Origin: a virus
DNA: 64,000 nt
IMG/VR virus record: IMGVR_UViG_3300042946_000581
Location: 1 to 64,000 of that record
Reading direction: 5' to 3' (one strand)
The position numbers and the translations under genes were made by a program. Below, piece by piece: positions 1 through 64,000 of this stretch; the stretch's first letter is position 1, and every line of letters starts with the position of its first letter. The notes beneath the pieces are model-generated. The model did no database searches, was not told where the DNA came from, and saw only the letters and a list, made by a program, of their open reading frames with translations.

Positions 1-53
1 TTATGGTGTAGGGGCACACCACCCATAACACGGTTCGAGTCCGTGGATTGTCT
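1..53 (+). tRNA. partial or degenerate tRNA at window edge
   Basis: A T-arm is clear at 29-45 (CACGG, loop TTCGAGT, CCGTG), followed by seven bases that could be the 3' acceptor strand. The 5' acceptor would lie before the window. The stretch between the edge and the T-arm folds as a short hairpin (TGGTG/CACCA) but does not give a standard D-arm plus anticodon arm, so no anticodon can be assigned. It may be a truncated tRNA or a tRNA cut by the window edge. Confidence 0.35.
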
Positions 54-95
54 GGGCTGGGGGTGGAAGATTAAGGTTCGAATCCTTTTTAATCA
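46..95 (+). tRNA. degenerate tRNA-like element
   Basis: A T-loop (TTCGAAT) is flanked by AAGG/CCTT at 73-87, and the ends GATT/AATC can pair as a short acceptor. The body is only about 50 nt, too short for both D and anticodon arms. It reads as a decayed tRNA or a minimal tRNA-like structure between the edge tRNA and the first intact tRNA. Confidence 0.25.
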
Positions 96-105
96 ACAAA
101 CATTA

Positions 106-177
106 TGCAAGGAAGGGCAACGGTCGTCCGCTAGGCTCATAACCTAGAAGCTGTGGGTTCGATTCCCACCCTTGCGT
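106..177 (+). tRNA. tRNA-Met/Ile2 (CAT)
   Basis: Cloverleaf with acceptor TGCAAGG/CCTTGCG, anticodon stem CTAGG/CCTAG around loop CTCATAA (anticodon CAT), and T-arm GTGGG-TTCGATT-CCCAC. CCA is not encoded. From sequence alone, CAT could be initiator Met, elongator Met, or an Ile tRNA whose wobble C is converted to lysidine. Confidence 0.88.
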
Positions 178-186
178 CAAACAAAT

Positions 187-261
187 TGCAAGATGGACTG
201 GAGGTGGTTCCAGCTCGGTCTCATAAGCCGTACCATGTGGGTTCGACTCCCACTCTTGCAA
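187..261 (+). tRNA. tRNA-Met/Ile2 (CAT), second copy
   Basis: Acceptor TGCAAGA/TCTTGCA is perfect. The anticodon loop is CTCATAA (CAT) on a stem with core CGG/CCG, and the T-arm is GTGGG-TTCGACT-CCCAC. It differs from the preceding CAT tRNA throughout the D-arm and anticodon stem, so the two are probably different species (for example elongator Met and Ile2) rather than a recent duplication. Confidence 0.85.
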
Positions 262-267
262 CTAAAA

Positions 268-352
268 GGGTGTCTATCCAAACGGTGAAGGAGGATGACT
301 GTAAATCATTTGCTATATGCTAAACTTGGGGGTTCGAATCCCTCGGCACCCA
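268..352 (+). tRNA. tRNA-Tyr (GTA)
   Basis: Acceptor GGGTGTC/GGCACCC, anticodon stem GATGA/TCATT around CTGTAAA (GTA), a long variable arm as expected of class II tRNA-Tyr, and T-loop TTCGAAT. No encoded CCA. Confidence 0.9.
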
Positions 353-626
353 CAAAAGAAATGAAACCTTACATAGGATGGATTAGCACCATTGAAAGAG
401 AACTTGTCTCTCAGAGGATCGCAACCTAAATCGAGAGTAATAATGACCCAAGTTGTTATGTAGGAGACCCTGCTCTACTGTGCACGGTATCAGGCTATGG
501 GGAACAAACCATCGTAAAACTCTTGCCCATATAATACTTATGGAAGGACTTTCATTTCTAATTTGCAGTAATAGCTCAATGGATATGTTCACATTCCTTG
601 AGACCTAAACATAAACCATTAAAAAA
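353..626 (+). other. tRNA-spacer with tRNA 5'-half remnant and possible structured RNA
   Basis: No credible protein gene. Visible structure includes a TATGGG (496-501)/CCCATA (526-531) stem and smaller hairpins. From about 565 the text resembles the first half of the following tRNA-Gly (GCAGTAATAGCTCAATGG versus GCATCAATAGCTCAATGG) but has no T-arm, so it looks like a tRNA remnant. The rest may be an untranslated structured RNA or tRNA-gene decay product. Confidence 0.35.
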
Positions 627-701
627 GCATCAATAGCTCAATGGTAGAGTTCTTGTCTTCCAAACAAGATGTTGCGAGTTCGAATCTCGCTTGATGCTCC
701 A
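627..701 (+). tRNA. tRNA-Gly (TCC), CCA encoded
   Basis: Acceptor GCATCAA/TTGATGC, anticodon stem TTGT/ACAA around CTTCCAA (TCC), T-arm GCGAG-TTCGAAT-CTCGC, discriminator T and an encoded CCA. Complete and canonical. Confidence 0.93.
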
Positions 702-720
702 TAAAATCTTTTAATTCGTT

Positions 721-1398
721 ATGGGTGAAAAGAAATTTAATTTTATTTATATGACTACTTGTTTAATTACATCAAAATACTATATTGGTATGCACTCAAC
801 CAATAATTTAAATGATGGATATTTTGGAAGTGGTAAAATTTTATCAAATTCAATAAAATTTTATGGTAAAGAAAATCATAAAATTGAGATTTTAGAACAT
901 TTTGATAATAGATTAGAATTAAAAAATAGAGAAAAAGAAATTGTTAATGAGTCATTATTAAATGATGTTTTATGTATGAATTTAGTTTTAGGTGGTGAAG
1001 GTGGATTTATAAGTGAGGAAGGCGCTAAAAAGGGTAGAGGTAAATGTGATGAAATTTTGAAAGTAAAATATGGTGAAAATTTCAAAAGTATTATATCTAA
1101 AAATTACCATAACAATTTAAATCCTGAACAAAAAGAAATACATATTAACAAAATTAAAGTATCCCATATTGGGTTAGATAAGAAAAATTTTTTAGGTAAA
1201 AAACATAATCAAGAAACAAAAGATAAAATATCTAAATCAAATTCAATTAACCAACAAGGAAACAAAAATTCACAATATGGTACTTGTTGGATTACTAAAG
1301 ATGGTTTGAATAAAAAAATTAAAATAGATGAAATTGTAGAATTTGAAAAAGAGGGTTGGAGAAAAGGGAGAGTTTTAGATAATATAAAGATAACATAG
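721..1398 (+). CDS. GIY-YIG homing endonuclease with NUMOD3-like motif
   Basis: A 225-residue free-standing homing endonuclease. The N-terminus carries a GIY-YIG nuclease core: the GIY position reads IYM, and KYYIGMH stands for the YIG element, followed by the GYFGSGK segment typical of Seg-type phage enzymes. Near residues 158-175, GKKHNQETKDKISKS matches the NUMOD3 DNA-binding repeat. It sits directly after tRNA-Gly and before small genes with no relation to it, as expected of a mobile intergenic gene. Such enzymes cut homologous sites lacking the insertion and drive their own spread. The start follows tRNA-Gly by 19 nt. Confidence 0.85.
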   Translation: MGEKKFNFIYMTTCLITSKYYIGMHSTNNLNDGYFGSGKILSNSIKFYGKENHKIEILEHFDNRLELKNREKEIVNESLLNDVLCMNLVLGGEGGFISEEGAKKGRGKCDEILKVKYGENFKSIISKNYHNNLNPEQKEIHINKIKVSHIGLDKKNFLGKKHNQETKDKISKSNSINQQGNKNSQYGTCWITKDGLNKKIKIDEIVEFEKEGWRKGRVLDNIKIT

Positions 1399-1403
1399 TA
1401 TGA

Positions 1404-1640
1404 ATGAAAACTTTTGAGGAGCAAAAAAGGTTAACTGAGTTAAAATATCTTAGAACTGGGGATAAAATCCATATTAAGTCTCGTGATGGTTTATATACCT
1501 TCTTAAAAAAAGACTTTAGAACTGGTGAAATTCATATAACCTGTAAAAGGTGGCAGTATGAAGAAAATCCGATAAGAGTAACAAGTTTTGATGATTTCAA
1601 ATGTTTGGCTGGTGGAATATGGAGAATTATTAACAATTAA
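1404..1640 (+). CDS. hypothetical protein, 78 aa
   Basis: Not recognised. A basic, beta-rich small protein with the phrase GDKIHIKSRDGLYTFLKK near the N-terminus, which could be an SH3-like barrel. It begins 5 nt after the homing endonuclease stop. An ATG four bases upstream runs into an immediate stop, which supports this start. Confidence 0.6.
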   Translation: MKTFEEQKRLTELKYLRTGDKIHIKSRDGLYTFLKKDFRTGEIHITCKRWQYEENPIRVTSFDDFKCLAGGIWRIINN

Positions 1641-1654
1641 TTTTTAAAAAGATT

Positions 1655-1873
1655 ATGAATAAGTCTGAAATAATTAAACAGATTAAAGATTTGAGTGGTT
1701 TTAATAGTTCTGATGCAACGATGGCTATAAATGTCGTGCAAGAAATTTTAACAACATCGTTATCAAAAGGTGAAAAAATAACCATTCCAAATTTTGGAAC
1801 ATTTGAAGTTGAGAACACAAAAATAATTTTTAAACCTAGTAAAAATTTGTTAAAGTCAATTAATAGCTTATAG
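1655..1873 (+). CDS. HU/IHF-family DNA-binding protein lacking the DNA-wrapping arm
   Basis: The 72 residues follow the HU fold: MNKSEIIKQIKDLSGF at the N-terminus, a helical dimerisation segment, then the signature IPNFGTFEVE. In ordinary HU (about 90 aa) this is followed by the long beta-arm carrying the RNP(Q/A)TG tip that intercalates into the minor groove. Here the chain goes directly from GTFEVENTK to the C-terminal FKPSKNLLKSI, so the arm is missing. The dimer core should still form, but DNA bending must differ from host HU. It lies between an unknown gene and tRNA-Ala. Confidence 0.85.
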   Translation: MNKSEIIKQIKDLSGFNSSDATMAINVVQEILTTSLSKGEKITIPNFGTFEVENTKIIFKPSKNLLKSINSL

Positions 1874-1900
1874 AGGAACTTGGGATATTAAATATAAAAA

Positions 1901-1974
1901 GGGGGATTAGCTCATTCAGCAAGAGCACTTGTTTTGCACACAAGAGGTGGTCGGAGCAAAGCCGACATCCTCCA
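1901..1974 (+). tRNA. tRNA-Ala (TGC) with aberrant T-loop
   Basis: Acceptor GGGGGAT/ATCCTCC includes the G3:U70 wobble pair that identifies alanine tRNAs. The anticodon stem CTTGT/ACAAG encloses TTTGCAC (TGC). The T-stem GTCGG/CCGAC is intact, but its loop is AGCAAAG instead of TTCRANY. CCA is not encoded. It may be a variant that escapes T-loop recognition, or a decaying gene. Confidence 0.75.
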
Positions 1975-2005
1975 CTAAACAATAAACATTTTTTAAAATA
2001 AATTT

Positions 2006-2605
2006 ATGAGAAAATTTTTAGTATTTTTAGTATTAGTAGTATTATTGACATCTTGGTCATATACACCCCCACGTAGGGTATTATTTATCGGTGATAGTTT
2101 AACCTGTGCAACTGGTGGGTGGCAAGACCAAGTTTCCAAACATTTTGGATATCAAAGGGTCAATTTATCTAAAGGTGGTGTTAGAACGGATTATATGAGG
2201 ACAACCCTAAATGCTTGTTTTAAAAACGATTCAGCTTTCTCACAAGTATTCATTTATGGTGGATGCAATGATGCTTTCTCTTATGTAAATCTCCAAGGTG
2301 CGGTTAATAACATTCAAATGATGGTTGATAGTTGTAATAGAAGAGGAATTGAACCAATTGTGATTGTGGGTTTTAATCCTGCTCAAGTAACAACAAAAAC
2401 TGTCTATGACGCAGAAACAACCAAGAGATGTGTTGGAAGATACATTGAGTTTCAAAAGTTGATGGTTCACGAGAAAACTGGTTTAAAAAATTGTAAGATA
2501 ATTCCAATGGATACAACAATGTTTTATAGTGATACTGGTGATGGAATTCATTTTGCAGCGAGTGGTCATAGAAAATTTGCTAATTGGGTTATAAAACATA
2601 TGTAA
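2006..2605 (+). CDS. secreted SGNH/GDSL-type hydrolase
   Basis: A 199-residue protein with an N-terminal signal sequence (residues 1-17, hydrophobic). The SGNH motifs follow: nucleophile S31 in FIGDSLT, the Asn block GGCND (N88), and the C-terminal DGIHF (D179, H182). The family comprises lipases, esterases and carbohydrate acetyl-esterases. Export to the periplasm or surface plus this fold suggests deacetylation or de-esterification of a host surface polymer or lipid, but the substrate cannot be read from the sequence. The next gene is a lipoprotein, starting 2 nt after this stop, so the pair is probably co-transcribed. Confidence 0.82.
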   Translation: MRKFLVFLVLVVLLTSWSYTPPRRVLFIGDSLTCATGGWQDQVSKHFGYQRVNLSKGGVRTDYMRTTLNACFKNDSAFSQVFIYGGCNDAFSYVNLQGAVNNIQMMVDSCNRRGIEPIVIVGFNPAQVTTKTVYDAETTKRCVGRYIEFQKLMVHEKTGLKNCKIIPMDTTMFYSDTGDGIHFAASGHRKFANWVIKHM

Positions 2606-2607
2606 AA

Positions 2608-2859
2608 ATGAAAAAAATATTTTGGTTTTCAATTTTAATCACTATCTTTGTATCCTGTAACAAACACCCCACAATAGAACCTGGTGATATTGTTAAGAAG
2701 TGTGTAATTGATACGATGTATATTACAGAATCAACATCCACAATTGAATTTGGTAAGAGATATAATTATAAAACCGATTGTGATGAATTGATATTGACAA
2801 GAAGAAGTGATGTATATAAAATAGGGGATACAATAACCTACGTTTATAAAAGAAGATAA
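2608..2859 (+). CDS. small lipoprotein
   Basis: The 83-residue product starts MKKIFWFSILITIFVSC, a short signal peptide ending in a lipobox with the lipidated Cys at residue 17. The mature part is about 65 residues of mixed charge with no recognised domain. I use the ATG that directly follows the hydrolase stop; an in-frame upstream start would put charged residues ahead of the signal peptide. Likely anchored in a host membrane together with the upstream SGNH hydrolase function. Confidence 0.72.
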   Translation: MKKIFWFSILITIFVSCNKHPTIEPGDIVKKCVIDTMYITESTSTIEFGKRYNYKTDCDELILTRRSDVYKIGDTITYVYKRR

Positions 2860-2866
2860 TATATTG

Positions 2867-2941
2867 GCTGGTAAAGCATAGGTGGTGATGCACTTGACTT
2901 GTAATCAAGATAATGGGGTTCGATTCCTCATACCAGCTCCA
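2867..2941 (+). tRNA. tRNA-Thr (TGT), CCA encoded
   Basis: Acceptor GCTGGTA/TACCAGC, anticodon stem CTTGA/TCAAG around CTTGTAA (TGT), T-loop TTCGATT, discriminator T and encoded CCA. Confidence 0.92.
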
Positions 2942-3186
2942 AAAATCCCAATTGATGTAGATAGATTGGGTGGTTAGCAAGCCCAATTGCTCGTATTATG
3001 GTTAATATGTCACTATAACCAGGGTTGCCAAGACCAGATTGTTGGCAGTTTACACGAGATAGTCACTCGCATTTTCTACAAAAGGCAAAAAACACTAGTC
3101 CGTTTCTACAGGATGATGGGGTATTGAAAAAGTGTAGCTAACTTGGAAGATACCCCAAAATTTTTTAAAAAAAACATAGGAAAAAA
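2942..3186 (+). ncRNA. structured non-coding RNA downstream of tRNA-Thr
   Basis: About 245 nt without a credible gene but with several nested complementary segments: ATTGGG 2965-2970 with CCCAAT 2982-2987, and CTCGT 2990-2994 with ACGAG 3054-3058. The latter pair encloses two hairpins, TGGTTA 2999-3004/TAACCA 3016-3021 and TGCCAA 3026-3031/TTGGCA 3042-3047. Further on, GGGGTAT 3118-3124 pairs with ATACCCC 3150-3156. The multi-branched arrangement suggests a folded RNA. I do not recognise the family. The strand is inferred from the flanking tRNA. Confidence 0.5.
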
Positions 3187-3246
3187 TGAATAATTCAGGA
3201 AGAACAACTATCTTTGTCTTATTAATCACTGAAACACATAATCACA

Positions 3247-3477
3247 ATGGCTAAAGAGAAAAAAACAATCCAAGTTGAGTTATTAAAAGAATTCGCAAAC
3301 AACTATTTGGCTATTCCAATGGTTTCTATCCAAGAAAAAATGGGCATTATCACAATGATTGAAAAGGTTCTACATGAATCCAATGCTTATAAAGGCTATA
3401 TGTATTTGAAACTTGAAGAAAACAATACCCCACCAGCATTTGAAACTGAGGGGTGGGTAACAAGAAAATATTTTTAG
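3247..3477 (+). CDS. hypothetical protein, 76 aa
   Basis: Not recognised. Helical and soluble; begins MAKEKKTIQVELLKEF and ends with an aromatic tail (GWVTRKYF). It follows the structured RNA region. A 22-codon frame overlaps its start but is not convincing. Confidence 0.6.
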   Translation: MAKEKKTIQVELLKEFANNYLAIPMVSIQEKMGIITMIEKVLHESNAYKGYMYLKLEENNTPPAFETEGWVTRKYF

Positions 3478-3583
3478 CGGTTGTGACACCTAATAATTCA
3501 CAAGTAGTGGTTGACACTTAGAATGTTACCTGACTTTATGGTTTGGAATAGAAAAACCGAAAACTTTTAAAACTTTGAATATT

Positions 3584-3847
3584 ATGACACTTATTTATGT
3601 AATCTTGGATAGTAACGATAGAATTCCTATTCTAACTACAAGTAGTATTGAAAAAGCTGAATTACTTTTGAATCAATATATGGGTGTTGAAGGTCCTATA
3701 TTTGATGAAAGTGTTGAGTATATAGGTTTTGAACCGTTTGATGACAGAGGTTATTATACACCTTATGAAGGTGAATACAAATATAAAACTGAAGATGGTG
3801 AACAAAGATTCATAAGATATTGTATGGGATTAGATACTTTAAATTAA
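3584..3847 (+). CDS. hypothetical protein, 87 aa
   Basis: Not recognised. An acidic small protein starting MTLIYVILDSNDRIPIL with a central aromatic/acidic stretch. The ATG is preceded by ATT, the common start context in this window. A TTG three codons upstream is the alternative. Confidence 0.55.
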   Translation: MTLIYVILDSNDRIPILTTSSIEKAELLLNQYMGVEGPIFDESVEYIGFEPFDDRGYYTPYEGEYKYKTEDGEQRFIRYCMGLDTLN

Positions 3848-3852
3848 AATTT

Positions 3853-3924
3853 AGTCTTGTAGGCAAATTGGTAAGTCACGAATACTAATGTAGGGGTACG
3901 CAGGTTCGATTCCTGTCAGGACTA
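3853..3924 (+). tRNA. tRNA with degenerate anticodon arm
   Basis: Acceptor AGTCTTG/CAGGACT pairs over seven positions and the T-arm (CAGG-TTCGATT-CCTG) is clear. The D-arm is short. The region where the anticodon stem should form (3879-3899) does not pair into five base pairs, so no anticodon is assigned. It is probably a tRNA pseudogene, or a tRNA needing an unusual fold. Confidence 0.5.
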
Positions 3925-3930
3925 CAACAT

Positions 3931-4019
3931 TTAAAACATCAACTCGTAAAGAAAATGATGGCAAAGAGGTTCAGATTAAAGGTAACGGGCTCCTACCTAC
4001 CCTGAACAAGATGTTTTAA
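3931..4019 (+). ncRNA. nested hairpin RNA between tRNA genes
   Basis: A perfect 10-bp inverted repeat (TTAAAACATC 3931-3940 with GATGTTTTAA 4010-4019) encloses a second stem (GTTCAG 3969-3974 with CTGAAC 4002-4007) and a smaller GGTA/TACC hairpin. Concentric stems spaced over 89 nt suggest a small structured RNA or processing element of the tRNA transcript. The family is not recognised. Confidence 0.45.
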
Positions 4020-4026
4020 TTAATAT

Positions 4027-4042
4027 GGTCAAGTGGCGGAAT
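4027..4042 (+). pseudogene. tRNA-Leu-like 5' remnant
   Basis: The sequence GGTCAAGTGGCGGAAT matches the acceptor/D-arm start typical of tRNA-Leu but stops abruptly 4 nt before the intact tRNA-Arg. It looks like the leftover 5' end of a tRNA-Leu gene. Confidence 0.35.
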
Positions 4043-4046
4043 ATTT

Positions 4047-4119
4047 GCACCCATAGCTCAACTGGAAGAGCAAAAATTTTCTAAGTTTTCGGTTGTAGGT
4101 TCGAGTCCTACTGGGTGTA
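4047..4119 (+). tRNA. tRNA-Arg (TCT)
   Basis: Acceptor GCACCCA/TGGGTGT (terminal G-U), D-arm AGCTCAACTGGAAGAGC, anticodon stem AAAAT/GTTTT around TTTCTAA (TCT), T-loop TTCGAGT. It reads AGA, a very common arginine codon in the phage genes here, consistent with supplementing host supply. Confidence 0.87.
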
Positions 4120-4139
4120 CTAAAACAAATTATAAAATT

Positions 4140-4325
4140 ATGAAATTTAAAGTAGGAGACAAAGTTTACAAACCGAAAGGTTACAAATTCCCAGGTATAG
4201 TTGTTGCGGTATTCCAAACTACATCTGGTGAAACAAGAATTGTTGCAGAATTAATTGATAATGGTATGTTACACATATTTAGTGAAAGTCAGTTAGAACT
4301 TGATAATGATGAAAAAAATGATTAA
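4140..4325 (+). CDS. small SH3/KOW-like protein
   Basis: A 61-residue protein beginning MKFKVGDKVYKPKGYKFPG. The VGDKVYKP...PGIVVAVF pattern is that of a small beta-barrel (KOW/SH3-like) as in many short phage proteins. An acidic tail follows. Function unknown. The next gene starts 1 nt after its stop. Confidence 0.6.
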   Translation: MKFKVGDKVYKPKGYKFPGIVVAVFQTTSGETRIVAELIDNGMLHIFSESQLELDNDEKND

Positions 4326-4326
4326 T

Positions 4327-4566
4327 ATGGAAAAAACTCCAATACAAAACGTTATAGACAGAGTTGAAAAACTTGTTAGAGAAGCTAAACAAAATACAGA
4401 GGAAAAAAGAAAATTAAATATAGTTATTTCTTATCTTTGGGATGAGTTACAAAATGAAAGATATGTAATGTCTGAAATTTATGAAAAAAGTAAAAAAGAA
4501 GATAATGAAGTAACTGGAAAAATGTGGATTGAAAAAAATTTTATAGACTATCAAAAATTTTTATAA
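4327..4566 (+). CDS. hypothetical protein, 79 aa
   Basis: Not recognised. Helical, highly charged (MEKTPIQNVIDRVEKLVREAK). The ATG directly after the upstream stop is chosen; further in-frame ATGs lie within the upstream gene. Its stop overlaps the ATG of the next small gene. Confidence 0.58.
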   Translation: MEKTPIQNVIDRVEKLVREAKQNTEEKRKLNIVISYLWDELQNERYVMSEIYEKSKKEDNEVTGKMWIEKNFIDYQKFL

Positions 4567-4694
4567 TGAAAGACGAAAATCAAGGTAAAACAAATGACCA
4601 AAGAGAATTTGCAATGTTTATGTTCTCTGGTTCAATGTTAGCACTAATTGTATTAGGATTGGTTTATCTCATTAAGGTGGGATTTAACCTTTAA
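4566..4694 (+). CDS. single-pass membrane miniprotein, 42 aa
   Basis: A 42-codon gene whose ATG overlaps the preceding stop (TAATG). A polar N-terminus (MKDENQGKTNDQREF) is followed by one transmembrane helix (about residues 17-38, SGSMLALIVLGLVYLIKVG). The tight overlap and clean membrane helix support it as real. Function unknown. Confidence 0.55.
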   Translation: MKDENQGKTNDQREFAMFMFSGSMLALIVLGLVYLIKVGFNL

Positions 4695-4701
4695 AAGAAA
4701 T

Positions 4702-4785
4702 GCCTGAGTGGTGGAATGGTAGACACGTTTGGCTTAGACCCAAATTCCGTTTAAAGGAGTAAGAGTTCGAATCTCTTCTTAGGTA
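4702..4785 (+). tRNA. tRNA-Leu (TAG)
   Basis: Acceptor GCCTGAG/CTTAGGT, anticodon stem TTTGG/CCAAA around CTTAGAC (TAG), a long variable arm as in class II tRNAs, T-loop TTCGAAT. No encoded CCA. Confidence 0.9.
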
Positions 4786-4808
4786 CTAACATTTTAAAAA
4801 AAGAAATT

Positions 4809-5057
4809 ATGGATTTATTATTTGGTTCAATTTTTATGGGTATTGGGGTTTTCACCTTTTTTTGTTCATTCTCTTTTGTAGACAATAGAGGCATTTATTT
4901 ATTTATTCTTGGGGTTGTATTATTCTTCATTGGTTTAATAATCATCCCAAAAACACCCCCAAAACCAATTGAGATTAAATCAAACAAGGTAATTAATGTT
5001 GATTCAATTTATTTGCAAGGTTATAAAGATGGGATAAAAGATTGTAATAAAAATTGA
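4809..5057 (+). CDS. two-helix membrane protein, 82 aa
   Basis: Two hydrophobic segments (about residues 1-22 and 28-46) separated by a short polar turn, then a Pro-rich linker (IPKTPPKP) and a soluble tail ending CNKN. Probably an inner-membrane protein. No family recognised. Confidence 0.62.
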   Translation: MDLLFGSIFMGIGVFTFFCSFSFVDNRGIYLFILGVVLFFIGLIIIPKTPPKPIEIKSNKVINVDSIYLQGYKDGIKDCNKN

Positions 5058-5119
5058 ATTGTTGGGAACATTTGATTGAGTTATTTGGTTATAATAAAAA
5101 CAACTTAAAACTTAATATT

Positions 5120-5287
5120 ATGAAAACCAAGAATAAACTTAAAGTTACAATTGATGCCATTGGTAATGGTGCTAGATTGGTGTATTTGGAGAATAACCCA
5201 CATGGGTTTGTATCAGTAACTAAGGTACACAAAAGTTCAAAACAATATTCACGTAAAAATAAGAGTAAAAAAGAATTATGGTATTAA
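5120..5287 (+). CDS. small basic protein, 55 aa
   Basis: Not recognised. Lys-rich (MKTKNKLKVTIDAIGNGARL...), predicted beta-rich with a basic C-terminal tail, possibly nucleic-acid binding. The ATG in context ATTATG is chosen. Its end overlaps the HD gene start by 10 nt. Confidence 0.5.
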   Translation: MKTKNKLKVTIDAIGNGARLVYLENNPHGFVSVTKVHKSSKQYSRKNKSKKELWY

Positions 5288-5868
5288 CAGAACAACAAGA
5301 AAAATTTCTTGAGTTTGTCAAAGAACAGCATGGCACTCAAGTGAGAAAATATACGGGAGAACCTTACTGGACTCATCCATTAGCTGTTGCGGAATTAGTA
5401 AATAAATATAAATCAGATTCTTTTAGTAATGGTGAAGTATTTGCTATAGAAATATCGTTAGGTCATAATTTATTAGAAGATACTCCTTGTACTATTGAAG
5501 CTTTAAGAAAAAAATTAAGTGAGATTGGTTATCCCTATTTAAGTACTGAGATGATTGTTTCAGGTATTGGTCATTTAACCGACACCTATACCAAAGAAGC
5601 TTATCCTAAACTCAATAGAGCCAAAAGAAAAACTATGGAAGTTGAAAGGCTTGGTAGAATCCCTGCTTATTGTCAAACAGTTAAATATGCTGACTTGATT
5701 GATAACCTTTCATCTATTGTTGAGTATGATAAATCTTTCGCTGTTACTTATCTTCAAGAGAAAAAAGAGTTACTTGAGAATATGAGGGGTGGAAATTTTG
5801 ATCTTTACTTGAAAGCAATAGAAGTTTATCTGGAAGCTTTAAAAACTCTTGAGGGAAAAGGATTTTGA
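5278..5868 (+). CDS. HD-domain phosphohydrolase, MESH1/SpoT-hydrolase-like, with altered HD motif
   Basis: A 196-residue protein matching the (p)ppGpp-hydrolase branch of HD proteins: YTGEPYWTHPLAVAEL (metal ligand H33), then HNLLEDT at 63-69 where the family has HD-x-x-ED-T, and KYADLIDN (D139, N143). The key Asp of the HD pair is Asn (N64), which should weaken or change metal binding, although E67/D68 are kept. In the family the enzyme removes the 3' pyrophosphate of alarmones. A phage copy could blunt the stringent response, or with this change act as a binder. Overlaps the upstream gene by 10 nt. Confidence 0.78.
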   Translation: MVLTEQQEKFLEFVKEQHGTQVRKYTGEPYWTHPLAVAELVNKYKSDSFSNGEVFAIEISLGHNLLEDTPCTIEALRKKLSEIGYPYLSTEMIVSGIGHLTDTYTKEAYPKLNRAKRKTMEVERLGRIPAYCQTVKYADLIDNLSSIVEYDKSFAVTYLQEKKELLENMRGGNFDLYLKAIEVYLEALKTLEGKGF

Positions 5869-5921
5869 TGAAATTCCTTATTGTCTAAAGTAAAACCTTT
5901 CACCATTCAACATAAATAAAA

Positions 5922-6413
5922 ATGAACATTTTTTTCTTAGACTACGATGTTGTTAAATGTGCTAAATACCATTGCGACAAACACGCAATCAAGATGATTT
6001 TGGAATCAGCACAATTATTATGTGGTGCCCACCACGCAACAAATTCCAAATTGGATATTCCTTATAAATTATCCCACAAAAACCACCCCTGTTCAATATG
6101 GGTTAGAGAATCATTATCTAACTATTTATACTTATGTGAACTTGGGTTGGAATTGTGTAAGGAGTATACTTATAGGTATGGAAAACGTCATAAATCCCAG
6201 GATGTTATTGAGTGGTGTGTAACAAATTTTGTCAATATTTGTGACAAAGGTTTTACTGAACCACCCAAAGCAATGCCGGATGAATATAAGGTTAAAGACG
6301 TTATTCAATCTTATAGGAACTATTACATTGGTGCAAAAAAAGATTTTGTTTCTTGGAAAAATCGTGATGTTCCCTATTGGTTTTGTGAAGAAAATCACTT
6401 AGAATTGGTATAA
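5922..6413 (+). CDS. conserved phage protein (HCDKH family)
   Basis: A 163-residue protein starting MNIFFLDYDVVKCAKYHCDKH. This N-terminus, the KNHPCSIWVRES block, the YRYGKRHKS block and the C-terminal QSYRNYYIGAKK belong to a conserved family seen in many large phages with no settled function. The dense conserved His/Cys/Asp set suggests a metal-dependent or catalytic protein. Confidence 0.7.
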   Translation: MNIFFLDYDVVKCAKYHCDKHAIKMILESAQLLCGAHHATNSKLDIPYKLSHKNHPCSIWVRESLSNYLYLCELGLELCKEYTYRYGKRHKSQDVIEWCVTNFVNICDKGFTEPPKAMPDEYKVKDVIQSYRNYYIGAKKDFVSWKNRDVPYWFCEENHLELV

Positions 6414-6423
6414 AAATAAAACT

Positions 6424-6513
6424 ATGTATATATTCAATAAAATAATAACAGGAATTTGGTTTCTATTATTTCTTCTATTTTTGTTTACATTTAGAAAAAG
6501 AAGGAAAGCATGA
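6424..6513 (+). CDS. membrane miniprotein, 29 aa
   Basis: A short frame encoding one hydrophobic helix (IITGIWFLLFLLFLFTF) followed by a basic tail (RKRRKA), the positive-inside pattern of a small inner-membrane protein. Its stop overlaps the next start (ATGA), which supports translation coupling. Confidence 0.45.
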   Translation: MYIFNKIITGIWFLLFLLFLFTFRKRRKA

Positions 6514-6749
6514 AAGAAAAATTAACAAAGTTTCAAACTAAGGTTTGGCAAACAATTGAACCCATAATTAAAAAAGAATCTTATCAAGTTAATTTGACAT
6601 TTGATGACGAATTTGTAATAACCAGAGATTCTAAATTTACAATTAAAATTTTTCCCAAAAAAGAAGTTTCAATAACACAAGACAAGACAATAATTTTTGA
6701 GGAAAAAAATATAACTGAATTCGTAAAATTCTTGGAAAACTTAAATTAA
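6510..6749 (+). CDS. hypothetical protein, 79 aa
   Basis: Not recognised. Predicted alternating beta strands (VNLTFDDEFVITRDSKFTIKIF). Overlaps the upstream miniprotein by 4 nt. Confidence 0.55.
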   Translation: MKEKLTKFQTKVWQTIEPIIKKESYQVNLTFDDEFVITRDSKFTIKIFPKKEVSITQDKTIIFEEKNITEFVKFLENLN

Positions 6750-6753
6750 AAAA

Positions 6754-7059
6754 ATGAACATTAATGAAGCGTATGAGTTTGTTATGAACAAACTTGAAAG
6801 ATTGAAAAATGAGGGGATTGATTACACAATGAATGAATCAATTAAAACTCCAATATTGATTGAGAAATATGATAAACCAAACAGATTACCAGTTGATAAG
6901 TGGATTAATATCGCATTCAACTTGGAAAATGAAAGTGATATAAAGAAAATTCACGATATGGAAAATCTGTGTAAAATGGTTGGGATTTATTTTGATACCA
7001 GATTTGGTAAAGTCCAACGAGACTGGGAAATAGATTGGTCATTTAGATTAAATTCTTAA
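6754..7059 (+). CDS. hypothetical protein, 101 aa
   Basis: Not recognised. Soluble alpha/beta protein starting MNINEAYEFVMNKLERLKNEG and ending DWEIDWSFRLNS. Last gene before a hairpin terminator, so it probably closes a small operon with the upstream gene. Confidence 0.6.
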   Translation: MNINEAYEFVMNKLERLKNEGIDYTMNESIKTPILIEKYDKPNRLPVDKWINIAFNLENESDIKKIHDMENLCKMVGIYFDTRFGKVQRDWEIDWSFRLNS

Positions 7060-7061
7060 AA

Positions 7062-7100
7062 AAATCCCCATTTAATTTTGATATTAGGTGGGGATTTCTT
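7062..7100 (+). terminator. rho-independent terminator
   Basis: AAATCCCC 7062-7069 pairs with GGGGATTT 7090-7097, followed by a T-rich run. Confidence 0.7.
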
Positions 7101-7132
7101 AATTTTGTGAAACAATTAAAACTAATAAAACA

Positions 7133-7621
7133 ATGGGCACAAACTACTACAGAATTCCAAGTGTGGAAGAAATGGAAAAAAGAAAACAAGAGTTGATTGA
7201 TACCATTAATTCTTTGGATATTCATCCATTTTCAATTCAAAGAAACTTTAGAACAATTAAAAAACAAATTGATTCTATTGATTATTACTCAATTTGGGAT
7301 TTATTTGTTGAAGACACAAACATTCATTTGGGTAAACGTAGTAGTGGTTGGAAGTTTTTATGGAATTTTAATGACAAAAAATTTTATTCAAATAAAGAAG
7401 AATTATTGAACTTTATAAGAATAGGTAGGGTTATAGATGAGTATGGTAATGAAATGGATGTAGAAGAGTTTATCACAATGGCGTTAGTATGGGGGCAACC
7501 TGATGGATATGATTTAAAACGTTATAGACAAGAACATCCAAGACAATACCACTACGATTTTGAAGTAAAAGAAGAATATATAGATGAATTAAGAATTTCA
7601 CCAAATAATGAATTTAGTTAA
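7133..7621 (+). CDS. conserved phage MGTNYY protein
   Basis: A 162-residue protein starting MGTNYYRIPSVEE. Proteins with this MGTNYY start, a GKRSSGWKFLW-type block and a later G-x-x-(Y/F) segment recur in large phages without known function. It is soluble, mixed alpha/beta, and has no membrane segment. Confidence 0.65.
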   Translation: MGTNYYRIPSVEEMEKRKQELIDTINSLDIHPFSIQRNFRTIKKQIDSIDYYSIWDLFVEDTNIHLGKRSSGWKFLWNFNDKKFYSNKEELLNFIRIGRVIDEYGNEMDVEEFITMALVWGQPDGYDLKRYRQEHPRQYHYDFEVKEEYIDELRISPNNEFS

Positions 7622-7642
7622 CAATTTAAAAAATAAAATATT

Positions 7643-7921
7643 ATGGCTAAGAGACTTTCATATGAAGAAAAAAAGGAAAAATTGTTCGTTGACATCATAA
7701 ATAAGATGTTTGAAATCGCTGGTCACAAGGTTACCTTTGAGGATATCAAAGATCGTAAGGATGCTTGGTACAATGATTGGACAATGACTGAAGACCAATA
7801 TAACGAATGGAGAAAATGGGGGGGTAAAGAATTAAAGAAAAAATTGAAATTAACTGACACTTATGCTGATAGACAAATGGCAATGATTGGGTTAAATTGG
7901 GGTTTGAAATTTGATAAATAA
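7643..7921 (+). CDS. hypothetical protein, 92 aa
   Basis: Not recognised. Charged, Trp-rich (WYNDWTMTEDQYNEWRKW), predicted mostly helical. A possible late-promoter element follows its stop and serves the next miniprotein. Confidence 0.6.
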   Translation: MAKRLSYEEKKEKLFVDIINKMFEIAGHKVTFEDIKDRKDAWYNDWTMTEDQYNEWRKWGGKELKKKLKLTDTYADRQMAMIGLNWGLKFDK

Positions 7922-7922
7922 G

Positions 7923-7930
7923 ATATTTAT
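7923..7930 (+). promoter_or_regulatory. late-promoter element
   Basis: ATATTTAT, 14 nt before the start of the 24-aa gene; matches the recurring late element described in the findings. Confidence 0.45.
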
Positions 7931-7944
7931 ACTAAAAAAGAAGT

Positions 7945-8019
7945 ATGAAAAAATTTATTTGTAAATTTGTCCAAAAAATAACTTTTGGTAAAGTTTGTCT
8001 TGGGTGGTGTAAATTATAA
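7945..8019 (+). CDS. Cys-containing miniprotein, 24 aa
   Basis: Encodes MKKFICKFVQKITFGKVCLG plus WCKL, amphipathic with three Cys. It has its own late-type element upstream and a strong hairpin directly after the stop, so it is a complete transcription unit despite its size. Function unknown. Confidence 0.5.
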   Translation: MKKFICKFVQKITFGKVCLGWCKL

Positions 8020-8047
8020 AGTGTGAGGTAATCTCACACTTTTTTTA
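8019..8047 (+). terminator. rho-independent terminator
   Basis: AGTGTGAG, loop GTAAT, CTCACACT, then seven or more T. A strong intrinsic terminator. Confidence 0.85.
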
Positions 8048-8054
8048 TTTTTGT

Positions 8055-8064
8055 TAATATTTAT
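8055..8064 (+). promoter_or_regulatory. late-promoter element TAATATTTAT
   Basis: Perfect copy of the recurring element, 23 nt before the start of the 175-aa gene. Confidence 0.6.
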
Positions 8065-8087
8065 ATTTTAGTATAAAATAAATATAA

Positions 8088-8615
8088 ATGGCATATCCTT
8101 TAACAACTAATCTATCAAGTAAACCTAATGCAACTTTAACATCATTAAATGATACTTTGTTAGATGATAATTTTGCAAAAAGTTTAGAAACATTAATTAA
8201 TGGTTGGACACAAAATTCAACATATAAAATTACTTTAAGTAACACACCAGATAATAATAAGTTCGCAGTCCAATTTACTACTACAATTGGAAATGATTCA
8301 GGTGATTATAAGTTAAGAGATTATGTTAACGATAAAATTAATCCACCAATGTCTGATGGTCAATTAAATGTTGATATTTCTAGTAAAAAAATAACATATA
8401 CACAAAAAGCTGGAACAACTAAAACTGATGTCTCAACAACTAAAACAACGACACAAGCACCAAATACAAGTAAAGCAAGTACAATTAACACTTTGGCACA
8501 ACAAATAAAACAAAGTGGTGTGTTTGATAATCCTTTAGCTAAAGATGTCGCATATCAAGGATATGATAACCTTTCAGAAGAAATTCTTAGAGTTAAAAAA
8601 TTAATGAAATTATGA
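8088..8615 (+). CDS. probable virion protein with C-terminal helix tag
   Basis: A 175-residue Ser/Thr/Asn-rich protein with a low-complexity TTK/TTT linker (about 112-130). It ends SEEILRVKKLMKL, one of several C-termini here of the form EE-x-x-R-x-x-x-L. Late promoter and tag point to a virion role. No fold recognised. Its stop overlaps the next ATG (ATGA). Confidence 0.6.
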   Translation: MAYPLTTNLSSKPNATLTSLNDTLLDDNFAKSLETLINGWTQNSTYKITLSNTPDNNKFAVQFTTTIGNDSGDYKLRDYVNDKINPPMSDGQLNVDISSKKITYTQKAGTTKTDVSTTKTTTQAPNTSKASTINTLAQQIKQSGVFDNPLAKDVAYQGYDNLSEEILRVKKLMKL

Positions 8616-9223
8616 AATTTATAGACCCTGTAAAATTTGGTAAAGTGAAAGAAAGAAAAGATAAAAAAATCATATATGAACCTGAGTCAGATGATTTTAT
8701 TATAGCACCATATGATGGTGTTATTGATGAGATACAAGAAGGATTAAGAGAAAATCGTAATGGGTTTATAAGAATAAAACATAGTGTTGATGGTGAGACA
8801 TATTATTCTGAAATAAGTGGACTCAAAGATATTACAACTCAAAGGGGTGTTGATGTTAGTCAAAAAGACAAGTTAAGTAGAACTGGTAACTATCTCGTGG
8901 AATATGAAATCAAAAATAAAAGTAAAGATAAAGTAAGTATTGGTCCTTTTTTTACGGGAGATATAGGTGGAAAAAGTTCAAAAGAATTAAAAAAATCTGA
9001 TAGTGGTAGTAGTAAAAGTAGAAACGATGATAATGATAGTTATAATGATTGGAATAAACCATACAGAAAAATAGAAAAAGTACCTGATATATTTACATCA
9101 TTATTCTTATCCCCAATAAATTTGGCATATAAAGCTTTAACTGATTTTTCAGGAAAAAAAGAAAACAAAGACGAAAAAGAATTAAATGAAGAAGTCAAAA
9201 GAATTAGACAACTATTAAAATAA
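8612..9223 (+). CDS. degenerate M23/lysostaphin-like protein with C-terminal helix tag
   Basis: Residues about 28-92 (IIAPYDGVIDEIQEG ... GFIRIKH ... YYSEISGL ... VDVSQKDKLSRTG) follow the beta-sandwich of M23 endopeptidases (AP-x-G-x-V, G-x-x-V-x-I-x-H, Y-x-H-L-x, V-x-x-G-x-x-G). The catalytic HxH position reads SEI, so peptidase activity is unlikely; it may be a structural or sugar-binding relic. A Ser-rich linker follows, and the C-terminus NEEVKRIRQLLK is a copy of the shared tag. Confidence 0.55.
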   Translation: MKFIDPVKFGKVKERKDKKIIYEPESDDFIIAPYDGVIDEIQEGLRENRNGFIRIKHSVDGETYYSEISGLKDITTQRGVDVSQKDKLSRTGNYLVEYEIKNKSKDKVSIGPFFTGDIGGKSSKELKKSDSGSSKSRNDDNDSYNDWNKPYRKIEKVPDIFTSLFLSPINLAYKALTDFSGKKENKDEKELNEEVKRIRQLLK

Positions 9224-9225
9224 AA

Positions 9226-9265
9226 AAAATCCCCATTTCAATTAAGAGTGGGGATTTTAATTTTT
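9226..9265 (+). terminator. rho-independent terminator
   Basis: AAAATCCCC pairs with GGGGATTTT (9250-9258), followed by a T-rich run. It may also act for the convergent lipoprotein gene. Confidence 0.7.
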
Positions 9266-9280
9266 AGTTAGAAATTAAAA

Positions 9281-9445
9281 TTATTTCTCAACTTTAACAG
9301 TGTCAACAGAAGGAGTTGTAACTGTTGTACCTTCAACTTTAGTTGAATCTTTAGTTGTTTTAGTTTCTTCAGTTTTTGTAGTTGTTCCACAAGATGTGAA
9401 AACCAAGCTCAAAGTTACAATTGCTCCAAAAAGTACGTTTTTCAT
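9281..9445 (-). CDS. small Thr-rich lipoprotein, 54 aa
   Basis: Encodes MKNVLFGAIVTLSLVFTSCG, a textbook lipoprotein signal with lipobox and Cys19, followed by about 35 residues rich in Thr, Lys and Glu ending TVKVEK. The mature part is unstructured. It lies antisense to its neighbours, between a terminator and a membrane/coiled-coil gene. Possible roles include a surface exclusion lipoprotein or a lysis (o-spanin-like) component; neither is proven. Confidence 0.65.
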   Translation of the reverse strand: MKNVLFGAIVTLSLVFTSCGTTTKTEETKTTKDSTKVEGTTVTTPSVDTVKVEK

Positions 9446-9572
9446 TTTTTTTCTTTGTTTTTAAAATTGATTTGTTATTTTTTATAGACAATAAATACAT
9501 AATAATTCCAAAGAAGTCAAATAGTTTTAACATTTTTTTAAAAAAAATATACTTATAAATAAAACATAATAT

Positions 9573-9929
9573 ATGAATTGGAAACACACCCTAATTATTG
9601 TGGTATCAATATTATTGATTGGAATGTTTTTGGGTTATTTGATAAGTTATAACGCAAAAGAAACAAGAAGTCTCCAACAACAAATTATAGATGCCGAAAG
9701 AAAAGCAATTGATTCCTTACATAAGGAATTGGTAACAATGAAATCTGATAGAGAAAAAATGGAATCTCAACTTGAATCACTAACTACGGGTATTAGTATT
9801 AGTGAATCAAACTTATCAACAAAAATAAACCAATTAAAAATTCAGAACAATGTTAAGATTGATGCTATTACTAGCAGTACTAATGACCAACTCCTTGATG
9901 GTTTACGCGCAAGATACAGTAAAAAATAA
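9573..9929 (+). CDS. membrane-anchored coiled-coil protein (spanin-like)
   Basis: An N-terminal transmembrane helix (about residues 6-27, TLIIVVSILLIGMFLGYLI) followed by about 80 residues of heptad-rich coiled coil (RSLQQQIIDAERKAIDSLHKEL). This is the topology of an i-spanin or other periplasmic coiled-coil protein. The next gene starts inside it in another frame, an arrangement reminiscent of Rz/Rz1. Confidence 0.55.
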   Translation: MNWKHTLIIVVSILLIGMFLGYLISYNAKETRSLQQQIIDAERKAIDSLHKELVTMKSDREKMESQLESLTTGISISESNLSTKINQLKIQNNVKIDAITSSTNDQLLDGLRARYSKK

Positions 9930-10344
9930 TAAAGATTCTATTGAACCCAAAATTGATTTAATGATTATCAATGGTGACACATTGTTCACAATGAATAGAA
10001 AGTTCGCTGAAAGAATTGCAATCGAACATGACTCATTAGAAATAATGGTTGATAAATTCAAAGAATGTAATGATGTACTTTCAACAAGTTTGGAACTTAA
10101 AGACCAATATAAAGTAGCTTTGGATAAATCAGAACAAGTTTCAGATATGTTAAGGAAAGAAGGTGATAAAAAAGATAAAATCATCAAGGGATATCAAACA
10201 ATAGACGAGTCACAACAAAAGATTATTGGTGAATTACATAATGAATTCAAAAAAGCCAAAAATAGGAATAAATGGTTAACAGGATTAACCATAGGAGGTG
10301 TTTCGGTGGGGTTTACTTCAATTATCCTTTTACTTTTAAAGTAA
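9850..10344 (+). CDS. secreted coiled-coil protein with C-terminal membrane helix
   Basis: A signal peptide (MLRLMLLLAVLMTNSLMVYA, cleavage probably after AYA-type VYA) is followed by a long coiled coil (about 55-140) and a C-terminal hydrophobic helix (WLTGLTIGGVSVGFTSIILLLL). The first 80 nt overlap the upstream gene in a different frame. Two overlapping envelope genes with coiled coils suggest a complex that spans the periplasm, possibly for lysis. Later in-frame ATGs would shorten the signal peptide. Confidence 0.55.
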   Translation: MLRLMLLLAVLMTNSLMVYAQDTVKNNKDSIEPKIDLMIINGDTLFTMNRKFAERIAIEHDSLEIMVDKFKECNDVLSTSLELKDQYKVALDKSEQVSDMLRKEGDKKDKIIKGYQTIDESQQKIIGELHNEFKKAKNRNKWLTGLTIGGVSVGFTSIILLLLK

Positions 10345-10398
10345 GTAATTTAAAATTATTATGTCTATATGACATAAAAAATTAAATAATTTATTATT

Positions 10399-10713
10399 AT
10401 GGGAATTACTTATTTCGCTTTAGGTATGCTCTCGATGGTGGCTCTAATATTTGTTGGAGTTATTGTTTGGGGTTTGGTTAAGGTACTAAGAATTGAAAGG
10501 CAGATTGTTGCCATAAAAGAAAAAGACAAATTTGAATTTGATAATGTTCAACGTCAATTTGATAATCTCTATAGGTCTATTGGTGACCATAAAGATAATT
10601 CAAATAAGGCTATGGACAACTTGTGGCGAGAGGTTACTATCAAGTTTGATGAATCAATACGTTATACTGACAAAAGAATTGACAAATCATTAAATCAAAA
10701 AGAAATTCAGTAA
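10399..10713 (+). CDS. membrane-anchored coiled-coil protein, 104 aa
   Basis: N-terminal transmembrane helix (residues 4-28), then a charged coiled coil to the C-terminus. Third gene in a row with an envelope coiled-coil design, closed by a terminator. Function unknown. Confidence 0.58.
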   Translation: MGITYFALGMLSMVALIFVGVIVWGLVKVLRIERQIVAIKEKDKFEFDNVQRQFDNLYRSIGDHKDNSNKAMDNLWREVTIKFDESIRYTDKRIDKSLNQKEIQ

Positions 10714-10717
10714 AACA

Positions 10718-10748
10718 AAAAACCCCTTCTTAACGGAGGGGTTTTTTT
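10718..10748 (+). terminator. rho-independent terminator
   Basis: AACCCCT ... AGGGGTT hairpin followed by T-run. The stem/loop text is repeated at 11081-11104. Confidence 0.8.
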
Positions 10749-10756
10749 ATTTTATG

Positions 10757-10766
10757 TAATATTTAT
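10757..10766 (+). promoter_or_regulatory. late-promoter element TAATATTTAT
   Basis: Perfect element with the downstream extension TATAAAA, 16 nt before the ATG of the 93-aa gene. Confidence 0.65.
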
Positions 10767-10782
10767 TATAAAAATTAAAAAT

Positions 10783-11064
10783 ATGAAAAAAATTATAAAA
10801 TTAACAGAATCAGATTTAATTAGATTAGTAAAGAAAGTTATTAAAGAAGAAGATGGTGAATATCTTAGAGGGGAACTTCACGCACTTGTTGGAAAAGTAA
10901 TGAAACTTGAAAAAAGAATGGAAATGCGTGGTAATCCTGACTGGATGGTGGAAGAATACGAGGAAGCTGAAAAGGAACTTAAAAAATTCCTTCAAAAACA
11001 TCCTTCTATGAATGATTATCTTGAAGAGGTTGAGAATCACTTTATTAAACGATTATACCAATAA
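10783..11064 (+). CDS. internal virion-type protein with N-terminal helix tag, 93 aa
   Basis: Begins MKKIIKLTESDLIRLVKKV followed by IKEE, the clearest example here of the shared N-terminal helix. The remaining 70 residues are a charged helical hairpin. By analogy with T4 capsid-targeting sequences, the tag would direct the protein into the prohead and be removed after an acidic residue near position 23-24. It has its own late promoter and terminator. Confidence 0.62.
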   Translation: MKKIIKLTESDLIRLVKKVIKEEDGEYLRGELHALVGKVMKLEKRMEMRGNPDWMVEEYEEAEKELKKFLQKHPSMNDYLEEVENHFIKRLYQ

Positions 11065-11079
11065 TTTAATTAAAAAAAT

Positions 11080-11110
11080 AAACCCCTTCTTAACGGAGGG
11101 GTTTCTTTTT
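11080..11110. terminator. bidirectional terminator between the tagged gene and tmRNA
   Basis: AACCCCT ... AGGGGTTT hairpin with T-runs on both strands: it ends the + strand gene and, read on the - strand, the tmRNA. Confidence 0.75.
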
Positions 11111-11114
11111 TAAA

Positions 11115-11494
11115 GGTGGAGGCATGGAGAGTCGAACTCCTTCCTGTCCATCTTAACTATTAAGGACTACATGTTTAGGACAACATTATTCGCAGTGTTC
11201 CGAACTATTTGATTTTCATACACCCAAAATCAACAAAATCGGTCAATTCATTTTTAGGGATGAGAATTGATTAGACAACCCTATAGCGCTCCTGTTCCTG
11301 AGTTAATGCACCCCGACTCGAAAGTAATACCCTATTAACTAGGCTACTACCGCTTCTTCAGCACGGATTAAACCTACTGCAGAAAGTTTGTTGATAACGT
11401 TGCCGTGTATCGTTTCAAACCAGTTTAACAGACTTAGTTTAGGTCTGACATGCCCCTAATAACTAACAACGTCAGTCAATTCCAGATTACCCCC
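11115..11494 (-). ncRNA. ssrA: transfer-messenger RNA (tmRNA)
   Basis: Read on the minus strand, the 5' end GGGGGTAATCTGGAATTGAC and the 3' end (ACATGTAGTCC ... GGAG-TTCGACT-CTCC-ATGCCTCCACC) match the two halves of the tRNA-like domain. The acceptor pairs GGGGGTA with TGCCTCC and contains G3:U70, the alanyl-tRNA synthetase identity pair. The CCA is incomplete. In the middle, a frame ending at TAG (11341-11339) encodes a C-terminus RAEEAVVA, giving a likely tag AVGLIRAEEAVVA if GCA at 11380 is the resume codon. tmRNA with SmpB frees stalled ribosomes and tags the product for proteolysis. A shorter alternative frame (ATLSTNFLQ) is less tag-like. Confidence 0.92.
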
Positions 11495-11549
11495 TTTTGT
11501 AAAGTACTACAATGATAAATATAATGATTGATAATTCCAAGTTTTGATT

Positions 11550-11557
11550 ATATTTAT
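11550..11557 (+). promoter_or_regulatory. late-promoter element
   Basis: ATATTTAT followed by TTTAATAAAA, 16 nt before the chosen ATG of the 458-aa gene. Confidence 0.5.
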
Positions 11558-11573
11558 TTTAATAAAAAAATGT

Positions 11574-12950
11574 ATGGAATATTCTAATAACGATATATTG
11601 TTTGAAAATGAAAAATACTTGGCAATTAAATCTCCAAATATGGAAGAGGGTTTAAAAGTAGGTCCAGAATTCTTAACTACAACAAGACATGGTAAAGATG
11701 TCTATAATAATAGAACAGTATACTTTTTCATTAATAAAGAAGAAAAAGATACTAGATATGGAATTATAACTCTAACACTTGGAAAGTATGGTACTGAGTT
11801 ATATGATAACTATGGTGATGATGTTGAATTAAGAGATGCTTTTTATTATTTTCCAATTTTAGATAAAACAATTACAGACATAGTTGGTGATGTTGATTTA
11901 ATAACAACCTTAACATTAATTGAGAACGGGAAAGAATTTGATAGATGGAAATTACAGAGATTAGATTCTAATATCAAATATGTTCAATATAATCAAAAAA
12001 GACCTAAACTTAGTAAAATATATTTAACCTTTGATTCAAGTGAGGGGATTTTAGAATTTTTGGATTTCCCAGATGATGTTCAATATTACATTAAAACAGT
12101 TTTAAATCCATATGGTTATGGTGGTGATTTATGGGGTGACCATTATAGAATGACCGATGAATGGATTGAGGGTTATATGATACAATCATTTAATGATGAG
12201 AATAGAAAATTAGTTGACAAAATTGTTGAATTAATAAAACCAGAATTTTTTAATTGGAAAGAAGAAGAGGGAATAAGAGAAGAGTTATGTAAGTTATTGT
12301 ATGAAATGTTTGATAGTAGAATAAGGAATATTATAAGTGAATATGGCACAGTATATGAAAATGCTGGAAGTGAGGCTTTAAAAAAAGAATTAATTGATGA
12401 TTTTTGTAATCTATTTGTTGATAATAATTTTCAAATATTTGTGGTAAAGAATTATTGTTTTGATGAATATAGAACTTGGGTTAGTTATTTGAAAGAGCTT
12501 TTAATACAATATCGTGTTGATACTATTGAAGATTTAGTAAAAAGAATATCAGAAGACCATATTAACGCAGACTTAGGACATGAAATTAATGAATATCCAT
12601 ATCATGGTGATATTGACGAAGAATCTTTTAACAGAGAAGTTGAATCCGAACTTGAAAAAATAATTGACCAAATTGAAGAAAATCCTGAAAAGTACTCAAA
12701 GAATGCTAGTGAGAATGGAAAATTAGTTTTAATACTTAAAAAGTACCCTTTGAATAAACCATTCTCAATTGATGATGGAAGAGGTTTGGTTACTATCACA
12801 GGAATTAAAGATGGGAGACTTCTTGTAACTCATATTAAAACGAATGGTGAAAGAACAAATAAGAGTTTCAATTCTGAAGAATTTTATAATTTTATTGCAA
12901 TGGGTGAATTATTTGAAGATTTAGTTAGAAAATTAAAAAGAATGTTGTAA
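11574..12950 (+). CDS. large unknown protein with C-terminal helix tag
   Basis: A 458-residue acidic protein with no recognised domain. The N-terminal half has alternating strands with many aromatic residues, the middle (about 220-380) is helical, and a small beta domain (VTITGIKDGRLLVTHIKTNG) precedes the C-terminus FEDLVRKLKRML. That terminus resembles the shared C-terminal tag. The ATG at MEYSNND fits the spacing from the late element; an upstream start would lie within it. Confidence 0.62.
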   Translation: MEYSNNDILFENEKYLAIKSPNMEEGLKVGPEFLTTTRHGKDVYNNRTVYFFINKEEKDTRYGIITLTLGKYGTELYDNYGDDVELRDAFYYFPILDKTITDIVGDVDLITTLTLIENGKEFDRWKLQRLDSNIKYVQYNQKRPKLSKIYLTFDSSEGILEFLDFPDDVQYYIKTVLNPYGYGGDLWGDHYRMTDEWIEGYMIQSFNDENRKLVDKIVELIKPEFFNWKEEEGIREELCKLLYEMFDSRIRNIISEYGTVYENAGSEALKKELIDDFCNLFVDNNFQIFVVKNYCFDEYRTWVSYLKELLIQYRVDTIEDLVKRISEDHINADLGHEINEYPYHGDIDEESFNREVESELEKIIDQIEENPEKYSKNASENGKLVLILKKYPLNKPFSIDDGRGLVTITGIKDGRLLVTHIKTNGERTNKSFNSEEFYNFIAMGELFEDLVRKLKRML

Positions 12951-12959
12951 TATTGTGTC

Positions 12960-13775
12960 ATGAAACACAATTACGATTTACTCAAAAAGGTTTTGTCCAT
13001 ACCTACCAAGACATACAAAGAGGACTTAATGATTCAATTCCTAGGTGAATGGTTAACAGAAAACAATATCCCTTATCAAGTTGATAAGATGGGTAATGTA
13101 TATGCAACCAAACAAACGGATGATATTGAATATTTTCCTTGTGTTGTTGCACATACCGACACAGTCCACGAATTGGATACAATCAACATTAAAGAAATGA
13201 TGTTACCCAATGACCAAAAAGAATTAAAACCAGCATTAAAAGCTTTTAATGATAAAGGAGAACCAACAGGTATTGGTGGGGATGACAAATGTGGTGTTTA
13301 TGTATGTTTGGAATTATTAAAAAATTTACCAAATGTGAAAGCCGCATTTTTTGTCTCAGAAGAAACTGGTTGTCACGGTTCAAAGAATGCAGATAAAGAG
13401 TTTTTCTCAAATGTTGGATATGTTATTCAATTTGACGCCCCAGGTAATTGGATGGTTAGTGAATATTGTATGGGGACAAAATTATTTGATAAGAAGTCTG
13501 AATTCTTCATCAAATGTGATAAGGTGTTAACTGAGGGATTTGATAACAGAAACAAGTACCAGTCACATCCTTATACTGATGTTTATGCTCTCAAAAATCA
13601 ATTTGATTTTTCTTGTATAAATTTCGCCGTAGGGTATTACAACTACCACACAAAACACGAATATGTGATTGTCGAGGATGTTTTTAATACATTGGAAATT
13701 GCAAAGAAAATGATTAATAATTTGGGGAATGTGAAATATTTTGAGGAAGTTAAATCAAGTAAATTTTTACTATAA
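12960..13775 (+). CDS. M20-family (PepT-like) metallopeptidase
   Basis: A 271-residue di-zinc hydrolase: VVAHTDTVH (ligand H65), GIGGDDKCG (bridging D108), SEETGCHGS (catalytic/ligand Glu 134-135), QFDAPG (D159), and the C-terminal YHTKHEYV (last His ligand). All metal ligands of the M20 catalytic domain appear present. At 271 aa it is much shorter than PepT/ArgE (about 400) and appears to lack the lid/dimerisation domain, probably acting as a compact aminopeptidase. It could recycle peptides or cleave a host target. Starts 9 nt after the preceding stop. Confidence 0.8.
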   Translation: MKHNYDLLKKVLSIPTKTYKEDLMIQFLGEWLTENNIPYQVDKMGNVYATKQTDDIEYFPCVVAHTDTVHELDTINIKEMMLPNDQKELKPALKAFNDKGEPTGIGGDDKCGVYVCLELLKNLPNVKAAFFVSEETGCHGSKNADKEFFSNVGYVIQFDAPGNWMVSEYCMGTKLFDKKSEFFIKCDKVLTEGFDNRNKYQSHPYTDVYALKNQFDFSCINFAVGYYNYHTKHEYVIVEDVFNTLEIAKKMINNLGNVKYFEEVKSSKFLL

Positions 13776-13793
13776 AAAAAAACCAATTTTTGA

Positions 13794-13803
13794 TAATATT
13801 TAT
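13794..13803 (+). promoter_or_regulatory. late-promoter element TAATATTTAT
   Basis: Perfect element plus TATAAAA, 15 nt before the ATG of the repeat-containing tagged gene. Confidence 0.65.
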
Positions 13804-13818
13804 TATAAAAATTTAAAA

Positions 13819-14844
13819 ATGAAAAAAATAATTTATTTGAATGAATCTGATTTATATCAGATAAGTAATAGAGTTATAGAAGAACAAGAACTTGATGAAA
13901 TTATGAGATTTAATTTACCAGTTGGGACTCAATTAGGTAATATATATCAAGGTATAAGAGGATTTACAAAAGGTGAAAGTTATAGTTACTTCAATTATTT
14001 GAGTAAAATTAAGAATAGAAGTAAAAGAGTAATGAATGAAATTGACCATATTGAAACTTTCGTAAAATACCTAATTGATTTAAGACCAAAGATTGAGAAA
14101 ATAAAAATAGCCCCAGAAAAAAAATTACGATTATTGAATTTATTAGATCGTGTAATTAATAAATGGCAACCATTTTTTCCTGAATTTAGTGACGCGATTA
14201 AAGAAGTAAATAAACTAAGTAGTGAAAAATTGAGTGGTAAAAGATTAGATGTCGTTCCAGGTCTTGACCCAAATGAAATAGGTAGTGATTTAATGGAACC
14301 TCAAGTTGCTCAAGTTAATTTAGGAGGGAATAATAATTCAAGTGGTTCTAAATCTACTGGTGGTAATCCTAATCCTATGGGTGGTTCTAAATCTACTGGT
14401 GGTAATTCTAATCCTACTGGAGGTGGTTCTAAATCTACTGGTGGTAATTCTAATCCTACTGGAGGTGGTTCTAAATCTACTGGTAATAATCCTAATCCTA
14501 CTGGTGGTGGTTCTAATCCTACTGGTAATAATCCAATGGGTGGTTCTAAAAATACAAATCCAATTGTGGATGACGATGATTTTATTGATTATGAAGAAGT
14601 TGATGATACGGATGAACCTTTTATGTTAAACCCACCAACAGAAAAAAAACCAACAACAGATGATTTATCATCAGTATCAAATCGTAGAAGAAAAGACCCT
14701 AACACAAAAGATAATTGGGGTAGTGGAAATAAACCTAAAAATGATATTGGTATAGACGATGATGATTTATCAGATGAAGAAAAGATGTTATTAGGTAAGA
14801 CAGTAACAGAAGAAATAGAAAGATTTAAAGAATTAATTAGATAA
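13819..14844 (+). CDS. tagged internal-type protein with Gly/Ser/Asn repeat linker
   Basis: Begins MKKIIYLNESDLYQISNRV, then IEEQ: the shared N-terminal helix with a predicted processing site (VIEE before Q). A helical domain to about residue 150 is followed by a flexible Gly-Ser-Lys-Thr-Asn-Pro repeat (about 175-250), an acidic stretch, and the C-terminus TEEIERFKELIR. It therefore carries the tag at both ends. The ATG 15 nt after the promoter element is used; earlier in-frame sequence lies within the promoter. Confidence 0.65.
   Translation: MKKIIYLNESDLYQISNRVIEEQELDEIMRFNLPVGTQLGNIYQGIRGFTKGESYSYFNYLSKIKNRSKRVMNEIDHIETFVKYLIDLRPKIEKIKIAPEKKLRLLNLLDRVINKWQPFFPEFSDAIKEVNKLSSEKLSGKRLDVVPGLDPNEIGSDLMEPQVAQVNLGGNNNSSGSKSTGGNPNPMGGSKSTGGNSNPTGGGSKSTGGNSNPTGGGSKSTGNNPNPTGGGSNPTGNNPMGGSKNTNPIVDDDDFIDYEEVDDTDEPFMLNPPTEKKPTTDDLSSVSNRRRKDPNTKDNWGSGNKPKNDIGIDDDDLSDEEKMLLGKTVTEEIERFKELIR
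14340..14560 (+). repeat. coding tandem repeat (SKSTGGN-NPTGGG)
   Basis: Imperfect tandem units of about 36-45 nt encoding Gly/Ser/Thr/Asn/Pro. Adjacent units are nearly identical in DNA as well as protein, so the array probably expands and contracts by slippage. Confidence 0.8.
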
Positions 14845-14878
14845 AAAAAAGGGACTATTCAGTCCCTTTTTTCTTTTT
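14843..14878. terminator. bidirectional terminator between convergent genes
   Basis: AAAAGGGACT/AGTCCCTTTT perfect 10-bp hairpin (14847-14856/14861-14870) with T-runs on both strands. It lies between the tagged gene and the 3' end of the ClpC-like gene and overlaps the latter's stop region. Confidence 0.85.
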
Positions 14879-16885
14879 TGATTTTTTAACTTCTTTTTCT
14901 TTAAACACTATATTTTCTTCATTGGTTGTGAGCTCATAATTTTCATTCTCAACAACATTTCCGTTAAGTACTTCCTCGGATATGAAATCTTCAATTTTGT
15001 CTTGTATGGCTCGTTTTATTGGCCTTGCGCCATATGTTTCATCAAACCCAACTTTTGAAATCAAATCGTAAACAGATTCATCACAAGTTATATTATAATT
15101 TAATCCATTCAATCTATTAATTAATTTCTCAATTTCAAGTTTTACAATTTGTTTAACTTCTTCTTCTTTCAAAGTATTAAATACAATAATTTCATCAATA
15201 CGATTTAAGAACTCAGGAGCAAAAAACTTTTTAAGTTCTTTCTTTAGCATATCTCTTTTTTCTTCCTCTTCAATGTAAGAATTTGTACTTGTTTTAAATC
15301 CAACACCAGTTCCAAATTCTTGGAATTTTTTAACCCCAAGATTGGAGGTCATAATTATGATACAATTTTTGAAATTGATTTTTCTTCCCAATCCATCAGT
15401 AAGATGTCCATCATCCAACACTTGAAGTAATGTTGAGAATACATCTTTATTCGCCTTTTCAATTTCATCAAATAGAATAACTGAATATGGTTTATTTTTA
15501 ACTTGTTCAGTTAATTGTCCGCCTTCATCATAACCAACATAACCTGGGGGCGAACCTATCAATCTTGATATTGAATGTTTTTCTTGGTATTCTGACATAT
15601 CAACTCGGATAAGGTTTTCTTCACTACCAAAGATTTCTTTGGCCAATTGTTTTGCTAGATACGTTTTACCCACACCTGTTGAACCCAAGAAAATAAATGA
15701 ACCTATAGGTTTACTTGGGTCTTTAATACCAAGTCTATTTCTACGAATTGATTTGGCAATTTTGGATACCGCTTCAGATTGACCAATGACTTTAGATGAA
15801 AGATTATCCGCCAATGATGAAAGTTTATTCGTTTCATCTGAGTTCATTTTTGATACAGGTATTTTGGTCATATTAGATACAACTTCATAAACCAATTCAA
15901 ATGAAATATCTTTTTTCTTGGTTAATAAATCAGATTCAAATTTTTTCTTTTCTGATTCTAATTTATCCAATATTTTTGTTTCTTTATCTCGTAAATCTGC
16001 AGCTTGTTCATAATTTTGACTTTTAACAACCTCAATCTTTTGTTGTTTAATATCCAACGCTTGAAGTTTCAAGTCTTCAATGATTTGGGGCATCTTAGTG
16101 TCAACTTGACTTCTTGCCCCAACTTCATCAATGATATCAAAAGCCTTATCAGGGAATTCTCTATCTGTGATATATCTTTCTGCCAAATCAACACAAAGTT
16201 TTAGAATCTCATCACTATAACTTACTTTATGATAATTTTCATATTTGTCTTTAACATTAATTAAAATCTGTAAGGTTTCTTCTTTTGTTGAGGGGTCAAC
16301 AATTACTTTTTGGAAACGTCTTTCTAATGCCCCATCTTTTTCAAAATTCTTTCTATATTCATCTAAGGTTGTTGCGCCAATACATTGTATTTCACCCCTT
16401 GCCAAAGCTGGTTTAAAAATGTTTGACGCATCCAATGAACCTGATGAATTCCCGGCACCAACTATTTGGTGTATTTCATCAATGAAAAGAATTATATTTG
16501 GGGCAGATTGTAGTTCTTCAATAATAACTTTCATTCTTTCTTCAAATTGTCCACGATATTTTGTTCCCGCAACAATTGATGTCATATCCAAGGACATAAT
16601 TCTTTTATCCATTAGATTTCTTGGACATTCCCCATTCAATATTTTTAATGCTAAACCTTCTACTATTGCGGTTTTTCCACAACCAGGTTCACCAATTATA
16701 ATTGGATTATTCTTTTTTCTTCTTGATAATATTTGGGCGATTCTTGTTATTTCTCTATCTCTACCAACCACGGGGTCTAATTTCCCTTCTTCGGCAAGTT
16801 TGATTAAATCCTTTGCGAAGTTATTTAATACTGGGGTATCACCTTTACCTTTTGTTGAGTAATCTCCATCTTTTGATTCTATCAT
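14855..16885 (-). CDS. ClpC-like double AAA+ unfoldase without N-domain
   Basis: A 676-residue Hsp100 protein. D1 has Walker A GEPGCGKT (65-72) and Walker B IILFIDE (131-137). D2 has Walker A GSTGVGKT (401-408), Walker B VILFDE (469-474) and the GYVG pore loop. Between them a short middle segment contains a UVR-like stretch (about 288-303). It lacks the usual 140-residue N-domain for adaptors, starting just before D1. Residues 528-530 are VGF in the position of the ClpP-docking loop of ClpC/ClpA, and this loop is absent from ClpB. So it may feed host ClpP. A Lys-rich tail ends the chain. Confidence 0.9.
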   Translation of the reverse strand: MIESKDGDYSTKGKGDTPVLNNFAKDLIKLAEEGKLDPVVGRDREITRIAQILSRRKKNNPIIIGEPGCGKTAIVEGLALKILNGECPRNLMDKRIMSLDMTSIVAGTKYRGQFEERMKVIIEELQSAPNIILFIDEIHQIVGAGNSSGSLDASNIFKPALARGEIQCIGATTLDEYRKNFEKDGALERRFQKVIVDPSTKEETLQILINVKDKYENYHKVSYSDEILKLCVDLAERYITDREFPDKAFDIIDEVGARSQVDTKMPQIIEDLKLQALDIKQQKIEVVKSQNYEQAADLRDKETKILDKLESEKKKFESDLLTKKKDISFELVYEVVSNMTKIPVSKMNSDETNKLSSLADNLSSKVIGQSEAVSKIAKSIRRNRLGIKDPSKPIGSFIFLGSTGVGKTYLAKQLAKEIFGSEENLIRVDMSEYQEKHSISRLIGSPPGYVGYDEGGQLTEQVKNKPYSVILFDEIEKANKDVFSTLLQVLDDGHLTDGLGRKINFKNCIIIMTSNLGVKKFQEFGTGVGFKTSTNSYIEEEEKRDMLKKELKKFFAPEFLNRIDEIIVFNTLKEEEVKQIVKLEIEKLINRLNGLNYNITCDESVYDLISKVGFDETYGARPIKRAIQDKIEDFISEEVLNGNVVENENYELTTNEENIVFKEKEVKKSKKKKGTE

Positions 16886-16939
16886 ATTTTTGTTTTTAAC
16901 TAATTATAATATTTATTTTCACATTTTCAACTATGGTAA

Positions 16940-16956
16940 ACTGACAAATTGTCAGT
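16940..16956. promoter_or_regulatory. perfect 8-1-8 dyad, candidate operator
   Basis: ACTGACAA, A, TTGTCAGT between the divergent ClpC-like and UVR genes. A one-base centre is unsuitable for an RNA hairpin, so a protein-binding operator is more likely. Confidence 0.5.
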
Positions 16957-16968
16957 ATTTTTTTATTG

Positions 16969-16997
16969 TTGACTAGTTAATTTAATTGGTATATAAT
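16969..16997 (+). promoter_or_regulatory. sigma70-like promoter for the UVR gene
   Basis: TTGACT and TATAAT separated by exactly 17 bases, 43 nt before the UVR gene start. The downstream part (TATAATTG) is also one mismatch from the Bacteroidota -7 box TAnnTTTG. Different from the late element, so probably an early/middle promoter used by host polymerase. Confidence 0.55.
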
Positions 16998-17040
16998 TGG
17001 ATTATAAAAATGAAAATAAACTTATAAAAAATATATTATT

Positions 17041-17475
17041 ATGAACAGCAAAGATTTTTATAAAAAATTTGAAGAAATTTTAAATGAAATTTTCAGTCAA
17101 GACAATCAAAAATTTAATGCCCCTATGGATGGATTTTTCAAAGGGTTAAAATCTGAGGACATTTCAAAAGAAATAAAAAAATACAGAAATTCTGTTAGAA
17201 AATCTAGTGATGGATTATTTACAACTATTAGTTTCATATTTACTAATCCACCATTTAGTGATAAGAGTGAAATTAATGAATTGAAATCTAAATTAGAGGA
17301 ATGCGTATCAAATCAAGATTTTGAGGAAGCTGCAAAATTAAGAGATAAAATTAAAGAACTTGAGAATAACACATCTAAGGTTAAAGATTTAAAAAAAGAG
17401 TTGGACATTGCGATTAAAGAACAAAATTTTGAAAGAGCAATTGAAATCCGAGATGAATTAAAAAAAATAAACTAA
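17041..17475 (+). CDS. UVR-motif protein, McsA-like candidate Clp adaptor
   Basis: A 144-residue protein with two UVR motifs: ELKSKLEECVSNQDFEEAAK (about 78-108) and DLKKELDIAIKEQNFERAIE (about 114-144). UVR motifs are helical hairpins found in UvrB, UvrC, ClpC and the ClpC adaptor McsA. The N-terminal 75 residues have no zinc-binding Cys, unlike McsA. It is divergently placed next to the ClpC-like gene, sharing a 155-nt control region, so an adaptor role is the best inference. A DNA-repair role via UvrB mimicry is the alternative. Confidence 0.72.
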   Translation: MNSKDFYKKFEEILNEIFSQDNQKFNAPMDGFFKGLKSEDISKEIKKYRNSVRKSSDGLFTTISFIFTNPPFSDKSEINELKSKLEECVSNQDFEEAAKLRDKIKELENNTSKVKDLKKELDIAIKEQNFERAIEIRDELKKIN

Positions 17476-17479
17476 TCAT

Positions 17480-17504
17480 AACCCCTCGTAATTGAGGGGT
17501 TTTT
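17480..17504 (+). terminator. rho-independent terminator
   Basis: AACCCCTC/GAGGGGTT hairpin followed by T-run, just after the UVR gene. Confidence 0.85.
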
Positions 17505-17517
17505 AAATTTAAAAATT

Positions 17518-17760
17518 ATGGCAATATTAAGAGAAGAAATCAGAGGTACAAAAATTATTAATGAAATTCAGTCGAGTAATATTAGAAAGACAGAATTTGA
17601 TACGGAATCAAAAGAGTTAATTGTGGAATTTAACAACGGACTAAGATATTTGTATGAAAATGTCCCACATCAGTTATATACTCAATTTAGGATGTCGGAA
17701 TCTCAGGGTAAGTTTTTCAATTCCAAAATAGCAAAATCATATCAATACAAAAGGTTGTGA
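17518..17760 (+). CDS. KTSC-domain protein
   Basis: An 80-residue protein matching the KTSC family: FNNGLRYLYENVPHQLYTQF followed by SESQGKFFNSKIAKSY. This small domain often occurs alone in phages or fused to lysyl-tRNA synthetase or other enzymes, and its function is unsettled. It lies between a terminator and the nucleotidyltransferase gene. Confidence 0.82.
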   Translation: MAILREEIRGTKIINEIQSSNIRKTEFDTESKELIVEFNNGLRYLYENVPHQLYTQFRMSESQGKFFNSKIAKSYQYKRL

Positions 17761-17777
17761 TAATTATAGTGATACAC

Positions 17778-17787
17778 TAATATTTAT
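17778..17787 (+). promoter_or_regulatory. late-promoter element TAATATTTAT
   Basis: Perfect element, but only 5 nt before the nucleotidyltransferase ATG, so this mRNA may be nearly leaderless or start at a later codon. Confidence 0.5.
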
Positions 17788-17792
17788 CATTT

Positions 17793-18536
17793 ATGGAAAG
17801 TTTAAATAAAGTCATATCTAGTTTTAAATTGAATTCAACATTACAACCAAAAATTTGGATTGATGGGGGTTCGACAATGAATCCAAATGTTAGAAAAAAT
17901 TTACTAGAAATTGCCTATCAATTCATTGATTCCTTTGGGGTTGATGTGATTGTGTCAGATATAATTGTTGTTGGTTCAATCGCCAATTATAATTGGTCGG
18001 AATATTCTGATGTTGATTTACACATACTTGTTGAGTATAATCAATTTTCAAATAAATTAAAAGATATGTATGTTGAATATTTTGATTTAAAAAAAATAGT
18101 GTTTAATCAAAAAAGAGACATAAAAATGTTTGGTTATGATGTTGAGGTTTTTGTTGAAGATGCGGATATGAAAGGTGTTAGTGGTGGTGTTTATTCTATC
18201 TTAAATGATGAATGGATTACAAAACCAACCAAAGAAAAAATGAAAGTTAGTGATGAAGAAATTACGAATAATGCAAAAAAATGGATGCGAATTATTGATA
18301 ATTTAATTAAACATTTGGAGGGTGAAAGTATTGAGGAAATTAATAATAATATTAAGGTAATCAAAAATAAATTAAAAAAATATAGAGTAAGTGGTTTAAA
18401 TAAATCTGGTGAATTAGGATTAGAAAATTTAGTCTTTAAAGTTTTGAGACGTAATGGTTATATTGAGAAATTATATAATATCCCAACAAAAGTTATTGAC
18501 AAAAAACTTTCTTTAGCAGAAAAAGAAAAGAATTGA
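17793..18536 (+). CDS. nucleotidyltransferase-fold protein
   Basis: A 247-residue protein with the polymerase-beta superfamily signature VVGSIANYNWSEYSDVDLHI (about 59-78): the GS motif followed by the DxD pair. A third acidic position lies in YDVEVFVED. The C-terminal half is helical. Such proteins transfer nucleotides to RNA, proteins or small molecules. The target here is unknown, and an RNA-modifying or minimal-NTase (toxin/antitoxin-like) role is possible. It sits at the head of the late structural region. Confidence 0.75.
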   Translation: MESLNKVISSFKLNSTLQPKIWIDGGSTMNPNVRKNLLEIAYQFIDSFGVDVIVSDIIVVGSIANYNWSEYSDVDLHILVEYNQFSNKLKDMYVEYFDLKKIVFNQKRDIKMFGYDVEVFVEDADMKGVSGGVYSILNDEWITKPTKEKMKVSDEEITNNAKKWMRIIDNLIKHLEGESIEEINNNIKVIKNKLKKYRVSGLNKSGELGLENLVFKVLRRNGYIEKLYNIPTKVIDKKLSLAEKEKN

Positions 18537-18546
18537 TTATTTCAAT

Positions 18547-18554
18547 ATATTTAT
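18547..18554 (+). promoter_or_regulatory. late-promoter element
   Basis: ATATTTAT with downstream ATTATAAAA, 20 nt before the chosen ATG of the Pro/Glu-rich gene. Confidence 0.55.
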
Positions 18555-18574
18555 ATTATAAAAACAAAAAAATT

Positions 18575-19780
18575 ATGGGAAAATTAAGACCTATTGGTAG
18601 TGAAAAATTAGAAGGAATGGATAAAATAAGAAGAATGATTGAGATATCTCAATATAATCTTATTACACCAAAACCTATTAATGAAGTATCATCTAATGAA
18701 TATAGAAAGACCTTGGCAGATGGGAATACATATCATATTGTTAAAGAAAAAACTGGATATGTAATTAAAAAAGGCCTTTATGAATCAACAGCAGAATATA
18801 TTGAACCAATCAAAAATAGAAGATTTTATCCTTCATATTCTCAAGCATTGAAACGTTTAAATTTTATTACAAAAGAAGTAAACTTAAATGAGGGTCAAAC
18901 AAAAAATATTTCATTATTTGTTGAAAGTGATGAAGATATGGAATATTATTTAGAGATGGATGAACAAGCTCCGGCGCCAGCACCAGCACCAGTACCTCCT
19001 ACCCCCGCACCAGAACTAGCACCTCCAACTGATATGCCTCCAGCACCTGAAGGTGATATGCCACCTATGCCAGAAGAACCAATGCCTGAACCTGAAGAGC
19101 CAATGGATATGGAAGATAATGATGAGGGTGATGAAGAAGAAGTTACCTTTAAAACAATTCAAAAAACAACTGGGAGATTGGCACAAAAAATTAGAGAATT
19201 CTTATCTAATGAAGAAAATGAAATGACATCAGAAAATACAAAATATGTTATTAATTCAGTTCTATCCGCATTAGATTTAGAATCATTGGATGATGATGAT
19301 TTGGATGAAATTATGTCTAAATTTGAGGGTGGTGAAGATGAAGAAATGCCTGATATGGGTGGTGAAGAAATGCCTGATATGGGTGGTGAAGAAGGGGCTA
19401 TGCCTCCACCTCCAATACCTGGTGAAAGTATGACACCTCCTCCACCTCCACCAAGTGGTGAAATGGCAGAATATCGCATACACGGAGCTAGAAAAAATAA
19501 ACATCAATCTATAGAAGATGTTTTTGAGGAAGTTTTTTCTGAATCTAAGGTAGATAAAGTTTTGAGTAAATATTTTGGTGTAAAACAACAATACAAACCA
19601 AATAATTTAATTTCAAAAATTCAAAAACTATCAGAATCATTTAGACAAGAAACTCAATCAATTAAATTTATTAATGAAAATAATGATTTTAAACTTTTGG
19701 GTAAAAACAAACAAGGGTATTTAGTTTTTGAAAATGAATATGAAAGAGTAAGAGTAAGTCCAAAGGGTAATGTAATATGA
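18575..19780 (+). CDS. acidic Pro-rich core/internal protein
   Basis: A 401-residue protein. An N-terminal part has an INEVSSNEYRKTL segment that could be a processing site (PINE). A beta-rich domain (residues 45-120) follows, then a Pro/Ala/Glu/Met low-complexity region (PAPAPAP, MPPAPEGDMPP), an acidic helical part, repeats of EEMPDMGG, and a C-terminal domain ending RVRVSPKGNVI. Composition and location upstream of terminase fit a prohead-core or internal protein. The ATG 20 nt after the late element is chosen over an upstream in-frame start. Its stop overlaps the next start by 4 nt. Confidence 0.6.
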   Translation: MGKLRPIGSEKLEGMDKIRRMIEISQYNLITPKPINEVSSNEYRKTLADGNTYHIVKEKTGYVIKKGLYESTAEYIEPIKNRRFYPSYSQALKRLNFITKEVNLNEGQTKNISLFVESDEDMEYYLEMDEQAPAPAPAPVPPTPAPELAPPTDMPPAPEGDMPPMPEEPMPEPEEPMDMEDNDEGDEEEVTFKTIQKTTGRLAQKIREFLSNEENEMTSENTKYVINSVLSALDLESLDDDDLDEIMSKFEGGEDEEMPDMGGEEMPDMGGEEGAMPPPPIPGESMTPPPPPPSGEMAEYRIHGARKNKHQSIEDVFEEVFSESKVDKVLSKYFGVKQQYKPNNLISKIQKLSESFRQETQSIKFINENNDFKLLGKNKQGYLVFENEYERVRVSPKGNVI

Positions 19781-20184
19781 GTTTATTGATTTATGTAAAT
19801 AAGTTAGGTTCAAATTATAAAGGTGAGAATTTATACGAATTTATTTTTTCTAATAGTATTAAAGATATTTGGGGTGAATCTTGGGATAGTACACCTGCGA
19901 ATGGTTATCCATCTCCACCAAATATAGAATTTGTTACCAAAGTTGGAGTATTGAAAAATGTTTTAGATTTTGAAGTCTTACAAAATTCTGATATATTTTC
20001 AATAATAGATGGAATGGATGATGTTATTGCCTTGGCTTGGGAAAACGAATCGGAACAAGTTAATTTTGATATTCAAAAAAGATTAGTTTTTAGATTTGGT
20101 GATACCATTGAAAGCGTTAAAAATAAACTATACGAAAGAGATATCGTTTTAGAGTTTGAAAAAAAAGTTCAATATGAATCTTAA
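19777..20184 (+). CDS. hypothetical virion-region protein, 135 aa
   Basis: Not recognised. Mixed alpha/beta; contains the Pro-rich turn SWDSTPANGYPSPPNIEF. Overlaps both neighbours (4 nt upstream, 11 nt downstream), so it is translationally coupled within the pre-terminase operon. Confidence 0.6.
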   Translation: MSLLIYVNKLGSNYKGENLYEFIFSNSIKDIWGESWDSTPANGYPSPPNIEFVTKVGVLKNVLDFEVLQNSDIFSIIDGMDDVIALAWENESEQVNFDIQKRLVFRFGDTIESVKNKLYERDIVLEFEKKVQYES

Positions 20185-21286
20185 TAAAAAAATTGGCATG
20201 TTGTTAGATAATGGGTTTAAACCTGAGTTTATTTCATCATTGACTGAAAGTAAAATTAATTTTCTTTTTGAGAAAATGTCAAAGAGAAAAGAGACGAAAG
20301 AACAAGCAGCATCTACTAATGTACAAAAAGTAACTATACCAGCAACAACAGCTTATAAAGTACCTGCTGGGGGTGAAGTAGATATCAATAAGGTAAAAAT
20401 TACCAATCAAGATGGTATTGCGACAGTTACACCTATGGAATCTGAAATAAAAGAGGATGACACATTAAATGTTGTTAATGATCCTGATGCAACTGCGGAT
20501 GGTATGGGGATGTTTGAAACTGATTTAACTGAAAAATTTGAATCTAAAGCTCAACAAGGATTATTTTGGGCACGTTGTAACAAATGTAAAAGTGATGATT
20601 GTAAGTGGTGTAAAATGGCAAAAGAATTTTCAAAGAGTACGTCAAAGAAACAATATGAAAAAATGCCAAAAAAAAAACATCCTGAAAAGACTGTAAAATA
20701 CAAAAAGAAAAAAACAAACGAGGAGTTTACAATGGCAAATTATTTTGATAAACTATCAAGTGTTTATGCTAATAATGTAATGGGTAAAACAATTGGTAAT
20801 TTAACAAAAGAAAATATTGAAAATATAATTGAAAAAAATTTAAAACCAACTATGAAAAAAAGAGATTTATTAAAACTAATTGAGTCTGAAATCAAACGTA
20901 AAAAAGGTTTGAATGAAGATTTTTATATGGAAGAAATGGATGAAGACTTTGATTTAGACTTTATGTCTGATGATGATATGGATATGGATATGGATAGACC
21001 AATGAAGTCAAGAGGTAAGATGGGTAGATTAAGGATGGGTGGCATTGATGCCCCAACAATTGAACCCGGTATTAGAGAACCAAAAATTAAACCAAAAGAA
21101 CCTGACACAACACCAGAATGGACACCTGATGAGGATGAACCAATTATACCTAGTCCTGATGTGAATCCAGAACCACAAGCAAAAAGAAAAAAAGATTTTT
21201 TAAATAGATTTAAACACGATTTTGATAGAAAAATGAGTCGTATGGACAAATCAACATACAAACCAATCAATTATAGAAAATTTTAA
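20174..21286 (+). CDS. internal/core protein with Cys cluster and acidic tail
   Basis: A 370-residue protein. Residues about 135-155 contain FWARCNKCKSDDCKWCK, a four-Cys cluster that could bind zinc, followed by a Lys-rich strip. The C-terminal third has an acidic Asp/Met run (DDDMDMDMD) and Pro-rich sequence. The N-terminus has a helical segment ending SKINFLFEK. A conserved Cys motif with Lys-rich flank suggests nucleic-acid contact inside the capsid. No family name assigned. Confidence 0.58.
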   Translation: MNLNKKIGMLLDNGFKPEFISSLTESKINFLFEKMSKRKETKEQAASTNVQKVTIPATTAYKVPAGGEVDINKVKITNQDGIATVTPMESEIKEDDTLNVVNDPDATADGMGMFETDLTEKFESKAQQGLFWARCNKCKSDDCKWCKMAKEFSKSTSKKQYEKMPKKKHPEKTVKYKKKKTNEEFTMANYFDKLSSVYANNVMGKTIGNLTKENIENIIEKNLKPTMKKRDLLKLIESEIKRKKGLNEDFYMEEMDEDFDLDFMSDDDMDMDMDRPMKSRGKMGRLRMGGIDAPTIEPGIREPKIKPKEPDTTPEWTPDEDEPIIPSPDVNPEPQAKRKKDFLNRFKHDFDRKMSRMDKSTYKPINYRKF

Positions 21287-22440
21287 TGAAAAGATTATTA
21301 TATGAAGCCCCCGTTGATGATTTCTTAAGCCAAGAGGCAAAAGAAAAGATTTTAGGTGCTCAGAATAGAAAATATCAAAGAGCTAAGGAAGAAACTGGTG
21401 ATACTTGGTTAGGTGAGTTATTAAACTATTTACCTAATATTGAATCTGAACATTATGATAAGTTGTTAAAATTGGCTAAAGCTTTGTTTTTTTCTAGATT
21501 TCCAAAAATAAAAGAAAGAATTGATAATGGGACACTTTCATTAAATGTGAACTTTTCTACTCGTGTTAATCCAAGAACCACAACCCAAGCTATTACACCA
21601 CAATATATAGAAAAGGCGAAAGAAGTTGACCCTTTATTTGATGAAAGAGTTAAAGCAAGAAATTTTATTAACGCGACAACACAAGGAAGTGCTTGGGCTG
21701 AAGGGTTTAATATGTACAAAGAAGTTGAATCTCAATTAAATCAATTAGACCCTCAATTAGTGGAAAAATATAAAAAATTTGAGAATGCTGCTACAGTATA
21801 CTACAATGATAATTTAGATAGTTTGGAACAAATGGCAATGAGAGCAACAAATAGAGTGGCGTATGCTGATGTTATTCCAGACCAAAGTAATCCTGGTAGT
21901 TGGATTATTAATGTTGAAGCCCCAAATTTTCCTTTATTGATGCACGAATTATATAAAGCTGGAAGGTATTTTAATTCACTTCTTTATTTACCAAAAGATA
22001 AAGATGTGAATAACACTTTAACAAAAGTAACTGATATCCACAAACACGAAATTAGAAATATGATAACTGGTAGAGAAATCAGTTCAAAGTTAAGATTCTT
22101 ATGGGGTGAATTAATTGATGATTATGAAACTTGGATGGATAGTGCAATACAAACTCAATTTAATAAGTTGGCAAACGATAATCCAAAATTATTTAATGAA
22201 ATTATGTACGATGGGGTTTTAAGTGGTAAACCTGCCGCTATGTCTAAATTTGAAAAATTTTCTCAAATGATTGTTGATACTATTAAAAAAAATCCACCTA
22301 AAATTGAAAGACCTAACTATGATGAATTAATTAAGTCAGAAAAAAGAATAACTCCTCCAAGTTATGATGATGACGAAGATGAGGATGATGATATTCCAAC
22401 AGATTATGAAGATGATTTAAGTTGGTTAGATGAAGATTAA
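21286..22440 (+). CDS. hypothetical internal virion protein with acidic tail
   Basis: A 384-residue protein beginning MKRLLYEAPVDDF, where LLYE before A fits the suspected processing site. It is helical throughout, with a short IRNMITGREISSKLRFLWGE block, and ends in an Asp/Glu tail (DDDEDEDDDIPTDYEDD). It starts within the upstream stop (TAATG) and is followed by a terminator, so it ends the pre-terminase operon. Not recognised. Confidence 0.58.
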   Translation: MKRLLYEAPVDDFLSQEAKEKILGAQNRKYQRAKEETGDTWLGELLNYLPNIESEHYDKLLKLAKALFFSRFPKIKERIDNGTLSLNVNFSTRVNPRTTTQAITPQYIEKAKEVDPLFDERVKARNFINATTQGSAWAEGFNMYKEVESQLNQLDPQLVEKYKKFENAATVYYNDNLDSLEQMAMRATNRVAYADVIPDQSNPGSWIINVEAPNFPLLMHELYKAGRYFNSLLYLPKDKDVNNTLTKVTDIHKHEIRNMITGREISSKLRFLWGELIDDYETWMDSAIQTQFNKLANDNPKLFNEIMYDGVLSGKPAAMSKFEKFSQMIVDTIKKNPPKIERPNYDELIKSEKRITPPSYDDDEDEDDDIPTDYEDDLSWLDED

Positions 22441-22443
22441 ATA

Positions 22444-22476
22444 AAAACCCCCATTTAGAAATAAGTGGGGGTTTTT
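22444..22476 (+). terminator. rho-independent terminator
   Basis: AACCCCCA ... TGGGGGTT hairpin and T-run, immediately followed by the terminase late element. Confidence 0.85.
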
Positions 22477-22484
22477 ATATTTAT
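22477..22484 (+). promoter_or_regulatory. late-promoter element
   Basis: ATATTTAT followed by ATAAAA, 13 nt before the terminase ATG and abutting the preceding terminator. Confidence 0.6.
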
Positions 22485-22497
22485 ATAAAAAGATTAT

Positions 22498-24267
22498 ATG
22501 AGTTTAACAAAAGAACAAGTAATGATTGAATATGTTAAGTGTATGAAAGATACCCCATACGCGTTAAGAACATATTTGGAAACCTATGACAATACTGTAT
22601 CAAAATATGTTCCATTAGAGTTATTTCCAGACCAAGTATCATTATTAAATGACTATGAAGAGGTTAATGAAAACATTGCATTAAAATACAGACAAGCTGG
22701 GGTATCAACAGTAACTGCTGCTTGGGTATCTAAAAAAATTGCTTTTGCAAAAAAAACAAAACCTGAAAAGATTCTAATCATTGCCAACAAATTGGATACA
22801 TCACAAGAGATGGCAAATAAAATAAGAATGTTTATTGGTCAATGGCCAAGTTGGGTCGGAATTGATTTTTCTGTTGATAAAAATTCACAAAAACATTACA
22901 AGACAAACAATGGATGTGAAGTAAAAGCTGTGGCGACCTCAAAGGATGCTCTACGTGGTTTTACACCAACAATCCTAGTATTTGACGAGGCAGCATTTAT
23001 TGACGCGGATTCAGACTTTTGGGCTGCTTGTATGGCTTCACTATCAACTGGGGGTAAAGTTATTGTGGTATCAACACCAAATGGTTATGACCCAATTTAT
23101 TATGAAATATATAATCAAGCAAATAGGGGAATGAATGACTTCAAAATATCTGAGATGTTTTGGTTTAGAGACCCAAGATATACAAAAGATTTATATTTAG
23201 TTAAAACCAAAGACATTATTCATTATCTATTAAATAAAACTGAATATCAAAAAGAGGATATTGTCAGTTGGGAAAATATATCATTTGAGGATAGAAATTA
23301 TGATGAACTTAAATTAATAATGAATTCAGGGTACAAACCTTGTTCATCTTGGTTTGAGGGAATGGTAAAGAAACTTAAATACGATAAACGAAAAGTTTCA
23401 CAAGAATTAGAGTGTAATTTTCTTGGGTCAGGTGATAATGTATTTGATTCTCTTTTAATGCAGAGAGTTAAAGAAAATATGATTAAAGAACCCCAAAATA
23501 AAATGATGGGTAATTCTTTATGGATATGGAAAGAACCTATTATGGGACATAAATACGTTATGGGTGTGGATGTCAGTAGAGGGGATAGTGAAGACTTTAG
23601 TTCTTTCCAAATTATTGATTTTGATACAAGAGAACAAGTTGCAGAATATGTTGGGAAATTACCTCCAGATACAATGGCTGAAATATGTTATAAGTGGGGT
23701 AATATGTATAATTGTTTTATTGTAATAGATATAACTGGTGGTATGGGAGTTTCAACATCAAGGAAGTTACAAGAGTTGGGTTATAAAAATTTATATGTTG
23801 ATGGGGTTGATTTAGCTAACAAATGGAAGTATGACCCTAAGGCATTGGATAAAATCCCTGGATTAAATTTCAATAACAAACGTGTTCAGATAATTGCATC
23901 ATTTGAGGAAGCAATGAGACATGAATTTAAGATACATAGCTCAAGGTTATTTGATGAGATGAACACCTTTGTTTATGTCAATGGAAGACCTGACCACCAA
24001 AAAGGACAACACGATGACTTAATAATGTCAATTGCAATGGCGACTTATGTTGCAGAATCATCTTTTAGCAGTTTAGAAAAAGTCACTGAACAAACAAAGG
24101 CAATGTTGGAATCTTGGGCTGTATCCAACAATGAAAATATGGGAAAACAATTGGACTTTAATCCAGTAATGCCATTTAATCACGATAGATTACAACAAAG
24201 GAATCAAAATGTTTCAAAGGATGATTATATGAAATACTCTTGGTTATTTGGAAACCAAAGAAGATAA
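22498..24267 (+). CDS. terminase large subunit (gp17-like)
   Basis: The 589-residue packaging motor. The ATPase half has a Walker A variant KYRQAGVST (63-71), Walker B ILVFDEA (159-165) with catalytic Glu, and the coupling motif VVSTPNG. The RNase H-like nuclease half begins MGVDVSRGDSEDFSS (D358), with further acidic positions in IVIDITGG and GQHDDLIMS. Length and motif order match T4 gp17 (610 aa). It docks on the portal and fills the prohead with DNA, cutting the concatemer. The stop codon forms part of the next late-promoter element. Confidence 0.95.
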   Translation: MSLTKEQVMIEYVKCMKDTPYALRTYLETYDNTVSKYVPLELFPDQVSLLNDYEEVNENIALKYRQAGVSTVTAAWVSKKIAFAKKTKPEKILIIANKLDTSQEMANKIRMFIGQWPSWVGIDFSVDKNSQKHYKTNNGCEVKAVATSKDALRGFTPTILVFDEAAFIDADSDFWAACMASLSTGGKVIVVSTPNGYDPIYYEIYNQANRGMNDFKISEMFWFRDPRYTKDLYLVKTKDIIHYLLNKTEYQKEDIVSWENISFEDRNYDELKLIMNSGYKPCSSWFEGMVKKLKYDKRKVSQELECNFLGSGDNVFDSLLMQRVKENMIKEPQNKMMGNSLWIWKEPIMGHKYVMGVDVSRGDSEDFSSFQIIDFDTREQVAEYVGKLPPDTMAEICYKWGNMYNCFIVIDITGGMGVSTSRKLQELGYKNLYVDGVDLANKWKYDPKALDKIPGLNFNNKRVQIIASFEEAMRHEFKIHSSRLFDEMNTFVYVNGRPDHQKGQHDDLIMSIAMATYVAESSFSSLEKVTEQTKAMLESWAVSNNENMGKQLDFNPVMPFNHDRLQQRNQNVSKDDYMKYSWLFGNQRR

Positions 24268-24274
24268 TATTTAT
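24265..24274 (+). promoter_or_regulatory. late-promoter element TAATATTTAT overlapping a stop codon
   Basis: Perfect element whose first three bases are the terminase stop codon, 14 nt before the next ATG. Confidence 0.65.
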
Positions 24275-24288
24275 AAAATAAAAACATT

Positions 24289-24429
24289 ATGGGACTAGTT
24301 GACAGAAAAAAATCAGGTAAAATTATAGATTCAAAAGTATTAGTACCTAATCAAGGTATTATAACCTCTAAGATACAAATACCAGACAAATTAGAAATCA
24401 AAACTACCAAAATTAAAGGGAATAATTAA
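24289..24429 (+). CDS. small protein between terminase and portal, 46 aa
   Basis: Encodes MGLVDRKKSGKIIDSKVLVP and about 26 further residues, beta-rich and basic. It has a late element at the ideal distance and fits the gap between terminase and portal exactly. Not recognised; possibly a small capsid-vertex or neck component. Confidence 0.55.
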   Translation: MGLVDRKKSGKIIDSKVLVPNQGIITSKIQIPDKLEIKTTKIKGNN

Positions 24430-24466
24430 CTCTTTAATTATCTCGCTAATCAATTAAATTAGATTT

Positions 24467-26257
24467 ATGGAACAAAATGATATGAATTTAACAGTATGGC
24501 AAAGGTTGTCTAAGGCCTTTGGGCCTAACGCATTATTAAATCAAGATTATCCGACATATAAGTTTGATAAGAAAGAATTATTACGTACAACATCAAAACA
24601 AGAGTACGAAAAAGAATTATTACAAGCTCAACAAACTTATTACCTAGGTAATCAGTGGACAAAGATTGAAAGTAATCTTTATACTCAAGCAATATATTAT
24701 GAACCAACTAGATTGGCTTCTTTCTATGATTATGAATCTATGGAGTTTACCCCAGAAATATCAACAGCTTTAGACATATATGGGGAAGAATCCACTACTG
24801 TAAATCAAGATGGGTTTATGTTACAAATCTATTCAGAATCAAAAAGGATAAAAGGTATTTTGGCTGATTTATTTAATAACTCATTGGATATAAATACTAA
24901 TTTACCAATGTGGACTAGAAATACTTGTAAGTATGGCGATAATTTTGTTTATCTTAAACTTGACCCTGATAAAGGGATTGTTGGTTGTATGCAATTGCCA
25001 AACATTGAAATTGAACGTTTTGAACGAGGTATACCCGCTCAAGCGACAAGACAAAATGTTGAAGAACCCTCAGAAAACAAAGGACTAAGATTTAAATGGA
25101 AAGTCAAAGATATGGAATTTAATTCTTGGGAGATTGCTCACTTTAGATTATTAGGAGATGATAGAAAGTTACCTTATGGTACATCAATGTTGGAGAAGGC
25201 AAGACGTATTTGGAAACAATTATTATTGGCTGAAGATGCAATGTTAATATATAGAACATCAAGAGCCCCTGAAAGAAGAGTATTTAAAGTATTTGTGGGT
25301 AATATGGACGATAAAGATGTTGAACCATATGTACAACGTGTTGCTAACAAATTTAAACGTAGTCAAGTAGTTGATTCTCAATCAGGTAATGTTGATATGA
25401 GGTTCAATCAAATGGCGGTAGACCAAGATTATTTTATTCCAGTTCGTGACCCTGCTCAAGCAAGTCCAATTGAAACATTGCCTGGTGGTACCAACTTAGG
25501 TGAAATTGCTGATATTGAATATATCCAAAAGAAACTATTAACGGCATTACGTGTGCCTAAAGCATTTTTAGGTTTTGAAGAACCAGTTGGTGATGGTAAG
25601 AATTTATCTTTAATTGATATTCGTTTTTCACGAACAATTAATAAGATTCAGAAGTCAATGATTGCCGAATTAAATAAAATTGCCATTATACATTTATTTT
25701 TGTTGGGATTTGAAGATGAGTTGAATAATTTTACATTAGGGTTAACAAATCCATCAAAACAAGCTGATTTATTGGGTATTGAGGTTTGGAAAGAAAAAAT
25801 TGCGGTATATAAAGAATCTGTTACGGCATTACAAGATGGTACCGCTCCAACATCACATACTTGGGCAAAGAAACATGTATTAGGTTTCTCTGAAGAGGAA
25901 ATTAAAAATGACTTATTACAACAACGTATTGAAAGAGCTGTTGGGGCCGAATTAAATAATACTGCAACGATTATTACTAAAACTGGTATATTTGATAATA
26001 TTGATAAATTATATACTCAAAAAAGTGGTAGTACAACATCAGCTGGCGGAGCTCCCCCTCCACCTGATGGAGGAGCACCACCACCACCTGATGGAGGAGC
26101 ACCAATGGGATTACCTGAAAATGAAAAGAAAGATAATTTGAAAATATTATTGGAATCTGATGGGTTATTAGATGATGAAACTTTCATTGATTTATCAAAA
26201 GGAAAAAATTTCTTAGGTGAAATGGAGGTTCATTTAAATAAACTTTTAAATGGGTAA
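24467..26257 (+). CDS. portal vertex protein (gp20-like)
   Basis: A 596-residue protein with the gp20 family text: FTPEISTALDIYGEEST near the N-terminus, FKWKVKDMEFNSWEIAHFRL, the stem/clip region with YGTSMLEKARRIWKQLLL, RAPERRVFKVFVGN, and the C-terminal ETLPGGTNLGEIADIEYIQK followed by RVPKAFLGFEE. Forms the dodecameric ring through which DNA enters and leaves. An unusual Pro/Gly repeat (GAPPPPDGGAPPPPDGGAP) is inserted near the C-terminus, followed by an acidic helical end. Its stop codon overlaps the next late element. Confidence 0.93.
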   Translation: MEQNDMNLTVWQRLSKAFGPNALLNQDYPTYKFDKKELLRTTSKQEYEKELLQAQQTYYLGNQWTKIESNLYTQAIYYEPTRLASFYDYESMEFTPEISTALDIYGEESTTVNQDGFMLQIYSESKRIKGILADLFNNSLDINTNLPMWTRNTCKYGDNFVYLKLDPDKGIVGCMQLPNIEIERFERGIPAQATRQNVEEPSENKGLRFKWKVKDMEFNSWEIAHFRLLGDDRKLPYGTSMLEKARRIWKQLLLAEDAMLIYRTSRAPERRVFKVFVGNMDDKDVEPYVQRVANKFKRSQVVDSQSGNVDMRFNQMAVDQDYFIPVRDPAQASPIETLPGGTNLGEIADIEYIQKKLLTALRVPKAFLGFEEPVGDGKNLSLIDIRFSRTINKIQKSMIAELNKIAIIHLFLLGFEDELNNFTLGLTNPSKQADLLGIEVWKEKIAVYKESVTALQDGTAPTSHTWAKKHVLGFSEEEIKNDLLQQRIERAVGAELNNTATIITKTGIFDNIDKLYTQKSGSTTSAGGAPPPPDGGAPPPPDGGAPMGLPENEKKDNLKILLESDGLLDDETFIDLSKGKNFLGEMEVHLNKLLNG

Positions 26258-26264
26258 TATTTAT
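26255..26264 (+). promoter_or_regulatory. late-promoter element TAATATTTAT overlapping portal stop codon
   Basis: Perfect element; its first three bases are the portal stop. The spacing favours the second of two nearby ATGs (14 nt rather than 8 nt). Confidence 0.65.
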
Positions 26265-26278
26265 AATAAAAAATGAAT

Positions 26279-26992
26279 ATGAAATTTGGAATTATTAAAT
26301 CAAAAATAGATTACGTATTATCAGAATCATTCAAGAATGATGAACATTTTAAAGTGGAAATGAAATTCTTTAAAAAGAATATTTTGGAGAACAAAAACCT
26401 TAGTAAACTTTTTTATTTATATGATGAATTAACTACAAAAAGAAATATGGATAAAAACATTGTTGATGATTACATCAATCAATCAATTACTATATATGAA
26501 AATACTATCAATAAATTAAAACCAATTGACTATAAAAAGTTGGACTATTGGTTAAATGGTATTGAGACTGAAAACCAATATGAAAATATTGATAAATTGT
26601 TTTCAACCAATATCCTAACACTAGAAAATAAAGTTATCAATAAAAAAATAATTGCGGAATCATTAATTAAAAAAGAAGAAACTAAGGAGGTAATTAATTT
26701 ACCAATTAGTTCAATGATTAAATTAGCTAATAAATCTATTTTGTCTTATATTGAAAATTTAAATGAAAGTGATAAGAGTGAACTAGTAAGATTCTTGTCT
26801 CAAGATGAAAAGATTATGAAAGAGAGTTATGAATCAACAAAACTTGAAGTATTAACAAAATTAAATAACCATAAATTAGAATCGGATTCTGATACATCAA
26901 TAAGAATTGATGAAACCATATCAAAACTAAAAGAGGAGAAGTTTGATAAATTGACTTATTTCAAATTAAAAAATCTGAACGAAAGCCTTTAA
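26279..26992 (+). CDS. probable prohead-core protein
   Basis: A 237-residue, highly charged helical protein beginning MKFGIIKSKIDYVLSES. Location between portal and protease is that of the T4 core genes 67/68, and VLSE before S could be a processing site. No sequence-level similarity is claimed. The start two codons after the first ATG is chosen from promoter spacing. It converges with the bS21 gene, overlapping by 4 nt. Confidence 0.55.
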   Translation: MKFGIIKSKIDYVLSESFKNDEHFKVEMKFFKKNILENKNLSKLFYLYDELTTKRNMDKNIVDDYINQSITIYENTINKLKPIDYKKLDYWLNGIETENQYENIDKLFSTNILTLENKVINKKIIAESLIKKEETKEVINLPISSMIKLANKSILSYIENLNESDKSELVRFLSQDEKIMKESYESTKLEVLTKLNNHKLESDSDTSIRIDETISKLKEEKFDKLTYFKLKNLNESL

Positions 26993-27177
26993 TCTTCTTT
27001 TTTTGTTTTTTGGGAATAAACCGCTTTTTTAACTTCGTCTCTACGTTTGATAGACTTTTTGGTATATTCTTTTCTCTGTTTCAATTCAGTCATTAATTTA
27101 GTTTTAATCACTTTACTCTTAAAGAGTTTAAGTGCTTTTTCAATTGGGGTTTTGTTGTCTATTTTTATAATTAACAT
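26989..27177 (-). CDS. rpsU: ribosomal protein bS21
   Basis: The 62-residue product MLIIKIDNKTPIEKALKLFK then KSKVIKTKLMTELKQRKEYT matches bS21: the VI-x-V start, the ALRRFKR-type helix and the R-R-x-x-Y-x-K-P-type basic stretch, ending in a Lys-rich tail. bS21 binds near the 3' end of 16S rRNA. In Bacteroidota, bS21 helps sequester the anti-Shine-Dalgarno. A phage copy could replace host bS21 and change initiation preference. It is the only minus-strand gene within the packaging/capsid block. I start at MLIIK; an upstream in-frame Met would add an atypical extension. Confidence 0.88.
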   Translation of the reverse strand: MLIIKIDNKTPIEKALKLFKSKVIKTKLMTELKQRKEYTKKSIKRRDEVKKAVYSQKTKKED

Positions 27178-27251
27178 AATTTGGTTTTTTTGACATTTAT
27201 TCAAATTTTACTTATTTTTTATTCAAAAATAAACAAAAAAATATTTTATGA

Positions 27252-27710
27252 ATGAAAAAAGGAAAAACTTCAAAAATCCAAGGATTTAAAACTGCAAAGA
27301 TTTTATACGGAACTGTTGATTCTATTGAACTTAAATCAATGTATCTCAACATACAAACTTGGGTTGAACCTCAACTTGAACTTGAAAATTGGAATCGTGT
27401 TACATTGAATTTATCAAGAAAAGTCAAACACACAATTTACAATAATATAAATACTGAATTATTTGAAAAAAATTTTATAGTCGATTTGGATTTAAGGTCT
27501 AGTGGATTGCAAATGGATAAAAAATCTTTTCTTAATCTTGAGATTAATTTTTTCTTAAATCAAAAAGATATAGATTTTAAGTCAAACAATGTTAAGGAAT
27601 TTTTAAAAAATTTAACAAAAAAAATTATCCAAGAAAATCTTACCAACAATTATTATTTCAGTTTTAGTCTAACTAAAAAGAGTGATGAGTTAATAAATAT
27701 AAAAACATAA
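27252..27710 (+). CDS. hypothetical protein between bS21 and protease, 152 aa
   Basis: Not recognised. Beta-rich with a basic N-terminus (MKKGKTSKIQGFKTAKILYG) and a helical C-terminal third. It occupies the core-gene region between portal and protease, so an assembly role is possible. Confidence 0.55.
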   Translation: MKKGKTSKIQGFKTAKILYGTVDSIELKSMYLNIQTWVEPQLELENWNRVTLNLSRKVKHTIYNNINTELFEKNFIVDLDLRSSGLQMDKKSFLNLEINFFLNQKDIDFKSNNVKEFLKNLTKKIIQENLTNNYYFSFSLTKKSDELINIKT

Positions 27711-27718
27711 ATATTTAT
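27711..27718 (+). promoter_or_regulatory. late-promoter element
   Basis: ATATTTAT followed by TAATAAAA, 16 nt before the protease ATG. Confidence 0.6.
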
Positions 27719-27734
27719 TAATAAAAATCACAAA

Positions 27735-28454
27735 ATGAACTTAAGAATTTTAAATCCAGGTGAATTAGGTAAAGGAATATTAATTGAGAATGATGGTTGG
27801 GTATCTCCAAGAACTGAACATAATTCATTTATATTAGAACAAAAATCTTATTTAGATTACTCCAAACCATTTGAATTTTATGCTGTATTACAAAAATACA
27901 ATACACCAAATAGGAATGGTAGAATCTATCCTGAGAGAATATTAAAAAGAGAAGCAGAGAATTATAAAAAGATGATTCAAAAAGGAACATCTTTATCCGA
28001 ATTAAACCACCCAGAATCATCTCTAATTGACCTAGATAGGGCTTCACATTTAATTACTGAGGTATGGTGGGAAGGACCAGTTTTAATGGGTAAATTAAAG
28101 TTATTAACAAGTCCAGGATTTCACGAGAGAGGAATTGTATCAACAAAAGGTGATATGGCGGCAAACTATCTAAGACAAGGTGTTACTCTTGGTATATCTT
28201 CTCGTGGAGTTGGTTCATTAAAAAAAGTTGGGGAACAAAACGAAGTTCAAGATGATTTTGAATTAATTTGTTTTGATTTGGTATCTTCGCCGTCTACACC
28301 TGGGGCATATCTTTTTTTAAATAAAGAAGATAGAGCAAGTTTAGATGAAAATTTAGATGATGATAAAAAAATGTCTGTTGAAAGAAACGTTGGTCAAACT
28401 GGTAATAAATCACTTGACTTAATGAAAAGATTAAACGATTATTTAGGACATTAA
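27735..28454 (+). CDS. prohead maturation protease (gp21-like)
   Basis: The 239-residue serine protease has FYAVLQKYNTPNRNGRIYP (48-66), catalytic His in LSELNHP (H92), nucleophile in LGISSRGVG (S155/S156), and Asp in FDLVSSPSTPG (D181), the order of the T4 gp21 family. The T4 enzyme cleaves capsid and internal proteins after (I/L)-x-E. The many [LIV]-x-(x)-E sites in nearby proteins are its expected substrates. It lies between core genes and scaffold exactly as in T4. Confidence 0.9.
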   Translation: MNLRILNPGELGKGILIENDGWVSPRTEHNSFILEQKSYLDYSKPFEFYAVLQKYNTPNRNGRIYPERILKREAENYKKMIQKGTSLSELNHPESSLIDLDRASHLITEVWWEGPVLMGKLKLLTSPGFHERGIVSTKGDMAANYLRQGVTLGISSRGVGSLKKVGEQNEVQDDFELICFDLVSSPSTPGAYLFLNKEDRASLDENLDDDKKMSVERNVGQTGNKSLDLMKRLNDYLGH

Positions 28455-28481
28455 TTAATATTTAAAAAAAATTCTAGAATT

Positions 28482-28697
28482 ATGGAAGATGGACAAAAAT
28501 ATTTTGTTGCAAAAATCGCTGAAGATTTTGTTGATGATGAAACTGGTAAGGTTAAAAAAATCAAACTTGAAAAATTGGTTATGGGATATACCCCAACTGA
28601 TGTTGAAGCTAAAATAACCAAGATTTATGAACATTACACAACTGATTGGCGAATTACAGCAATTGTTGAAAGTAAAATTGATGAAGTAATAGAGTAA
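28482..28697 (+). CDS. small DUF4494-like protein, 71 aa
   Basis: The sequence YFVAKIAEDFVDDETGKVKK then KLEKLVMGYTPTDVEAKITK has the layout of the Bacteroidota DUF4494 family (an aromatic/Val start, a K-rich turn, a Y-x-x-x-(A/T)-x-x-x-x-E-A helix). Function unknown. Placed between protease and scaffold, and followed by a terminator. Confidence 0.5.
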   Translation: MEDGQKYFVAKIAEDFVDDETGKVKKIKLEKLVMGYTPTDVEAKITKIYEHYTTDWRITAIVESKIDEVIE

Positions 28698-28719
28698 ATA
28701 ATTCATCAATAATTTTGAT

Positions 28720-28757
28720 AAGGATAATCCAAAAAAATGGGTTATCCTTATTTTTTT
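28720..28757 (+). terminator. rho-independent terminator
   Basis: AAGGATAA (28720-28727) pairs with TTATCCTT (28742-28749), then a run of T. Confidence 0.8.
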
Positions 28758-28841
28758 TGTCAAAACATCATATTTATATTATATAAAATATATTTTTTTG
28801 TGTTGTATTATATACAAAAAAATTTTTTTTGAAAAATTAAC

Positions 28842-28849
28842 ATATTTAT
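28842..28849 (+). promoter_or_regulatory. late-promoter element for the scaffold gene
   Basis: ATATTTAT followed by ATAATAAAA, 15 nt before the ATG. Confidence 0.65.
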
Positions 28850-28864
28850 ATAATAAAAAACGAA

Positions 28865-30322
28865 ATGGCAGAAAAGAAATCATTAGTTGAAGAAACAATC
28901 TTACAAATGAAAAATTTGGAAGATGTTGTAACTGAAAATGCAAAAGGAATACTTGCCTCTACTATGAGACAAGAAATCAAAGAATTGGTAAAAGAATCTC
29001 TCAAAGAACAAGACGATGAAGAGGTTGAAGATGATATGGGTATGGAGGATGACGATATGGAAATTGAGGATGATGATATGGACATAGAGGATGACGATAT
29101 GGACATAGAGGACGATATGGATATGTCAGAACCTGATATGGAGGTTGATACAATAGATCTCACAAAGCAACCAGCTTCAGAAGTATTAAGAGTTTTCAAA
29201 CTTTTGAGTCCTGAAGATGAGGTCGTTATCACCAAAGATACTGTGGGTAACATAAACTTAAAAGACCAAGAAACAAACAAAGAGTATATGATTGTTACCG
29301 AAGGTATGGATGAATACGATGAAATGGATATGATGGAAATGGAAGATGAAATGGACATGATGGAAATGGACGATGAAATGGACATGATGGAAATGGACGA
29401 TGAAATGGACATGATGGAAATGGACGATATGGGTTATGGTATGGATGAGGAAGAAGAAACTTTATACGAAATTGAAATGGATGATTATGATGTTGAATCA
29501 GCGTTTGAAGATGAATTCGGAGAAGGTTTTGACTTTGAAGATGAAGAAGGTTTTGAAGATGAATATATGATGGAATCAAAAAAATCAACAAAAAAACCAA
29601 AAGGTATGGGTTTTGGTTCAGCATCTAAATTCAAATATTCTAAAAAACCAAATCAAGAAGGTGGTTTTAAAGAAGATATGAAACAAGGCACTAAAGGCGT
29701 AGGCATGGGTTCTGCTAAAAAAGTAAATGTATACAAAGAAACGCCAGTTAAAGGTGACTTTAAAATCAAACCCAAACCCAAAAAAGAAACAAAAGAAAGT
29801 ATGACAATGATGCCTAAAAAAGTAGAAACAAAAGAGGCCGCACGTACTTTAGGAAACGGAAAATATTGGGGTAGAGAAGGACTTCCAAAACCAAAAGCAG
29901 CACCACGTCATATCAGAAAAGAATCTATTGACAATTCTGAACTTCTAATCCTTAGAGAAAAAAATGAAGAGTATAGAAAAGCATTAAATATTTTTAGAAA
30001 TAAACTTGATGAAGTTGCAATCTTTAATTCAAACTTAGCGTACGCAACTAGATTGTTTACTGAACATTCAACTTCAAAACAAGAAAAAATTAACATTCTA
30101 CAAAGATTTGATGGCGTTGAAACTCTTAAAGAATCTAAAAATTTGTATAAAAGTATTAAAGACGAACTTACGACAACTAAGACTAGTCAAATTACAGAAT
30201 CAATTGAAAGAACAATCGAAAAAACACCTTCAACAGGTTCGGCAATTAATTTAATTGAATCAAAAACATATGAAAATCCACAATTCTTAAGAATGAAGGA
30301 TTTAATGTCAAAATTAAAATAA
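28865..30322 (+). CDS. prohead scaffold protein (gp22 position), acidic repeats
   Basis: A 485-residue protein between protease and capsid genes. An N-terminal helix (ETILQMKNLEDVVTENAK) precedes a very acidic Asp/Glu/Met zone (about 50-90 and 140-190), a Lys-rich middle, and a helical C-terminal half with coiled-coil character (LLILREKNEEYRKALNIFRN). The end is FLRMKDLMSKLK, like the shared C-terminal helix. In T4, gp22 (269 aa) builds the core and is then digested. This one is nearly twice as long because of the acidic repeats. Confidence 0.75.
   Translation: MAEKKSLVEETILQMKNLEDVVTENAKGILASTMRQEIKELVKESLKEQDDEEVEDDMGMEDDDMEIEDDDMDIEDDDMDIEDDMDMSEPDMEVDTIDLTKQPASEVLRVFKLLSPEDEVVITKDTVGNINLKDQETNKEYMIVTEGMDEYDEMDMMEMEDEMDMMEMDDEMDMMEMDDEMDMMEMDDMGYGMDEEEETLYEIEMDDYDVESAFEDEFGEGFDFEDEEGFEDEYMMESKKSTKKPKGMGFGSASKFKYSKKPNQEGGFKEDMKQGTKGVGMGSAKKVNVYKETPVKGDFKIKPKPKKETKESMTMMPKKVETKEAARTLGNGKYWGREGLPKPKAAPRHIRKESIDNSELLILREKNEEYRKALNIFRNKLDEVAIFNSNLAYATRLFTEHSTSKQEKINILQRFDGVETLKESKNLYKSIKDELTTTKTSQITESIERTIEKTPSTGSAINLIESKTYENPQFLRMKDLMSKLK
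29318..29425 (+). repeat. 27-bp tandem repeat, four copies
   Basis: Three identical 27-nt units (29345-29371, 29372-29398, 29399-29425) preceded by one slightly diverged unit, encoding DEMDMMEMD. Identity at the DNA level indicates recent slippage expansion inside the scaffold gene. Confidence 0.9.
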
Positions 30323-30352
30323 ACAATAAAACTAAAACAAAACAAATACAAA

Positions 30353-32221
30353 ATGGGAGCATTATTAGAAAGCGGTCTTGTTGGTAATATTGGTTTAAAA
30401 CACCTTAAAGTTATCAAAGAAGATACTATTAACAAATGGGATAGATTAGGATTCCTTGATGGCCTTAGAGGTCACCTAAAAGAAAACGTAGCTCAGTTAT
30501 ATGAAAACCAAGCTTCACACTTAATCAATGAGGCAACATCTGATGGAAGTTCTGGTTCATTCGAAACAGTTGTATTTCCAATCGTTAGACGTGTATTCTC
30601 TAAATTATTAGCGAATGATATCGTATCTGTACAAGCTATGAACTTACCTATTGGTAAATTGTTCTACTTCGTACCTAAAATCCAAGGATATACTGGTGCT
30701 ACTTATCCTGGTAGTGGTATTCCTAATGGTGATAGTGGTCAACACTACGCTCCTGTAGGAAGTCCTGGTAACTATCCTGGTGATCCAAGTGCGGGTTATG
30801 GTACAAGTAGTGGTGCTTTCACAAAAAATCTTTATGATTTATTCTACGAAGGAAATGAAGCAGGTTTAGATCCAGCTGGTCTTTTCGATTACTCTAAAGG
30901 TCGTTGGTCTGCTATTACAGAAGCCGCAACTGTTATGGTATGGAGTAATAGTGCAGTTGTTTCTGCAACTACACAATACCCAGCAACAACTAATGTTAGA
31001 AAGGTTCTTATTCAAATGTGTGGTTTCCAAGATAGTGGTGTAGGTAAATTAATCGCACCTGATGGAAGTGAAATAGACACTGAAGCATTCTTATCTGATT
31101 TAAGAATTTATGCTACAGATGCTCAGGCTTCATCACCCTTCAGTGCAACAACTCCTTGTAATTCAATTTATACTTCTATAGGTGTAAGAAATTCTCTTCT
31201 TTTCCGTGTAGTTACACAACAATATGGTAAAGGTATTGTTCAACCAACATCTACTAATACAAAAACAACTTGGCCTTCAAATGGTGGTGGTACTTACAAT
31301 GACATTTGTAATCAAAATGGTTGTATTTTATTAGAAGTTGATTTATCTTGTCCAGTTTGTGCTGATTGTGATGCAACATCTTTAGATGGTTACACAGGTA
31401 CTACATTGACTGGTGGACTTTCAGGTTCAGCATTTACTGCAGTATTCAGAAGATACGAAGAACTTGAATTTGAAGATAAAATTGGTGAAGTTTCTTTTGA
31501 CCTTGAATCAGTAACTGTTTCTGTAACTGAAAGAAAACTTAGAGCTCAATGGTCTCCTGAACTTGCTCAAGACGTTGCAGCATTCCATAACATTGATGCT
31601 GAGGCTGAATTAACTGCCCTTCTTTCTGAACAAGTTGCAGCTGAAATCGATAGAGAAATCCTACGTGACCTTAGAAAAGGTGCTGCTTGGAACTTGAGAT
31701 GGGACTACAACGGATGGAGAAGATTACAAAATAACACTTCTTATACTCAAAAAGATTGGAATCAAACGTTGATTACAGCTATCAACCAACTTTCAGCTCA
31801 AATCCACAAATCAACTCTTAGAGGTGGTGCTAACTGGATTGTTGTTTCTTCTGAGGTTTCTGCAATCTTTGATGACTTGGAATACTTCCACGTATCAAAT
31901 GCTTCTCCTGAGCAAGACCAATACAATATGGGTATTGAAAGAGTAGGTACATTAGCTGGTAGATACCAAGTATATCGTGACCCTTACTTCCCACCTAACC
32001 AAGTGTTAATCGGACATAAAGGTACTTCACTTCTTGATACTGGTTACATCTACGCTCCGTATGTTCCACTTCAATTAACTCCAACAATGTATAATCCATT
32101 CAACTTTACTCCTATCAAGGGTATTATGACTAGATACGCGAAAAAAATGGTGAACAACCGCTTTTATGCGAGAATTACAGTTGATGGTGTTAGAACATTT
32201 GACTTACAAGAATTGAGATAG
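30353..32221 (+). CDS. major capsid protein (gp23-like)
   Basis: The 622-residue protein matches gp23: the propeptide (1-60) contains LKENVAQLYENQASHLINE, and the predicted cleavage LINE-A (after E60) aligns with T4 FLTE-A (after residue 65). Then PIVRRVFSKLLANDIVSVQA with MNLPIGKLF follows the T4 VRRAIPNLIAFDICGVQPMNSPTGQVF text. The C-terminal half is HK97-like. It is longer than T4 gp23 (521 aa). An insertion near residue 335 carries a Cys cluster (CPVCADC). No late element lies directly upstream; it is probably read from the scaffold promoter. Confidence 0.95.
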   Translation: MGALLESGLVGNIGLKHLKVIKEDTINKWDRLGFLDGLRGHLKENVAQLYENQASHLINEATSDGSSGSFETVVFPIVRRVFSKLLANDIVSVQAMNLPIGKLFYFVPKIQGYTGATYPGSGIPNGDSGQHYAPVGSPGNYPGDPSAGYGTSSGAFTKNLYDLFYEGNEAGLDPAGLFDYSKGRWSAITEAATVMVWSNSAVVSATTQYPATTNVRKVLIQMCGFQDSGVGKLIAPDGSEIDTEAFLSDLRIYATDAQASSPFSATTPCNSIYTSIGVRNSLLFRVVTQQYGKGIVQPTSTNTKTTWPSNGGGTYNDICNQNGCILLEVDLSCPVCADCDATSLDGYTGTTLTGGLSGSAFTAVFRRYEELEFEDKIGEVSFDLESVTVSVTERKLRAQWSPELAQDVAAFHNIDAEAELTALLSEQVAAEIDREILRDLRKGAAWNLRWDYNGWRRLQNNTSYTQKDWNQTLITAINQLSAQIHKSTLRGGANWIVVSSEVSAIFDDLEYFHVSNASPEQDQYNMGIERVGTLAGRYQVYRDPYFPPNQVLIGHKGTSLLDTGYIYAPYVPLQLTPTMYNPFNFTPIKGIMTRYAKKMVNNRFYARITVDGVRTFDLQELR

Positions 32222-32243
32222 TAAATCTTAATAAAAAATGACG

Positions 32244-32276
32244 AGAGGGACAAGTTTTTGTCCCTCTTTTTTTTTA
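32244..32276 (+). terminator. rho-independent terminator after the capsid gene
   Basis: AGAGGGACAA, short loop, TTGTCCCTCT and a long T-run. A strong terminator isolating the capsid operon from the homing endonucleases. Confidence 0.9.
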
Positions 32277-32328
32277 TTTTAAATTTAAATAATTGACTTT
32301 ATGTTTGTATTATTTATATTTAAAATAT

Positions 32329-33009
32329 ATGAAACGAATAGAATTAGATAACGGAACGATTAATGAAATCATTAGATTATACAACGATGAAATGTTGGGT
32401 AGTCCATCTATTTCTGATAAATTAGGTATAAAAAGACATATTGTTTTACGTGTATTAAAAGAAAACAATGTTAAAGTTGGAGTGTCTGGTCAAAAATTTA
32501 AAGGAGGTAAAAAAAATGCAAATAAAAAATACCTTATTAAAAATAAAGAAAGATTGACTGAGTACCATAAAGAATGGTCAAAAGAAAATAGAGACCGACT
32601 CAATGAATACCACAAAGAATGGAGGGGGAAGAACATTGACAAACATAGAGAAGTAAAACGTACCTATCAAAAGAACAAAAGACATACTGACCCAATTTAC
32701 AAACTTATATCAAATTTTAGAACTGCGATATACACTGTATTAAAGGAACATAATTTGGGTAAATACACCAATTATTTTAAAATGGTAGGTTATTTACCAC
32801 AGGATTTAAGAACTCATTTAGAGAAACAATTTACTAATGGAATGAGTTGGGAAAATTATGGTAAATGGCATGTTGATCATATTAAACCAATATCTTCATT
32901 TACATTTAATAGTAGTGAAGATGAAGAATTTAAAGAATGTTGGTCTTTAGATAATCTTCAGCCAATGTGGGGGATTGAAAATATTAAAAAAAGTAATAAA
33001 ATATTATGA
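32329..33009 (+). CDS. HNH homing endonuclease
   Basis: A 226-residue protein. The N-terminal 45 residues form a helix-turn-helix (SISDKLGIKRHIVLRVLKEN); a Lys/Glu/Tyr-rich linker follows; the C-terminal HNH nuclease reads KWHVDHIKPISSF ... CWSLDNLQPMW ... ENIKKSNK with the HH, N and H/N positions. A free-standing mobile gene inserted after the capsid terminator. The start used (MKRIELDNG) follows an AT-rich leader; an upstream in-frame start lies in the promoter-like region. Confidence 0.88.
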   Translation: MKRIELDNGTINEIIRLYNDEMLGSPSISDKLGIKRHIVLRVLKENNVKVGVSGQKFKGGKKNANKKYLIKNKERLTEYHKEWSKENRDRLNEYHKEWRGKNIDKHREVKRTYQKNKRHTDPIYKLISNFRTAIYTVLKEHNLGKYTNYFKMVGYLPQDLRTHLEKQFTNGMSWENYGKWHVDHIKPISSFTFNSSEDEEFKECWSLDNLQPMWGIENIKKSNKIL

Positions 33010-33073
33010 AAAAAGGAGTAAGTTTTTAACCCCTTTTTTTTATTTAGGGTTAAAATTAAATGGATTGACTTAG

Positions 33074-33081
33074 ATATTTAT
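33074..33081 (+). promoter_or_regulatory. late-promoter element
   Basis: ATATTTAT with downstream TATAGTATAATTAAA, 23 nt before the ATG of the second homing endonuclease. Confidence 0.45.
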
Positions 33082-33104
33082 TATAGTATAATTAAATAAA
33101 AACT

Positions 33105-34808
33105 ATGTCATTAACATTATCACAAATACAAAATATAATTCAGTTATACATAAATGAGGGTTACTCTACCCACAAATTAGCTGAACAATTTAAGGTAGGA
33201 CATAAGAAGATTAGTCAAATCCTTAAGGACAATAATATAGAAATTAAAAAGAGGGGTGGACAAATTAAGATTGGCAATAGTAGTGAATTAGAAAAATCCA
33301 AGATAAATAAATACATTTCTGAGGATAAGGAACTTACTGCTAAGTGTAAACAAACAAATATCATAATTAATGACCCCAACAATTTATCAGGAAAATTAAC
33401 AAAACATATAATTGATTTATATGGTGATATTAATATTCCAACAAACACATATCAAAGAAAGAAATACGAACAAATCAATGGTAAAAAATGGTTTGAGGAA
33501 TATTTTGATATAATAGAAATTGATAAAGATATAAAAAGAAAATGTGGGTTATGTGAATGGGAAACAACTGATATTAATAACAAATCTGGTTGTTTTACAA
33601 ATCATATACAAGATGTGCATAATATATCTCTTGATGACTATTTGATTCAATTCCCTAATGATATACAATATCACCAAAATTACATTAAAAAGACAGATAG
33701 AGATAAAGAATTATTATTACAAGAAAATTTCGTTATATGTCAATTGTGTAATAAAAAAATGAAATCCATTACTAATTCACATTTATTAAATAAACACAAT
33801 ATTACTGTTGAGGAATACAAACTTAAATTTCCAAATTCAAAAATTGTATCGGAATCAACATCAAATGTTCTAAGTGAACTTATTAAAGAAACAAATATAA
33901 ATTTTCAACCAACTTGGACATCAAAAGGTGAAACTGAAATTAAAGAGTTTATTGAAGGTTTGGGATTTGAAATTTATAAGGGGAAAAATAGAAAATTATT
34001 GGAGGGTAAGGAAATTGATTTAATTATACCAAAACTTAAAATAGCTATTGAATATAATGGATTATATTTTCATACTGAAGAAATGGGTAAAAATTCAATA
34101 TACCATTTGAATAAAACATTGGCTTGTAATCAATTGGGGTTTAAACTAATTCACGTTTTTGAAGATGAGTGGATGGCAAATAGAGAATTGGTTAAATCAA
34201 AACTAAAACATATTCTTGGCGTTAGTGATGGAATTAAAGTTGGTGCAAGAAAAACAATTATTAAAGAAATCATTAAAGAAGATAAGTCATATTTTTTAGA
34301 TGAGTTTCATATTCAAGGAAATGATAAATCAGATATTTTTTATGGTGCTTATTATGATAATATTTTGGTTGGGGTTATGACATTCAATAGTCAAAGAAAT
34401 ATGACAAAAAATAATGATGGGGAATATGAATTAAGTAGATTTTCTACAAGACAAGGATATGTTATAAGTGGATTGGGTTCTAAAATGATGAAACAATTCA
34501 TAACTGATTATTCTCCTAAAAGTATAATAAGTTTTGCTGATAGAAGATGGACTACAGATGGAAACAATAATATGTATATAAATTTGGGATTTGAACTTGT
34601 ATCAATATTAAAACCTACTTATTTCTATTATAGTTCAAAGATTAATCGATATAAGAGGTATCATAAGTTTTCTTTTGGTAAAAACAATTTAAAAAAGAAA
34701 TATACTAATTTGGATTTTAATAAAAGTGAATCTGAGTTAACCAAAGAATTGGGATTTTCCAAAATATGGGATTGTGGATTATTTAAATATAAGATTAATT
34801 TTTTTTAA
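33105..34808 (+). CDS. Hef-like homing endonuclease (HTH, Zn fingers, PD-(D/E)XK)
   Basis: A 567-residue multidomain protein. A helix-turn-helix (LSQIQNIIQLYINEGYSTHK and following, 3-45) resembles that of the preceding HNH gene. Two C-x2-C...H-x-(3-4)-H elements follow (KCGLCEW...HIQDVH, and CQLCNKKMK...HLLNKH). Next is a VSR/PD-(D/E)XK nuclease (EIKEFIEGLGFEIYKG ... KEIDLIIPKLKIAIEYNG) and a C-terminal GNAT-like fold (GVMTFNSQRN ... SGLGSKMMKQF). It is likely a selfish endonuclease; the capsid neighbourhood may hold its target. Confidence 0.78.
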   Translation: MSLTLSQIQNIIQLYINEGYSTHKLAEQFKVGHKKISQILKDNNIEIKKRGGQIKIGNSSELEKSKINKYISEDKELTAKCKQTNIIINDPNNLSGKLTKHIIDLYGDINIPTNTYQRKKYEQINGKKWFEEYFDIIEIDKDIKRKCGLCEWETTDINNKSGCFTNHIQDVHNISLDDYLIQFPNDIQYHQNYIKKTDRDKELLLQENFVICQLCNKKMKSITNSHLLNKHNITVEEYKLKFPNSKIVSESTSNVLSELIKETNINFQPTWTSKGETEIKEFIEGLGFEIYKGKNRKLLEGKEIDLIIPKLKIAIEYNGLYFHTEEMGKNSIYHLNKTLACNQLGFKLIHVFEDEWMANRELVKSKLKHILGVSDGIKVGARKTIIKEIIKEDKSYFLDEFHIQGNDKSDIFYGAYYDNILVGVMTFNSQRNMTKNNDGEYELSRFSTRQGYVISGLGSKMMKQFITDYSPKSIISFADRRWTTDGNNNMYINLGFELVSILKPTYFYYSSKINRYKRYHKFSFGKNNLKKKYTNLDFNKSESELTKELGFSKIWDCGLFKYKINFF

Positions 34809-34816
34809 TAATTATG

Positions 34817-34824
34817 ATATTTAT
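34817..34824 (+). promoter_or_regulatory. late-promoter element
   Basis: ATATTTAT followed by AAAATAAAA, 17 nt before the ATG of the Gly-rich membrane-active protein. Confidence 0.6.
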
Positions 34825-34841
34825 AAAATAAAAGATTACTT

Positions 34842-36008
34842 ATGAGGTCTAACAATGATATAAGAATTAGAGCTATTTCCTACAATTTAAAATATTTTTT
34901 TACAAATAAAGGTATTGTACAAATAGATAATAGGTTAAATGAAAACATTATTAAATATAATGCCAGTAATTTAAGTTATGGGATTAATATGTTGAGAGAA
35001 AATATGCAAGTTAAATTTAATTTGGGTTTAATTTCAATGGAAGATTATTTGTTTTCATCAAGAAAGTTTTTATACGAAATGATGAATAAAATAAATTCAA
35101 AAAATGGAACTAGTATATTAACAGAATGGGAAAGAAAATATAGTTCAGATACAAGAATTATTACTGAAAATTTTAATCCTAAAGATATAGTTAAAAGTTA
35201 TAATTTAGGTTGGTATGGTGTTGAGACATTGTACCAAGAAAGAATTAATAATTTAATTATTAAAGAAGACATATTGGGTAATATATGGGGTGGTATTAAA
35301 TCTTTTGCTGAATGGGGTTGGAATAACATTAAAGACACAATTACTAAGGCAATGACGTGTACTTCAGGTCAGGGGGCTATTGAATGTTTTATGGAAGGGT
35401 TAAGAACTGTTGCAACGTCATTATTGGGTGTTGGTGTGTTAACTGGTGTGTCATTTATTTCTCCGATAGGACAAATTCCAAATCTTATTATATTTGGGGC
35501 TTTATTAATTTATGATATATGGAAAATGATGACAGGTAAAGAATATAAAGTCGTTGATATTGTTGTTGATATTGTTTCATTATTAACACCATTAATCGCC
35601 AAAGGATTGGGGTCATTACTTAAAGGTGTTTCTAATTTTGTTGGTTTGGGTAAATTGGCGGCAACTAGTGGGGGTGTTTTGAGTAAATTCCTTCCAACTT
35701 TGATGAAAGGATTAGGTAGTTTATCTGGTATTATTAGTAAAGTTGTAAGTTTTTTTTCCATCAAATTGGGTATAAAATGGATTGCGGATATGTCAAGTAC
35801 AACAACACAAGGTTTGGAAAAAATTACTGATGAAGTACAAGAAGGAATAGATTCTGAAAAAGAAAAATTAAAAGGTAGTGACGATTTAGGTGACTTAGAT
35901 GATATGGACGATTTAGACGATTTGGAGGATGAAAATATTGATGGTTTTGGTGATGAGGAAGAAGATATTGATGGTGATTTAAATATGCCTAATGATAAAC
36001 CAATGTAG
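34842..36008 (+). CDS. Gly-rich hydrophobic virion protein, possible ejection protein
   Basis: A 388-residue protein: a helical N-terminus (1-130), a WGGIKSFAEWGWNNIKD amphipathic helix, then a long Gly-rich hydrophobic core (about 175-320) with several potential membrane helices, and an acidic C-terminal tail (DDLGDLDDMDDLDD). A membrane-inserting protein held soluble by an acidic tail would suit a protein packed in the head and ejected into the envelope. Not recognised by family. Confidence 0.52.
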   Translation: MRSNNDIRIRAISYNLKYFFTNKGIVQIDNRLNENIIKYNASNLSYGINMLRENMQVKFNLGLISMEDYLFSSRKFLYEMMNKINSKNGTSILTEWERKYSSDTRIITENFNPKDIVKSYNLGWYGVETLYQERINNLIIKEDILGNIWGGIKSFAEWGWNNIKDTITKAMTCTSGQGAIECFMEGLRTVATSLLGVGVLTGVSFISPIGQIPNLIIFGALLIYDIWKMMTGKEYKVVDIVVDIVSLLTPLIAKGLGSLLKGVSNFVGLGKLAATSGGVLSKFLPTLMKGLGSLSGIISKVVSFFSIKLGIKWIADMSSTTTQGLEKITDEVQEGIDSEKEKLKGSDDLGDLDDMDDLDDLEDENIDGFGDEEEDIDGDLNMPNDKPM

Positions 36009-36052
36009 TCAAAAAAAAAATAAAATAACCTATAATTTTTAAAGAAATTAAC

Positions 36053-36060
36053 ATATTTAT
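36053..36060 (+). promoter_or_regulatory. late-promoter element
   Basis: ATATTTAT followed by ATTAAAA, 15 nt before the ATG. Confidence 0.62.
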
Positions 36061-36075
36061 ATTAAAACAATTATT

Positions 36076-37479
36076 ATGAAAAAACTATATTTTTTAAACG
36101 AAGAAGAAAAACAAAGAATCTTAAAATTACATAAAAGCCGTCAAGTTGGTAAATTTTGGTTAAATGAACAAGCTTTAGATAATCCAGATGAAACTATGGA
36201 AACGGGATTACCTAGAGGTACTTGGACAAAAGAGCAAGCTTCAATGTTTGATTTGGTTATTAATAATTATAAAAAGATGAGTGCTGGAGAAAGAGATAGA
36301 TTCATAAATGGTATAAAAAGTTTTTGTGCTGACAATGTTTTTGGTAGTCCAACTATGAGTACTACCGCTTTAAAAGCTAATGGTAAGGCTTTTGAAATTT
36401 TGATGAAAAGAAACGCATACACAATTGCTATTTTTAGTGGAGGTAGAGGGTTTGCCAATCCTAAAGAATTAGTCCCTTATTTTCAAGAATTAAAGAATAT
36501 ACCAAATTTTTGTTGGTCTGTAAAAAACATTACAGATTTAAGGGGGGAAGAAACTATTATAGATATCGCTGATGAGATTTTTAATGAAACAGATTTTGTT
36601 GCTAATTTTATAAACCCAGTAAAAGCATTAGCCATAGCAACAAAAATTGCTACATATGATACTGAAGAAGGTGAAAAAATTAAAGCTAAAGGAGGTGTTG
36701 ATGATGCGGAATGGGAAAAAACGCAATTAGAGTTTTATAAAACATATCCTTGTTTGGCGGATGTTGCTGTTGCAAGTAAAGCTAAAAATGCTATAGTAGT
36801 TCAAAACCCAAGTGAACACGAACAAATCATTGACCAATCTCAAAGAAAACGAACAAATATTACTGACAAGACAACTTTTATGTCGGATGGTACTTATATT
36901 ACATATACTGATGCCAAGGCTAATGCTTTAAGTGGAAAATTTCAATGTTCACGTGATGGAGAATTAACACTATTGTATCCCGGTAAAGTTGGCATGGGTA
37001 GTGAAGGTGGTATATATTCTAAATGGCCTTGTTTAGGACAATCTAGAAAAGATGGAACTCCATATACTGAAATTGACTCTAGTGATAATAATCAAGCAAT
37101 TATGGCGGATGAGGAAAGAAAGACACATCCAATATTTAGTGGTTACCCAGAAGGTGATATCTACTTTAGTATTGATGGGACTTTCTTAACTGAAAATGAT
37201 TTTAATAATGACCTTGATAAATCAGGTAGATTTAAATGTAAATCAAAAGGTAGAATTTTTGCGGCACCATTTAAAGGTGTATCAACAGAACCAATCAAAC
37301 CTAATCCAATTGTAACAACAACCAATAGAGGAGGTAGTAAAACTGCAGGTGGTATGGGAACAGTTTCAGCATCTCCATCATACATTAGTGAAATATTAAA
37401 ATGTGCTAAGATTGGAGGTTCTACTTTAGACCAAAACGCATTAAATCAGTTATATGATTACATAAAAAATAATAAATAA
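36076..37479 (+). CDS. tagged virion protein with repeated Cys-containing beta module
   Basis: A 467-residue protein. It starts MKKLYFLNEEEKQRILKLHK and reaches WLNEQ at about residue 33, a predicted processing site. The middle is helical (residues 40-240). The second half has at least two copies of a beta module (MSDGTYITYTDAKANALSGK with FQC, and FSIDGTFLTENDFNN then RFKC). The C-terminus (EILKCAKIGGSTLDQNALNQ then LYDYIKN) is similar to that of the 337-aa gene downstream. Probably an internal head protein; function unknown. Confidence 0.6.
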   Translation: MKKLYFLNEEEKQRILKLHKSRQVGKFWLNEQALDNPDETMETGLPRGTWTKEQASMFDLVINNYKKMSAGERDRFINGIKSFCADNVFGSPTMSTTALKANGKAFEILMKRNAYTIAIFSGGRGFANPKELVPYFQELKNIPNFCWSVKNITDLRGEETIIDIADEIFNETDFVANFINPVKALAIATKIATYDTEEGEKIKAKGGVDDAEWEKTQLEFYKTYPCLADVAVASKAKNAIVVQNPSEHEQIIDQSQRKRTNITDKTTFMSDGTYITYTDAKANALSGKFQCSRDGELTLLYPGKVGMGSEGGIYSKWPCLGQSRKDGTPYTEIDSSDNNQAIMADEERKTHPIFSGYPEGDIYFSIDGTFLTENDFNNDLDKSGRFKCKSKGRIFAAPFKGVSTEPIKPNPIVTTTNRGGSKTAGGMGTVSASPSYISEILKCAKIGGSTLDQNALNQLYDYIKNNK

Positions 37480-37496
37480 TAATCAAACAAAGAAAT

Positions 37497-37811
37497 ATGA
37501 GACTATTAATAAGTGAAAGTGAAAAAAGTAGAATTTTAAATTTACATAGACCAAAATTCTTATTTGAGCAATCAACAAATATAACTATTAGTGATTTACA
37601 ATCATTGATTGGCGTAAGTATAGATAACAATCTAGGACCTCAAACCGCAAATAAATTATTAGAAGTATTAAAAAGTATTCCTGGTAATGGTTGTAGTGCT
37701 AATTTTGTTCCTCCAACAGGAGGAGGAGGTAGTGGGACAATTAAACCAATTGGGACTAATACGGGCGGTAGTTCTAACTTTATAAAAAGCCCAACTAATT
37801 ACGAAAAATAA
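37497..37811 (+). CDS. tagged small protein with PG-binding-like domain, 104 aa
   Basis: Begins MRLLISESEKSRILNLHRPK, then FLFEQ at residues 21-25, a likely processing site. Residues 31-60 (ISDLQSLIGVSIDNNLGPQT and ANKLLEVL) follow the peptidoglycan-binding-1 pattern (LQ-x-x-LG-x-x-x-D-x-x-x-GP-x-T). A Gly/Pro-rich tail follows. It could bring a peptidoglycan-binding domain into the virion. Confidence 0.58.
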   Translation: MRLLISESEKSRILNLHRPKFLFEQSTNITISDLQSLIGVSIDNNLGPQTANKLLEVLKSIPGNGCSANFVPPTGGGGSGTIKPIGTNTGGSSNFIKSPTNYEK

Positions 37812-37820
37812 ATTTTAATT

Positions 37821-38834
37821 ATGAATAGAAGTTATAGTAAAATAAGGAACATTAATAGTGTTAATTATTTATTGGAACAAAAATATCTTGAGGATAAACG
37901 AAATACTGATAGAGGTGTTTTGGTTGAACAACAACCTGAAGAAGATAATTGGTTTAATAATATGAATAGTTCTTATTTTGACAGATCAGCAAATAAGGAT
38001 TATAGTAAATTTCCTTGTGTCTCATCATTAAAAATTGCTAAAGGTAATCGATTAAGATTTGACGCAAATTATTACTATTTCCCAAATGGGAACTATGCAA
38101 CTATTGCTGATGTTAACAAATATTCTCAAGATTATGCTAATAATCCAAACACAACACTAAATTATGCTGGTACATATAGTTGTAAAGAAACTATAAATGA
38201 TATCACAAATCAAAAAACATCTTCAATACAAAGGTCAGAAAATCCAAAAAAAGAATTAGCTAGTTCAACAGAAACTATGGCAGCTGCAGCAGAAAGACAA
38301 AGAAAAGAACTAGGGTATGGAGAGGGTAAAGGTGATGAAGGTAATTGGAAAAATACAAGATGTGCTTTAACTATGGGAACTACATCTAAGACACCTACAA
38401 CTAGTCCAAATTACCCAGGTAAAGAACATATTTATTATGATGTAAAAGATGCTGACTTATCAATATTCAATGGATACCTTGAGGATGATGATGTTCATGA
38501 GGTATATTTATTTAATACTGGAGTGTTTTATGTGGGGTCAACACCATATCCTAAGTACCAACGAGGACCAAGTGATGAAAATAAATTTTATAAGTATACT
38601 TGTGTTGGTGGTAAAGTAAAACCAACAAAAGAAATTATTGGTATTGAGGGTAGTCAAGATAGAAATAGTACTCAGTCCACAACTAGTGGAGGTGGTTTTG
38701 GTACAGTATATCCTAATGTGTTCACACCAAATGTTGTTAGTACTATCAGAACAAAAATCGGTTCGGGTGAAACTTCACCAACTTTAACACAAACAGACAT
38801 AAATTTATTGTATACCGCAATAGAAAACGCTTAA
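37821..38834 (+). CDS. tagged virion protein, paralogue of the 467-aa protein
   Basis: A 337-residue protein with two suspected processing sites near the N-terminus (YLLEQ and VLVEQ, the latter at about residues 35-39). It carries beta modules (YYYFPNGNYATIADVNKYSQ with YSC; VYLFNTGVFYVGS with YTC) like those of the upstream protein and a matching C-terminus (IRTKIGSGETSPTLTQTDIN then LLYTAIEN). Starts 9 nt after the preceding stop. Confidence 0.58.
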   Translation: MNRSYSKIRNINSVNYLLEQKYLEDKRNTDRGVLVEQQPEEDNWFNNMNSSYFDRSANKDYSKFPCVSSLKIAKGNRLRFDANYYYFPNGNYATIADVNKYSQDYANNPNTTLNYAGTYSCKETINDITNQKTSSIQRSENPKKELASSTETMAAAAERQRKELGYGEGKGDEGNWKNTRCALTMGTTSKTPTTSPNYPGKEHIYYDVKDADLSIFNGYLEDDDVHEVYLFNTGVFYVGSTPYPKYQRGPSDENKFYKYTCVGGKVKPTKEIIGIEGSQDRNSTQSTTSGGGFGTVYPNVFTPNVVSTIRTKIGSGETSPTLTQTDINLLYTAIENA

Positions 38835-38846
38835 TAAAAAATAATT

Positions 38847-39320
38847 ATGAAACAAAATATGATGATATTATCTGAACGTGAAATACAAAAATTGGTTAAA
38901 CAAATATTGTTAAAAGAACAATCAGGTGCTAATAGGACTATTACTGATATACAAAATTTATTAATACGTAAAGGACGTAGAGAAGTTGGTACTAGTGATG
39001 GAAAAGCTGGTCTAAATACATTAACAGCAATTAATAATGCTCTAAATTTAGGTCTTAATCTTTATAGACCACAAGCGGCTAAACAAAATACACAAACAAA
39101 TGTTCAACAAAATATCATGAAAAGTCCAAGTGCTGTAGATTTTGAAAAAATTAATCCCGCATCGAAAGATGGTAATTTACAGGGTGTTACTACGAATCAA
39201 GGGACTGAAATAACTCCGGCTAAACAAAATGATTATGCCGCTAATAATTTGACAGGTAAAAAAGAATATGTCGCACCTACTTTAACTGATCAAAGTAAAA
39301 TAGTGGGTTTAACTGATTAA
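38847..39320 (+). CDS. tagged protein with PG-binding-like segment, 157 aa
   Basis: Starts MKQNMMILSEREIQKLVKQI then LLKEQ, the shared helix with a predicted processing site at about residue 24. Residues 31-68 (ITDIQNLLIRKGRREVGTSD then GKAGLNTLTAINNAL) resemble a peptidoglycan-binding-1 repeat. The rest is a Gln/Asn/Thr-rich linker. Last + strand gene before a bidirectional terminator. Confidence 0.58.
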   Translation: MKQNMMILSEREIQKLVKQILLKEQSGANRTITDIQNLLIRKGRREVGTSDGKAGLNTLTAINNALNLGLNLYRPQAAKQNTQTNVQQNIMKSPSAVDFEKINPASKDGNLQGVTTNQGTEITPAKQNDYAANNLTGKKEYVAPTLTDQSKIVGLTD

Positions 39321-39325
39321 AATAT

Positions 39326-39352
39326 AGGTGAAGTTAATCTTCACCTTTTTTA
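39326..39352. terminator. bidirectional terminator between convergent genes
   Basis: AGGTGAAG (39326-39333), loop TTAAT, CTTCACCT (39339-39346), T-run. It overlaps the 3' end of the minus-strand 74-aa gene. Confidence 0.82.
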
Positions 39353-39558
39353 TTTTCCGATAATATTCTAATACTTTTTGATATTATTTCAGATTCCCCA
39401 AGTGAGTACATTCCATTATGATAGGCATACTTAACCGCTTGTACGATTAAGAATATTGCTTGTTCTCTATCCATCACATCAATTAATGTTTGTAGATGGT
39501 TTTCTGTTAATAGAGGTACTGAATTAAATAATTTACCGTAAATTTTTTCTTGTTCCAT
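39334..39558 (-). CDS. hypothetical protein, 74 aa
   Basis: Not recognised. Helical, with a central hydrophobic helix (REQAIFLIVQAVKYAYHNG). Divergent from the tagged 296-aa gene. Its end lies inside a shared terminator. Confidence 0.55.
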   Translation of the reverse strand: MEQEKIYGKLFNSVPLLTENHLQTLIDVMDREQAIFLIVQAVKYAYHNGMYSLGESEIISKSIRILSENKKGED

Positions 39559-39560
39559 AG

Positions 39561-39568
39561 ATATTTAT
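39561..39568 (+). promoter_or_regulatory. late-promoter element
   Basis: ATATTTAT, 19 nt before the + strand ATG. The AT-rich 29-nt gap also has to serve the divergent minus-strand gene. Confidence 0.52.
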
Positions 39569-39587
39569 ATTTATAATTTCATTTGTA

Positions 39588-40478
39588 ATGATAGATAAAA
39601 TAAAAAATATAGTCAAAAAAATATTAACCGAGGCAACAAGTGAATCAGGTTCAAGAGGTTCATTTATCGCTCCTCTAAGAATGGGGAAGAGAATATTTAA
39701 AAAATCGGAATTAGGTCCATATAGTGAATCTGTATCAAAGTATTATAGTCAAGAATTGGCAACTGATAGTTATGATGGTAAGATGTCAACATCCAAGAAG
39801 GACATCAAAAAAATTGAATCTAAGGCAAAAAAGGCTTCAATCTATGCCAAGAATCATCCAATACAAAATGATGACGATGGGGAGGTAATTAACCCCTATC
39901 CAAAGGGTAAATCAAAAAAAATAAATGAAGCGACATTTGGATATGGTGGGGAATATAACGCACCACTTGAGATTGGAATGAAAAAATGGAAGAATCCTGA
40001 ATTACAACCATTTTCAGATTTTGTTGATACTGAAGCAAATATAAATAAAGTTAAGTCAACAACCAAAAACAATATAAGAAGAACTGTTGGAATGTGGGAG
40101 AAAGGGAAGGATGGTAGTTATAAAATTGATAAACATTATGTCCATACGGTTAATGAGTGGGATTATGAAGAAGCCCCAATATTAACTGAAGATTTGGCAG
40201 TATGGTTTGGAACAAAGAAAAAACCCAAGGGGTCATCACAACCAAAAGGACCTTGGGTTAATATTTGTAGAAAGGTAGATGGTAAACACCCACCTTGTGG
40301 AAGGAGTGAGGCTGATACCAAGAGTTATCCTAAATGTAGGGCGGCTGGTGTTGCTGGTAAGATGTCAGATTCTGAGAAGAAATCGGCTTGTGCTCAGAAA
40401 CGTAGAGCTGAAAAGAAAGACCCCAAAATTGGAACTGGTAACAAACCGACTATGACTTCTTATAAACCTAAGAAATAA
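39588..40478 (+). CDS. tagged multi-segment internal protein with internal duplication
   Basis: A 296-residue protein starting MIDKIKNIVKKILTEA. Two related segments each begin with a suspected processing site: ILTEA...SFIAPLRMGKRIFKKSELGPYS and INEATFG...NAPLEIGMKKWKNPELQPFS. A third site (ILTE before D) precedes a Cys/Lys-rich basic C-terminal domain (WVNICRKV ... PCGRSEADTKSYPKCRAAGVA ... CAQKRRAEKK) of a type seen in large-phage internal proteins. If cut at each site it would release three basic peptides suited to DNA binding in the head. Confidence 0.6.
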   Translation: MIDKIKNIVKKILTEATSESGSRGSFIAPLRMGKRIFKKSELGPYSESVSKYYSQELATDSYDGKMSTSKKDIKKIESKAKKASIYAKNHPIQNDDDGEVINPYPKGKSKKINEATFGYGGEYNAPLEIGMKKWKNPELQPFSDFVDTEANINKVKSTTKNNIRRTVGMWEKGKDGSYKIDKHYVHTVNEWDYEEAPILTEDLAVWFGTKKKPKGSSQPKGPWVNICRKVDGKHPPCGRSEADTKSYPKCRAAGVAGKMSDSEKKSACAQKRRAEKKDPKIGTGNKPTMTSYKPKK

Positions 40479-40892
40479 TTATTGTCTTATTTTATTAAGT
40501 ATTACGTCCAAGGAGTGAACAATTTGTGACATAATTTCATCCTCATCTTTTTGACGTATTGTTTCAACTTTTTCATCATACATTTTAGTGAACCTATCAT
40601 AATTTCTATCACTTATAATAATATCATGATGATGAACGTGATTTGTTATACTCAATAATTTCCCATCCAATATTAAAAATAACCCCAAAGTTTTATTTAT
40701 GATATATCTCTTTTTGCTTAAGAAAGTAAGTCTAAAATGAGAATCTGGATGTAGAATCAATAGTCGTGCAATTGACATACATTTTTTTTGAGTCTCGGAG
40801 ACTTTGTCATAATCTGGGTTATTCATTTTTCTATTGAAAAGAACCCATTTAACGTAACTACGTTTTAAAAACCTTTTTATAAATTTTTTCAT
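40479..40892 (-). CDS. hypothetical protein, 137 aa
   Basis: Not recognised. A very basic N-terminus (MKKFIKRFLKRSYVKWVLFN) and a central hydrophobic strand pair, with a HVHHHD cluster at about residue 85 that could bind metal. Converges with the tagged 296-aa gene with no spacer. Confidence 0.55.
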   Translation of the reverse strand: MKKFIKRFLKRSYVKWVLFNRKMNNPDYDKVSETQKKCMSIARLLILHPDSHFRLTFLSKKRYIINKTLGLFLILDGKLLSITNHVHHHDIIISDRNYDRFTKMYDEKVETIRQKDEDEIMSQIVHSLDVILNKIRQ

Positions 40893-40941
40893 AAGATGTT
40901 ATTTTTTGATTCATCACAAATATAAAAAGGTTTTCTTATTA

Positions 40942-40975
40942 AAACAAAAAAAGGTAGAAAAATATTTCTACCTCT
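40942..40975 (-). terminator. terminator for the minus-strand virion operon
   Basis: AGGTAGAAA (40952-40960)/TTTCTACCT (40965-40973) hairpin; on the minus strand it is followed by a T-rich run. Confidence 0.72.
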
Positions 40976-40997
40976 TTAAATATAAAAAAAATAGTAA

Positions 40998-41468
40998 TTA
41001 ACAATAAGGTGGTGAACATTTCTTTTTACCATCTAACCCAGGTTTTGTTCCTTTACAAACTTGAACTCCGTAACCATTACTATAAGCACTGGGGTAGACT
41101 TTAAATTTGGCTTTGGCTGCAGCTTTTCCTCTAGCACATAGTTTTGTTCCAGTTTTCTTTTTTCCTTCATTCATAACCATATTTCCTTCTTCATCATAGA
41201 ATTCATCCGCATATTGAGTTTCGTTCATAAGGAAGTCAAATACTTGGTCTAGGTTTTCTTTTGCTGTTGCGATATGGTCATCAGCCCAATCGTGACCACC
41301 TTGAAGTATTTTTTCTACTTGCATTGGGTCTAATTCTAATAACAATTGTGCTTGTCTTATCATTTGTTCAAGATTACTAAAAAACATATAGTTTTGTACT
41401 TTTCCATAATCTTTTTCGTTAACTATTTTTTTAACTAGATTGTTAAGTTGTGATTCTGTGATTCTCAT
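40998..41468 (-). CDS. tagged internal protein with conserved basic C-terminal domain
   Basis: A 156-residue protein starting MRITESQLNNLVKKIVNEK, the shared helix with a site near IVNE. The middle is helical. The C-terminus has the conserved basic phrase LCARGKAAAKAKFKVYPSAY then SNGYGVQVCKG with Cys pairs and ends CSPPYC. This domain recurs in proteins of large marine phages. It is probably packaged with DNA; exact role unknown. Confidence 0.6.
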   Translation of the reverse strand: MRITESQLNNLVKKIVNEKDYGKVQNYMFFSNLEQMIRQAQLLLELDPMQVEKILQGGHDWADDHIATAKENLDQVFDFLMNETQYADEFYDEEGNMVMNEGKKKTGTKLCARGKAAAKAKFKVYPSAYSNGYGVQVCKGTKPGLDGKKKCSPPYC

Positions 41469-41473
41469 ATAAT

Positions 41474-43273
41474 TTAATTGTTTAAACCATTAGGACCACC
41501 TAATGTTATTGCGTTTAGTTGTACTACTGCTTGACCACTACCATTAGTCCAAGTTGGATGTGGTGGGTGAATTATTGTTGCGGTATATCCAGTACCATCC
41601 CAACAAACACTACAAATTGTTGCTTCTGTTCCTGCTGAAATAGTTGGTAATGGTGTTGGTGGGGCTGGTCTTGGATTGAATATTGTGCAAATATTACAAT
41701 TTAAATATTGTTGACTAACGGATAATAAATTACCAATTGGTGTTAATGGACAAACATCAACAATTGTTCTACAAAGTCCATTTGAGTCTAAGAAACAATC
41801 TGAATAAGAACCATTGAAACCTCCATAATTTGTTGTTTGAGTCCAAGCGGTATATGTTAAATCAACAACTTCTGATTCTAGGGTAAAACAATCTAGTGTT
41901 CTAATACCAATTGTTGTGTTGTAACAATCTTCACAAGTATTGAAATTTGTATTGGTGTGAAAATAAATGTTGGAACTAACTAATCCCGTGACATCTTGAA
42001 TTAATGTTGCACATAGGAAATTTGTTTCACCCCATAATGTTTGAACAGTATCTCCAGTTGTAAACGTCCCATCGGTTGTTGTTATATAAATAATAGTACC
42101 CAAATTACATATTTCCGCTTCCCAAACAAAATAACTTGGGTCTGATGTTAAACAATCTGTTTTAGTTAATAAACTATAGAAAGTATCGTAAAAAGTACTT
42201 GCCGTAATCGTATTTAATGTTACCGCAAATTCATCATAACTTGGGTGATAAAATGCTGTGTTCCCACTGATATATTCATATGATAATATTTCACCAACTT
42301 TAACAAGAGGGTCTGAACATAACGCGTATTCATAAAAAACACCATGACATTCCACACAGGCTTGACAATCTGGTTGGGGTTCAAAGTCTAAAAATAATGT
42401 TTGAGTTACCGCACTTGTAGTTGCACTAATAACTTCATAACATCCCCCACCTAATTGTAAATTAGATACTGCCCCATTTTGAAATAATTGAGAACCCCAA
42501 ACAACTTCTTGTATGTCTGAATTTACACAATTTTCTATTATAAACTTTTCATTTTTAACGTCCAAGCAAACATCACATATTGTATCTTCAGGAAATAAAC
42601 TTACAAACGTGTGTGTTGGTATTATTGATGGTGATACGCCCACTATGTTACCACAAAATTCATCAGTACCATTAGTATATGAAATTAATCGGTTAGTAAG
42701 ATTGGATGGGAGTTGTACGGTATCAAATGTTGTAGGTTCAGTACATCTTTCTACGATATAAATTAATGGACTATTACTTACACAATCTTCACACGAGGTA
42801 AATGCCGATACACTTAATACAGTGTTGGAAATTAAATTGTCTGTTTGTAGTATTTTATATTCCTCTTGGGTGAGTAATCCTATTTCTCCTTCAAAACAGC
42901 CAATAATAGGATTACCATCAAGGATGGAATCAATAAAATAAGTTCCTCTATTAACAAAATATGAAAAAAATGCTGGGGTAAAGGCACTTACATCAAAGTA
43001 AATACGACCTTCTCCGCCACAACTAAAAAAACTAAAAATACCGTAATTATTATTGTAACAATCATAACAAGTCGCGTATTCCGTTTGTAACAATGAGTTT
43101 GATCCTAGTTCATCAGTTAAACTTGTTATTTCAACACAACCTGTAAATTCTTCTTTGAAGAGGCCATTACTTTCCGTATACCAAATCTCACCAATGTTAA
43201 CTACATTACCATTAAAATTTAATCCGTAGGTATTACCTGTAATAAAACAATCAATAGCATTTATTGTCGCCAT
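41474..43273 (-). CDS. Cys-repeat adhesin-like structural protein
   Basis: A 599-residue beta-rich protein built of at least six modules of about 80-90 residues. Each has a C-x2-C pair followed by an aromatic/hydrophobic strand and a single Cys (CYDCYNNNYGIFSFFSC, CEDCVSNSPLIYIVERC, CDVCLDVKNEKFIIENC, CQACVECHGVFYEYALC, CEDCYNTTIGIRTLDC). It ends with a C-terminal module (PHPTWTNGSGQAVVQLNAIT) that is duplicated as the 60-aa gene upstream. Repeated disulfide- or metal-stabilised units suggest a tail fibre or receptor-binding protein exposed outside the virion. Confidence 0.6.
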   Translation of the reverse strand: MATINAIDCFITGNTYGLNFNGNVVNIGEIWYTESNGLFKEEFTGCVEITSLTDELGSNSLLQTEYATCYDCYNNNYGIFSFFSCGGEGRIYFDVSAFTPAFFSYFVNRGTYFIDSILDGNPIIGCFEGEIGLLTQEEYKILQTDNLISNTVLSVSAFTSCEDCVSNSPLIYIVERCTEPTTFDTVQLPSNLTNRLISYTNGTDEFCGNIVGVSPSIIPTHTFVSLFPEDTICDVCLDVKNEKFIIENCVNSDIQEVVWGSQLFQNGAVSNLQLGGGCYEVISATTSAVTQTLFLDFEPQPDCQACVECHGVFYEYALCSDPLVKVGEILSYEYISGNTAFYHPSYDEFAVTLNTITASTFYDTFYSLLTKTDCLTSDPSYFVWEAEICNLGTIIYITTTDGTFTTGDTVQTLWGETNFLCATLIQDVTGLVSSNIYFHTNTNFNTCEDCYNTTIGIRTLDCFTLESEVVDLTYTAWTQTTNYGGFNGSYSDCFLDSNGLCRTIVDVCPLTPIGNLLSVSQQYLNCNICTIFNPRPAPPTPLPTISAGTEATICSVCWDGTGYTATIIHPPHPTWTNGSGQAVVQLNAITLGGPNGLNN

Positions 43274-43279
43274 TTTTTT

Positions 43280-43462
43280 TTAAGAATTTAAACCATTTAT
43301 TCCGCCCAATGTTACGGCATTTAATTGGATGACAACATTATTTTGTCCATCAGTCCAAATTGGATGAGGGGGAATTATTTCTTGTGTTGACCCACTACAA
43401 ATTTCACATATGATAACTTCAGTGTTGGCACTAGTACCTGTTGGATAAAAATAATCTGCCAT
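43280..43462 (-). CDS. 60-aa paralogue of the adhesin C-terminal module
   Basis: The product (ICEICSGSTQEIIPPHPIWT then DGQNNVVIQLNAVTLGGING) aligns along nearly its whole length with the last 55 residues of the adjacent 599-aa protein. It has its own late-type element, so it is probably expressed in its own right. It may cap or trimerise the adhesin. Confidence 0.65.
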   Translation of the reverse strand: MADYFYPTGTSANTEVIICEICSGSTQEIIPPHPIWTDGQNNVVIQLNAVTLGGINGLNS

Positions 43463-43474
43463 AATTTTTTATTT

Positions 43475-43482
43475 ATAAATAT
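43475..43482 (-). promoter_or_regulatory. late-promoter element (minus strand)
   Basis: Reads TAATATTTATAAATAAAAA on the minus strand, 12 nt before the 60-aa gene start. Confidence 0.6.
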
Positions 43483-43489
43483 TAACTTA

Positions 43490-44953
43490 TTATTTATAGT
43501 TCACAATTTGGAACTTTATTTGTCTTTTATAGGTATTAACTTCCCCACTACTTTCAACTTTAATATCAACATAATATTCATTTGGAATTTTATCTCTTGT
43601 ATCAAAGATAAAATAGTATTCATTTGGAGTTCTATTAATTTGAGTCCAATCTTGAACTTGGACTTCGGTTTGACCTTCTCTTACATATACACGATAATAA
43701 GCACTTACTTTTGGTAATAATCTATTTGTTGTATAAGCTTGTTTAATAATAACCCCAACTTTTCTTATATCGGTATTAAATATTTTTTCATCTTGTTTAA
43801 TTCCATAATAATCAAATCCATATATTTTGGGGTTTTGAGAATTTGTACCAATTTGAATAGAATTCTTCATTGGTTGTAATGTAAAATCATTTGTGATTGG
43901 ATTAATTGGAAAACCATTAATACTTAGGTTATACCATTTATCTGAGAATGTACAAGGTGTTTTATACCCCATAAGTGGTGGAATTGTCACCTCATATACC
44001 CCTTGAGTTCTTTGACAGCCAGTTAAACCTGTTAATCCAGGTATTGGGTTACCGGAATTGTCAATGATATTAATTAATGGAAGAAAATCTAAATTGAGTG
44101 GATTACCATCTTCATAAAGATAAAGATATAATTTATTAACTTTACCTAGGGTAAATAAATTTCTATCATCTTCTATTAAATCATTATAAGATGTATCCAA
44201 ATGTGGTTCATAGAACGTTTGAGTATGTCTTGTAAAGAATTGAACTTCATATGTGTCAGTTAAACCTGAGAACAATTCAAGTTGGGGTTTGTAAGCTATA
44301 ACCCAACCTGTAACGCCAGATATTGTATTGTTTAATATACCATTTATTTCATTGGTCATATCAAATTCAATATTCTCATCACCGAACTCAAAATGTTGTT
44401 CTGCCACCAATGTTAATGCTGAGAATGGGACAGGAGATAAATTTCTATTGTTATAGATACCATTTTCTTCCCATACACCAATGGTTGTTGTTTCAAACCA
44501 ATTTGAAGGTCTTGTTGAATAATTTCTATCCGTTATTACATATTGATATTGTAAATCTGCGAAATCATAACCAACACCTTCGTCCCAAATTTGTGGTAAA
44601 CTTGGGTCAAAATTAATTGGAGGAATTCTTAATAATAATAAATCAAATGATGTTGCTCTTAATCTTCCTTGTGATGTGAATGTGTTTAATAATTCAATAT
44701 CAAAGTTAGAGGTATTTGTCATTCTCAACGTATGTTTCATTGTTGAACAAGTTGTTGATATAACGCCATTTGTTAGTTTGGCTATAAGAGAATCCAAATC
44801 TAAATCAAAAATGAATCTACTGTAACCTATTGGATATTGTGATATTGCTGTAGTTCCAAAAAATAGTTCTGTTACTGGGTTTCTGCCAGTATTGGTATAA
44901 CTATTGTATATTAATGTATTATTTCTACTGAAATATGATTTGTGGATTGACAT
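43490..44953 (-). CDS. tail/baseplate-associated structural protein
   Basis: A 487-residue beta-rich protein with no catalytic motifs; it starts MSIHKSYFSRNNTLIYNSYT and ends with an Ig-like strand pattern (EYYVDIKVESSGEVNTYKRQ). Location between the OB-fold baseplate protein and the adhesin suggests a baseplate-to-fibre connector or fibre base. No family recognised. Confidence 0.55.
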   Translation of the reverse strand: MSIHKSYFSRNNTLIYNSYTNTGRNPVTELFFGTTAISQYPIGYSRFIFDLDLDSLIAKLTNGVISTTCSTMKHTLRMTNTSNFDIELLNTFTSQGRLRATSFDLLLLRIPPINFDPSLPQIWDEGVGYDFADLQYQYVITDRNYSTRPSNWFETTTIGVWEENGIYNNRNLSPVPFSALTLVAEQHFEFGDENIEFDMTNEINGILNNTISGVTGWVIAYKPQLELFSGLTDTYEVQFFTRHTQTFYEPHLDTSYNDLIEDDRNLFTLGKVNKLYLYLYEDGNPLNLDFLPLINIIDNSGNPIPGLTGLTGCQRTQGVYEVTIPPLMGYKTPCTFSDKWYNLSINGFPINPITNDFTLQPMKNSIQIGTNSQNPKIYGFDYYGIKQDEKIFNTDIRKVGVIIKQAYTTNRLLPKVSAYYRVYVREGQTEVQVQDWTQINRTPNEYYFIFDTRDKIPNEYYVDIKVESSGEVNTYKRQIKFQIVNYK

Positions 44954-44968
44954 TTATATTCTTTATAC

Positions 44969-44976
44969 ATAAATAT
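44969..44976 (-). promoter_or_regulatory. late-promoter element (minus strand)
   Basis: Reads GATATTTATGTATAAAG on the minus strand, 15 nt before the ATG of the 487-aa gene and abutting the preceding stop. Confidence 0.55.
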
Positions 44977-46553
44977 CAATTAATTCTAATATTTTGATTT
45001 AGGATTAAACTTTCAGCATTATTCAATAAAGTTTCAATATCTTCAAGTCTTTGTCCATTCCCACTTGCACGTTTAGCTGGTTTAATAATTGCAATTGGAT
45101 GAACGTGTCCTTCCAAGAAGGCATACATCTTTCTTAGTAGTTCAATAATTACTTCACCTCTAACGGTTGAATACGTTAGGTTTTGTAAGGATGTTTCACC
45201 CCTAACGAAGGAATTCTGTGGTATACCATAGATAGTGTCTTGTAAGTCAATTTTTTGTTTTGAACTAGTTGCATCTTGGGATAATAAATAAATCTTTTGT
45301 GCTCCCATAACACCATAACTTATTGGTTCGGATTTAAATGAAGTTGGGAATACTGTATCTGTTACTACATCATATTGAGTACCATATATTGGTCTTTCTC
45401 CATTTCTACCTGATACTAGAAAATAACCACTTTCTTTTGACCCGTAATCTAAAAGAATTTTAGAACTAAATTTTAAAAAATTTGTGGTTTCGGTATTTAA
45501 TGTTGTTGATGTAAAACTATTACCTAATTCGTATGTTAATTGTGATGGAGTAACAACAAATGGAAACGAGTTTTGGAAGGCTGTTTGATTTGGGGAAGAA
45601 TAACCACTATAAGTTAGAAACCCTTCAAACACACCTTTGATAAATGTGTTGATGATATAAACAGTTTCATCAAAAGTTTTTCCCGCTATATCAATTTTAG
45701 CATCAGTTGGTTTTAAGGTTGTACCAATGTTTAAATTTAATATTGTCTGAGGATTAAAATTTGATGTATCAAATCTTAAGTCTTCCTTGTTGTATGAATA
45801 TAATTGGACAAATCCGTTAAATACATTTTGTGTATTTTCAAGATTATCAATATGCCAAACAACAACCTTTTCAATTGATTTAATAACCTCCTTTAATGAG
45901 GTTGTTTTTTGTGGTGATTCTTTGGTTTCTTGAATTGGGAAATAAGATAATTGTAAGAATGCTCTGTTATTATTTGGTATTGGTAATTTACTATATTTTA
46001 ATTCTGGTGTTTTTCCAGCACGTAACAATACTTCATTTTCTTTCAATATTAAATCAGCCGTACCTCTACCTAAAATACCAACATCTTGTGGTTTTGGGAA
46101 TATACCTTCAACACTACCCCCACTTGAAGACAGATACGATCCATCAGGGTTACGAAGAGCTAAACCTTGTGAAATTCTAGTTCCGGTTGCCAAGAATTTT
46201 TTAGCTCCTTGGAAATTCTCAAATGGACTTAATAATGGGCTTGAGAATGGTCCTTGAATATAGAATTGATTTATTCTTTTATATTCTTTGTTCATATAGA
46301 TTATATGAACATATTCATTAATTTGAGGCACTTGACTAACAAAAAATGGTAATAATGGTAAAAAAACAATTGGGTCTTTAGTAGTCCATTTCATTTTTTC
46401 TTCATCCCAATCATTAATTGCTCCAATAATTGCCGTATAATCATCTGTTTCAGGAATAACACGAAGTCTTCCTAACATCATTGGGTCATTATTATCTAAT
46501 ACTCTACCCGCAAATATTATTTGATGTTCATTTTGTTTAGTTATTTCACTCAT
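44976..46553 (-). CDS. baseplate central-spike OB-fold protein (gp5-like)
   Basis: A 525-residue protein. The N-terminus FAGRVLDNNDPMMLGRLRVIPE is the OB-fold signature of T4 gp5/VgrG hubs (G-R-V-x-x-N-x-D-P-x-x-x-G-R-x-R-V). A GRGTADLILKENEVLLRAGK strand pair and a C-terminal helix (LLRKMYAFLEGHVHPIAIIK) occur in other T4-type baseplate hub proteins. No lysozyme domain is seen. It probably forms the membrane-piercing hub of the baseplate. Confidence 0.72.
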   Translation of the reverse strand: MSEITKQNEHQIIFAGRVLDNNDPMMLGRLRVIPETDDYTAIIGAINDWDEEKMKWTTKDPIVFLPLLPFFVSQVPQINEYVHIIYMNKEYKRINQFYIQGPFSSPLLSPFENFQGAKKFLATGTRISQGLALRNPDGSYLSSSGGSVEGIFPKPQDVGILGRGTADLILKENEVLLRAGKTPELKYSKLPIPNNNRAFLQLSYFPIQETKESPQKTTSLKEVIKSIEKVVVWHIDNLENTQNVFNGFVQLYSYNKEDLRFDTSNFNPQTILNLNIGTTLKPTDAKIDIAGKTFDETVYIINTFIKGVFEGFLTYSGYSSPNQTAFQNSFPFVVTPSQLTYELGNSFTSTTLNTETTNFLKFSSKILLDYGSKESGYFLVSGRNGERPIYGTQYDVVTDTVFPTSFKSEPISYGVMGAQKIYLLSQDATSSKQKIDLQDTIYGIPQNSFVRGETSLQNLTYSTVRGEVIIELLRKMYAFLEGHVHPIAIIKPAKRASGNGQRLEDIETLLNNAESLILNQNIRIN

Positions 46554-46762
46554 TTGTTAACTCTACTTTCGTATTCTTTTAAGATTGTGTTATATGTCAA
46601 TTCCAACTTATCTAAGTGTTCTGTTAATTTGATAAGAGTTTCTTTAGTGAATTTAAAATCTTCTTGGATAAAATCCATAGCAAATGTTAAATCTCTATTT
46701 GGTGAAGATTTGTAATCTTTAATTATTTTTAGTGCTTTTTCAGCTTGTTCTTTTTTATCCAT
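46550..46762 (-). CDS. hypothetical baseplate-region protein, 70 aa
   Basis: Not recognised. Helical, charged, coiled-coil prone (LIKLTEHLDKLELTYNTILK). Overlaps the hub gene by 4 nt, so likely co-translated; a small baseplate chaperone or structural subunit is possible. Confidence 0.55.
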   Translation of the reverse strand: MDKKEQAEKALKIIKDYKSSPNRDLTFAMDFIQEDFKFTKETLIKLTEHLDKLELTYNTILKEYESRVNK

Positions 46763-46766
46763 ATTT

Positions 46767-48887
46767 TTAAAGACCTAAACCAAATGCTACATTTGGAACA
46801 GTTAATCCAGCAGGTGTTACTGCTGTAGGTTTTAATGCAACCGAAACTTTACGATTTGTATTTTCTCTTTCAGTACCTTTTATGTTACCAAAAACTGATA
46901 GCACTGTTAAATTTGGTGAACCATCTGGCATTGGTCCTGTTGGGATTCCTAATTTCTGCATCTCCTCAATAGTATTAATAAATGCTCTTGACTCAGAAAA
47001 TCCATCCAAAAACTCAGAAGCAAATAATAATGGGAGTGGAATTTGATTTATTGCACCAGCTAAAGCACCTAAAACTCCACCTGAACTACCATTTGAGTTT
47101 TCTTCATCTTCATCACTACCATCACTTTTGGTTGTACTACCATCACGATTACCTTCTTTTTTACTAATACCATCAATGAAATTAGTTGTAGCATCTGTGG
47201 CGGTTTCAATACCTTTGGTTACTGCTTTTGCGGTTTTGCTTAACCCTTTTGCCACACCTGGAAATTCTAGTGTTAAACTAATTATTTTTAATAGTTCATC
47301 CACAACATTTTTACATTTTCTCCAATCGGTTATTAATTGTCCAACCAATAATAAAATTTGAATTAGTTTTAGAATTATTACATTCGTTTTTCTTTTCTTT
47401 TCATCTTCAATATCTTGTATAGTTGAGTCAATCAATTTTAATAAATCCTTTTTAATCTTATTATATAATGTTTCAATGAATTGAGCCCCAACTCTTGAAA
47501 TCAAATTAACCATAAATTTTTTGAATTTTTTTGTAAATTCAATAAGATTATCATTAAGATTAATATCTTGTTGCCCTAATGATAATAACATCGTATAAAA
47601 AGGTAATAAAACTTTTGGACTTAATAATGAGAAAACAACTCCTTGTCCCATTAATTTAATAAAGTTTGCGTCAACGGCCGCAACAATATTACCCCCAGGT
47701 ATATTAATATTCCAGTTTGGATTATTAGTTACAGATTGGGTTATTTGACTAGCAGCATTAACTTGGTCTTCATCAGGAACAAATCTTAAAGCATCCAATG
47801 CACCTACAATACTATCGACATCAACTGGTAATTCTACATTACCACAATCAACATATTGTACTACACCTTTTTTAATATTACTAATTCTGATTTCAATGTT
47901 TCTTAAATCAATTGCACTAAATTCAAAAAAAGAATCATCAATTGGGTCATCTTGAGGCACTTTTGCGACACCACTAACATCAATTTCTTTTCTATTGTCA
48001 AAACAAATCCCTAATATTCTTAGTAATAAAATTTGGAATTTAGAATTAACTTCAAGTTGATTAGAACCAGTATTTAATCCAATATCTAAAGCACCTGTTA
48101 ATATATTCATTATGTTTGCTATAATATTATTGAATTCAACAACTCTAATTGATTTATAATAATCAAGTAAAAATTGTACAACAGTTGTTGCGTTAGCAAA
48201 TCTTGGGGCTAATGTTATTTTAAACCAAGGCCCACCAATTGGGTTTGTTGGGTTTGTTTCGGTATATTCAATATCAAATAAATCTTGTCCTGATTGACCC
48301 TTGTATAATTGTCCTCCAGCTGTAAATGAATATGGCGTATTTGGTGTTTGTGTTAACGCATATAATTGTCTATTCATTGAAAACGGATTGTCCTGAATAA
48401 CAATTGGGTTTTTTTCATACAAAAATTTACCAATATCATCATTGGGGTCTATTTTTAATAAACCCAATAAATCCAATGCTGCTACTTTTATATAAATTAC
48501 TTGTCCTGGTTGATATCTTTGTTGTTGGTCGCAACCAATGGCTTTGACTGTCTCGTCAAATAATATTTCCGAAAGAATTGGTTCAATTTTTTTTATTACC
48601 TTTAAAAGTAATTTCTTAATAAATCCAATAGTACCTTTTTCGTTATTATTTGATAAAGTTGCAACACCTAATAATCTATCAAGTTGACCTTGTGTATCTT
48701 TTTCAAATTTTTTTACTTTACCTTTTAACTCAGATAATTTATTTGATGTTGATTCTTTTAAATCATCAAAACTTTCCCCAACACTTTTTGTTACACTATT
48801 GTATTCTTTCTTAAGTTCGTTATATGATTGTGTTGCGGAAACTTTATCTCTGAGTTGTTTATAATCTGATTTTAAATCTAAACCCAT
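46767..48887 (-). CDS. large baseplate/tail protein
   Basis: A 706-residue protein with an N-terminal coiled coil (1-70), a beta-rich middle (about 130-380) and a long helical, partly hydrophobic region (about 400-580), then a Ser/Asp/Asn-rich linker and a beta C-terminus. Gene order next to the OB-fold hub and small baseplate protein suggests a baseplate wedge or tape-measure-like role. No motif decides between them. Confidence 0.52.
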   Translation of the reverse strand: MGLDLKSDYKQLRDKVSATQSYNELKKEYNSVTKSVGESFDDLKESTSNKLSELKGKVKKFEKDTQGQLDRLLGVATLSNNNEKGTIGFIKKLLLKVIKKIEPILSEILFDETVKAIGCDQQQRYQPGQVIYIKVAALDLLGLLKIDPNDDIGKFLYEKNPIVIQDNPFSMNRQLYALTQTPNTPYSFTAGGQLYKGQSGQDLFDIEYTETNPTNPIGGPWFKITLAPRFANATTVVQFLLDYYKSIRVVEFNNIIANIMNILTGALDIGLNTGSNQLEVNSKFQILLLRILGICFDNRKEIDVSGVAKVPQDDPIDDSFFEFSAIDLRNIEIRISNIKKGVVQYVDCGNVELPVDVDSIVGALDALRFVPDEDQVNAASQITQSVTNNPNWNINIPGGNIVAAVDANFIKLMGQGVVFSLLSPKVLLPFYTMLLSLGQQDINLNDNLIEFTKKFKKFMVNLISRVGAQFIETLYNKIKKDLLKLIDSTIQDIEDEKKRKTNVIILKLIQILLLVGQLITDWRKCKNVVDELLKIISLTLEFPGVAKGLSKTAKAVTKGIETATDATTNFIDGISKKEGNRDGSTTKSDGSDEDEENSNGSSGGVLGALAGAINQIPLPLLFASEFLDGFSESRAFINTIEEMQKLGIPTGPMPDGSPNLTVLSVFGNIKGTERENTNRKVSVALKPTAVTPAGLTVPNVAFGLGL

Positions 48888-49261
48888 TATTTTTTCATTT
48901 TGTATTGGTTGTCTGACTTAGTAATATCTCTCTCCATTAAATCTTTAATAATATCATCATCCATATTAATATCTGAAATAGAAAATGATTCTTTCGTAGA
49001 GTTTGTTTTTTCCCAAATTGAAGCTTGTAATTTAGAAAGAGATAATTTTTTTTCAACACAATCATTGATTATTTTTTGTTGTTTTTCAATAACAGGCCCT
49101 ATAAGAGTCATATCTTCAGGTTCTTTCATCATTGTCAACATTTTGTTTTGAATACGCATTGCGGTATTTCTCTGTTCTACAAGTTCATTGTAGATTTCCT
49201 GCATTAAGGATAAAATAGATTCCTTAGATAAATTAATTTCTTTTTTTAAAGGTCTTGCCAT
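48887..49261 (-). CDS. helical protein between baseplate and sigma genes, 124 aa
   Basis: Starts MARPLKKEINLSKESILSLM and continues as a long helical/coiled-coil protein. Not recognised; the basic N-terminus and coiled coil would be compatible with a recombination mediator or small terminase, but there is no specific motif. Its stop overlaps the next gene's start. Confidence 0.52.
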   Translation of the reverse strand: MARPLKKEINLSKESILSLMQEIYNELVEQRNTAMRIQNKMLTMMKEPEDMTLIGPVIEKQQKIINDCVEKKLSLSKLQASIWEKTNSTKESFSISDINMDDDIIKDLMERDITKSDNQYKMKK

Positions 49262-49273
49262 AATAGTAAATAT

Positions 49274-50026
49274 TTATCTAACCATTTTTTCAATCATATT
49301 AACATATAAAAATTTGAACTTTTTAAGTGATGAACGAATTTCTTTCGTACTCAAATTTGTCATTTCTCTTAATGATAATAAGATGATATTTTTATTGAAT
49401 TTATTATTTGATGTACTAATAAATATTTTATCATAGTTTTCAAATATTTCATATAGAGCTTCACCTAATTTAATTTCATTTTCATTAAGCGTATTCTGCT
49501 TGAACACCTCATCCAATTCTTTTAAAAATCTTTTAATAACATCATCCGCTTCTATGGATTCATTGTCAATACTGTATGAAAGGTTTTCATCGTTTTCCAA
49601 ATCAGATGAAATATCTTCATATGATACCTTTCTATTTGTTTCTTTTTGGTCTTTTTGAATCTGACCCATTAAATAATGTTTGCATATTGTTCCAAAATAG
49701 GAATATGCTTTCTTTTCTTTTGATGGTTTAAATTTATCAATTTTTGTCATCAAAAAGGAGTGGGTGTCATGGTGAATTTCTTCAAATTCAACGTCTTTAC
49801 GATATAGTTTGTAAGTCCTTATAATTGAGGAAATCATTTTATCTATTGGATGTCTTAAAAAATCATTATAGATTTTGTTTTTTTCCTCAAAAGAATCGGC
49901 AATTAAAAAATCTCTAACTGCCAATTCTTGTATTTCACCAAAATAAATTTTATCTTTCTTGGGTTTTCTCCCCTTCTTTTTTGACTCTAAACTTGTATCA
50001 TCGGACAAATTTTTTTCATCTGTCAT
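49274..50026 (-). CDS. late sigma factor (gp55-like)
   Basis: A 250-residue protein. An AT-hook-like basic N-terminus (KKKGRKPKKDK) precedes a sigma region-2 core: IHHDTHSFLMTKIDKFKPSK followed by AYSYFGTICKHYLMGQIQK, the KFDPSKGSAFSYFGTI-like text of sigma70-family proteins and T4 gp55. A helical C-terminal part contains a possible HTH (SLREMTNLSTKEIRSSLKKF). It would direct host RNA polymerase to late promoters, matching the recurring TAATATTTAT element. It lies at the junction of the baseplate operon and glycan cluster. Confidence 0.82.
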   Translation of the reverse strand: MTDEKNLSDDTSLESKKKGRKPKKDKIYFGEIQELAVRDFLIADSFEEKNKIYNDFLRHPIDKMISSIIRTYKLYRKDVEFEEIHHDTHSFLMTKIDKFKPSKEKKAYSYFGTICKHYLMGQIQKDQKETNRKVSYEDISSDLENDENLSYSIDNESIEADDVIKRFLKELDEVFKQNTLNENEIKLGEALYEIFENYDKIFISTSNNKFNKNIILLSLREMTNLSTKEIRSSLKKFKFLYVNMIEKMVR

Positions 50027-50034
50027 TAGATTTT

Positions 50035-50829
50035 TTAAGATTGGTATTTTATTGCTCTATCTACAAGGAAAAAAGATTCTTTTTTGGCTGAGTCAATCCA
50101 AAATTGGATTTCTTCTTTACTAAGAACTTCATCCCCATTTTTATAATCCCAAAAGATAGAACCTTGTCTGAGATTGGTATGTTTATATCCAATTCTTGGA
50201 ATGGTCATAATATTCACAGAATTATGTGTTAGACGTAAAAATAATTCATAACCAAATGTGAGTTTAAACGAAGGTTTAAGTAGTCCAAAATCAACAAATG
50301 ATGACCTTTTAATGACCATACCAGACATTTGGAAATTCTGATAACTCAAAAGTGTTTCATTGGTTAATATACCTATTTCACTAGAAATATTTACAGCAAA
50401 TGTTGCCTCATTGGTAAATCCAGCAAATTGTCCATTCTCAGTTACATCAACAACAATTGGTAAGAAACAATTGGTGTCTTTATAGATTTTAGAATATTTG
50501 TCAACATTCTTAAACCAAATTTTAGAATACTCATCATCAAATTCAAAAATTGATATCCATTTTGATTTTGCAATTCTTGCTCCGTGATTTACTTGTTCAG
50601 CAAAACCAGGTTTTTTAGTCCACACTTCTCTAGTCACATTGATTCCACTAAAATCGTATGTATCTAAAAATTCAACCAATTTCGTTTCATCGGTATGAAC
50701 AAGAATTAATTCATTAATCTCAACTTCTTGGGTTTTGATTGATGTTATTGCTTTGTTAAAATAATCCTCAAACCAAGGGTGTGATGAAGATTTAAGTGGT
50801 AGTATTACTGATAAATCAAATTTTTCCAT
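50035..50829 (-). CDS. family 2 glycosyltransferase
   Basis: A 264-residue GT-A protein: FDLSVILPLKSSSHPWFEDY at the N-terminus, a nucleotide-sugar Asp in the middle, FEFDDEYSK as the metal-binding acidic motif, and the acceptor-side GYELFLRLTH. It is soluble. The ATG at MEKFDLSV directly follows the upstream stop; an earlier in-frame start lies inside the previous gene. First (3'-most) gene of the glycan cluster. Confidence 0.78.
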   Translation of the reverse strand: MEKFDLSVILPLKSSSHPWFEDYFNKAITSIKTQEVEINELILVHTDETKLVEFLDTYDFSGINVTREVWTKKPGFAEQVNHGARIAKSKWISIFEFDDEYSKIWFKNVDKYSKIYKDTNCFLPIVVDVTENGQFAGFTNEATFAVNISSEIGILTNETLLSYQNFQMSGMVIKRSSFVDFGLLKPSFKLTFGYELFLRLTHNSVNIMTIPRIGYKHTNLRQGSIFWDYKNGDEVLSKEEIQFWIDSAKKESFFLVDRAIKYQS

Positions 50830-50830
50830 A

Positions 50831-51889
50831 TTATTCAACGGTTTGTAATTTATTATATTGTTCCTCAAAGGATTTAAGTCTAACGTCCAAATATCCTTCA
50901 AATTTATTTAATACATTGTCTTTGAATGTTTCAGATGTTGGTAAATTTTCAACAACCTTTTTCATCTCATTTAACAAAGTATCACTAATATTATCTTCTA
51001 ACCAATTTTGTAAGAAATCGGCAACATAGTCAGATAAATCATTTTTATTACTAATCCATATTCCATTATCCTCAGACATCCATTGTGGAATCATTCTTGG
51101 TCCAATACCTAAACAAGGTACACCACATTTCATTGATTCTAATGGGAATGTACCATATGCACTTGTTTCATCAATCCAAACCGACATAAATGATTTCTGT
51201 AAAACATTTGCAAATTCTTTTTCACTAATTGCTCTCATATCTTTAAATGTAATCCATCTATATTGGGGGAATTTAAGATAAAAATTCTTAATCATATTTA
51301 AGGCTTCACGTTGTTCTCTGGCGTGAATTGCGATAATTGGATTTGCAGGGTATTCTGATGGTTTAAAATCATCTGAGATATATGGTTCAATAACGTCAAT
51401 TGATATATTTTTCATTATATTTGAAATATATTCCTTTTGTTGTTCTGAAGTTGTAATACATTTCATAAATCCAAGTTGTGCCCAAGATTGACCTGGTTGT
51501 AAAGTTTCCAATATGTGGTCATACGCTTGAGATAAAACAATTTTACCACAAGGTAAATTACTGATTTGACTCATTACAAAACCATATAGTTCTGGGATAA
51601 TAATGAAATCTTCTGGAGCAACTTGTAGTTTTTGGCCATCAATTGATTGATGTTGGAGTTCCATATATTTTGAATCCAACCAATTTGATACGCCAACATA
51701 ATCATTCTTCTCGTGTAACATAACAACATTATATCCACCCTCAGATAGAACATATGCCATACGATAAATGTAGGCAACGGATGCTTTTGCGTTACCTTTG
51801 GTGTCTTGAATTAAGAAATAGATAACTGATTTTTTACTTTTTAAATTTTCTATTGATTTTTCAATCTTTAAAATTTGTTCTGGTGTCAT
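50831..51889 (-). CDS. GT-B glycosyltransferase
   Basis: A 352-residue protein with a Rossmann start (KKSVIYFLIQDTKGNAKASV) and a C-terminal donor-site motif DETSAYGTFPLESMKCGVPC, the E-x7-E of GT4-type retaining enzymes. It probably transfers a sugar from a nucleotide donor; the acceptor is unknown. Abuts the GT2 gene on one side and the 89-aa gene on the other. Confidence 0.75.
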   Translation of the reverse strand: MTPEQILKIEKSIENLKSKKSVIYFLIQDTKGNAKASVAYIYRMAYVLSEGGYNVVMLHEKNDYVGVSNWLDSKYMELQHQSIDGQKLQVAPEDFIIIPELYGFVMSQISNLPCGKIVLSQAYDHILETLQPGQSWAQLGFMKCITTSEQQKEYISNIMKNISIDVIEPYISDDFKPSEYPANPIIAIHAREQREALNMIKNFYLKFPQYRWITFKDMRAISEKEFANVLQKSFMSVWIDETSAYGTFPLESMKCGVPCLGIGPRMIPQWMSEDNGIWISNKNDLSDYVADFLQNWLEDNISDTLLNEMKKVVENLPTSETFKDNVLNKFEGYLDVRLKSFEEQYNKLQTVE

Positions 51890-51890
51890 A

Positions 51891-52160
51891 TTATATTTTG
51901 TTTATTAATTTTTTATATAGTAATGAATTGAAGGCTAATCTAAATGGCATTGATAATTCAGTACTTTTCATACCTAACGCTTCATCAGCTTCTTCATTTT
52001 CAACAATAAGTGTTTCTGTCATCATTTTAACCATTTCATATTTAACAACACTTATATGATTCTGTGGTATACCGGTATAGTTAGTTGGGGGTTCTACATT
52101 GATATATTTTTCAATTGCATCAATATCAAAGTAATAATTTTCACCTAATATTTTTAACAT
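51891..52160 (-). CDS. hypothetical protein, 89 aa
   Basis: Not recognised. Starts MLKILGENYYFDIDAIEKYI; a helical protein with an acidic segment (IVENEEADEALG). Overlaps the HAD-like gene by 7 nt; possibly a regulatory partner. Confidence 0.55.
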   Translation of the reverse strand: MLKILGENYYFDIDAIEKYINVEPPTNYTGIPQNHISVVKYEMVKMMTETLIVENEEADEALGMKSTELSMPFRLAFNSLLYKKLINKI

Positions 52161-52804
52161 TCTGTTATTTGTTTTAAAATTCCTTTTAAATCTTTAATTG
52201 AATTAATGGAATAATCTTTGTTTATATCCTTATTATATTCTGTTTCAAACTTTATCAAAATTTTTTCCTTTGGATGATTTAATAATAAGTTAGGGTTTGC
52301 CGTAAGTAAAACATCAAATTCATTCCATATTGAATTTATTGTGAAATTTGAATAAAAAATTACTTTCTCCAATTCACAACCAAACTTGGATAAAAAGAAA
52401 AGTGTTGCGGGTTTTGATTTTCCAATTTCATCTGATAATATCATAAAATCCCATTGTTTCCTATTCTTAACATAAATGTCATTTAAGTCATTAAATGTTG
52501 TCATTTCAGTTGATGGTGCATGTCCAAACAACTCCATACAATATTCTTCATACATAAATGAATAATATTCTTCCTCACTTTGAAAGGCAAAATGATTTTG
52601 TAAATCTAAAGTCGTTACTAGTGATAATATCTTATATTCGAATGGCTCAGATATTACTTCCAATTCAGTATTGCCTGATAAGTCAATTGTATAGGTTTGG
52701 GATGGTATATCTTGATAACTCTCTATTAAATGTTTTTCATATAAATGTGTGAATTTACCAATGGTGTCTCTTAATACACCATTTACATCAATAGCAATTC
52801 TCAT
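52154..52804 (-). CDS. HAD-like protein with altered catalytic motif
   Basis: A 216-residue protein. Motif I reads IAIDVNGVLRDT: the nucleophile Asp (D5) is present, but the usual second Asp (DxD) is Asn. Motif IV-like sequences (ILSDEIGKSKPATLFFLSKF) and FYSNF follow. In HAD phosphatases the second Asp is the general acid/base, so activity may be reduced or changed. Could act on sugar or nucleotide phosphates in the cluster. Overlaps PhoH by 4 nt. Confidence 0.62.
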   Translation of the reverse strand: MRIAIDVNGVLRDTIGKFTHLYEKHLIESYQDIPSQTYTIDLSGNTELEVISEPFEYKILSLVTTLDLQNHFAFQSEEEYYSFMYEEYCMELFGHAPSTEMTTFNDLNDIYVKNRKQWDFMILSDEIGKSKPATLFFLSKFGCELEKVIFYSNFTINSIWNEFDVLLTANPNLLLNHPKEKILIKFETEYNKDINKDYSINSIKDLKGILKQITEC

Positions 52805-53526
52805 TCTTCGTATCTTTTTAATATTTTTCCGATTAATGGATTTCTAACCACATCTTTATTATCAAATTCAAAAACTCCAACATCATCCAAACCTTTGAAC
52901 TTCTTGATTGCGTCATATAATCCTGAGTGTGTCTTATCTTTGTATCTGTCGGTTTGTTCTAAGTCACCACTGATAAAAAATTTACTATTGAATCCAATCC
53001 TTGTCAAGAGTAATTTCATTTGATTAGGAGTCGAATTTTGAGCTTCCTCAAATATAAGAATGGAGTTATCAATGTTCATACCTCTCATATAAGCCAAAGC
53101 GAAAACTTCAATAGCGTCAATGTCTTTTAATTTTTCTCTATTTTCTTTACCAATGATTTTATTCATTAAGTAATATGAGGGGAATATATAGGGGTCTAGT
53201 TTTTCTTCAACATTACCAGGTAGAGCACCTAATTTTTCTTCAGCTTCAACAGCAGGTCTAACAATAATAATTTTTTCGTAAGGTGTAGTTGGGTCTGATA
53301 AAATATCTAATGCGGCTTTCATCGCAATATATGATTTGCCAACACCAGCAGGGCCTGAACAAATTGTTATTTGATTTTTTTTCAACAAATCATAATATAA
53401 TTTTTGATTGTCAGATAAGAACTTTTCTTTGGATTTCTTTTTGATTATTTCACAAATAATTTCCTTTTTTGTTTTTTTTGTTTCCTCACTATTCTGAGGT
53501 TGTACTGGTTTTTTTCTTGTTGCCAT
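52801..53526 (-). CDS. phoH: PhoH-like ATPase
   Basis: The 241-residue P-loop ATPase has Walker A ITICSGPAGVGKS, the PhoH block IVRPAVEAEEKLGALPG, Walker B ILIFEEAQN and the switch SGDLEQTD. Typical of phage PhoH proteins with a Lys-rich N-terminal tail. PhoH is a predicted RNA helicase/ATPase common in marine phages, with an uncertain role. Placed within the glycan cluster but probably unrelated to it. Confidence 0.88.
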   Translation of the reverse strand: MATRKKPVQPQNSEETKKTKKEIICEIIKKKSKEKFLSDNQKLYYDLLKKNQITICSGPAGVGKSYIAMKAALDILSDPTTPYEKIIIVRPAVEAEEKLGALPGNVEEKLDPYIFPSYYLMNKIIGKENREKLKDIDAIEVFALAYMRGMNIDNSILIFEEAQNSTPNQMKLLLTRIGFNSKFFISGDLEQTDRYKDKTHSGLYDAIKKFKGLDDVGVFEFDNKDVVRNPLIGKILKRYEE

Positions 53527-53580
53527 TTAATTTATATTTTTATAAAAATTAATCAAATATAAAAAAAATCAAGAGTTACT

Positions 53581-54438
53581 TTATGTTTGAAGTTCTTTAA
53601 TGAAATCACTTATTCTTTTTTCGTAAGTGTGATTATTTTTACTTTTTAAGTAACCATTGTTACTAATCAAATTTCTTTCAGTTTCATTTTCTAAATAAAA
53701 CTTGATTTTATCTATCAAATCGTCTTTAGTTTCATAAACGACAATATCTTGATTAATATTGAATAATAATTCCAATCCTTCTGTATAATTTGTCACCAAT
53801 AAAGTTTTACAACCTGTTGTTTCAAATGTCCTATAATTTATATCATTCGATATATTACGATTGAAATGAATTTTGTATGAGTTTATAGTTCTAACCATAT
53901 CCTCACCAATAACAAAAATATCTTTTTTTATATTAAAAATATTTAGATAATTTATCCATTCACCTCTATTATTAATATTACCACAAAAACCAACATCAAT
54001 ATTTTTCTCAATCTCCATCGGAGTTATTAATGTATCATCATAACAATTAGGAAACCACAAGGTATTACCACAATAGTCTTTAAAGTTAGGTAAATAAGAT
54101 TTAGTTGAGTTTAATAGAAAATCTGGTTTTATTTGTTTCACCAAATTAATATGTTGGTCTAACACACAATGAGAATCTATTGACCAAAATATTTTTATTT
54201 TTTTACTATTTTTAATCTTGTCCAATGGTAACCAAGTGGGGGTATAATTTTCTAATAAAAAAATAACGTCAGCCCAACTCTCTAACAAATTGAAATCATC
54301 ATTAAAATTATGATGACCCAAACCCCACACAATACATTCAAATCCGTTTTTTTCAAATGATCTTTTTAATGAAAAACATTCTCTATAATTTCTATTTTTT
54401 TCGTGTCTTCCGTTTTCTTGTATTATTAATAATTTCAT
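53581..54438 (-). CDS. CgeB-like glycosyltransferase
   Basis: A 285-residue GT-B protein: MKLLIIQENGRHEKNRNYRE at the N-terminus, a central IDVGFCGNINNRGEWI, and a C-terminal DINYRTFETTGCKTLLVTNY block, then DLIDKIKFYLENETERNLIS before HTYEKR. These are the marks of the CgeB/GT1-like family that decorates surfaces. The start is preceded by an AT-rich leader with a TATAAATA-like segment on the minus strand. Confidence 0.75.
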   Translation of the reverse strand: MKLLIIQENGRHEKNRNYRECFSLKRSFEKNGFECIVWGLGHHNFNDDFNLLESWADVIFLLENYTPTWLPLDKIKNSKKIKIFWSIDSHCVLDQHINLVKQIKPDFLLNSTKSYLPNFKDYCGNTLWFPNCYDDTLITPMEIEKNIDVGFCGNINNRGEWINYLNIFNIKKDIFVIGEDMVRTINSYKIHFNRNISNDINYRTFETTGCKTLLVTNYTEGLELLFNINQDIVVYETKDDLIDKIKFYLENETERNLISNNGYLKSKNNHTYEKRISDFIKELQT

Positions 54439-54443
54439 ATATA

Positions 54444-55004
54444 TTATTTATATAGGTAAATAGTAAAATCATTAGGTAGATAATCATGTCTAATGATAAA
54501 TTTATTAGTGAGTTTTTTAATTAAAGGCATAATTTCATGTATTTTTACAAATTTCATATCTTCATCTTTTTTACCATTTGATAAATCTGAAAGAAAATTT
54601 ATCGCAACTCCTTTGTTCGATAGACCCCACATTTGTTCAATTGTAATAAATGTTTGTTTTTTCCAATTTTTTTTGAAACAAAAAACACCAGAACTAATTA
54701 TCCAATCAAAATTTTTATTAATTTCTGAAATATCCATACAATCAAATTTTTTTGGGTACTTAGATTTAGCAATTTCTATTACATTTTCACGTATGTCTAT
54801 CCCATAATAATTTTCAATCCTTACTGATATGTCCCCAAATCCACAACCCACATCTAATACTGAATCATCACTTTTGTATCCAATATCTAACAAAATATCA
54901 AATCTAGTTTCTTGCGATTTGCAACTACTCCAACCCAATGAAATTAAATTATTTTCATTACCAAATTTTTCATTATATATTTTATTTATGTAGTTTCTAT
55001 ACAT
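54444..55004 (-). CDS. SAM-dependent methyltransferase
   Basis: A 186-residue class I methyltransferase with motif I SVLDVGCGFGDISVRIE and a Ser/Gly-rich later strand (WIISSGVFCF). Substrate unknown; in this context methylation of a sugar or lipid-linked glycan is likely. Overlaps the next GT gene by 8 nt. Confidence 0.75.
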   Translation of the reverse strand: MYRNYINKIYNEKFGNENNLISLGWSSCKSQETRFDILLDIGYKSDDSVLDVGCGFGDISVRIENYYGIDIRENVIEIAKSKYPKKFDCMDISEINKNFDWIISSGVFCFKKNWKKQTFITIEQMWGLSNKGVAINFLSDLSNGKKDEDMKFVKIHEIMPLIKKLTNKFIIRHDYLPNDFTIYLYK

Positions 55005-55821
55005 TGATTAAAATTTCATTTTGTGATATATTCTCATTATCAAAAATAAATTTGACAATAGGTTCAATTTTTTTATAATTTTCTACAAAAGGTCTTAGGA
55101 AATTACAAATAACATAGTCATTATTTTTTAGTTTGTATTCGTCAATTTTCCACCACGATCTATCTATCCAATCTTTTTTTATATCAACATTTCTTTCTAT
55201 TTCACAGATATTATTGCCACTTGGTGAATAAGTATTTATTAATACTCTCATTAAAGATTCGTCCGAAAATTCATAATTTTTACCAAAAAAATTATTTACG
55301 GATTCTTTTTTGTCAAAAACATTAATATCAATCCAACTTTTAAACAATTCTTCATAATTCAAATTGTTTGGATTAAGTAACTTTTTAAAAATATAAGATT
55401 CAGCAGTTAAGTTGCTAGTTGGAAACTTTCCTTCATCTTTAGTACCTTTATAAACTTCAGAACCAACCCTTAATAACTCATTTTTTTTTCTAAAAGATAA
55501 AATCCGATTAATAAAATTAGTTTGTAATGGAATTGTGTCAATATCTTCAATCATACAAACATCATTATCAAATTGTCCAGCTAAAATATATCTATACATT
55601 TTCGCTTGGTTTGCCGTTGGAATATTTTTTTGTATCGGAAACAAATATACTTCCCCCCATTTTTTTAAATTTAAAACTAATGGATCATTTTCATCACGAT
55701 CGCTTACAAATGCCAAACAAGCTTTTTTATTTGGAAAAAATTTTTTCCATGATGTTGCGACTATTGGCCAAAAATCTTTGAAATGCGATTCATCCGAACT
55801 TACAATTACTCTATCAAACAT
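54997..55821 (-). CDS. GT-A-type glycosyltransferase-like protein
   Basis: A 274-residue protein with KKACLAFVSDRDENDPLVLN near the N-terminus, a DxD motif in IEDIDTIPL (about 93-101), and a C-terminal SWWKIDEYKL segment. Fold and DxD fit a nucleotide-sugar transferase. Overlaps both neighbours by 8 nt. Confidence 0.6.
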   Translation of the reverse strand: MFDRVIVSSDESHFKDFWPIVATSWKKFFPNKKACLAFVSDRDENDPLVLNLKKWGEVYLFPIQKNIPTANQAKMYRYILAGQFDNDVCMIEDIDTIPLQTNFINRILSFRKKNELLRVGSEVYKGTKDEGKFPTSNLTAESYIFKKLLNPNNLNYEELFKSWIDINVFDKKESVNNFFGKNYEFSDESLMRVLINTYSPSGNNICEIERNVDIKKDWIDRSWWKIDEYKLKNNDYVICNFLRPFVENYKKIEPIVKFIFDNENISQNEILINV

Positions 55822-56386
55822 TATTTTTTTCTTTTAAAATTTCTAAAATTGATTTTTTAATCATAAAGTTTTCATCTTGAAAGATTACTTTTATTCCTTT
55901 TTCTTTGAATTTATTCAAGTCCAAATAATTTCTACCTGATATTCCTGAAAGATATGTATCTGCTTTGTAATGTAAACAAATATCAACTATCCTATCAGTT
56001 GAGGTTAATTTTGTTGGATAGTCTAATAAAATCTCAGTTTTTATGTCTAAAATACCACATATTCTTTCAATAATTTTTGTATTTGATTCTACTAAATTAT
56101 CTTTTATTAAATCATCAAATTGACTTAGTACATCCGAATAGTTACTTAGATTACTTTTTATTCTATTCCAATCTTTTATTGGATTGATATATTTCTTTGT
56201 TGTGATAGGTTCTAATCCACTATTAACAGAAAGTGTATACCATTTATCATTAAAGTTAAAACGGTTTTGTAGATTGTTTTTTTGAAACTGAGCATTGTTT
56301 AAAAAAACAAATTTATCAGATGATTCAATTTTTTGAAAAAAAGGATACCAAGGAAAAAAATTAGGTTGATGTATAGTGATTATCAT
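55814..56386 (-). CDS. WbqC-family protein
   Basis: The 190-residue protein begins IITIHQPNFFPWYPFFQKIE and then has FVFLNNAQFQKNNLQNRFNF, the WbqC signature (H-Q-P-x-(Y/F)-F-P-W ... QF-x-K-x-x-x-x-NR). The family is associated with O-antigen and other polysaccharide loci. Its presence marks the cluster as polysaccharide-related. Overlaps both neighbours. Confidence 0.85.
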   Translation of the reverse strand: MIITIHQPNFFPWYPFFQKIESSDKFVFLNNAQFQKNNLQNRFNFNDKWYTLSVNSGLEPITTKKYINPIKDWNRIKSNLSNYSDVLSQFDDLIKDNLVESNTKIIERICGILDIKTEILLDYPTKLTSTDRIVDICLHYKADTYLSGISGRNYLDLNKFKEKGIKVIFQDENFMIKKSILEILKEKNNV

Positions 56387-57312
56387 AAATTTGATTCTTC
56401 TAATTCATTAAAAAATTGTAAGTATGAATGAACTAAGTTTTTTAAATCAGTTTTTTCTCTTACTAAATTAATTTGTTCTAAAATATCATTCCATTTATTT
56501 GTTCCAAACCAACTTCTAGCCAACTCATATTTATTTTGAACATCTGATATATCATCACTTACATAAAGTGGATAATCTTCTAAAATTTCAACATTAGATT
56601 TATCTCTCGATAATATTATTGCTGATTCGGTTGCAGAGGCTGCTGCAAATTTCATTCCAGGTTTAAAATAAAACTCAACACTATTTGAAATTCTATGACT
56701 AAAATGACAATTACATTTTCTCATATTAGAGAATATGTTGGATTTATTTTCAACAAAATCATTTATAGGATTGTAAGTAAAATCTAAAAGTAACCAGTCA
56801 GGTTTTTGAGATTTCAAAAATATATTATCATATTCAGCTCCTAAATATTTAACATAAAAGTTACTATCCTTTGGTGAGGTAACGGAGTTAAATCTTATAT
56901 CATAATGTTGTGGTATAACAGCCGATAGTTTATTAATCCAATCTTTAAAATAAATTTTAGTATAATTATTTGTAAACAAAACACCATCAATATTTTTGTA
57001 TATTAAAAATTCTTCATTTTTTCTACTATAATTATCAATAAAAGCTAATTTATCAATTGGTTCTACTACAATGATATTTTTTTGATTGTGTAACCTATCT
57101 ATATCATTTTTTGTCAAATTAAATAAATCCGTAACCAATCCCATAAAAATGATTATACTATTATGTATATCAAAAATTTTATTTTTTTCTCCTTTTCTTA
57201 ATTCTAAGAATTTAGACTTTCTATATTTAGAAATTTCATTTGATCTATGAATTCCATTTAATATGACACTACCAGATGATACTGAATCCCCCACAATTAT
57301 AATTTCTTTCAT
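56383..57312 (-). CDS. hypothetical glycan-cluster protein, 309 aa
   Basis: Starts MKEIIIVGDSVSSGSVILNG, a Rossmann or SGNH-like beginning, continues as a GT-B-like alpha/beta protein with a TESAIILSRD segment near the C-terminus. I could not assign a family; a glycosyltransferase is the likeliest. The second in-frame Met is used because the first is followed by a poor MGNKKIVF extension close to the upstream stop. Confidence 0.5.
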   Translation of the reverse strand: MKEIIIVGDSVSSGSVILNGIHRSNEISKYRKSKFLELRKGEKNKIFDIHNSIIIFMGLVTDLFNLTKNDIDRLHNQKNIIVVEPIDKLAFIDNYSRKNEEFLIYKNIDGVLFTNNYTKIYFKDWINKLSAVIPQHYDIRFNSVTSPKDSNFYVKYLGAEYDNIFLKSQKPDWLLLDFTYNPINDFVENKSNIFSNMRKCNCHFSHRISNSVEFYFKPGMKFAAASATESAIILSRDKSNVEILEDYPLYVSDDISDVQNKYELARSWFGTNKWNDILEQINLVREKTDLKNLVHSYLQFFNELEESNL

Positions 57313-57317
57313 AAAAA

Positions 57318-57911
57318 CTATTTTTTTATTCCCCAAAAATACAAATCATGATGATTTGTCTCAATTTCAAATTCATAAGATGAAAAAATACCATCAACAT
57401 CTATACAAGATCTTATATCTTCTTCTGTTACATTTCTATAATAATCAGAATCCCAATCTTCTCTAAATACATTTGGCATAGTAATCCAATTATCTGAAGA
57501 ATTACCTTGTAATGTTAATCGTTTCTCTCTATCTATTTTATCTTGCGTTCTTGTTCCATGAACTGGTCTACCAGTTGTTGCACAAGTAAATATAAAATAA
57601 CCACCCGATTTTAACATCCTTACCGAATTTTGAATACTTTCTTTATAAAACGGATTATGCTCCCAACACTCACAAGATATTATAGTGTCAAATGATTCAT
57701 CAGGAGCATCATATTCATTTGCAGGACAAACAACATCAACTCCTTTTCCTGGCCCTATATCCAGTCCTATAAAATCACAATTATCAAACCACGGTTCTTC
57801 ATTTCCATTAACATCAAATGACCCAATGTCTAATACTTTACAGTTTGTAAATGCTGATGGATATTTTAATTTTAATTTATCTAAGTATGCTTTTTGTTCT
57901 TTATGTGCCAT
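57318..57911 (-). CDS. SAM-dependent methyltransferase
   Basis: A 197-residue class I methyltransferase: KVLDIGSFDVNGNEEPWFDN (motif I region), GLDIGPGKGVDVV (motif II Asp), DTIISCECWEHNPFYKES (motif IV) and LKSGGYFIFTCATTG (motif VI). A methyltransf-11-type enzyme, likely capping or modifying a sugar in this cluster. Confidence 0.82.
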   Translation of the reverse strand: MAHKEQKAYLDKLKLKYPSAFTNCKVLDIGSFDVNGNEEPWFDNCDFIGLDIGPGKGVDVVCPANEYDAPDESFDTIISCECWEHNPFYKESIQNSVRMLKSGGYFIFTCATTGRPVHGTRTQDKIDREKRLTLQGNSSDNWITMPNVFREDWDSDYYRNVTEEDIRSCIDVDGIFSSYEFEIETNHHDLYFWGIKK

Positions 57912-57912
57912 C

Positions 57913-58584
57913 TTATATTTTTATTTTTTTTATTATGTTAAAAGCTTCAGCTACTTTTAAACCACACTCAAAACCTCTATAATTAGCATGTGACCTTATT
58001 CCAACTTCACCTAGCTTATCTCTTTTAGTTGTTGTATATTGAAGAAGATAATTATCTTTAAATATCTTTATTTTCTCTTCTATTGTATCTTCTATGTCTT
58101 CATATAAATTGGGCTGAAATTTACTTGATGGATCTGACCATGTTGAAGTAGGTATTTCATATGAAATTATCTCTAAGATAAGTCCAACTCCTGTTGGTCT
58201 TACCGCTGAAATACAAGCATTATAAACATCTTTATGTTCTTGATGATAAGAAGGTTCTGGTATGTAAATTACATTTGGTTGGTATGTTCTAATTAAATCG
58301 TCTAACCATCTAACAATTTTATATTGTGGTATTTCTTCTAATCTTGTACCATTAGTTTCAAACTTAGATGGTTCTTCGGTTGAAATAAATTCGGCGACTT
58401 TTTTAAATTCCATCCATTGTTCTTCTTCAGTTATTGTTCTATTTAAATGGTGTAAAAATCTGTCAGAACATGACATAACAACTACTTTTATAGTGTCACC
58501 ATTTTTTTTTCTTTTCAATAATGTGCCACCAACTCCGAAAAGTTCATCATCAGTATGTGGCGAAATAACTAAAACTTTTGACAT
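57913..58584 (-). CDS. PIG-L family deacetylase
   Basis: A 223-residue zinc hydrolase with ISPHTDDELFGVGGTL (the PH-x-DDE metal motif, residues 8-14) and the later EPSYHQEHKDV with the third His ligand. The family removes N-acetyl groups from GlcNAc-type sugars in lipids and glycans. It strongly suggests that the cluster handles an N-acetylated sugar. Confidence 0.88.
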   Translation of the reverse strand: MSKVLVISPHTDDELFGVGGTLLKRKKNGDTIKVVVMSCSDRFLHHLNRTITEEEQWMEFKKVAEFISTEEPSKFETNGTRLEEIPQYKIVRWLDDLIRTYQPNVIYIPEPSYHQEHKDVYNACISAVRPTGVGLILEIISYEIPTSTWSDPSSKFQPNLYEDIEDTIEEKIKIFKDNYLLQYTTTKRDKLGEVGIRSHANYRGFECGLKVAEAFNIIKKIKI

Positions 58585-58586
58585 AA

Positions 58587-59246
58587 TTAAATTAATTTTG
58601 AATGTTTTTCATATAATATTTTATCATTTTCATCAAATGCTTGTCCGACAAATCTTCCTTTATTTCTGTTTGTTGGAAATTGTTTTTTATCTGAATTAAA
58701 ATTAAAAAATTCATCGTGAATTAAAGAATTATCTTTAACTAATGGGTAAATTTTTTCTCTTAAGAAGTTTTGGTCAACTTGCCAAAAACTACCTTTAATA
58801 TATTCATCTATTAATTTTATCATTTGCGGTAGTACTCCTTTTTTCGAACCCCACATACCACCTAAAATAGCTGTATTATGATAAGGATGGTCTCTCATTA
58901 TATGAAAACCTTTATCAGAATTTAACCATTCGTCAACCGCAAGTTTTTCTCTTTCAGAGAGTCTTGAATCGCAATCTCTAGATATCATAACATCCACATC
59001 TTCTTCTGAAGCCGGATAAAATCTCCAAAACATACCTGTCCAATCCCCATCAACATCCATCTCAACTACTTCAACATGTGAAAATTGTTTAAGTTGTTCA
59101 ATAACTTTATAATCAGTGCTTTTACCAATATAAAATCTACAAATCCAACCTGAATAAATTATTGGAGATAATTCAGCATTACGTATTGCCCCAATTGTAT
59201 ATATTGGGTTATTACCCCATAAAGAAAAACTTATTATTTTTTTCAT
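58587..59246 (-). CDS. GT-A glycosyltransferase-like protein
   Basis: A 219-residue protein starting MKKIISFSLWGNNPIYTIGA with a DxD-type SRDCDSRLSEREK (about 90-102) and a later HDEFFNF. The ISFSLWG start and SRD-x-D-S motif recur in phage and bacterial small glycosyltransferases. Overlaps the next gene by 4 nt. Confidence 0.65.
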   Translation of the reverse strand: MKKIISFSLWGNNPIYTIGAIRNAELSPIIYSGWICRFYIGKSTDYKVIEQLKQFSHVEVVEMDVDGDWTGMFWRFYPASEEDVDVMISRDCDSRLSEREKLAVDEWLNSDKGFHIMRDHPYHNTAILGGMWGSKKGVLPQMIKLIDEYIKGSFWQVDQNFLREKIYPLVKDNSLIHDEFFNFNSDKKQFPTNRNKGRFVGQAFDENDKILYEKHSKLI

Positions 59247-59902
59247 AGTTCAAAATTTATTTTTTCTCTTCTCTGAAAAACCATTCTGTCTTCTCTATTA
59301 TGAGTTGAATTCAAAGAGTGTATAATATCTCTACCACCATAACCCCAATCAGGATGTTGGTGATGGATAATTACTTTATCTATAAAAATTTGTTTTTTCA
59401 ATAAATTACCAACTGTCATAAATTCATTATCAGCCCAAAGTGATTTATAGTCAGGATGATAGATATATCCAAATCTTTCGTAATATTTTTTACCTAAAAT
59501 ACATAGAGTATTTAAATCTTTTCTATTTCCATCATTGAACCAAAGTATTCCATCTGTGTCAGGATAATTAATGGTCATATTGAATCTTATTTGTTCGTCA
59601 TATCCTTTTTCAATAGGAATCATATCATCAGAGGCAAGTAGAATAATATCCCAATCACCTAATTCAATGTCACGATTAACTGCATGTATTTTATTATTAC
59701 TTTTACCAAAAACAAATCTAAGATTTTCATATGATTTTAATTTATCAATGACTTCTTGGTTATTCATTGAGTCATCATCATAATCTAACGTTATCAAAAA
59801 CTCAATTTTTGATAAATCTGTTGCAAAGTCATAATACTTTTGAAGTACTTCAAAAAATTTATCTTTTCTGTTTCTTGTTGGGAATTTTATTAAAATTTTC
59901 AT
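59243..59902 (-). CDS. glycosyltransferase-like protein
   Basis: A 219-residue GT-A-like protein: MKILIKFPTRNRKDKFFEVL, a strand ILLASDDMIP with the acidic motif, and a C-terminal DWGYGGRDIIHSLNSTHN. Similar to nucleotide-sugar transferases of family 2 without a classic ED/QxxRW. Confidence 0.65.
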   Translation of the reverse strand: MKILIKFPTRNRKDKFFEVLQKYYDFATDLSKIEFLITLDYDDDSMNNQEVIDKLKSYENLRFVFGKSNNKIHAVNRDIELGDWDIILLASDDMIPIEKGYDEQIRFNMTINYPDTDGILWFNDGNRKDLNTLCILGKKYYERFGYIYHPDYKSLWADNEFMTVGNLLKKQIFIDKVIIHHQHPDWGYGGRDIIHSLNSTHNREDRMVFQRREKINFEL

Positions 59903-59905
59903 ATT

Positions 59906-60472
59906 TTAATGTCTAACATTATACATTACTTCAGGAGTAATTACAAATTTATTTGATTGTTTTTTCAATTCCATCAGAAAATCAAAATCTTCTCCATCTC
60001 TGTTTTGAGAAAAAAACAACTCCTTAAAAATAGTTTTTTTGTAACAAAAAGAAATACCAACTGTTGCAAATTTTAATTCATTTAAATGAAATGGAGGTAA
60101 AACTAAACCATTTTCATATGTCATTCTCCAAACGACAAAATCATTATTACTATACTTTTCAAAAAGTGTTTTCACATAATCTTTATTGATGGTATCGTCA
60201 TCATCCAAGAAACCAATCCATTTAGTATCAACTAATTTTATACCTTCATTTCTAACCAATCCAGATTGTCCATTTTTAGGACCTACTAATCCTGTCTTAT
60301 CAATCTTAATTGTTTTGACTCTATTATCATCAAATGATTCACCATCAACACCATCATAAACAACTATGGCTTTCCAATTTGGTACAGATTGTTGTATCAA
60401 AGATTGTATAGTTCTTTTAAGTGTTGGTCTATTTAATGATGGTATTATAAATGTTATATTATTCTCAATCAT
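59906..60472 (-). CDS. family 2 glycosyltransferase
   Basis: A 188-residue GT2 core: NITFIIPSLNRPTLKRTIQS, the Asp-rich WIGFLDDDDTINKDYVKTLF (DxD), and a short acceptor domain ending EDFDFLMELKKQ. Compact compared with about 250-300 aa for typical GT2 enzymes. Spaced by 1-3 nt from its neighbours. Confidence 0.82.
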   Translation of the reverse strand: MIENNITFIIPSLNRPTLKRTIQSLIQQSVPNWKAIVVYDGVDGESFDDNRVKTIKIDKTGLVGPKNGQSGLVRNEGIKLVDTKWIGFLDDDDTINKDYVKTLFEKYSNNDFVVWRMTYENGLVLPPFHLNELKFATVGISFCYKKTIFKELFFSQNRDGEDFDFLMELKKQSNKFVITPEVMYNVRH

Positions 60473-60473
60473 A

Positions 60474-61985
60474 TTATTGTGTAAATAAAATTTTATCTTT
60501 TAATTTCATTAAATTTTTCTTAACAAATGGCGTTAAAGTTTGATTAAAGTCATATTCAATCACTTTCATATTACCCTCAACATATCTAGTTTTACTTTCA
60601 TAATGATATGCACTATGTGTTCCTACATTATAATTTTCAAAACCAACAAGTAATAATTTTAGATTTAATTCAACATCTTCAAAACAATCAATATATTCCT
60701 CGTTAAACATTCCAATTTGTTTGAATGTATTTGTATTAATCATCATCAGTCCTCCTGTATTACCAATAACATTTGTAATATCTTTGTTAAAGTTATAATA
60801 CGAACCTTTGTTTTTATTATCAGCAATAAGTGATTTATTTGATAATTTTAAATAAACTAAAATCCCATCGTGTTGAATTGTATTGTCTTCATAATGTAGT
60901 CTACAACCAACTGTTCCTACTTTAGGTTTAGTCTTAAATACATTTAACATACCTAATACTACATCTGAGTTTAATTTTATATCATTATTACAAAACAAAA
61001 TATATTGATGGTTTTTGGTTAAATGATTTTTAACCACATCATTATTTATCTTTGCAAAATTATAATAATTATATTTGATTAATTTTATATTATCTACACT
61101 ATTAACCAACTCTTCAATTATATTAATTTCTTCTTCACTTGAACCCGTATCTGCAATAAAAATATCAAATAACATAGGATTACAATGTTCATAAAAAGAA
61201 TCAATACATTGAATTAATAATTCTATATTACCTTTTGTTGGTATAATTACCCCAACTTTACCTTTCAATTTAACATCTTTAATTTTGACTTCAGGAGTAT
61301 AAATTGATGTTGGTTTTAAATCCAATGGTAATACATCTTTATATTTTTCAACAAACTTAATTTTACTATCAAAGAATTCTTGATTAGGTTGTCCTACAGA
61401 TTCGTGAGTTATTTCAAATGAAGATGTAACCCCAATTTTAATTCCATCCAAATAGTTTGGAACACAAAATCCGTGGTCATAAAAATGGAACTTACCAATT
61501 GTTTCATCAAATTTATGTTTAATCTTTGTCTTGTCAAAAGATATAAATAACCCATCAATAGTAACAACAGGAATTATAAATGGAAGCTTTGGTGAATAGT
61601 TATTAATCCACTTCTTTTGACCACTAGGATGATGCCAAACTTGTCCAACCATAGTTTGATTCATCCTCTCCCAATAAACCCCTGATTTGGGAAAATAACA
61701 AGAACCAGCCTTCCCAATTACCCCAAATTCGGAGTAATTGGAATAATCCTCCAATAATTTTTTACCCCAATCTTTTTCAAGTTTAATATCGTTATGACAA
61801 CAAACAATGATATCATATATTGATTCAGTTATCCCACTATTGTAAACTTCGGCCAAAGAATATTGATTATTGTTTTGATATTCCAATATCTGAACGTCAT
61901 TAAAACCCACACTATCTAATAGGTGAGTCTTAAATTTTTCATTATATTCTTTGTCCTTATGTGTTGAGTAAATTATTGTTATCAT
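60474..61985 (-). CDS. double-domain family 2 glycosyltransferase
   Basis: A 503-residue protein with two GT-A halves. The first starts MITIIYSTHKDKEYNEKFKT with CCHNDIKLEKDWGKKLL. The second (from about residue 243) reads GKVGVIIPTKGNIELLIQCI, then LFCNNDIKLNSDVVLGM and the C-terminal FNEEYIDCFEDVELNLKLLL (ED motif). Such bifunctional enzymes can add two sugars or polymerise a glycan. Overlaps the GT92 gene by 29 nt. Confidence 0.85.
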   Translation of the reverse strand: MITIIYSTHKDKEYNEKFKTHLLDSVGFNDVQILEYQNNNQYSLAEVYNSGITESIYDIIVCCHNDIKLEKDWGKKLLEDYSNYSEFGVIGKAGSCYFPKSGVYWERMNQTMVGQVWHHPSGQKKWINNYSPKLPFIIPVVTIDGLFISFDKTKIKHKFDETIGKFHFYDHGFCVPNYLDGIKIGVTSSFEITHESVGQPNQEFFDSKIKFVEKYKDVLPLDLKPTSIYTPEVKIKDVKLKGKVGVIIPTKGNIELLIQCIDSFYEHCNPMLFDIFIADTGSSEEEINIIEELVNSVDNIKLIKYNYYNFAKINNDVVKNHLTKNHQYILFCNNDIKLNSDVVLGMLNVFKTKPKVGTVGCRLHYEDNTIQHDGILVYLKLSNKSLIADNKNKGSYYNFNKDITNVIGNTGGLMMINTNTFKQIGMFNEEYIDCFEDVELNLKLLLVGFENYNVGTHSAYHYESKTRYVEGNMKVIEYDFNQTLTPFVKKNLMKLKDKILFTQ

Positions 61986-62697
61986 TATACATAAAATTAA
62001 GTGCTGTTAAATCTTCAATCTCATTAAAATTGTGTGAGATGTGATGTTTAATATCAAGTGTTTGTTTTGAATTTGCTCTACCTCTATTAATTTTTTCATT
62101 AAACTCTTCAATTGTTTTTGAGAAATAATGATTAAGTTGAGCAATATCAATTGACGCATTTTTATTAAATGGTCCTTCATTTTTTAATTTGTTAGTATCA
62201 TACCATTTAGAATTAATACAATGTGGATTTATAAAATGAGAAGTATGATTAAGTTTTGTTATTGTTTTTATATGTTGATTTATTGAATTTTGTCTTTTAG
62301 TAAATCTTTGTAACAAAGAATAATTATTATTAACAACTTCAGTTAATCCATTATCACCAAATAATACCCAATTAATACCTAACGTTGGATAATCTTTATA
62401 ATCGAGTAAAAAATCTTTAATATTTTTATGTTTTTTTAAAACTAAAAACTCATCAACATCAAAAAAAGCAGCCCAATCATATTCAGATTTATACTTAGAC
62501 AAGAATTCATTATAACACTCAACTTGTCTGTGTTTACCATTATATGGTTTTTTTATTATTTTTTCGTTTTCATATTTACAAGTCCAGTCATTTTCAAAAA
62601 TGTATATTTTATCAAAACCTAATTTTAAATGATATTCTACCCATTCCTTTATATAATAGTCTTCATTTTTGGCTATACAAACTAAACAAACTCTCAT
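61957..62697 (-). CDS. GT92-type glycosyltransferase
   Basis: A 246-residue protein: CIAKNEDYYIKEWVEYHLKL with GFDKIYIFEND, WAAFFDVDEFLVLKK (DVD metal site) and a C-terminal INRGRANSK. This is the signature of the GT92/DUF23 group of glycosyltransferases, frequent in capsule and O-antigen loci. Confidence 0.87.
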   Translation of the reverse strand: MRVCLVCIAKNEDYYIKEWVEYHLKLGFDKIYIFENDWTCKYENEKIIKKPYNGKHRQVECYNEFLSKYKSEYDWAAFFDVDEFLVLKKHKNIKDFLLDYKDYPTLGINWVLFGDNGLTEVVNNNYSLLQRFTKRQNSINQHIKTITKLNHTSHFINPHCINSKWYDTNKLKNEGPFNKNASIDIAQLNHYFSKTIEEFNEKINRGRANSKQTLDIKHHISHNFNEIEDLTALNFMYNDNNNLLNT

Positions 62698-63254
62698 TTT
62701 TTTAAAATTGCAATATTGATTAATCCATCTTGGAAATCACTTTTAGTGACTTCATAATTTTTATTTTCTAAAAACTCGTGTAGATATTTATTTTCTCCGT
62801 GAACAAATTCGTAATATATTGTATCAATTTTTATATTATCAAAATCAATACTTTTTATTATTTTATGGTCATAACTTTCAGCATCAACAAATAAAATATC
62901 TAAATGATTAATTGAATATTTTTTAAATATATCACTTATAGTCATACATTTCACATTTAACTCAATAATGTTAGTTTGAACTTTATGTTTTAAAATGTGA
63001 TTTTTATCAATTGATGATAATCTATGATATTTTTCAGATGTATAAAAAGTAATTGTTTTTTCATCAGGATTATCAGTTATAGCAATATTCTCAATAATGA
63101 AATTAAATTTTTGATAACATTTTTTAATACTTTCATTACAAAAATGTAATGGTTCAATAAATAAAAGAAATTCTATATTATTTGGTGGTATCACGTTTAA
63201 AATATCTGTAAGATTATCAAACCCCTTATTTGTACCAATTTGAATTATTTTCAT
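62694..63254 (-). CDS. FkbM-type methyltransferase
   Basis: A 186-residue class I methyltransferase: MKIIQIGTNKGFDNLTDILN (motif I), EFLLFIEPLHFCN (motif II Glu), and LDILFVDAESYDHKIIKSID (the FkbM D-x-E-x-x-D/E block), ending in INIAILKK. FkbM enzymes methylate sugar or polyketide hydroxyls. Overlaps both neighbours by 4 nt. Confidence 0.82.
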   Translation of the reverse strand: MKIIQIGTNKGFDNLTDILNVIPPNNIEFLLFIEPLHFCNESIKKCYQKFNFIIENIAITDNPDEKTITFYTSEKYHRLSSIDKNHILKHKVQTNIIELNVKCMTISDIFKKYSINHLDILFVDAESYDHKIIKSIDFDNIKIDTIYYEFVHGENKYLHEFLENKNYEVTKSDFQDGLINIAILKK

Positions 63255-63853
63255 ATTCCAGTCGAGCCAAAACCTTTATCCGCTCTGTCAGTTTTATTTA
63301 TTTCTTTTTTATTTACCAAATTAACCCACTTTCCATTAACCACAGAAGTTAATACAGCTTGAGCAATCTTCATTCCTTTATTAACCACAAATTCGTGATT
63401 ATTAACATTGAATAGAATAACCTTAACTTCGCCAGTATAACTATTATCAACAGTACCTGGAGAGTTCAATACCATAAGACCTTGTTTTAATGCCAAACCA
63501 CTCTTTGACCTAACTTGAATTTCAAAACCATCTTGGATTTCAAATGCTAATCCTGTTGAAATTAATGCTCTACCAAATGGGGGTAGGACAACTTCTTCTG
63601 TTGAGTACAAATCAAACCCTGAATCACCATCATAATTATAAGATGGGTCAACTGCTTCAGGATTTAATTTAACGTAACCTAAATCCAATTTGGTTGTATG
63701 ATTTAACATATCATTCTCAAGTTCTTCAAGGTTCAATCCAAACTCTTCATATAATTTATTATAATCAATTTCTTCCCCATTCTCATTAGCTTCAAGTAAG
63801 TGTTGTAATTTTATCGCAAATTCACCAATGTTTTCTAAATTGTCTAAACTCAT
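63251..63853 (-). CDS. dut: dUTPase with N-terminal extension
   Basis: A 200-residue protein. All five dUTPase motifs are present: DSGFDLYS (77-84), RSKSGLALKQG (115-125), GTVDNSYTGEVKV (133-145), GMKIAQAVL, and RADKGFGSTG at the C-terminus. It hydrolyses dUTP to dUMP, protecting DNA synthesis. The first 55-60 residues are an acidic helical extension absent from standard trimeric dUTPases (about 150 aa), role unknown. The start overlaps the stop of the exonuclease gene (ATGA). Confidence 0.93.
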   Translation of the reverse strand: MSLDNLENIGEFAIKLQHLLEANENGEEIDYNKLYEEFGLNLEELENDMLNHTTKLDLGYVKLNPEAVDPSYNYDGDSGFDLYSTEEVVLPPFGRALISTGLAFEIQDGFEIQVRSKSGLALKQGLMVLNSPGTVDNSYTGEVKVILFNVNNHEFVVNKGMKIAQAVLTSVVNGKWVNLVNKKEINKTDRADKGFGSTGI

Positions 63854-64000
63854 TTTAATTCTTTTAATTTTTTAATTATTTCTATTAATACATTTACATC
63901 TTTTTCACAATATTCTTTTATCCCTTCCAAGTTTTGTTTTTCCCAATATTCATTATGAACATTCTGACCAATTACTTCACCATTCTTTGGTGTCTCAACT
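63850..64000 (-). CDS. 3'-5' exonuclease-like protein, C-terminal end (partial)
   Basis: The gene continues beyond the window. The visible C-terminus contains IGQNVHNEYWEKQNLEGIKE followed by YCEKDVNVLIEIIKKLK. The YC-x-x-DV element (Exo III motif) is typical of DnaQ/PolB-type 3'-5' exonucleases, as in proofreading or RNase H-fold nucleases. The 5' half, including the other acidic residues, cannot be seen. Confidence 0.6.
   Translation of the reverse strand, partial: VETPKNGEVIGQNVHNEYWEKQNLEGIKEYCEKDVNVLIEIIKKLKELK

Follow-up and report, generated by a model that had tools for sequence, protein, structure and literature searches.

Background

Full-length tmRNAs are already known from phage genomes (PMC4131195, PMC9004378), with examples in mycobacteriophages such as Bxz1, in Bacillus phage G, in the marine phage Melnitz and in huge phages (PMC4131195, PMC9004378, PMC7162821), and in huge phages both tmRNA and SmpB can occur (PMC7162821). 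The gene analyzed in this work is likewise a complete tmRNA on a phage genome. However, it is linked to a gene for a Clp unfoldase and it encodes a member of a conserved, phage-specific tag family. For phage tmRNAs, we found neither the pairing with ClpC nor such a tag family described in the open-access literature, which was the scope of our search, subscription papers and preprints lying outside it.

With the ssrA genes of Bacteroidota the phage gene shares the one-piece organization, the G3:U70 pair, the GGC resume codon and a tag that starts with Gly-Glu/Asn. On the other hand, the host tag comprises 9 amino acids and ends in NYALAA or QFALAA, whereas the phage tag comprises 21-22 residues, ends in VVA or TVA and has a conserved interior. 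The ssrA tag of Mesoplasma florum is read by its cognate Lon and is orthogonal to the E. coli system (PMC9097571), thereby providing an example of a tmRNA tag with its own protease; that system, however, is cellular and relies on Lon, whereas here it is viral and the presumed partner is a ClpC-like unfoldase. The ClpC proteins of B. subtilis and S. aureus resemble the phage protein in having two AAA+ modules, a short M region and a VGF docking loop, but the phage protein is devoid of the N-domain and belongs to a separate phage clade rather than to the bacterial ClpC proteins. Finally, phage SPO1 redirects the ClpCP pathway by means of Gp53, an adaptor that acts on host ClpCP (PMC6873191); here, instead of an adaptor for the host ClpC, the phage brings the unfoldase itself, together with a tagging RNA.

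The phage and its probable host

The window, i.e. the whole stretch of DNA analyzed here, covers positions 1 to 64,000 of a virus record that is 98,690 bases long. It comes from a T4-like phage with a T4-type terminase, a portal, a gp23-type head protein and an S77 prohead protease, whose head protein places it closest, among annotated phages, to Microcystis phage Mel-JY01, Flavobacterium phages of the immuto group and an uncultured huge phage. A Shine-Dalgarno-like 4-mer precedes none of the 55 genes examined in the window (about 3 would be expected by chance), and these genes have A-rich leaders. The GGC resume codon is found in the Bacteroidota tmRNAs sampled, while the other sampled phyla resume on other codons. 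The lack of Shine-Dalgarno-like 4-mers, the GGC resume codon and the Flavobacterium phage relatives together point to a host from Bacteroidota, an assignment that we regard as probable. The Bacteroidota promoter pattern TTTG-N17-21-TANNTTTG gives a weak signal, with 12 occurrences in the window vs. 6.2 expected and a shuffle maximum of 11, and the scan of the window found none at the tmRNA.

Some other features of the window deserve a mention. A cluster of eight tRNA genes (106-4786) encloses an extra tRNA-like Rfam match (3853-3924, plus strand; 37.8 bits) that is not reported by ARAGORN. The gene for the major head protein is followed closely by one for a homing/HNH endonuclease (33105-34808, plus strand; phrog_3339, 8.4e-88), and the product of 5922-6413 (plus strand) exhibits a weak match, below the Pfam cut-off, to a pyrimidine dimer DNA glycosylase.

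Identification and structure of the tmRNA

The preliminary description of this region, prepared without database searches, reported a phage tmRNA with the G3:U70 pair on the minus strand, and this observation is confirmed (Table 1). The Rfam model RF00023, which had been proposed there as a check, matches positions 11494-11114 with 84.8 bits (E 1.9e-31), compared to the gathering score of 47, and the match extends over model positions 1-374 of 374. ARAGORN, named there alongside Rfam, did not call the tmRNA when run on the window. A BLASTN search of the tmRNA region against 50,697 annotated phage records revealed nothing related, but only one weak, unrelated match.

The claim had also been made dependent on the presence of pseudoknots and on the ability of the tRNA-like domain to form. 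We refer to an alignment of 30 related tmRNAs, in which 42 pairs from the acceptor stem, the T stem, the long helix and pseudoknot 1 were counted. In this set 87.3% of the cells are paired, a share that drops to 70.9% for shuffles and does not exceed 55% for slid versions, and 32 of the 42 pairs have undergone changes on both sides. The acceptor and T stems covary among the relatives, and the 3:70 pair is GU in all 30 of them. Pseudoknot 1, located upstream of the resume codon, has stems that vary yet stay complementary (CAGAC:GUCUG, CGGGG:CCCUG, AGGAG:CUCCU), and a per-sequence search for it yielded a mean score well above that of shuffles. The variable region that follows the tag, the expected place of pseudoknots 2 to 4, aligned poorly.

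The copy in the window has one terminal mismatch in the T stem, and its 3' end reads A73-C-C-U, so that the gene does not supply the last A of CCA and this tmRNA would depend on CCA addition; 24 of the related tmRNAs have a fully encoded CCA. Immediately 3' of the gene, on the tmRNA strand, there is an inverted repeat with a T-rich tail (11104-11080), which the hairpin scan entered under the plus strand. We predict that this is a working tmRNA, which very likely performs trans-translation with the SmpB of the host. As a separate observation, two related tmRNAs (L089 and L090) have at their 3' ends the T arm TTGGG-ATCGTGA-CCCAA, in which the stem is kept and another sequence stands in place of the usual TTCRANY loop; between tmRNAs that are otherwise near-identical the T arm varies, as though it had been swapped as a block.

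Table 1. Features of the tmRNA-clp region, in window coordinates
Feature	Position	Strand	Evidence
tmRNA gene, one-piece, non-permuted, about 381 nt	11114..11494	-	Rfam RF00023; compensatory changes in 30 relatives
5' half of tRNA-like domain, acceptor strand GGGGGUA	11475..11494	-	Rfam alignment; G3:U70 invariant 30/30
Pseudoknot 1: stem 1 CAGAC:GUCUG, stem 2 UAAACUA:UGGUUUG	11416..11447	-	Same form in most relatives, compensatory variation
Tag reading frame: resume codon GGC (11404-11402), tag GNVINKLSAVGLIRAEEAVVA, stop TAG (11341-11339)	11339..11404	-	Tag family in 58/58 related tmRNAs; synonymous share
3' half of tRNA-like domain: T arm GGAG-UUCGACU-CUCC, acceptor strand UGCCUCC, A73, CCU	11114..11155	-	Rfam alignment, sequence, relatives
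Intrinsic terminator directly after tmRNA: AAACCCCTCCGTTAAGAAGGGGTTT, then ATTTTTTT	11080..11104	-	Sequence; hairpin scan
Protein of 468 aa, no family match	11544..12950	+	Homologue in 48/80 clp loci
M28/M42-like peptidase, between clp and tmRNA	12960..13775	+	Pfam, phrog_4191; homologue in 76/80 clp loci
ClpC-like AAA+ unfoldase, 676 aa, two AAA+ modules, short M region with UVR-like motif, docking loop GTGVGFKT, no N-domain	14855..16885	-	Pfam, PDB match, 80 homologues
UVR-motif protein, McsA C-terminus-like, divergent from clp	17041..17475	+	Pfam UVR 5.4e-21; NCBIfam McsA 2.6e-11 (below cut-off); 34/80 loci

A conserved family of tag peptides

The internal reading frame closes at TAG, as originally proposed. 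The tag suggested in the preliminary description, AVGLIRAEEAVVA, represents the last 13 residues of a longer peptide, which begins at GGC and comprises 21 residues, GNVINKLSAVGLIRAEEAVVA. Peptides of one family are encoded by all 58 tmRNAs compared (the window and 57 contigs of the same phage group). These 37 different sequences of 21 or 22 residues conform to the pattern G-(N/D/E)-(V/T)-(L/I/F)-x-K-(M/L)-x-x-x-G-L, with a -VA end in 49 of the tmRNAs, and the resume codon is GGC in 52 cases, GGA in 5 and GAC in 1. Within the 21-residue set, positions G1, G11 and L12 are invariant, and K6 and A21 nearly so. The synonymous share of single-base codon differences amounts to 0.69 in the tag frame vs. 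0.31 and 0.11 in the other frames; the tag frame is under purifying selection, and that frame only. The alternative frames were rejected: of 35 tag DNAs, 31-33 contain stops in these frames, and synonymous bias is absent from them.

The dissimilarity to the tags of Bacteroidota hosts noted earlier holds for the Bacteroidota ssrA genes sampled: they encode GENNYALAA, GENNFALAA, GNENYALAA or GERQFALAA, i.e. 9 residues vs. 21 in the phage, with the GGC resume codon common to both. One of the bacterial genomes, that of Bacteroides propionicigenes (G083, contig C1), contains two tandem tmRNA genes (58982-59379 and 59587-59983), with the tags GERQFALAA and GNENYALAA. The possibility that the phage tag resists host ClpXP, also raised in the preliminary description, should not be assumed, since the tag ends in the small hydrophobic -VVA, which could be readable by host ClpX. 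Among the proteins encoded in the window we found none with a C-terminus resembling the tag, as would be expected for mimicry.

The ClpC-like unfoldase and its linkage with the tmRNA

Upstream of the tmRNA and on the same strand lies the clp gene (14855-16885), whose product matches the Pfam families AAA_2, AAA, AAA_lid_9 and ClpB_D2-small. The best PDB matches are to ClpC, with alignments that start at residue 157 of that protein, and the NCBIfam equivalog cut-offs for ClpB (824 vs. 1232) and ClpA (722 vs. 993) are not reached. Both AAA+ modules are present, with Walker A and Walker B motifs and arginine fingers. The Walker motifs, the pore loop, the arginine finger and the (V/I)GF docking loop are kept in nearly all of the 80 Clp homologues, and every listed variant contains the docking loop, which is GTGVGFKT in the window copy. 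The (V/I)GF loop is the element by which ClpC, ClpA and ClpX bind ClpP. The N-terminal adaptor-binding domain is absent from the phage protein, and the 80 homologues possess only a short N-terminal stretch. In the phylogenetic tree, the Clp proteins of this phage group form one clade with support of 1.0, which sits next to Clp proteins from huge phages and from other phages and is separate from the bacterial homologues. In GTDB genomes the best relatives are bacterial ClpC proteins, at about 52% or less, and hence no binned host contig of the phage was identified.

The clp and tmRNA genes are tightly linked. A full-model tmRNA match is found in 41 of the 50 whole contigs that carry the phage clp gene, always downstream, on the same strand and at a distance of 1.9-4.4 kb, and most of the remaining contigs end too soon for a tmRNA to be included. 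When only the clp loci with at least 4.5 kb of downstream sequence are considered, the tmRNA is present in 51 of 52 (49 detected by script, L070 and L075 by Rfam, with L022 as the exception). In the reciprocal test, in which loci were fetched by the tmRNA helix sequence alone, the clp gene is present in all 24 loci with at least 4.6 kb upstream. Neither clp nor tmRNA was found in immuto, RM378 and Mel-JY01, the isolates nearest by the head/capsid protein, and in some huge phages the two genes are far apart. The clp, peptidase and tmRNA genes adjoin conserved structural genes; therefore, the linkage may partly reflect conserved gene order, and it is no proof of shared function. Moreover, since genes on the opposite strand separate clp from the tmRNA, the two do not form one operon.

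Neighboring genes and possible partners

In agreement with the preliminary description, which saw no SmpB gene in the window, a search of all 98,690 bases of the record, which may be incomplete, revealed no gene for SmpB or ClpP. Among the relatives, SmpB is encoded at most about 1 kb from the tmRNA in G012 and G014, and an SmpB homologue occurs beside the tmRNA in about twelve loci in all. ClpP is encoded in 10 of 34 relatives, elsewhere than at the tmRNA; eight of these sequences were read, and all of them show the Ser, His and Asp motifs of the catalytic site. It is possible, albeit speculative, that the UVR/McsA-like protein (17041-17475) is a Clp regulator. Two further details of the neighborhood may be recorded: in G014 a SET-domain protein (L278, 5725-6105, minus strand) is encoded between the tmRNA and SmpB, and in the window the proteins encoded at 10783-11064 and 13741-14844 (both plus strand), otherwise unrelated, share an N-terminal motif like MKKIIxLxESDL.

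A possible mechanism and its alternatives

We consider it somewhat more probable than otherwise that these genes constitute a phage trans-translation system, in which the phage unfoldase recognizes the long tag and works together with ClpP from the host or from the phage. According to this scenario, the tmRNA would be expressed in infected cells, charged with alanine by the host AlaRS and delivered by the host SmpB (or by the phage SmpB in some relatives), and it would enter ribosomes stalled on broken mRNA, free them and append the 21-residue tag GNVINKLSAVGLIRAEEAVVA. The tagged fragments would then be recognized and unfolded mainly by the phage ClpC-like ring, which has no N-terminal adaptor domain and has kept the ClpP-docking loop, and destroyed by ClpP of the host or, in some relatives, of the phage, while the linked M28/M42-like peptidase may finish the resulting peptides. 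The tag and its reader would both be supplied by the phage, as suggested by the long conserved tag, by the co-inherited ClpP-docking unfoldase without the N-domain and by the SmpB and ClpP that some of these phages encode. The earlier idea that tagged products are routed to a different protease has thus gained circumstantial support from the group-wide linkage of such an unfoldase with the tmRNA. More tentatively, and as something we would entertain rather than expect, the phages may possess a viral pathway for tagging and degradation that uses a code of its own, in which a degron of 21-22 residues and a co-inherited N-domain-less ClpC reader, complemented by SmpB and ClpP in some members, are separate from the host ssrA-ClpXP.

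It is also conceivable, though in our opinion rather unlikely, that the tmRNA works but the tagged proteins are degraded by host ClpXP, ClpCP or Lon, that the phage ClpC-like protein serves a different purpose (for instance, dissolving aggregates or removing selected host proteins), and that the linkage exists only via the conserved genome core. The tag ends, -(V/T/A)VA, are small and hydrophobic like those of many ssrA degrons, the order of the neighboring structural genes is likewise conserved, and the phages LR745206, LR756502, SCTP-2 and BF encode a Clp protein with no tmRNA match, all of which agree with this explanation. However, degradation by host proteases alone accounts poorly for a linkage that is near perfect both ways, for a strongly conserved tag interior that a simple C-terminal ClpX degron does not need, and for an unfoldase that has retained the ClpP loop and lost the adaptor-binding N-domain.

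We find it improbable that the tag is a decoy or a stabilizing element, i.e. that the phage tmRNA competes with its host counterpart for stalled ribosomes and SmpB and gives its products a mark that lets them escape host degradation, thereby sparing phage fragments or jamming the quality control of the host. The phage tag does differ from the host GENNYALAA type, and the tmRNA of phage DS6A, reduced to the tRNA-like domain, reportedly inhibits the host tmRNA in E. coli (PMC11915505, PMC4131195), but a decoy needs neither a full-length RNA with a selected reading frame nor an accompanying ClpP-docking unfoldase. Hardly any credence can be given to the view that the gene is a decaying relic of a captured host tmRNA: the missing ARAGORN call, the T-stem mismatch and the lack of an encoded CCA in the window copy would fit such decay, but it is already contradicted by the compensatory changes in all helices counted and by the tag frame, open in 58 of 58 tmRNAs with synonymous bias, and the tmRNA has its own terminator.

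Conclusions

The T4-like phages described here form a widespread group in which the tmRNA is accompanied both by a long tag under selection and by a linked unfoldase. Why phages carry tmRNA can thereby be addressed in a defined biochemical test, with one tag and one protein, which may together represent an orthogonal degron-protease pair.
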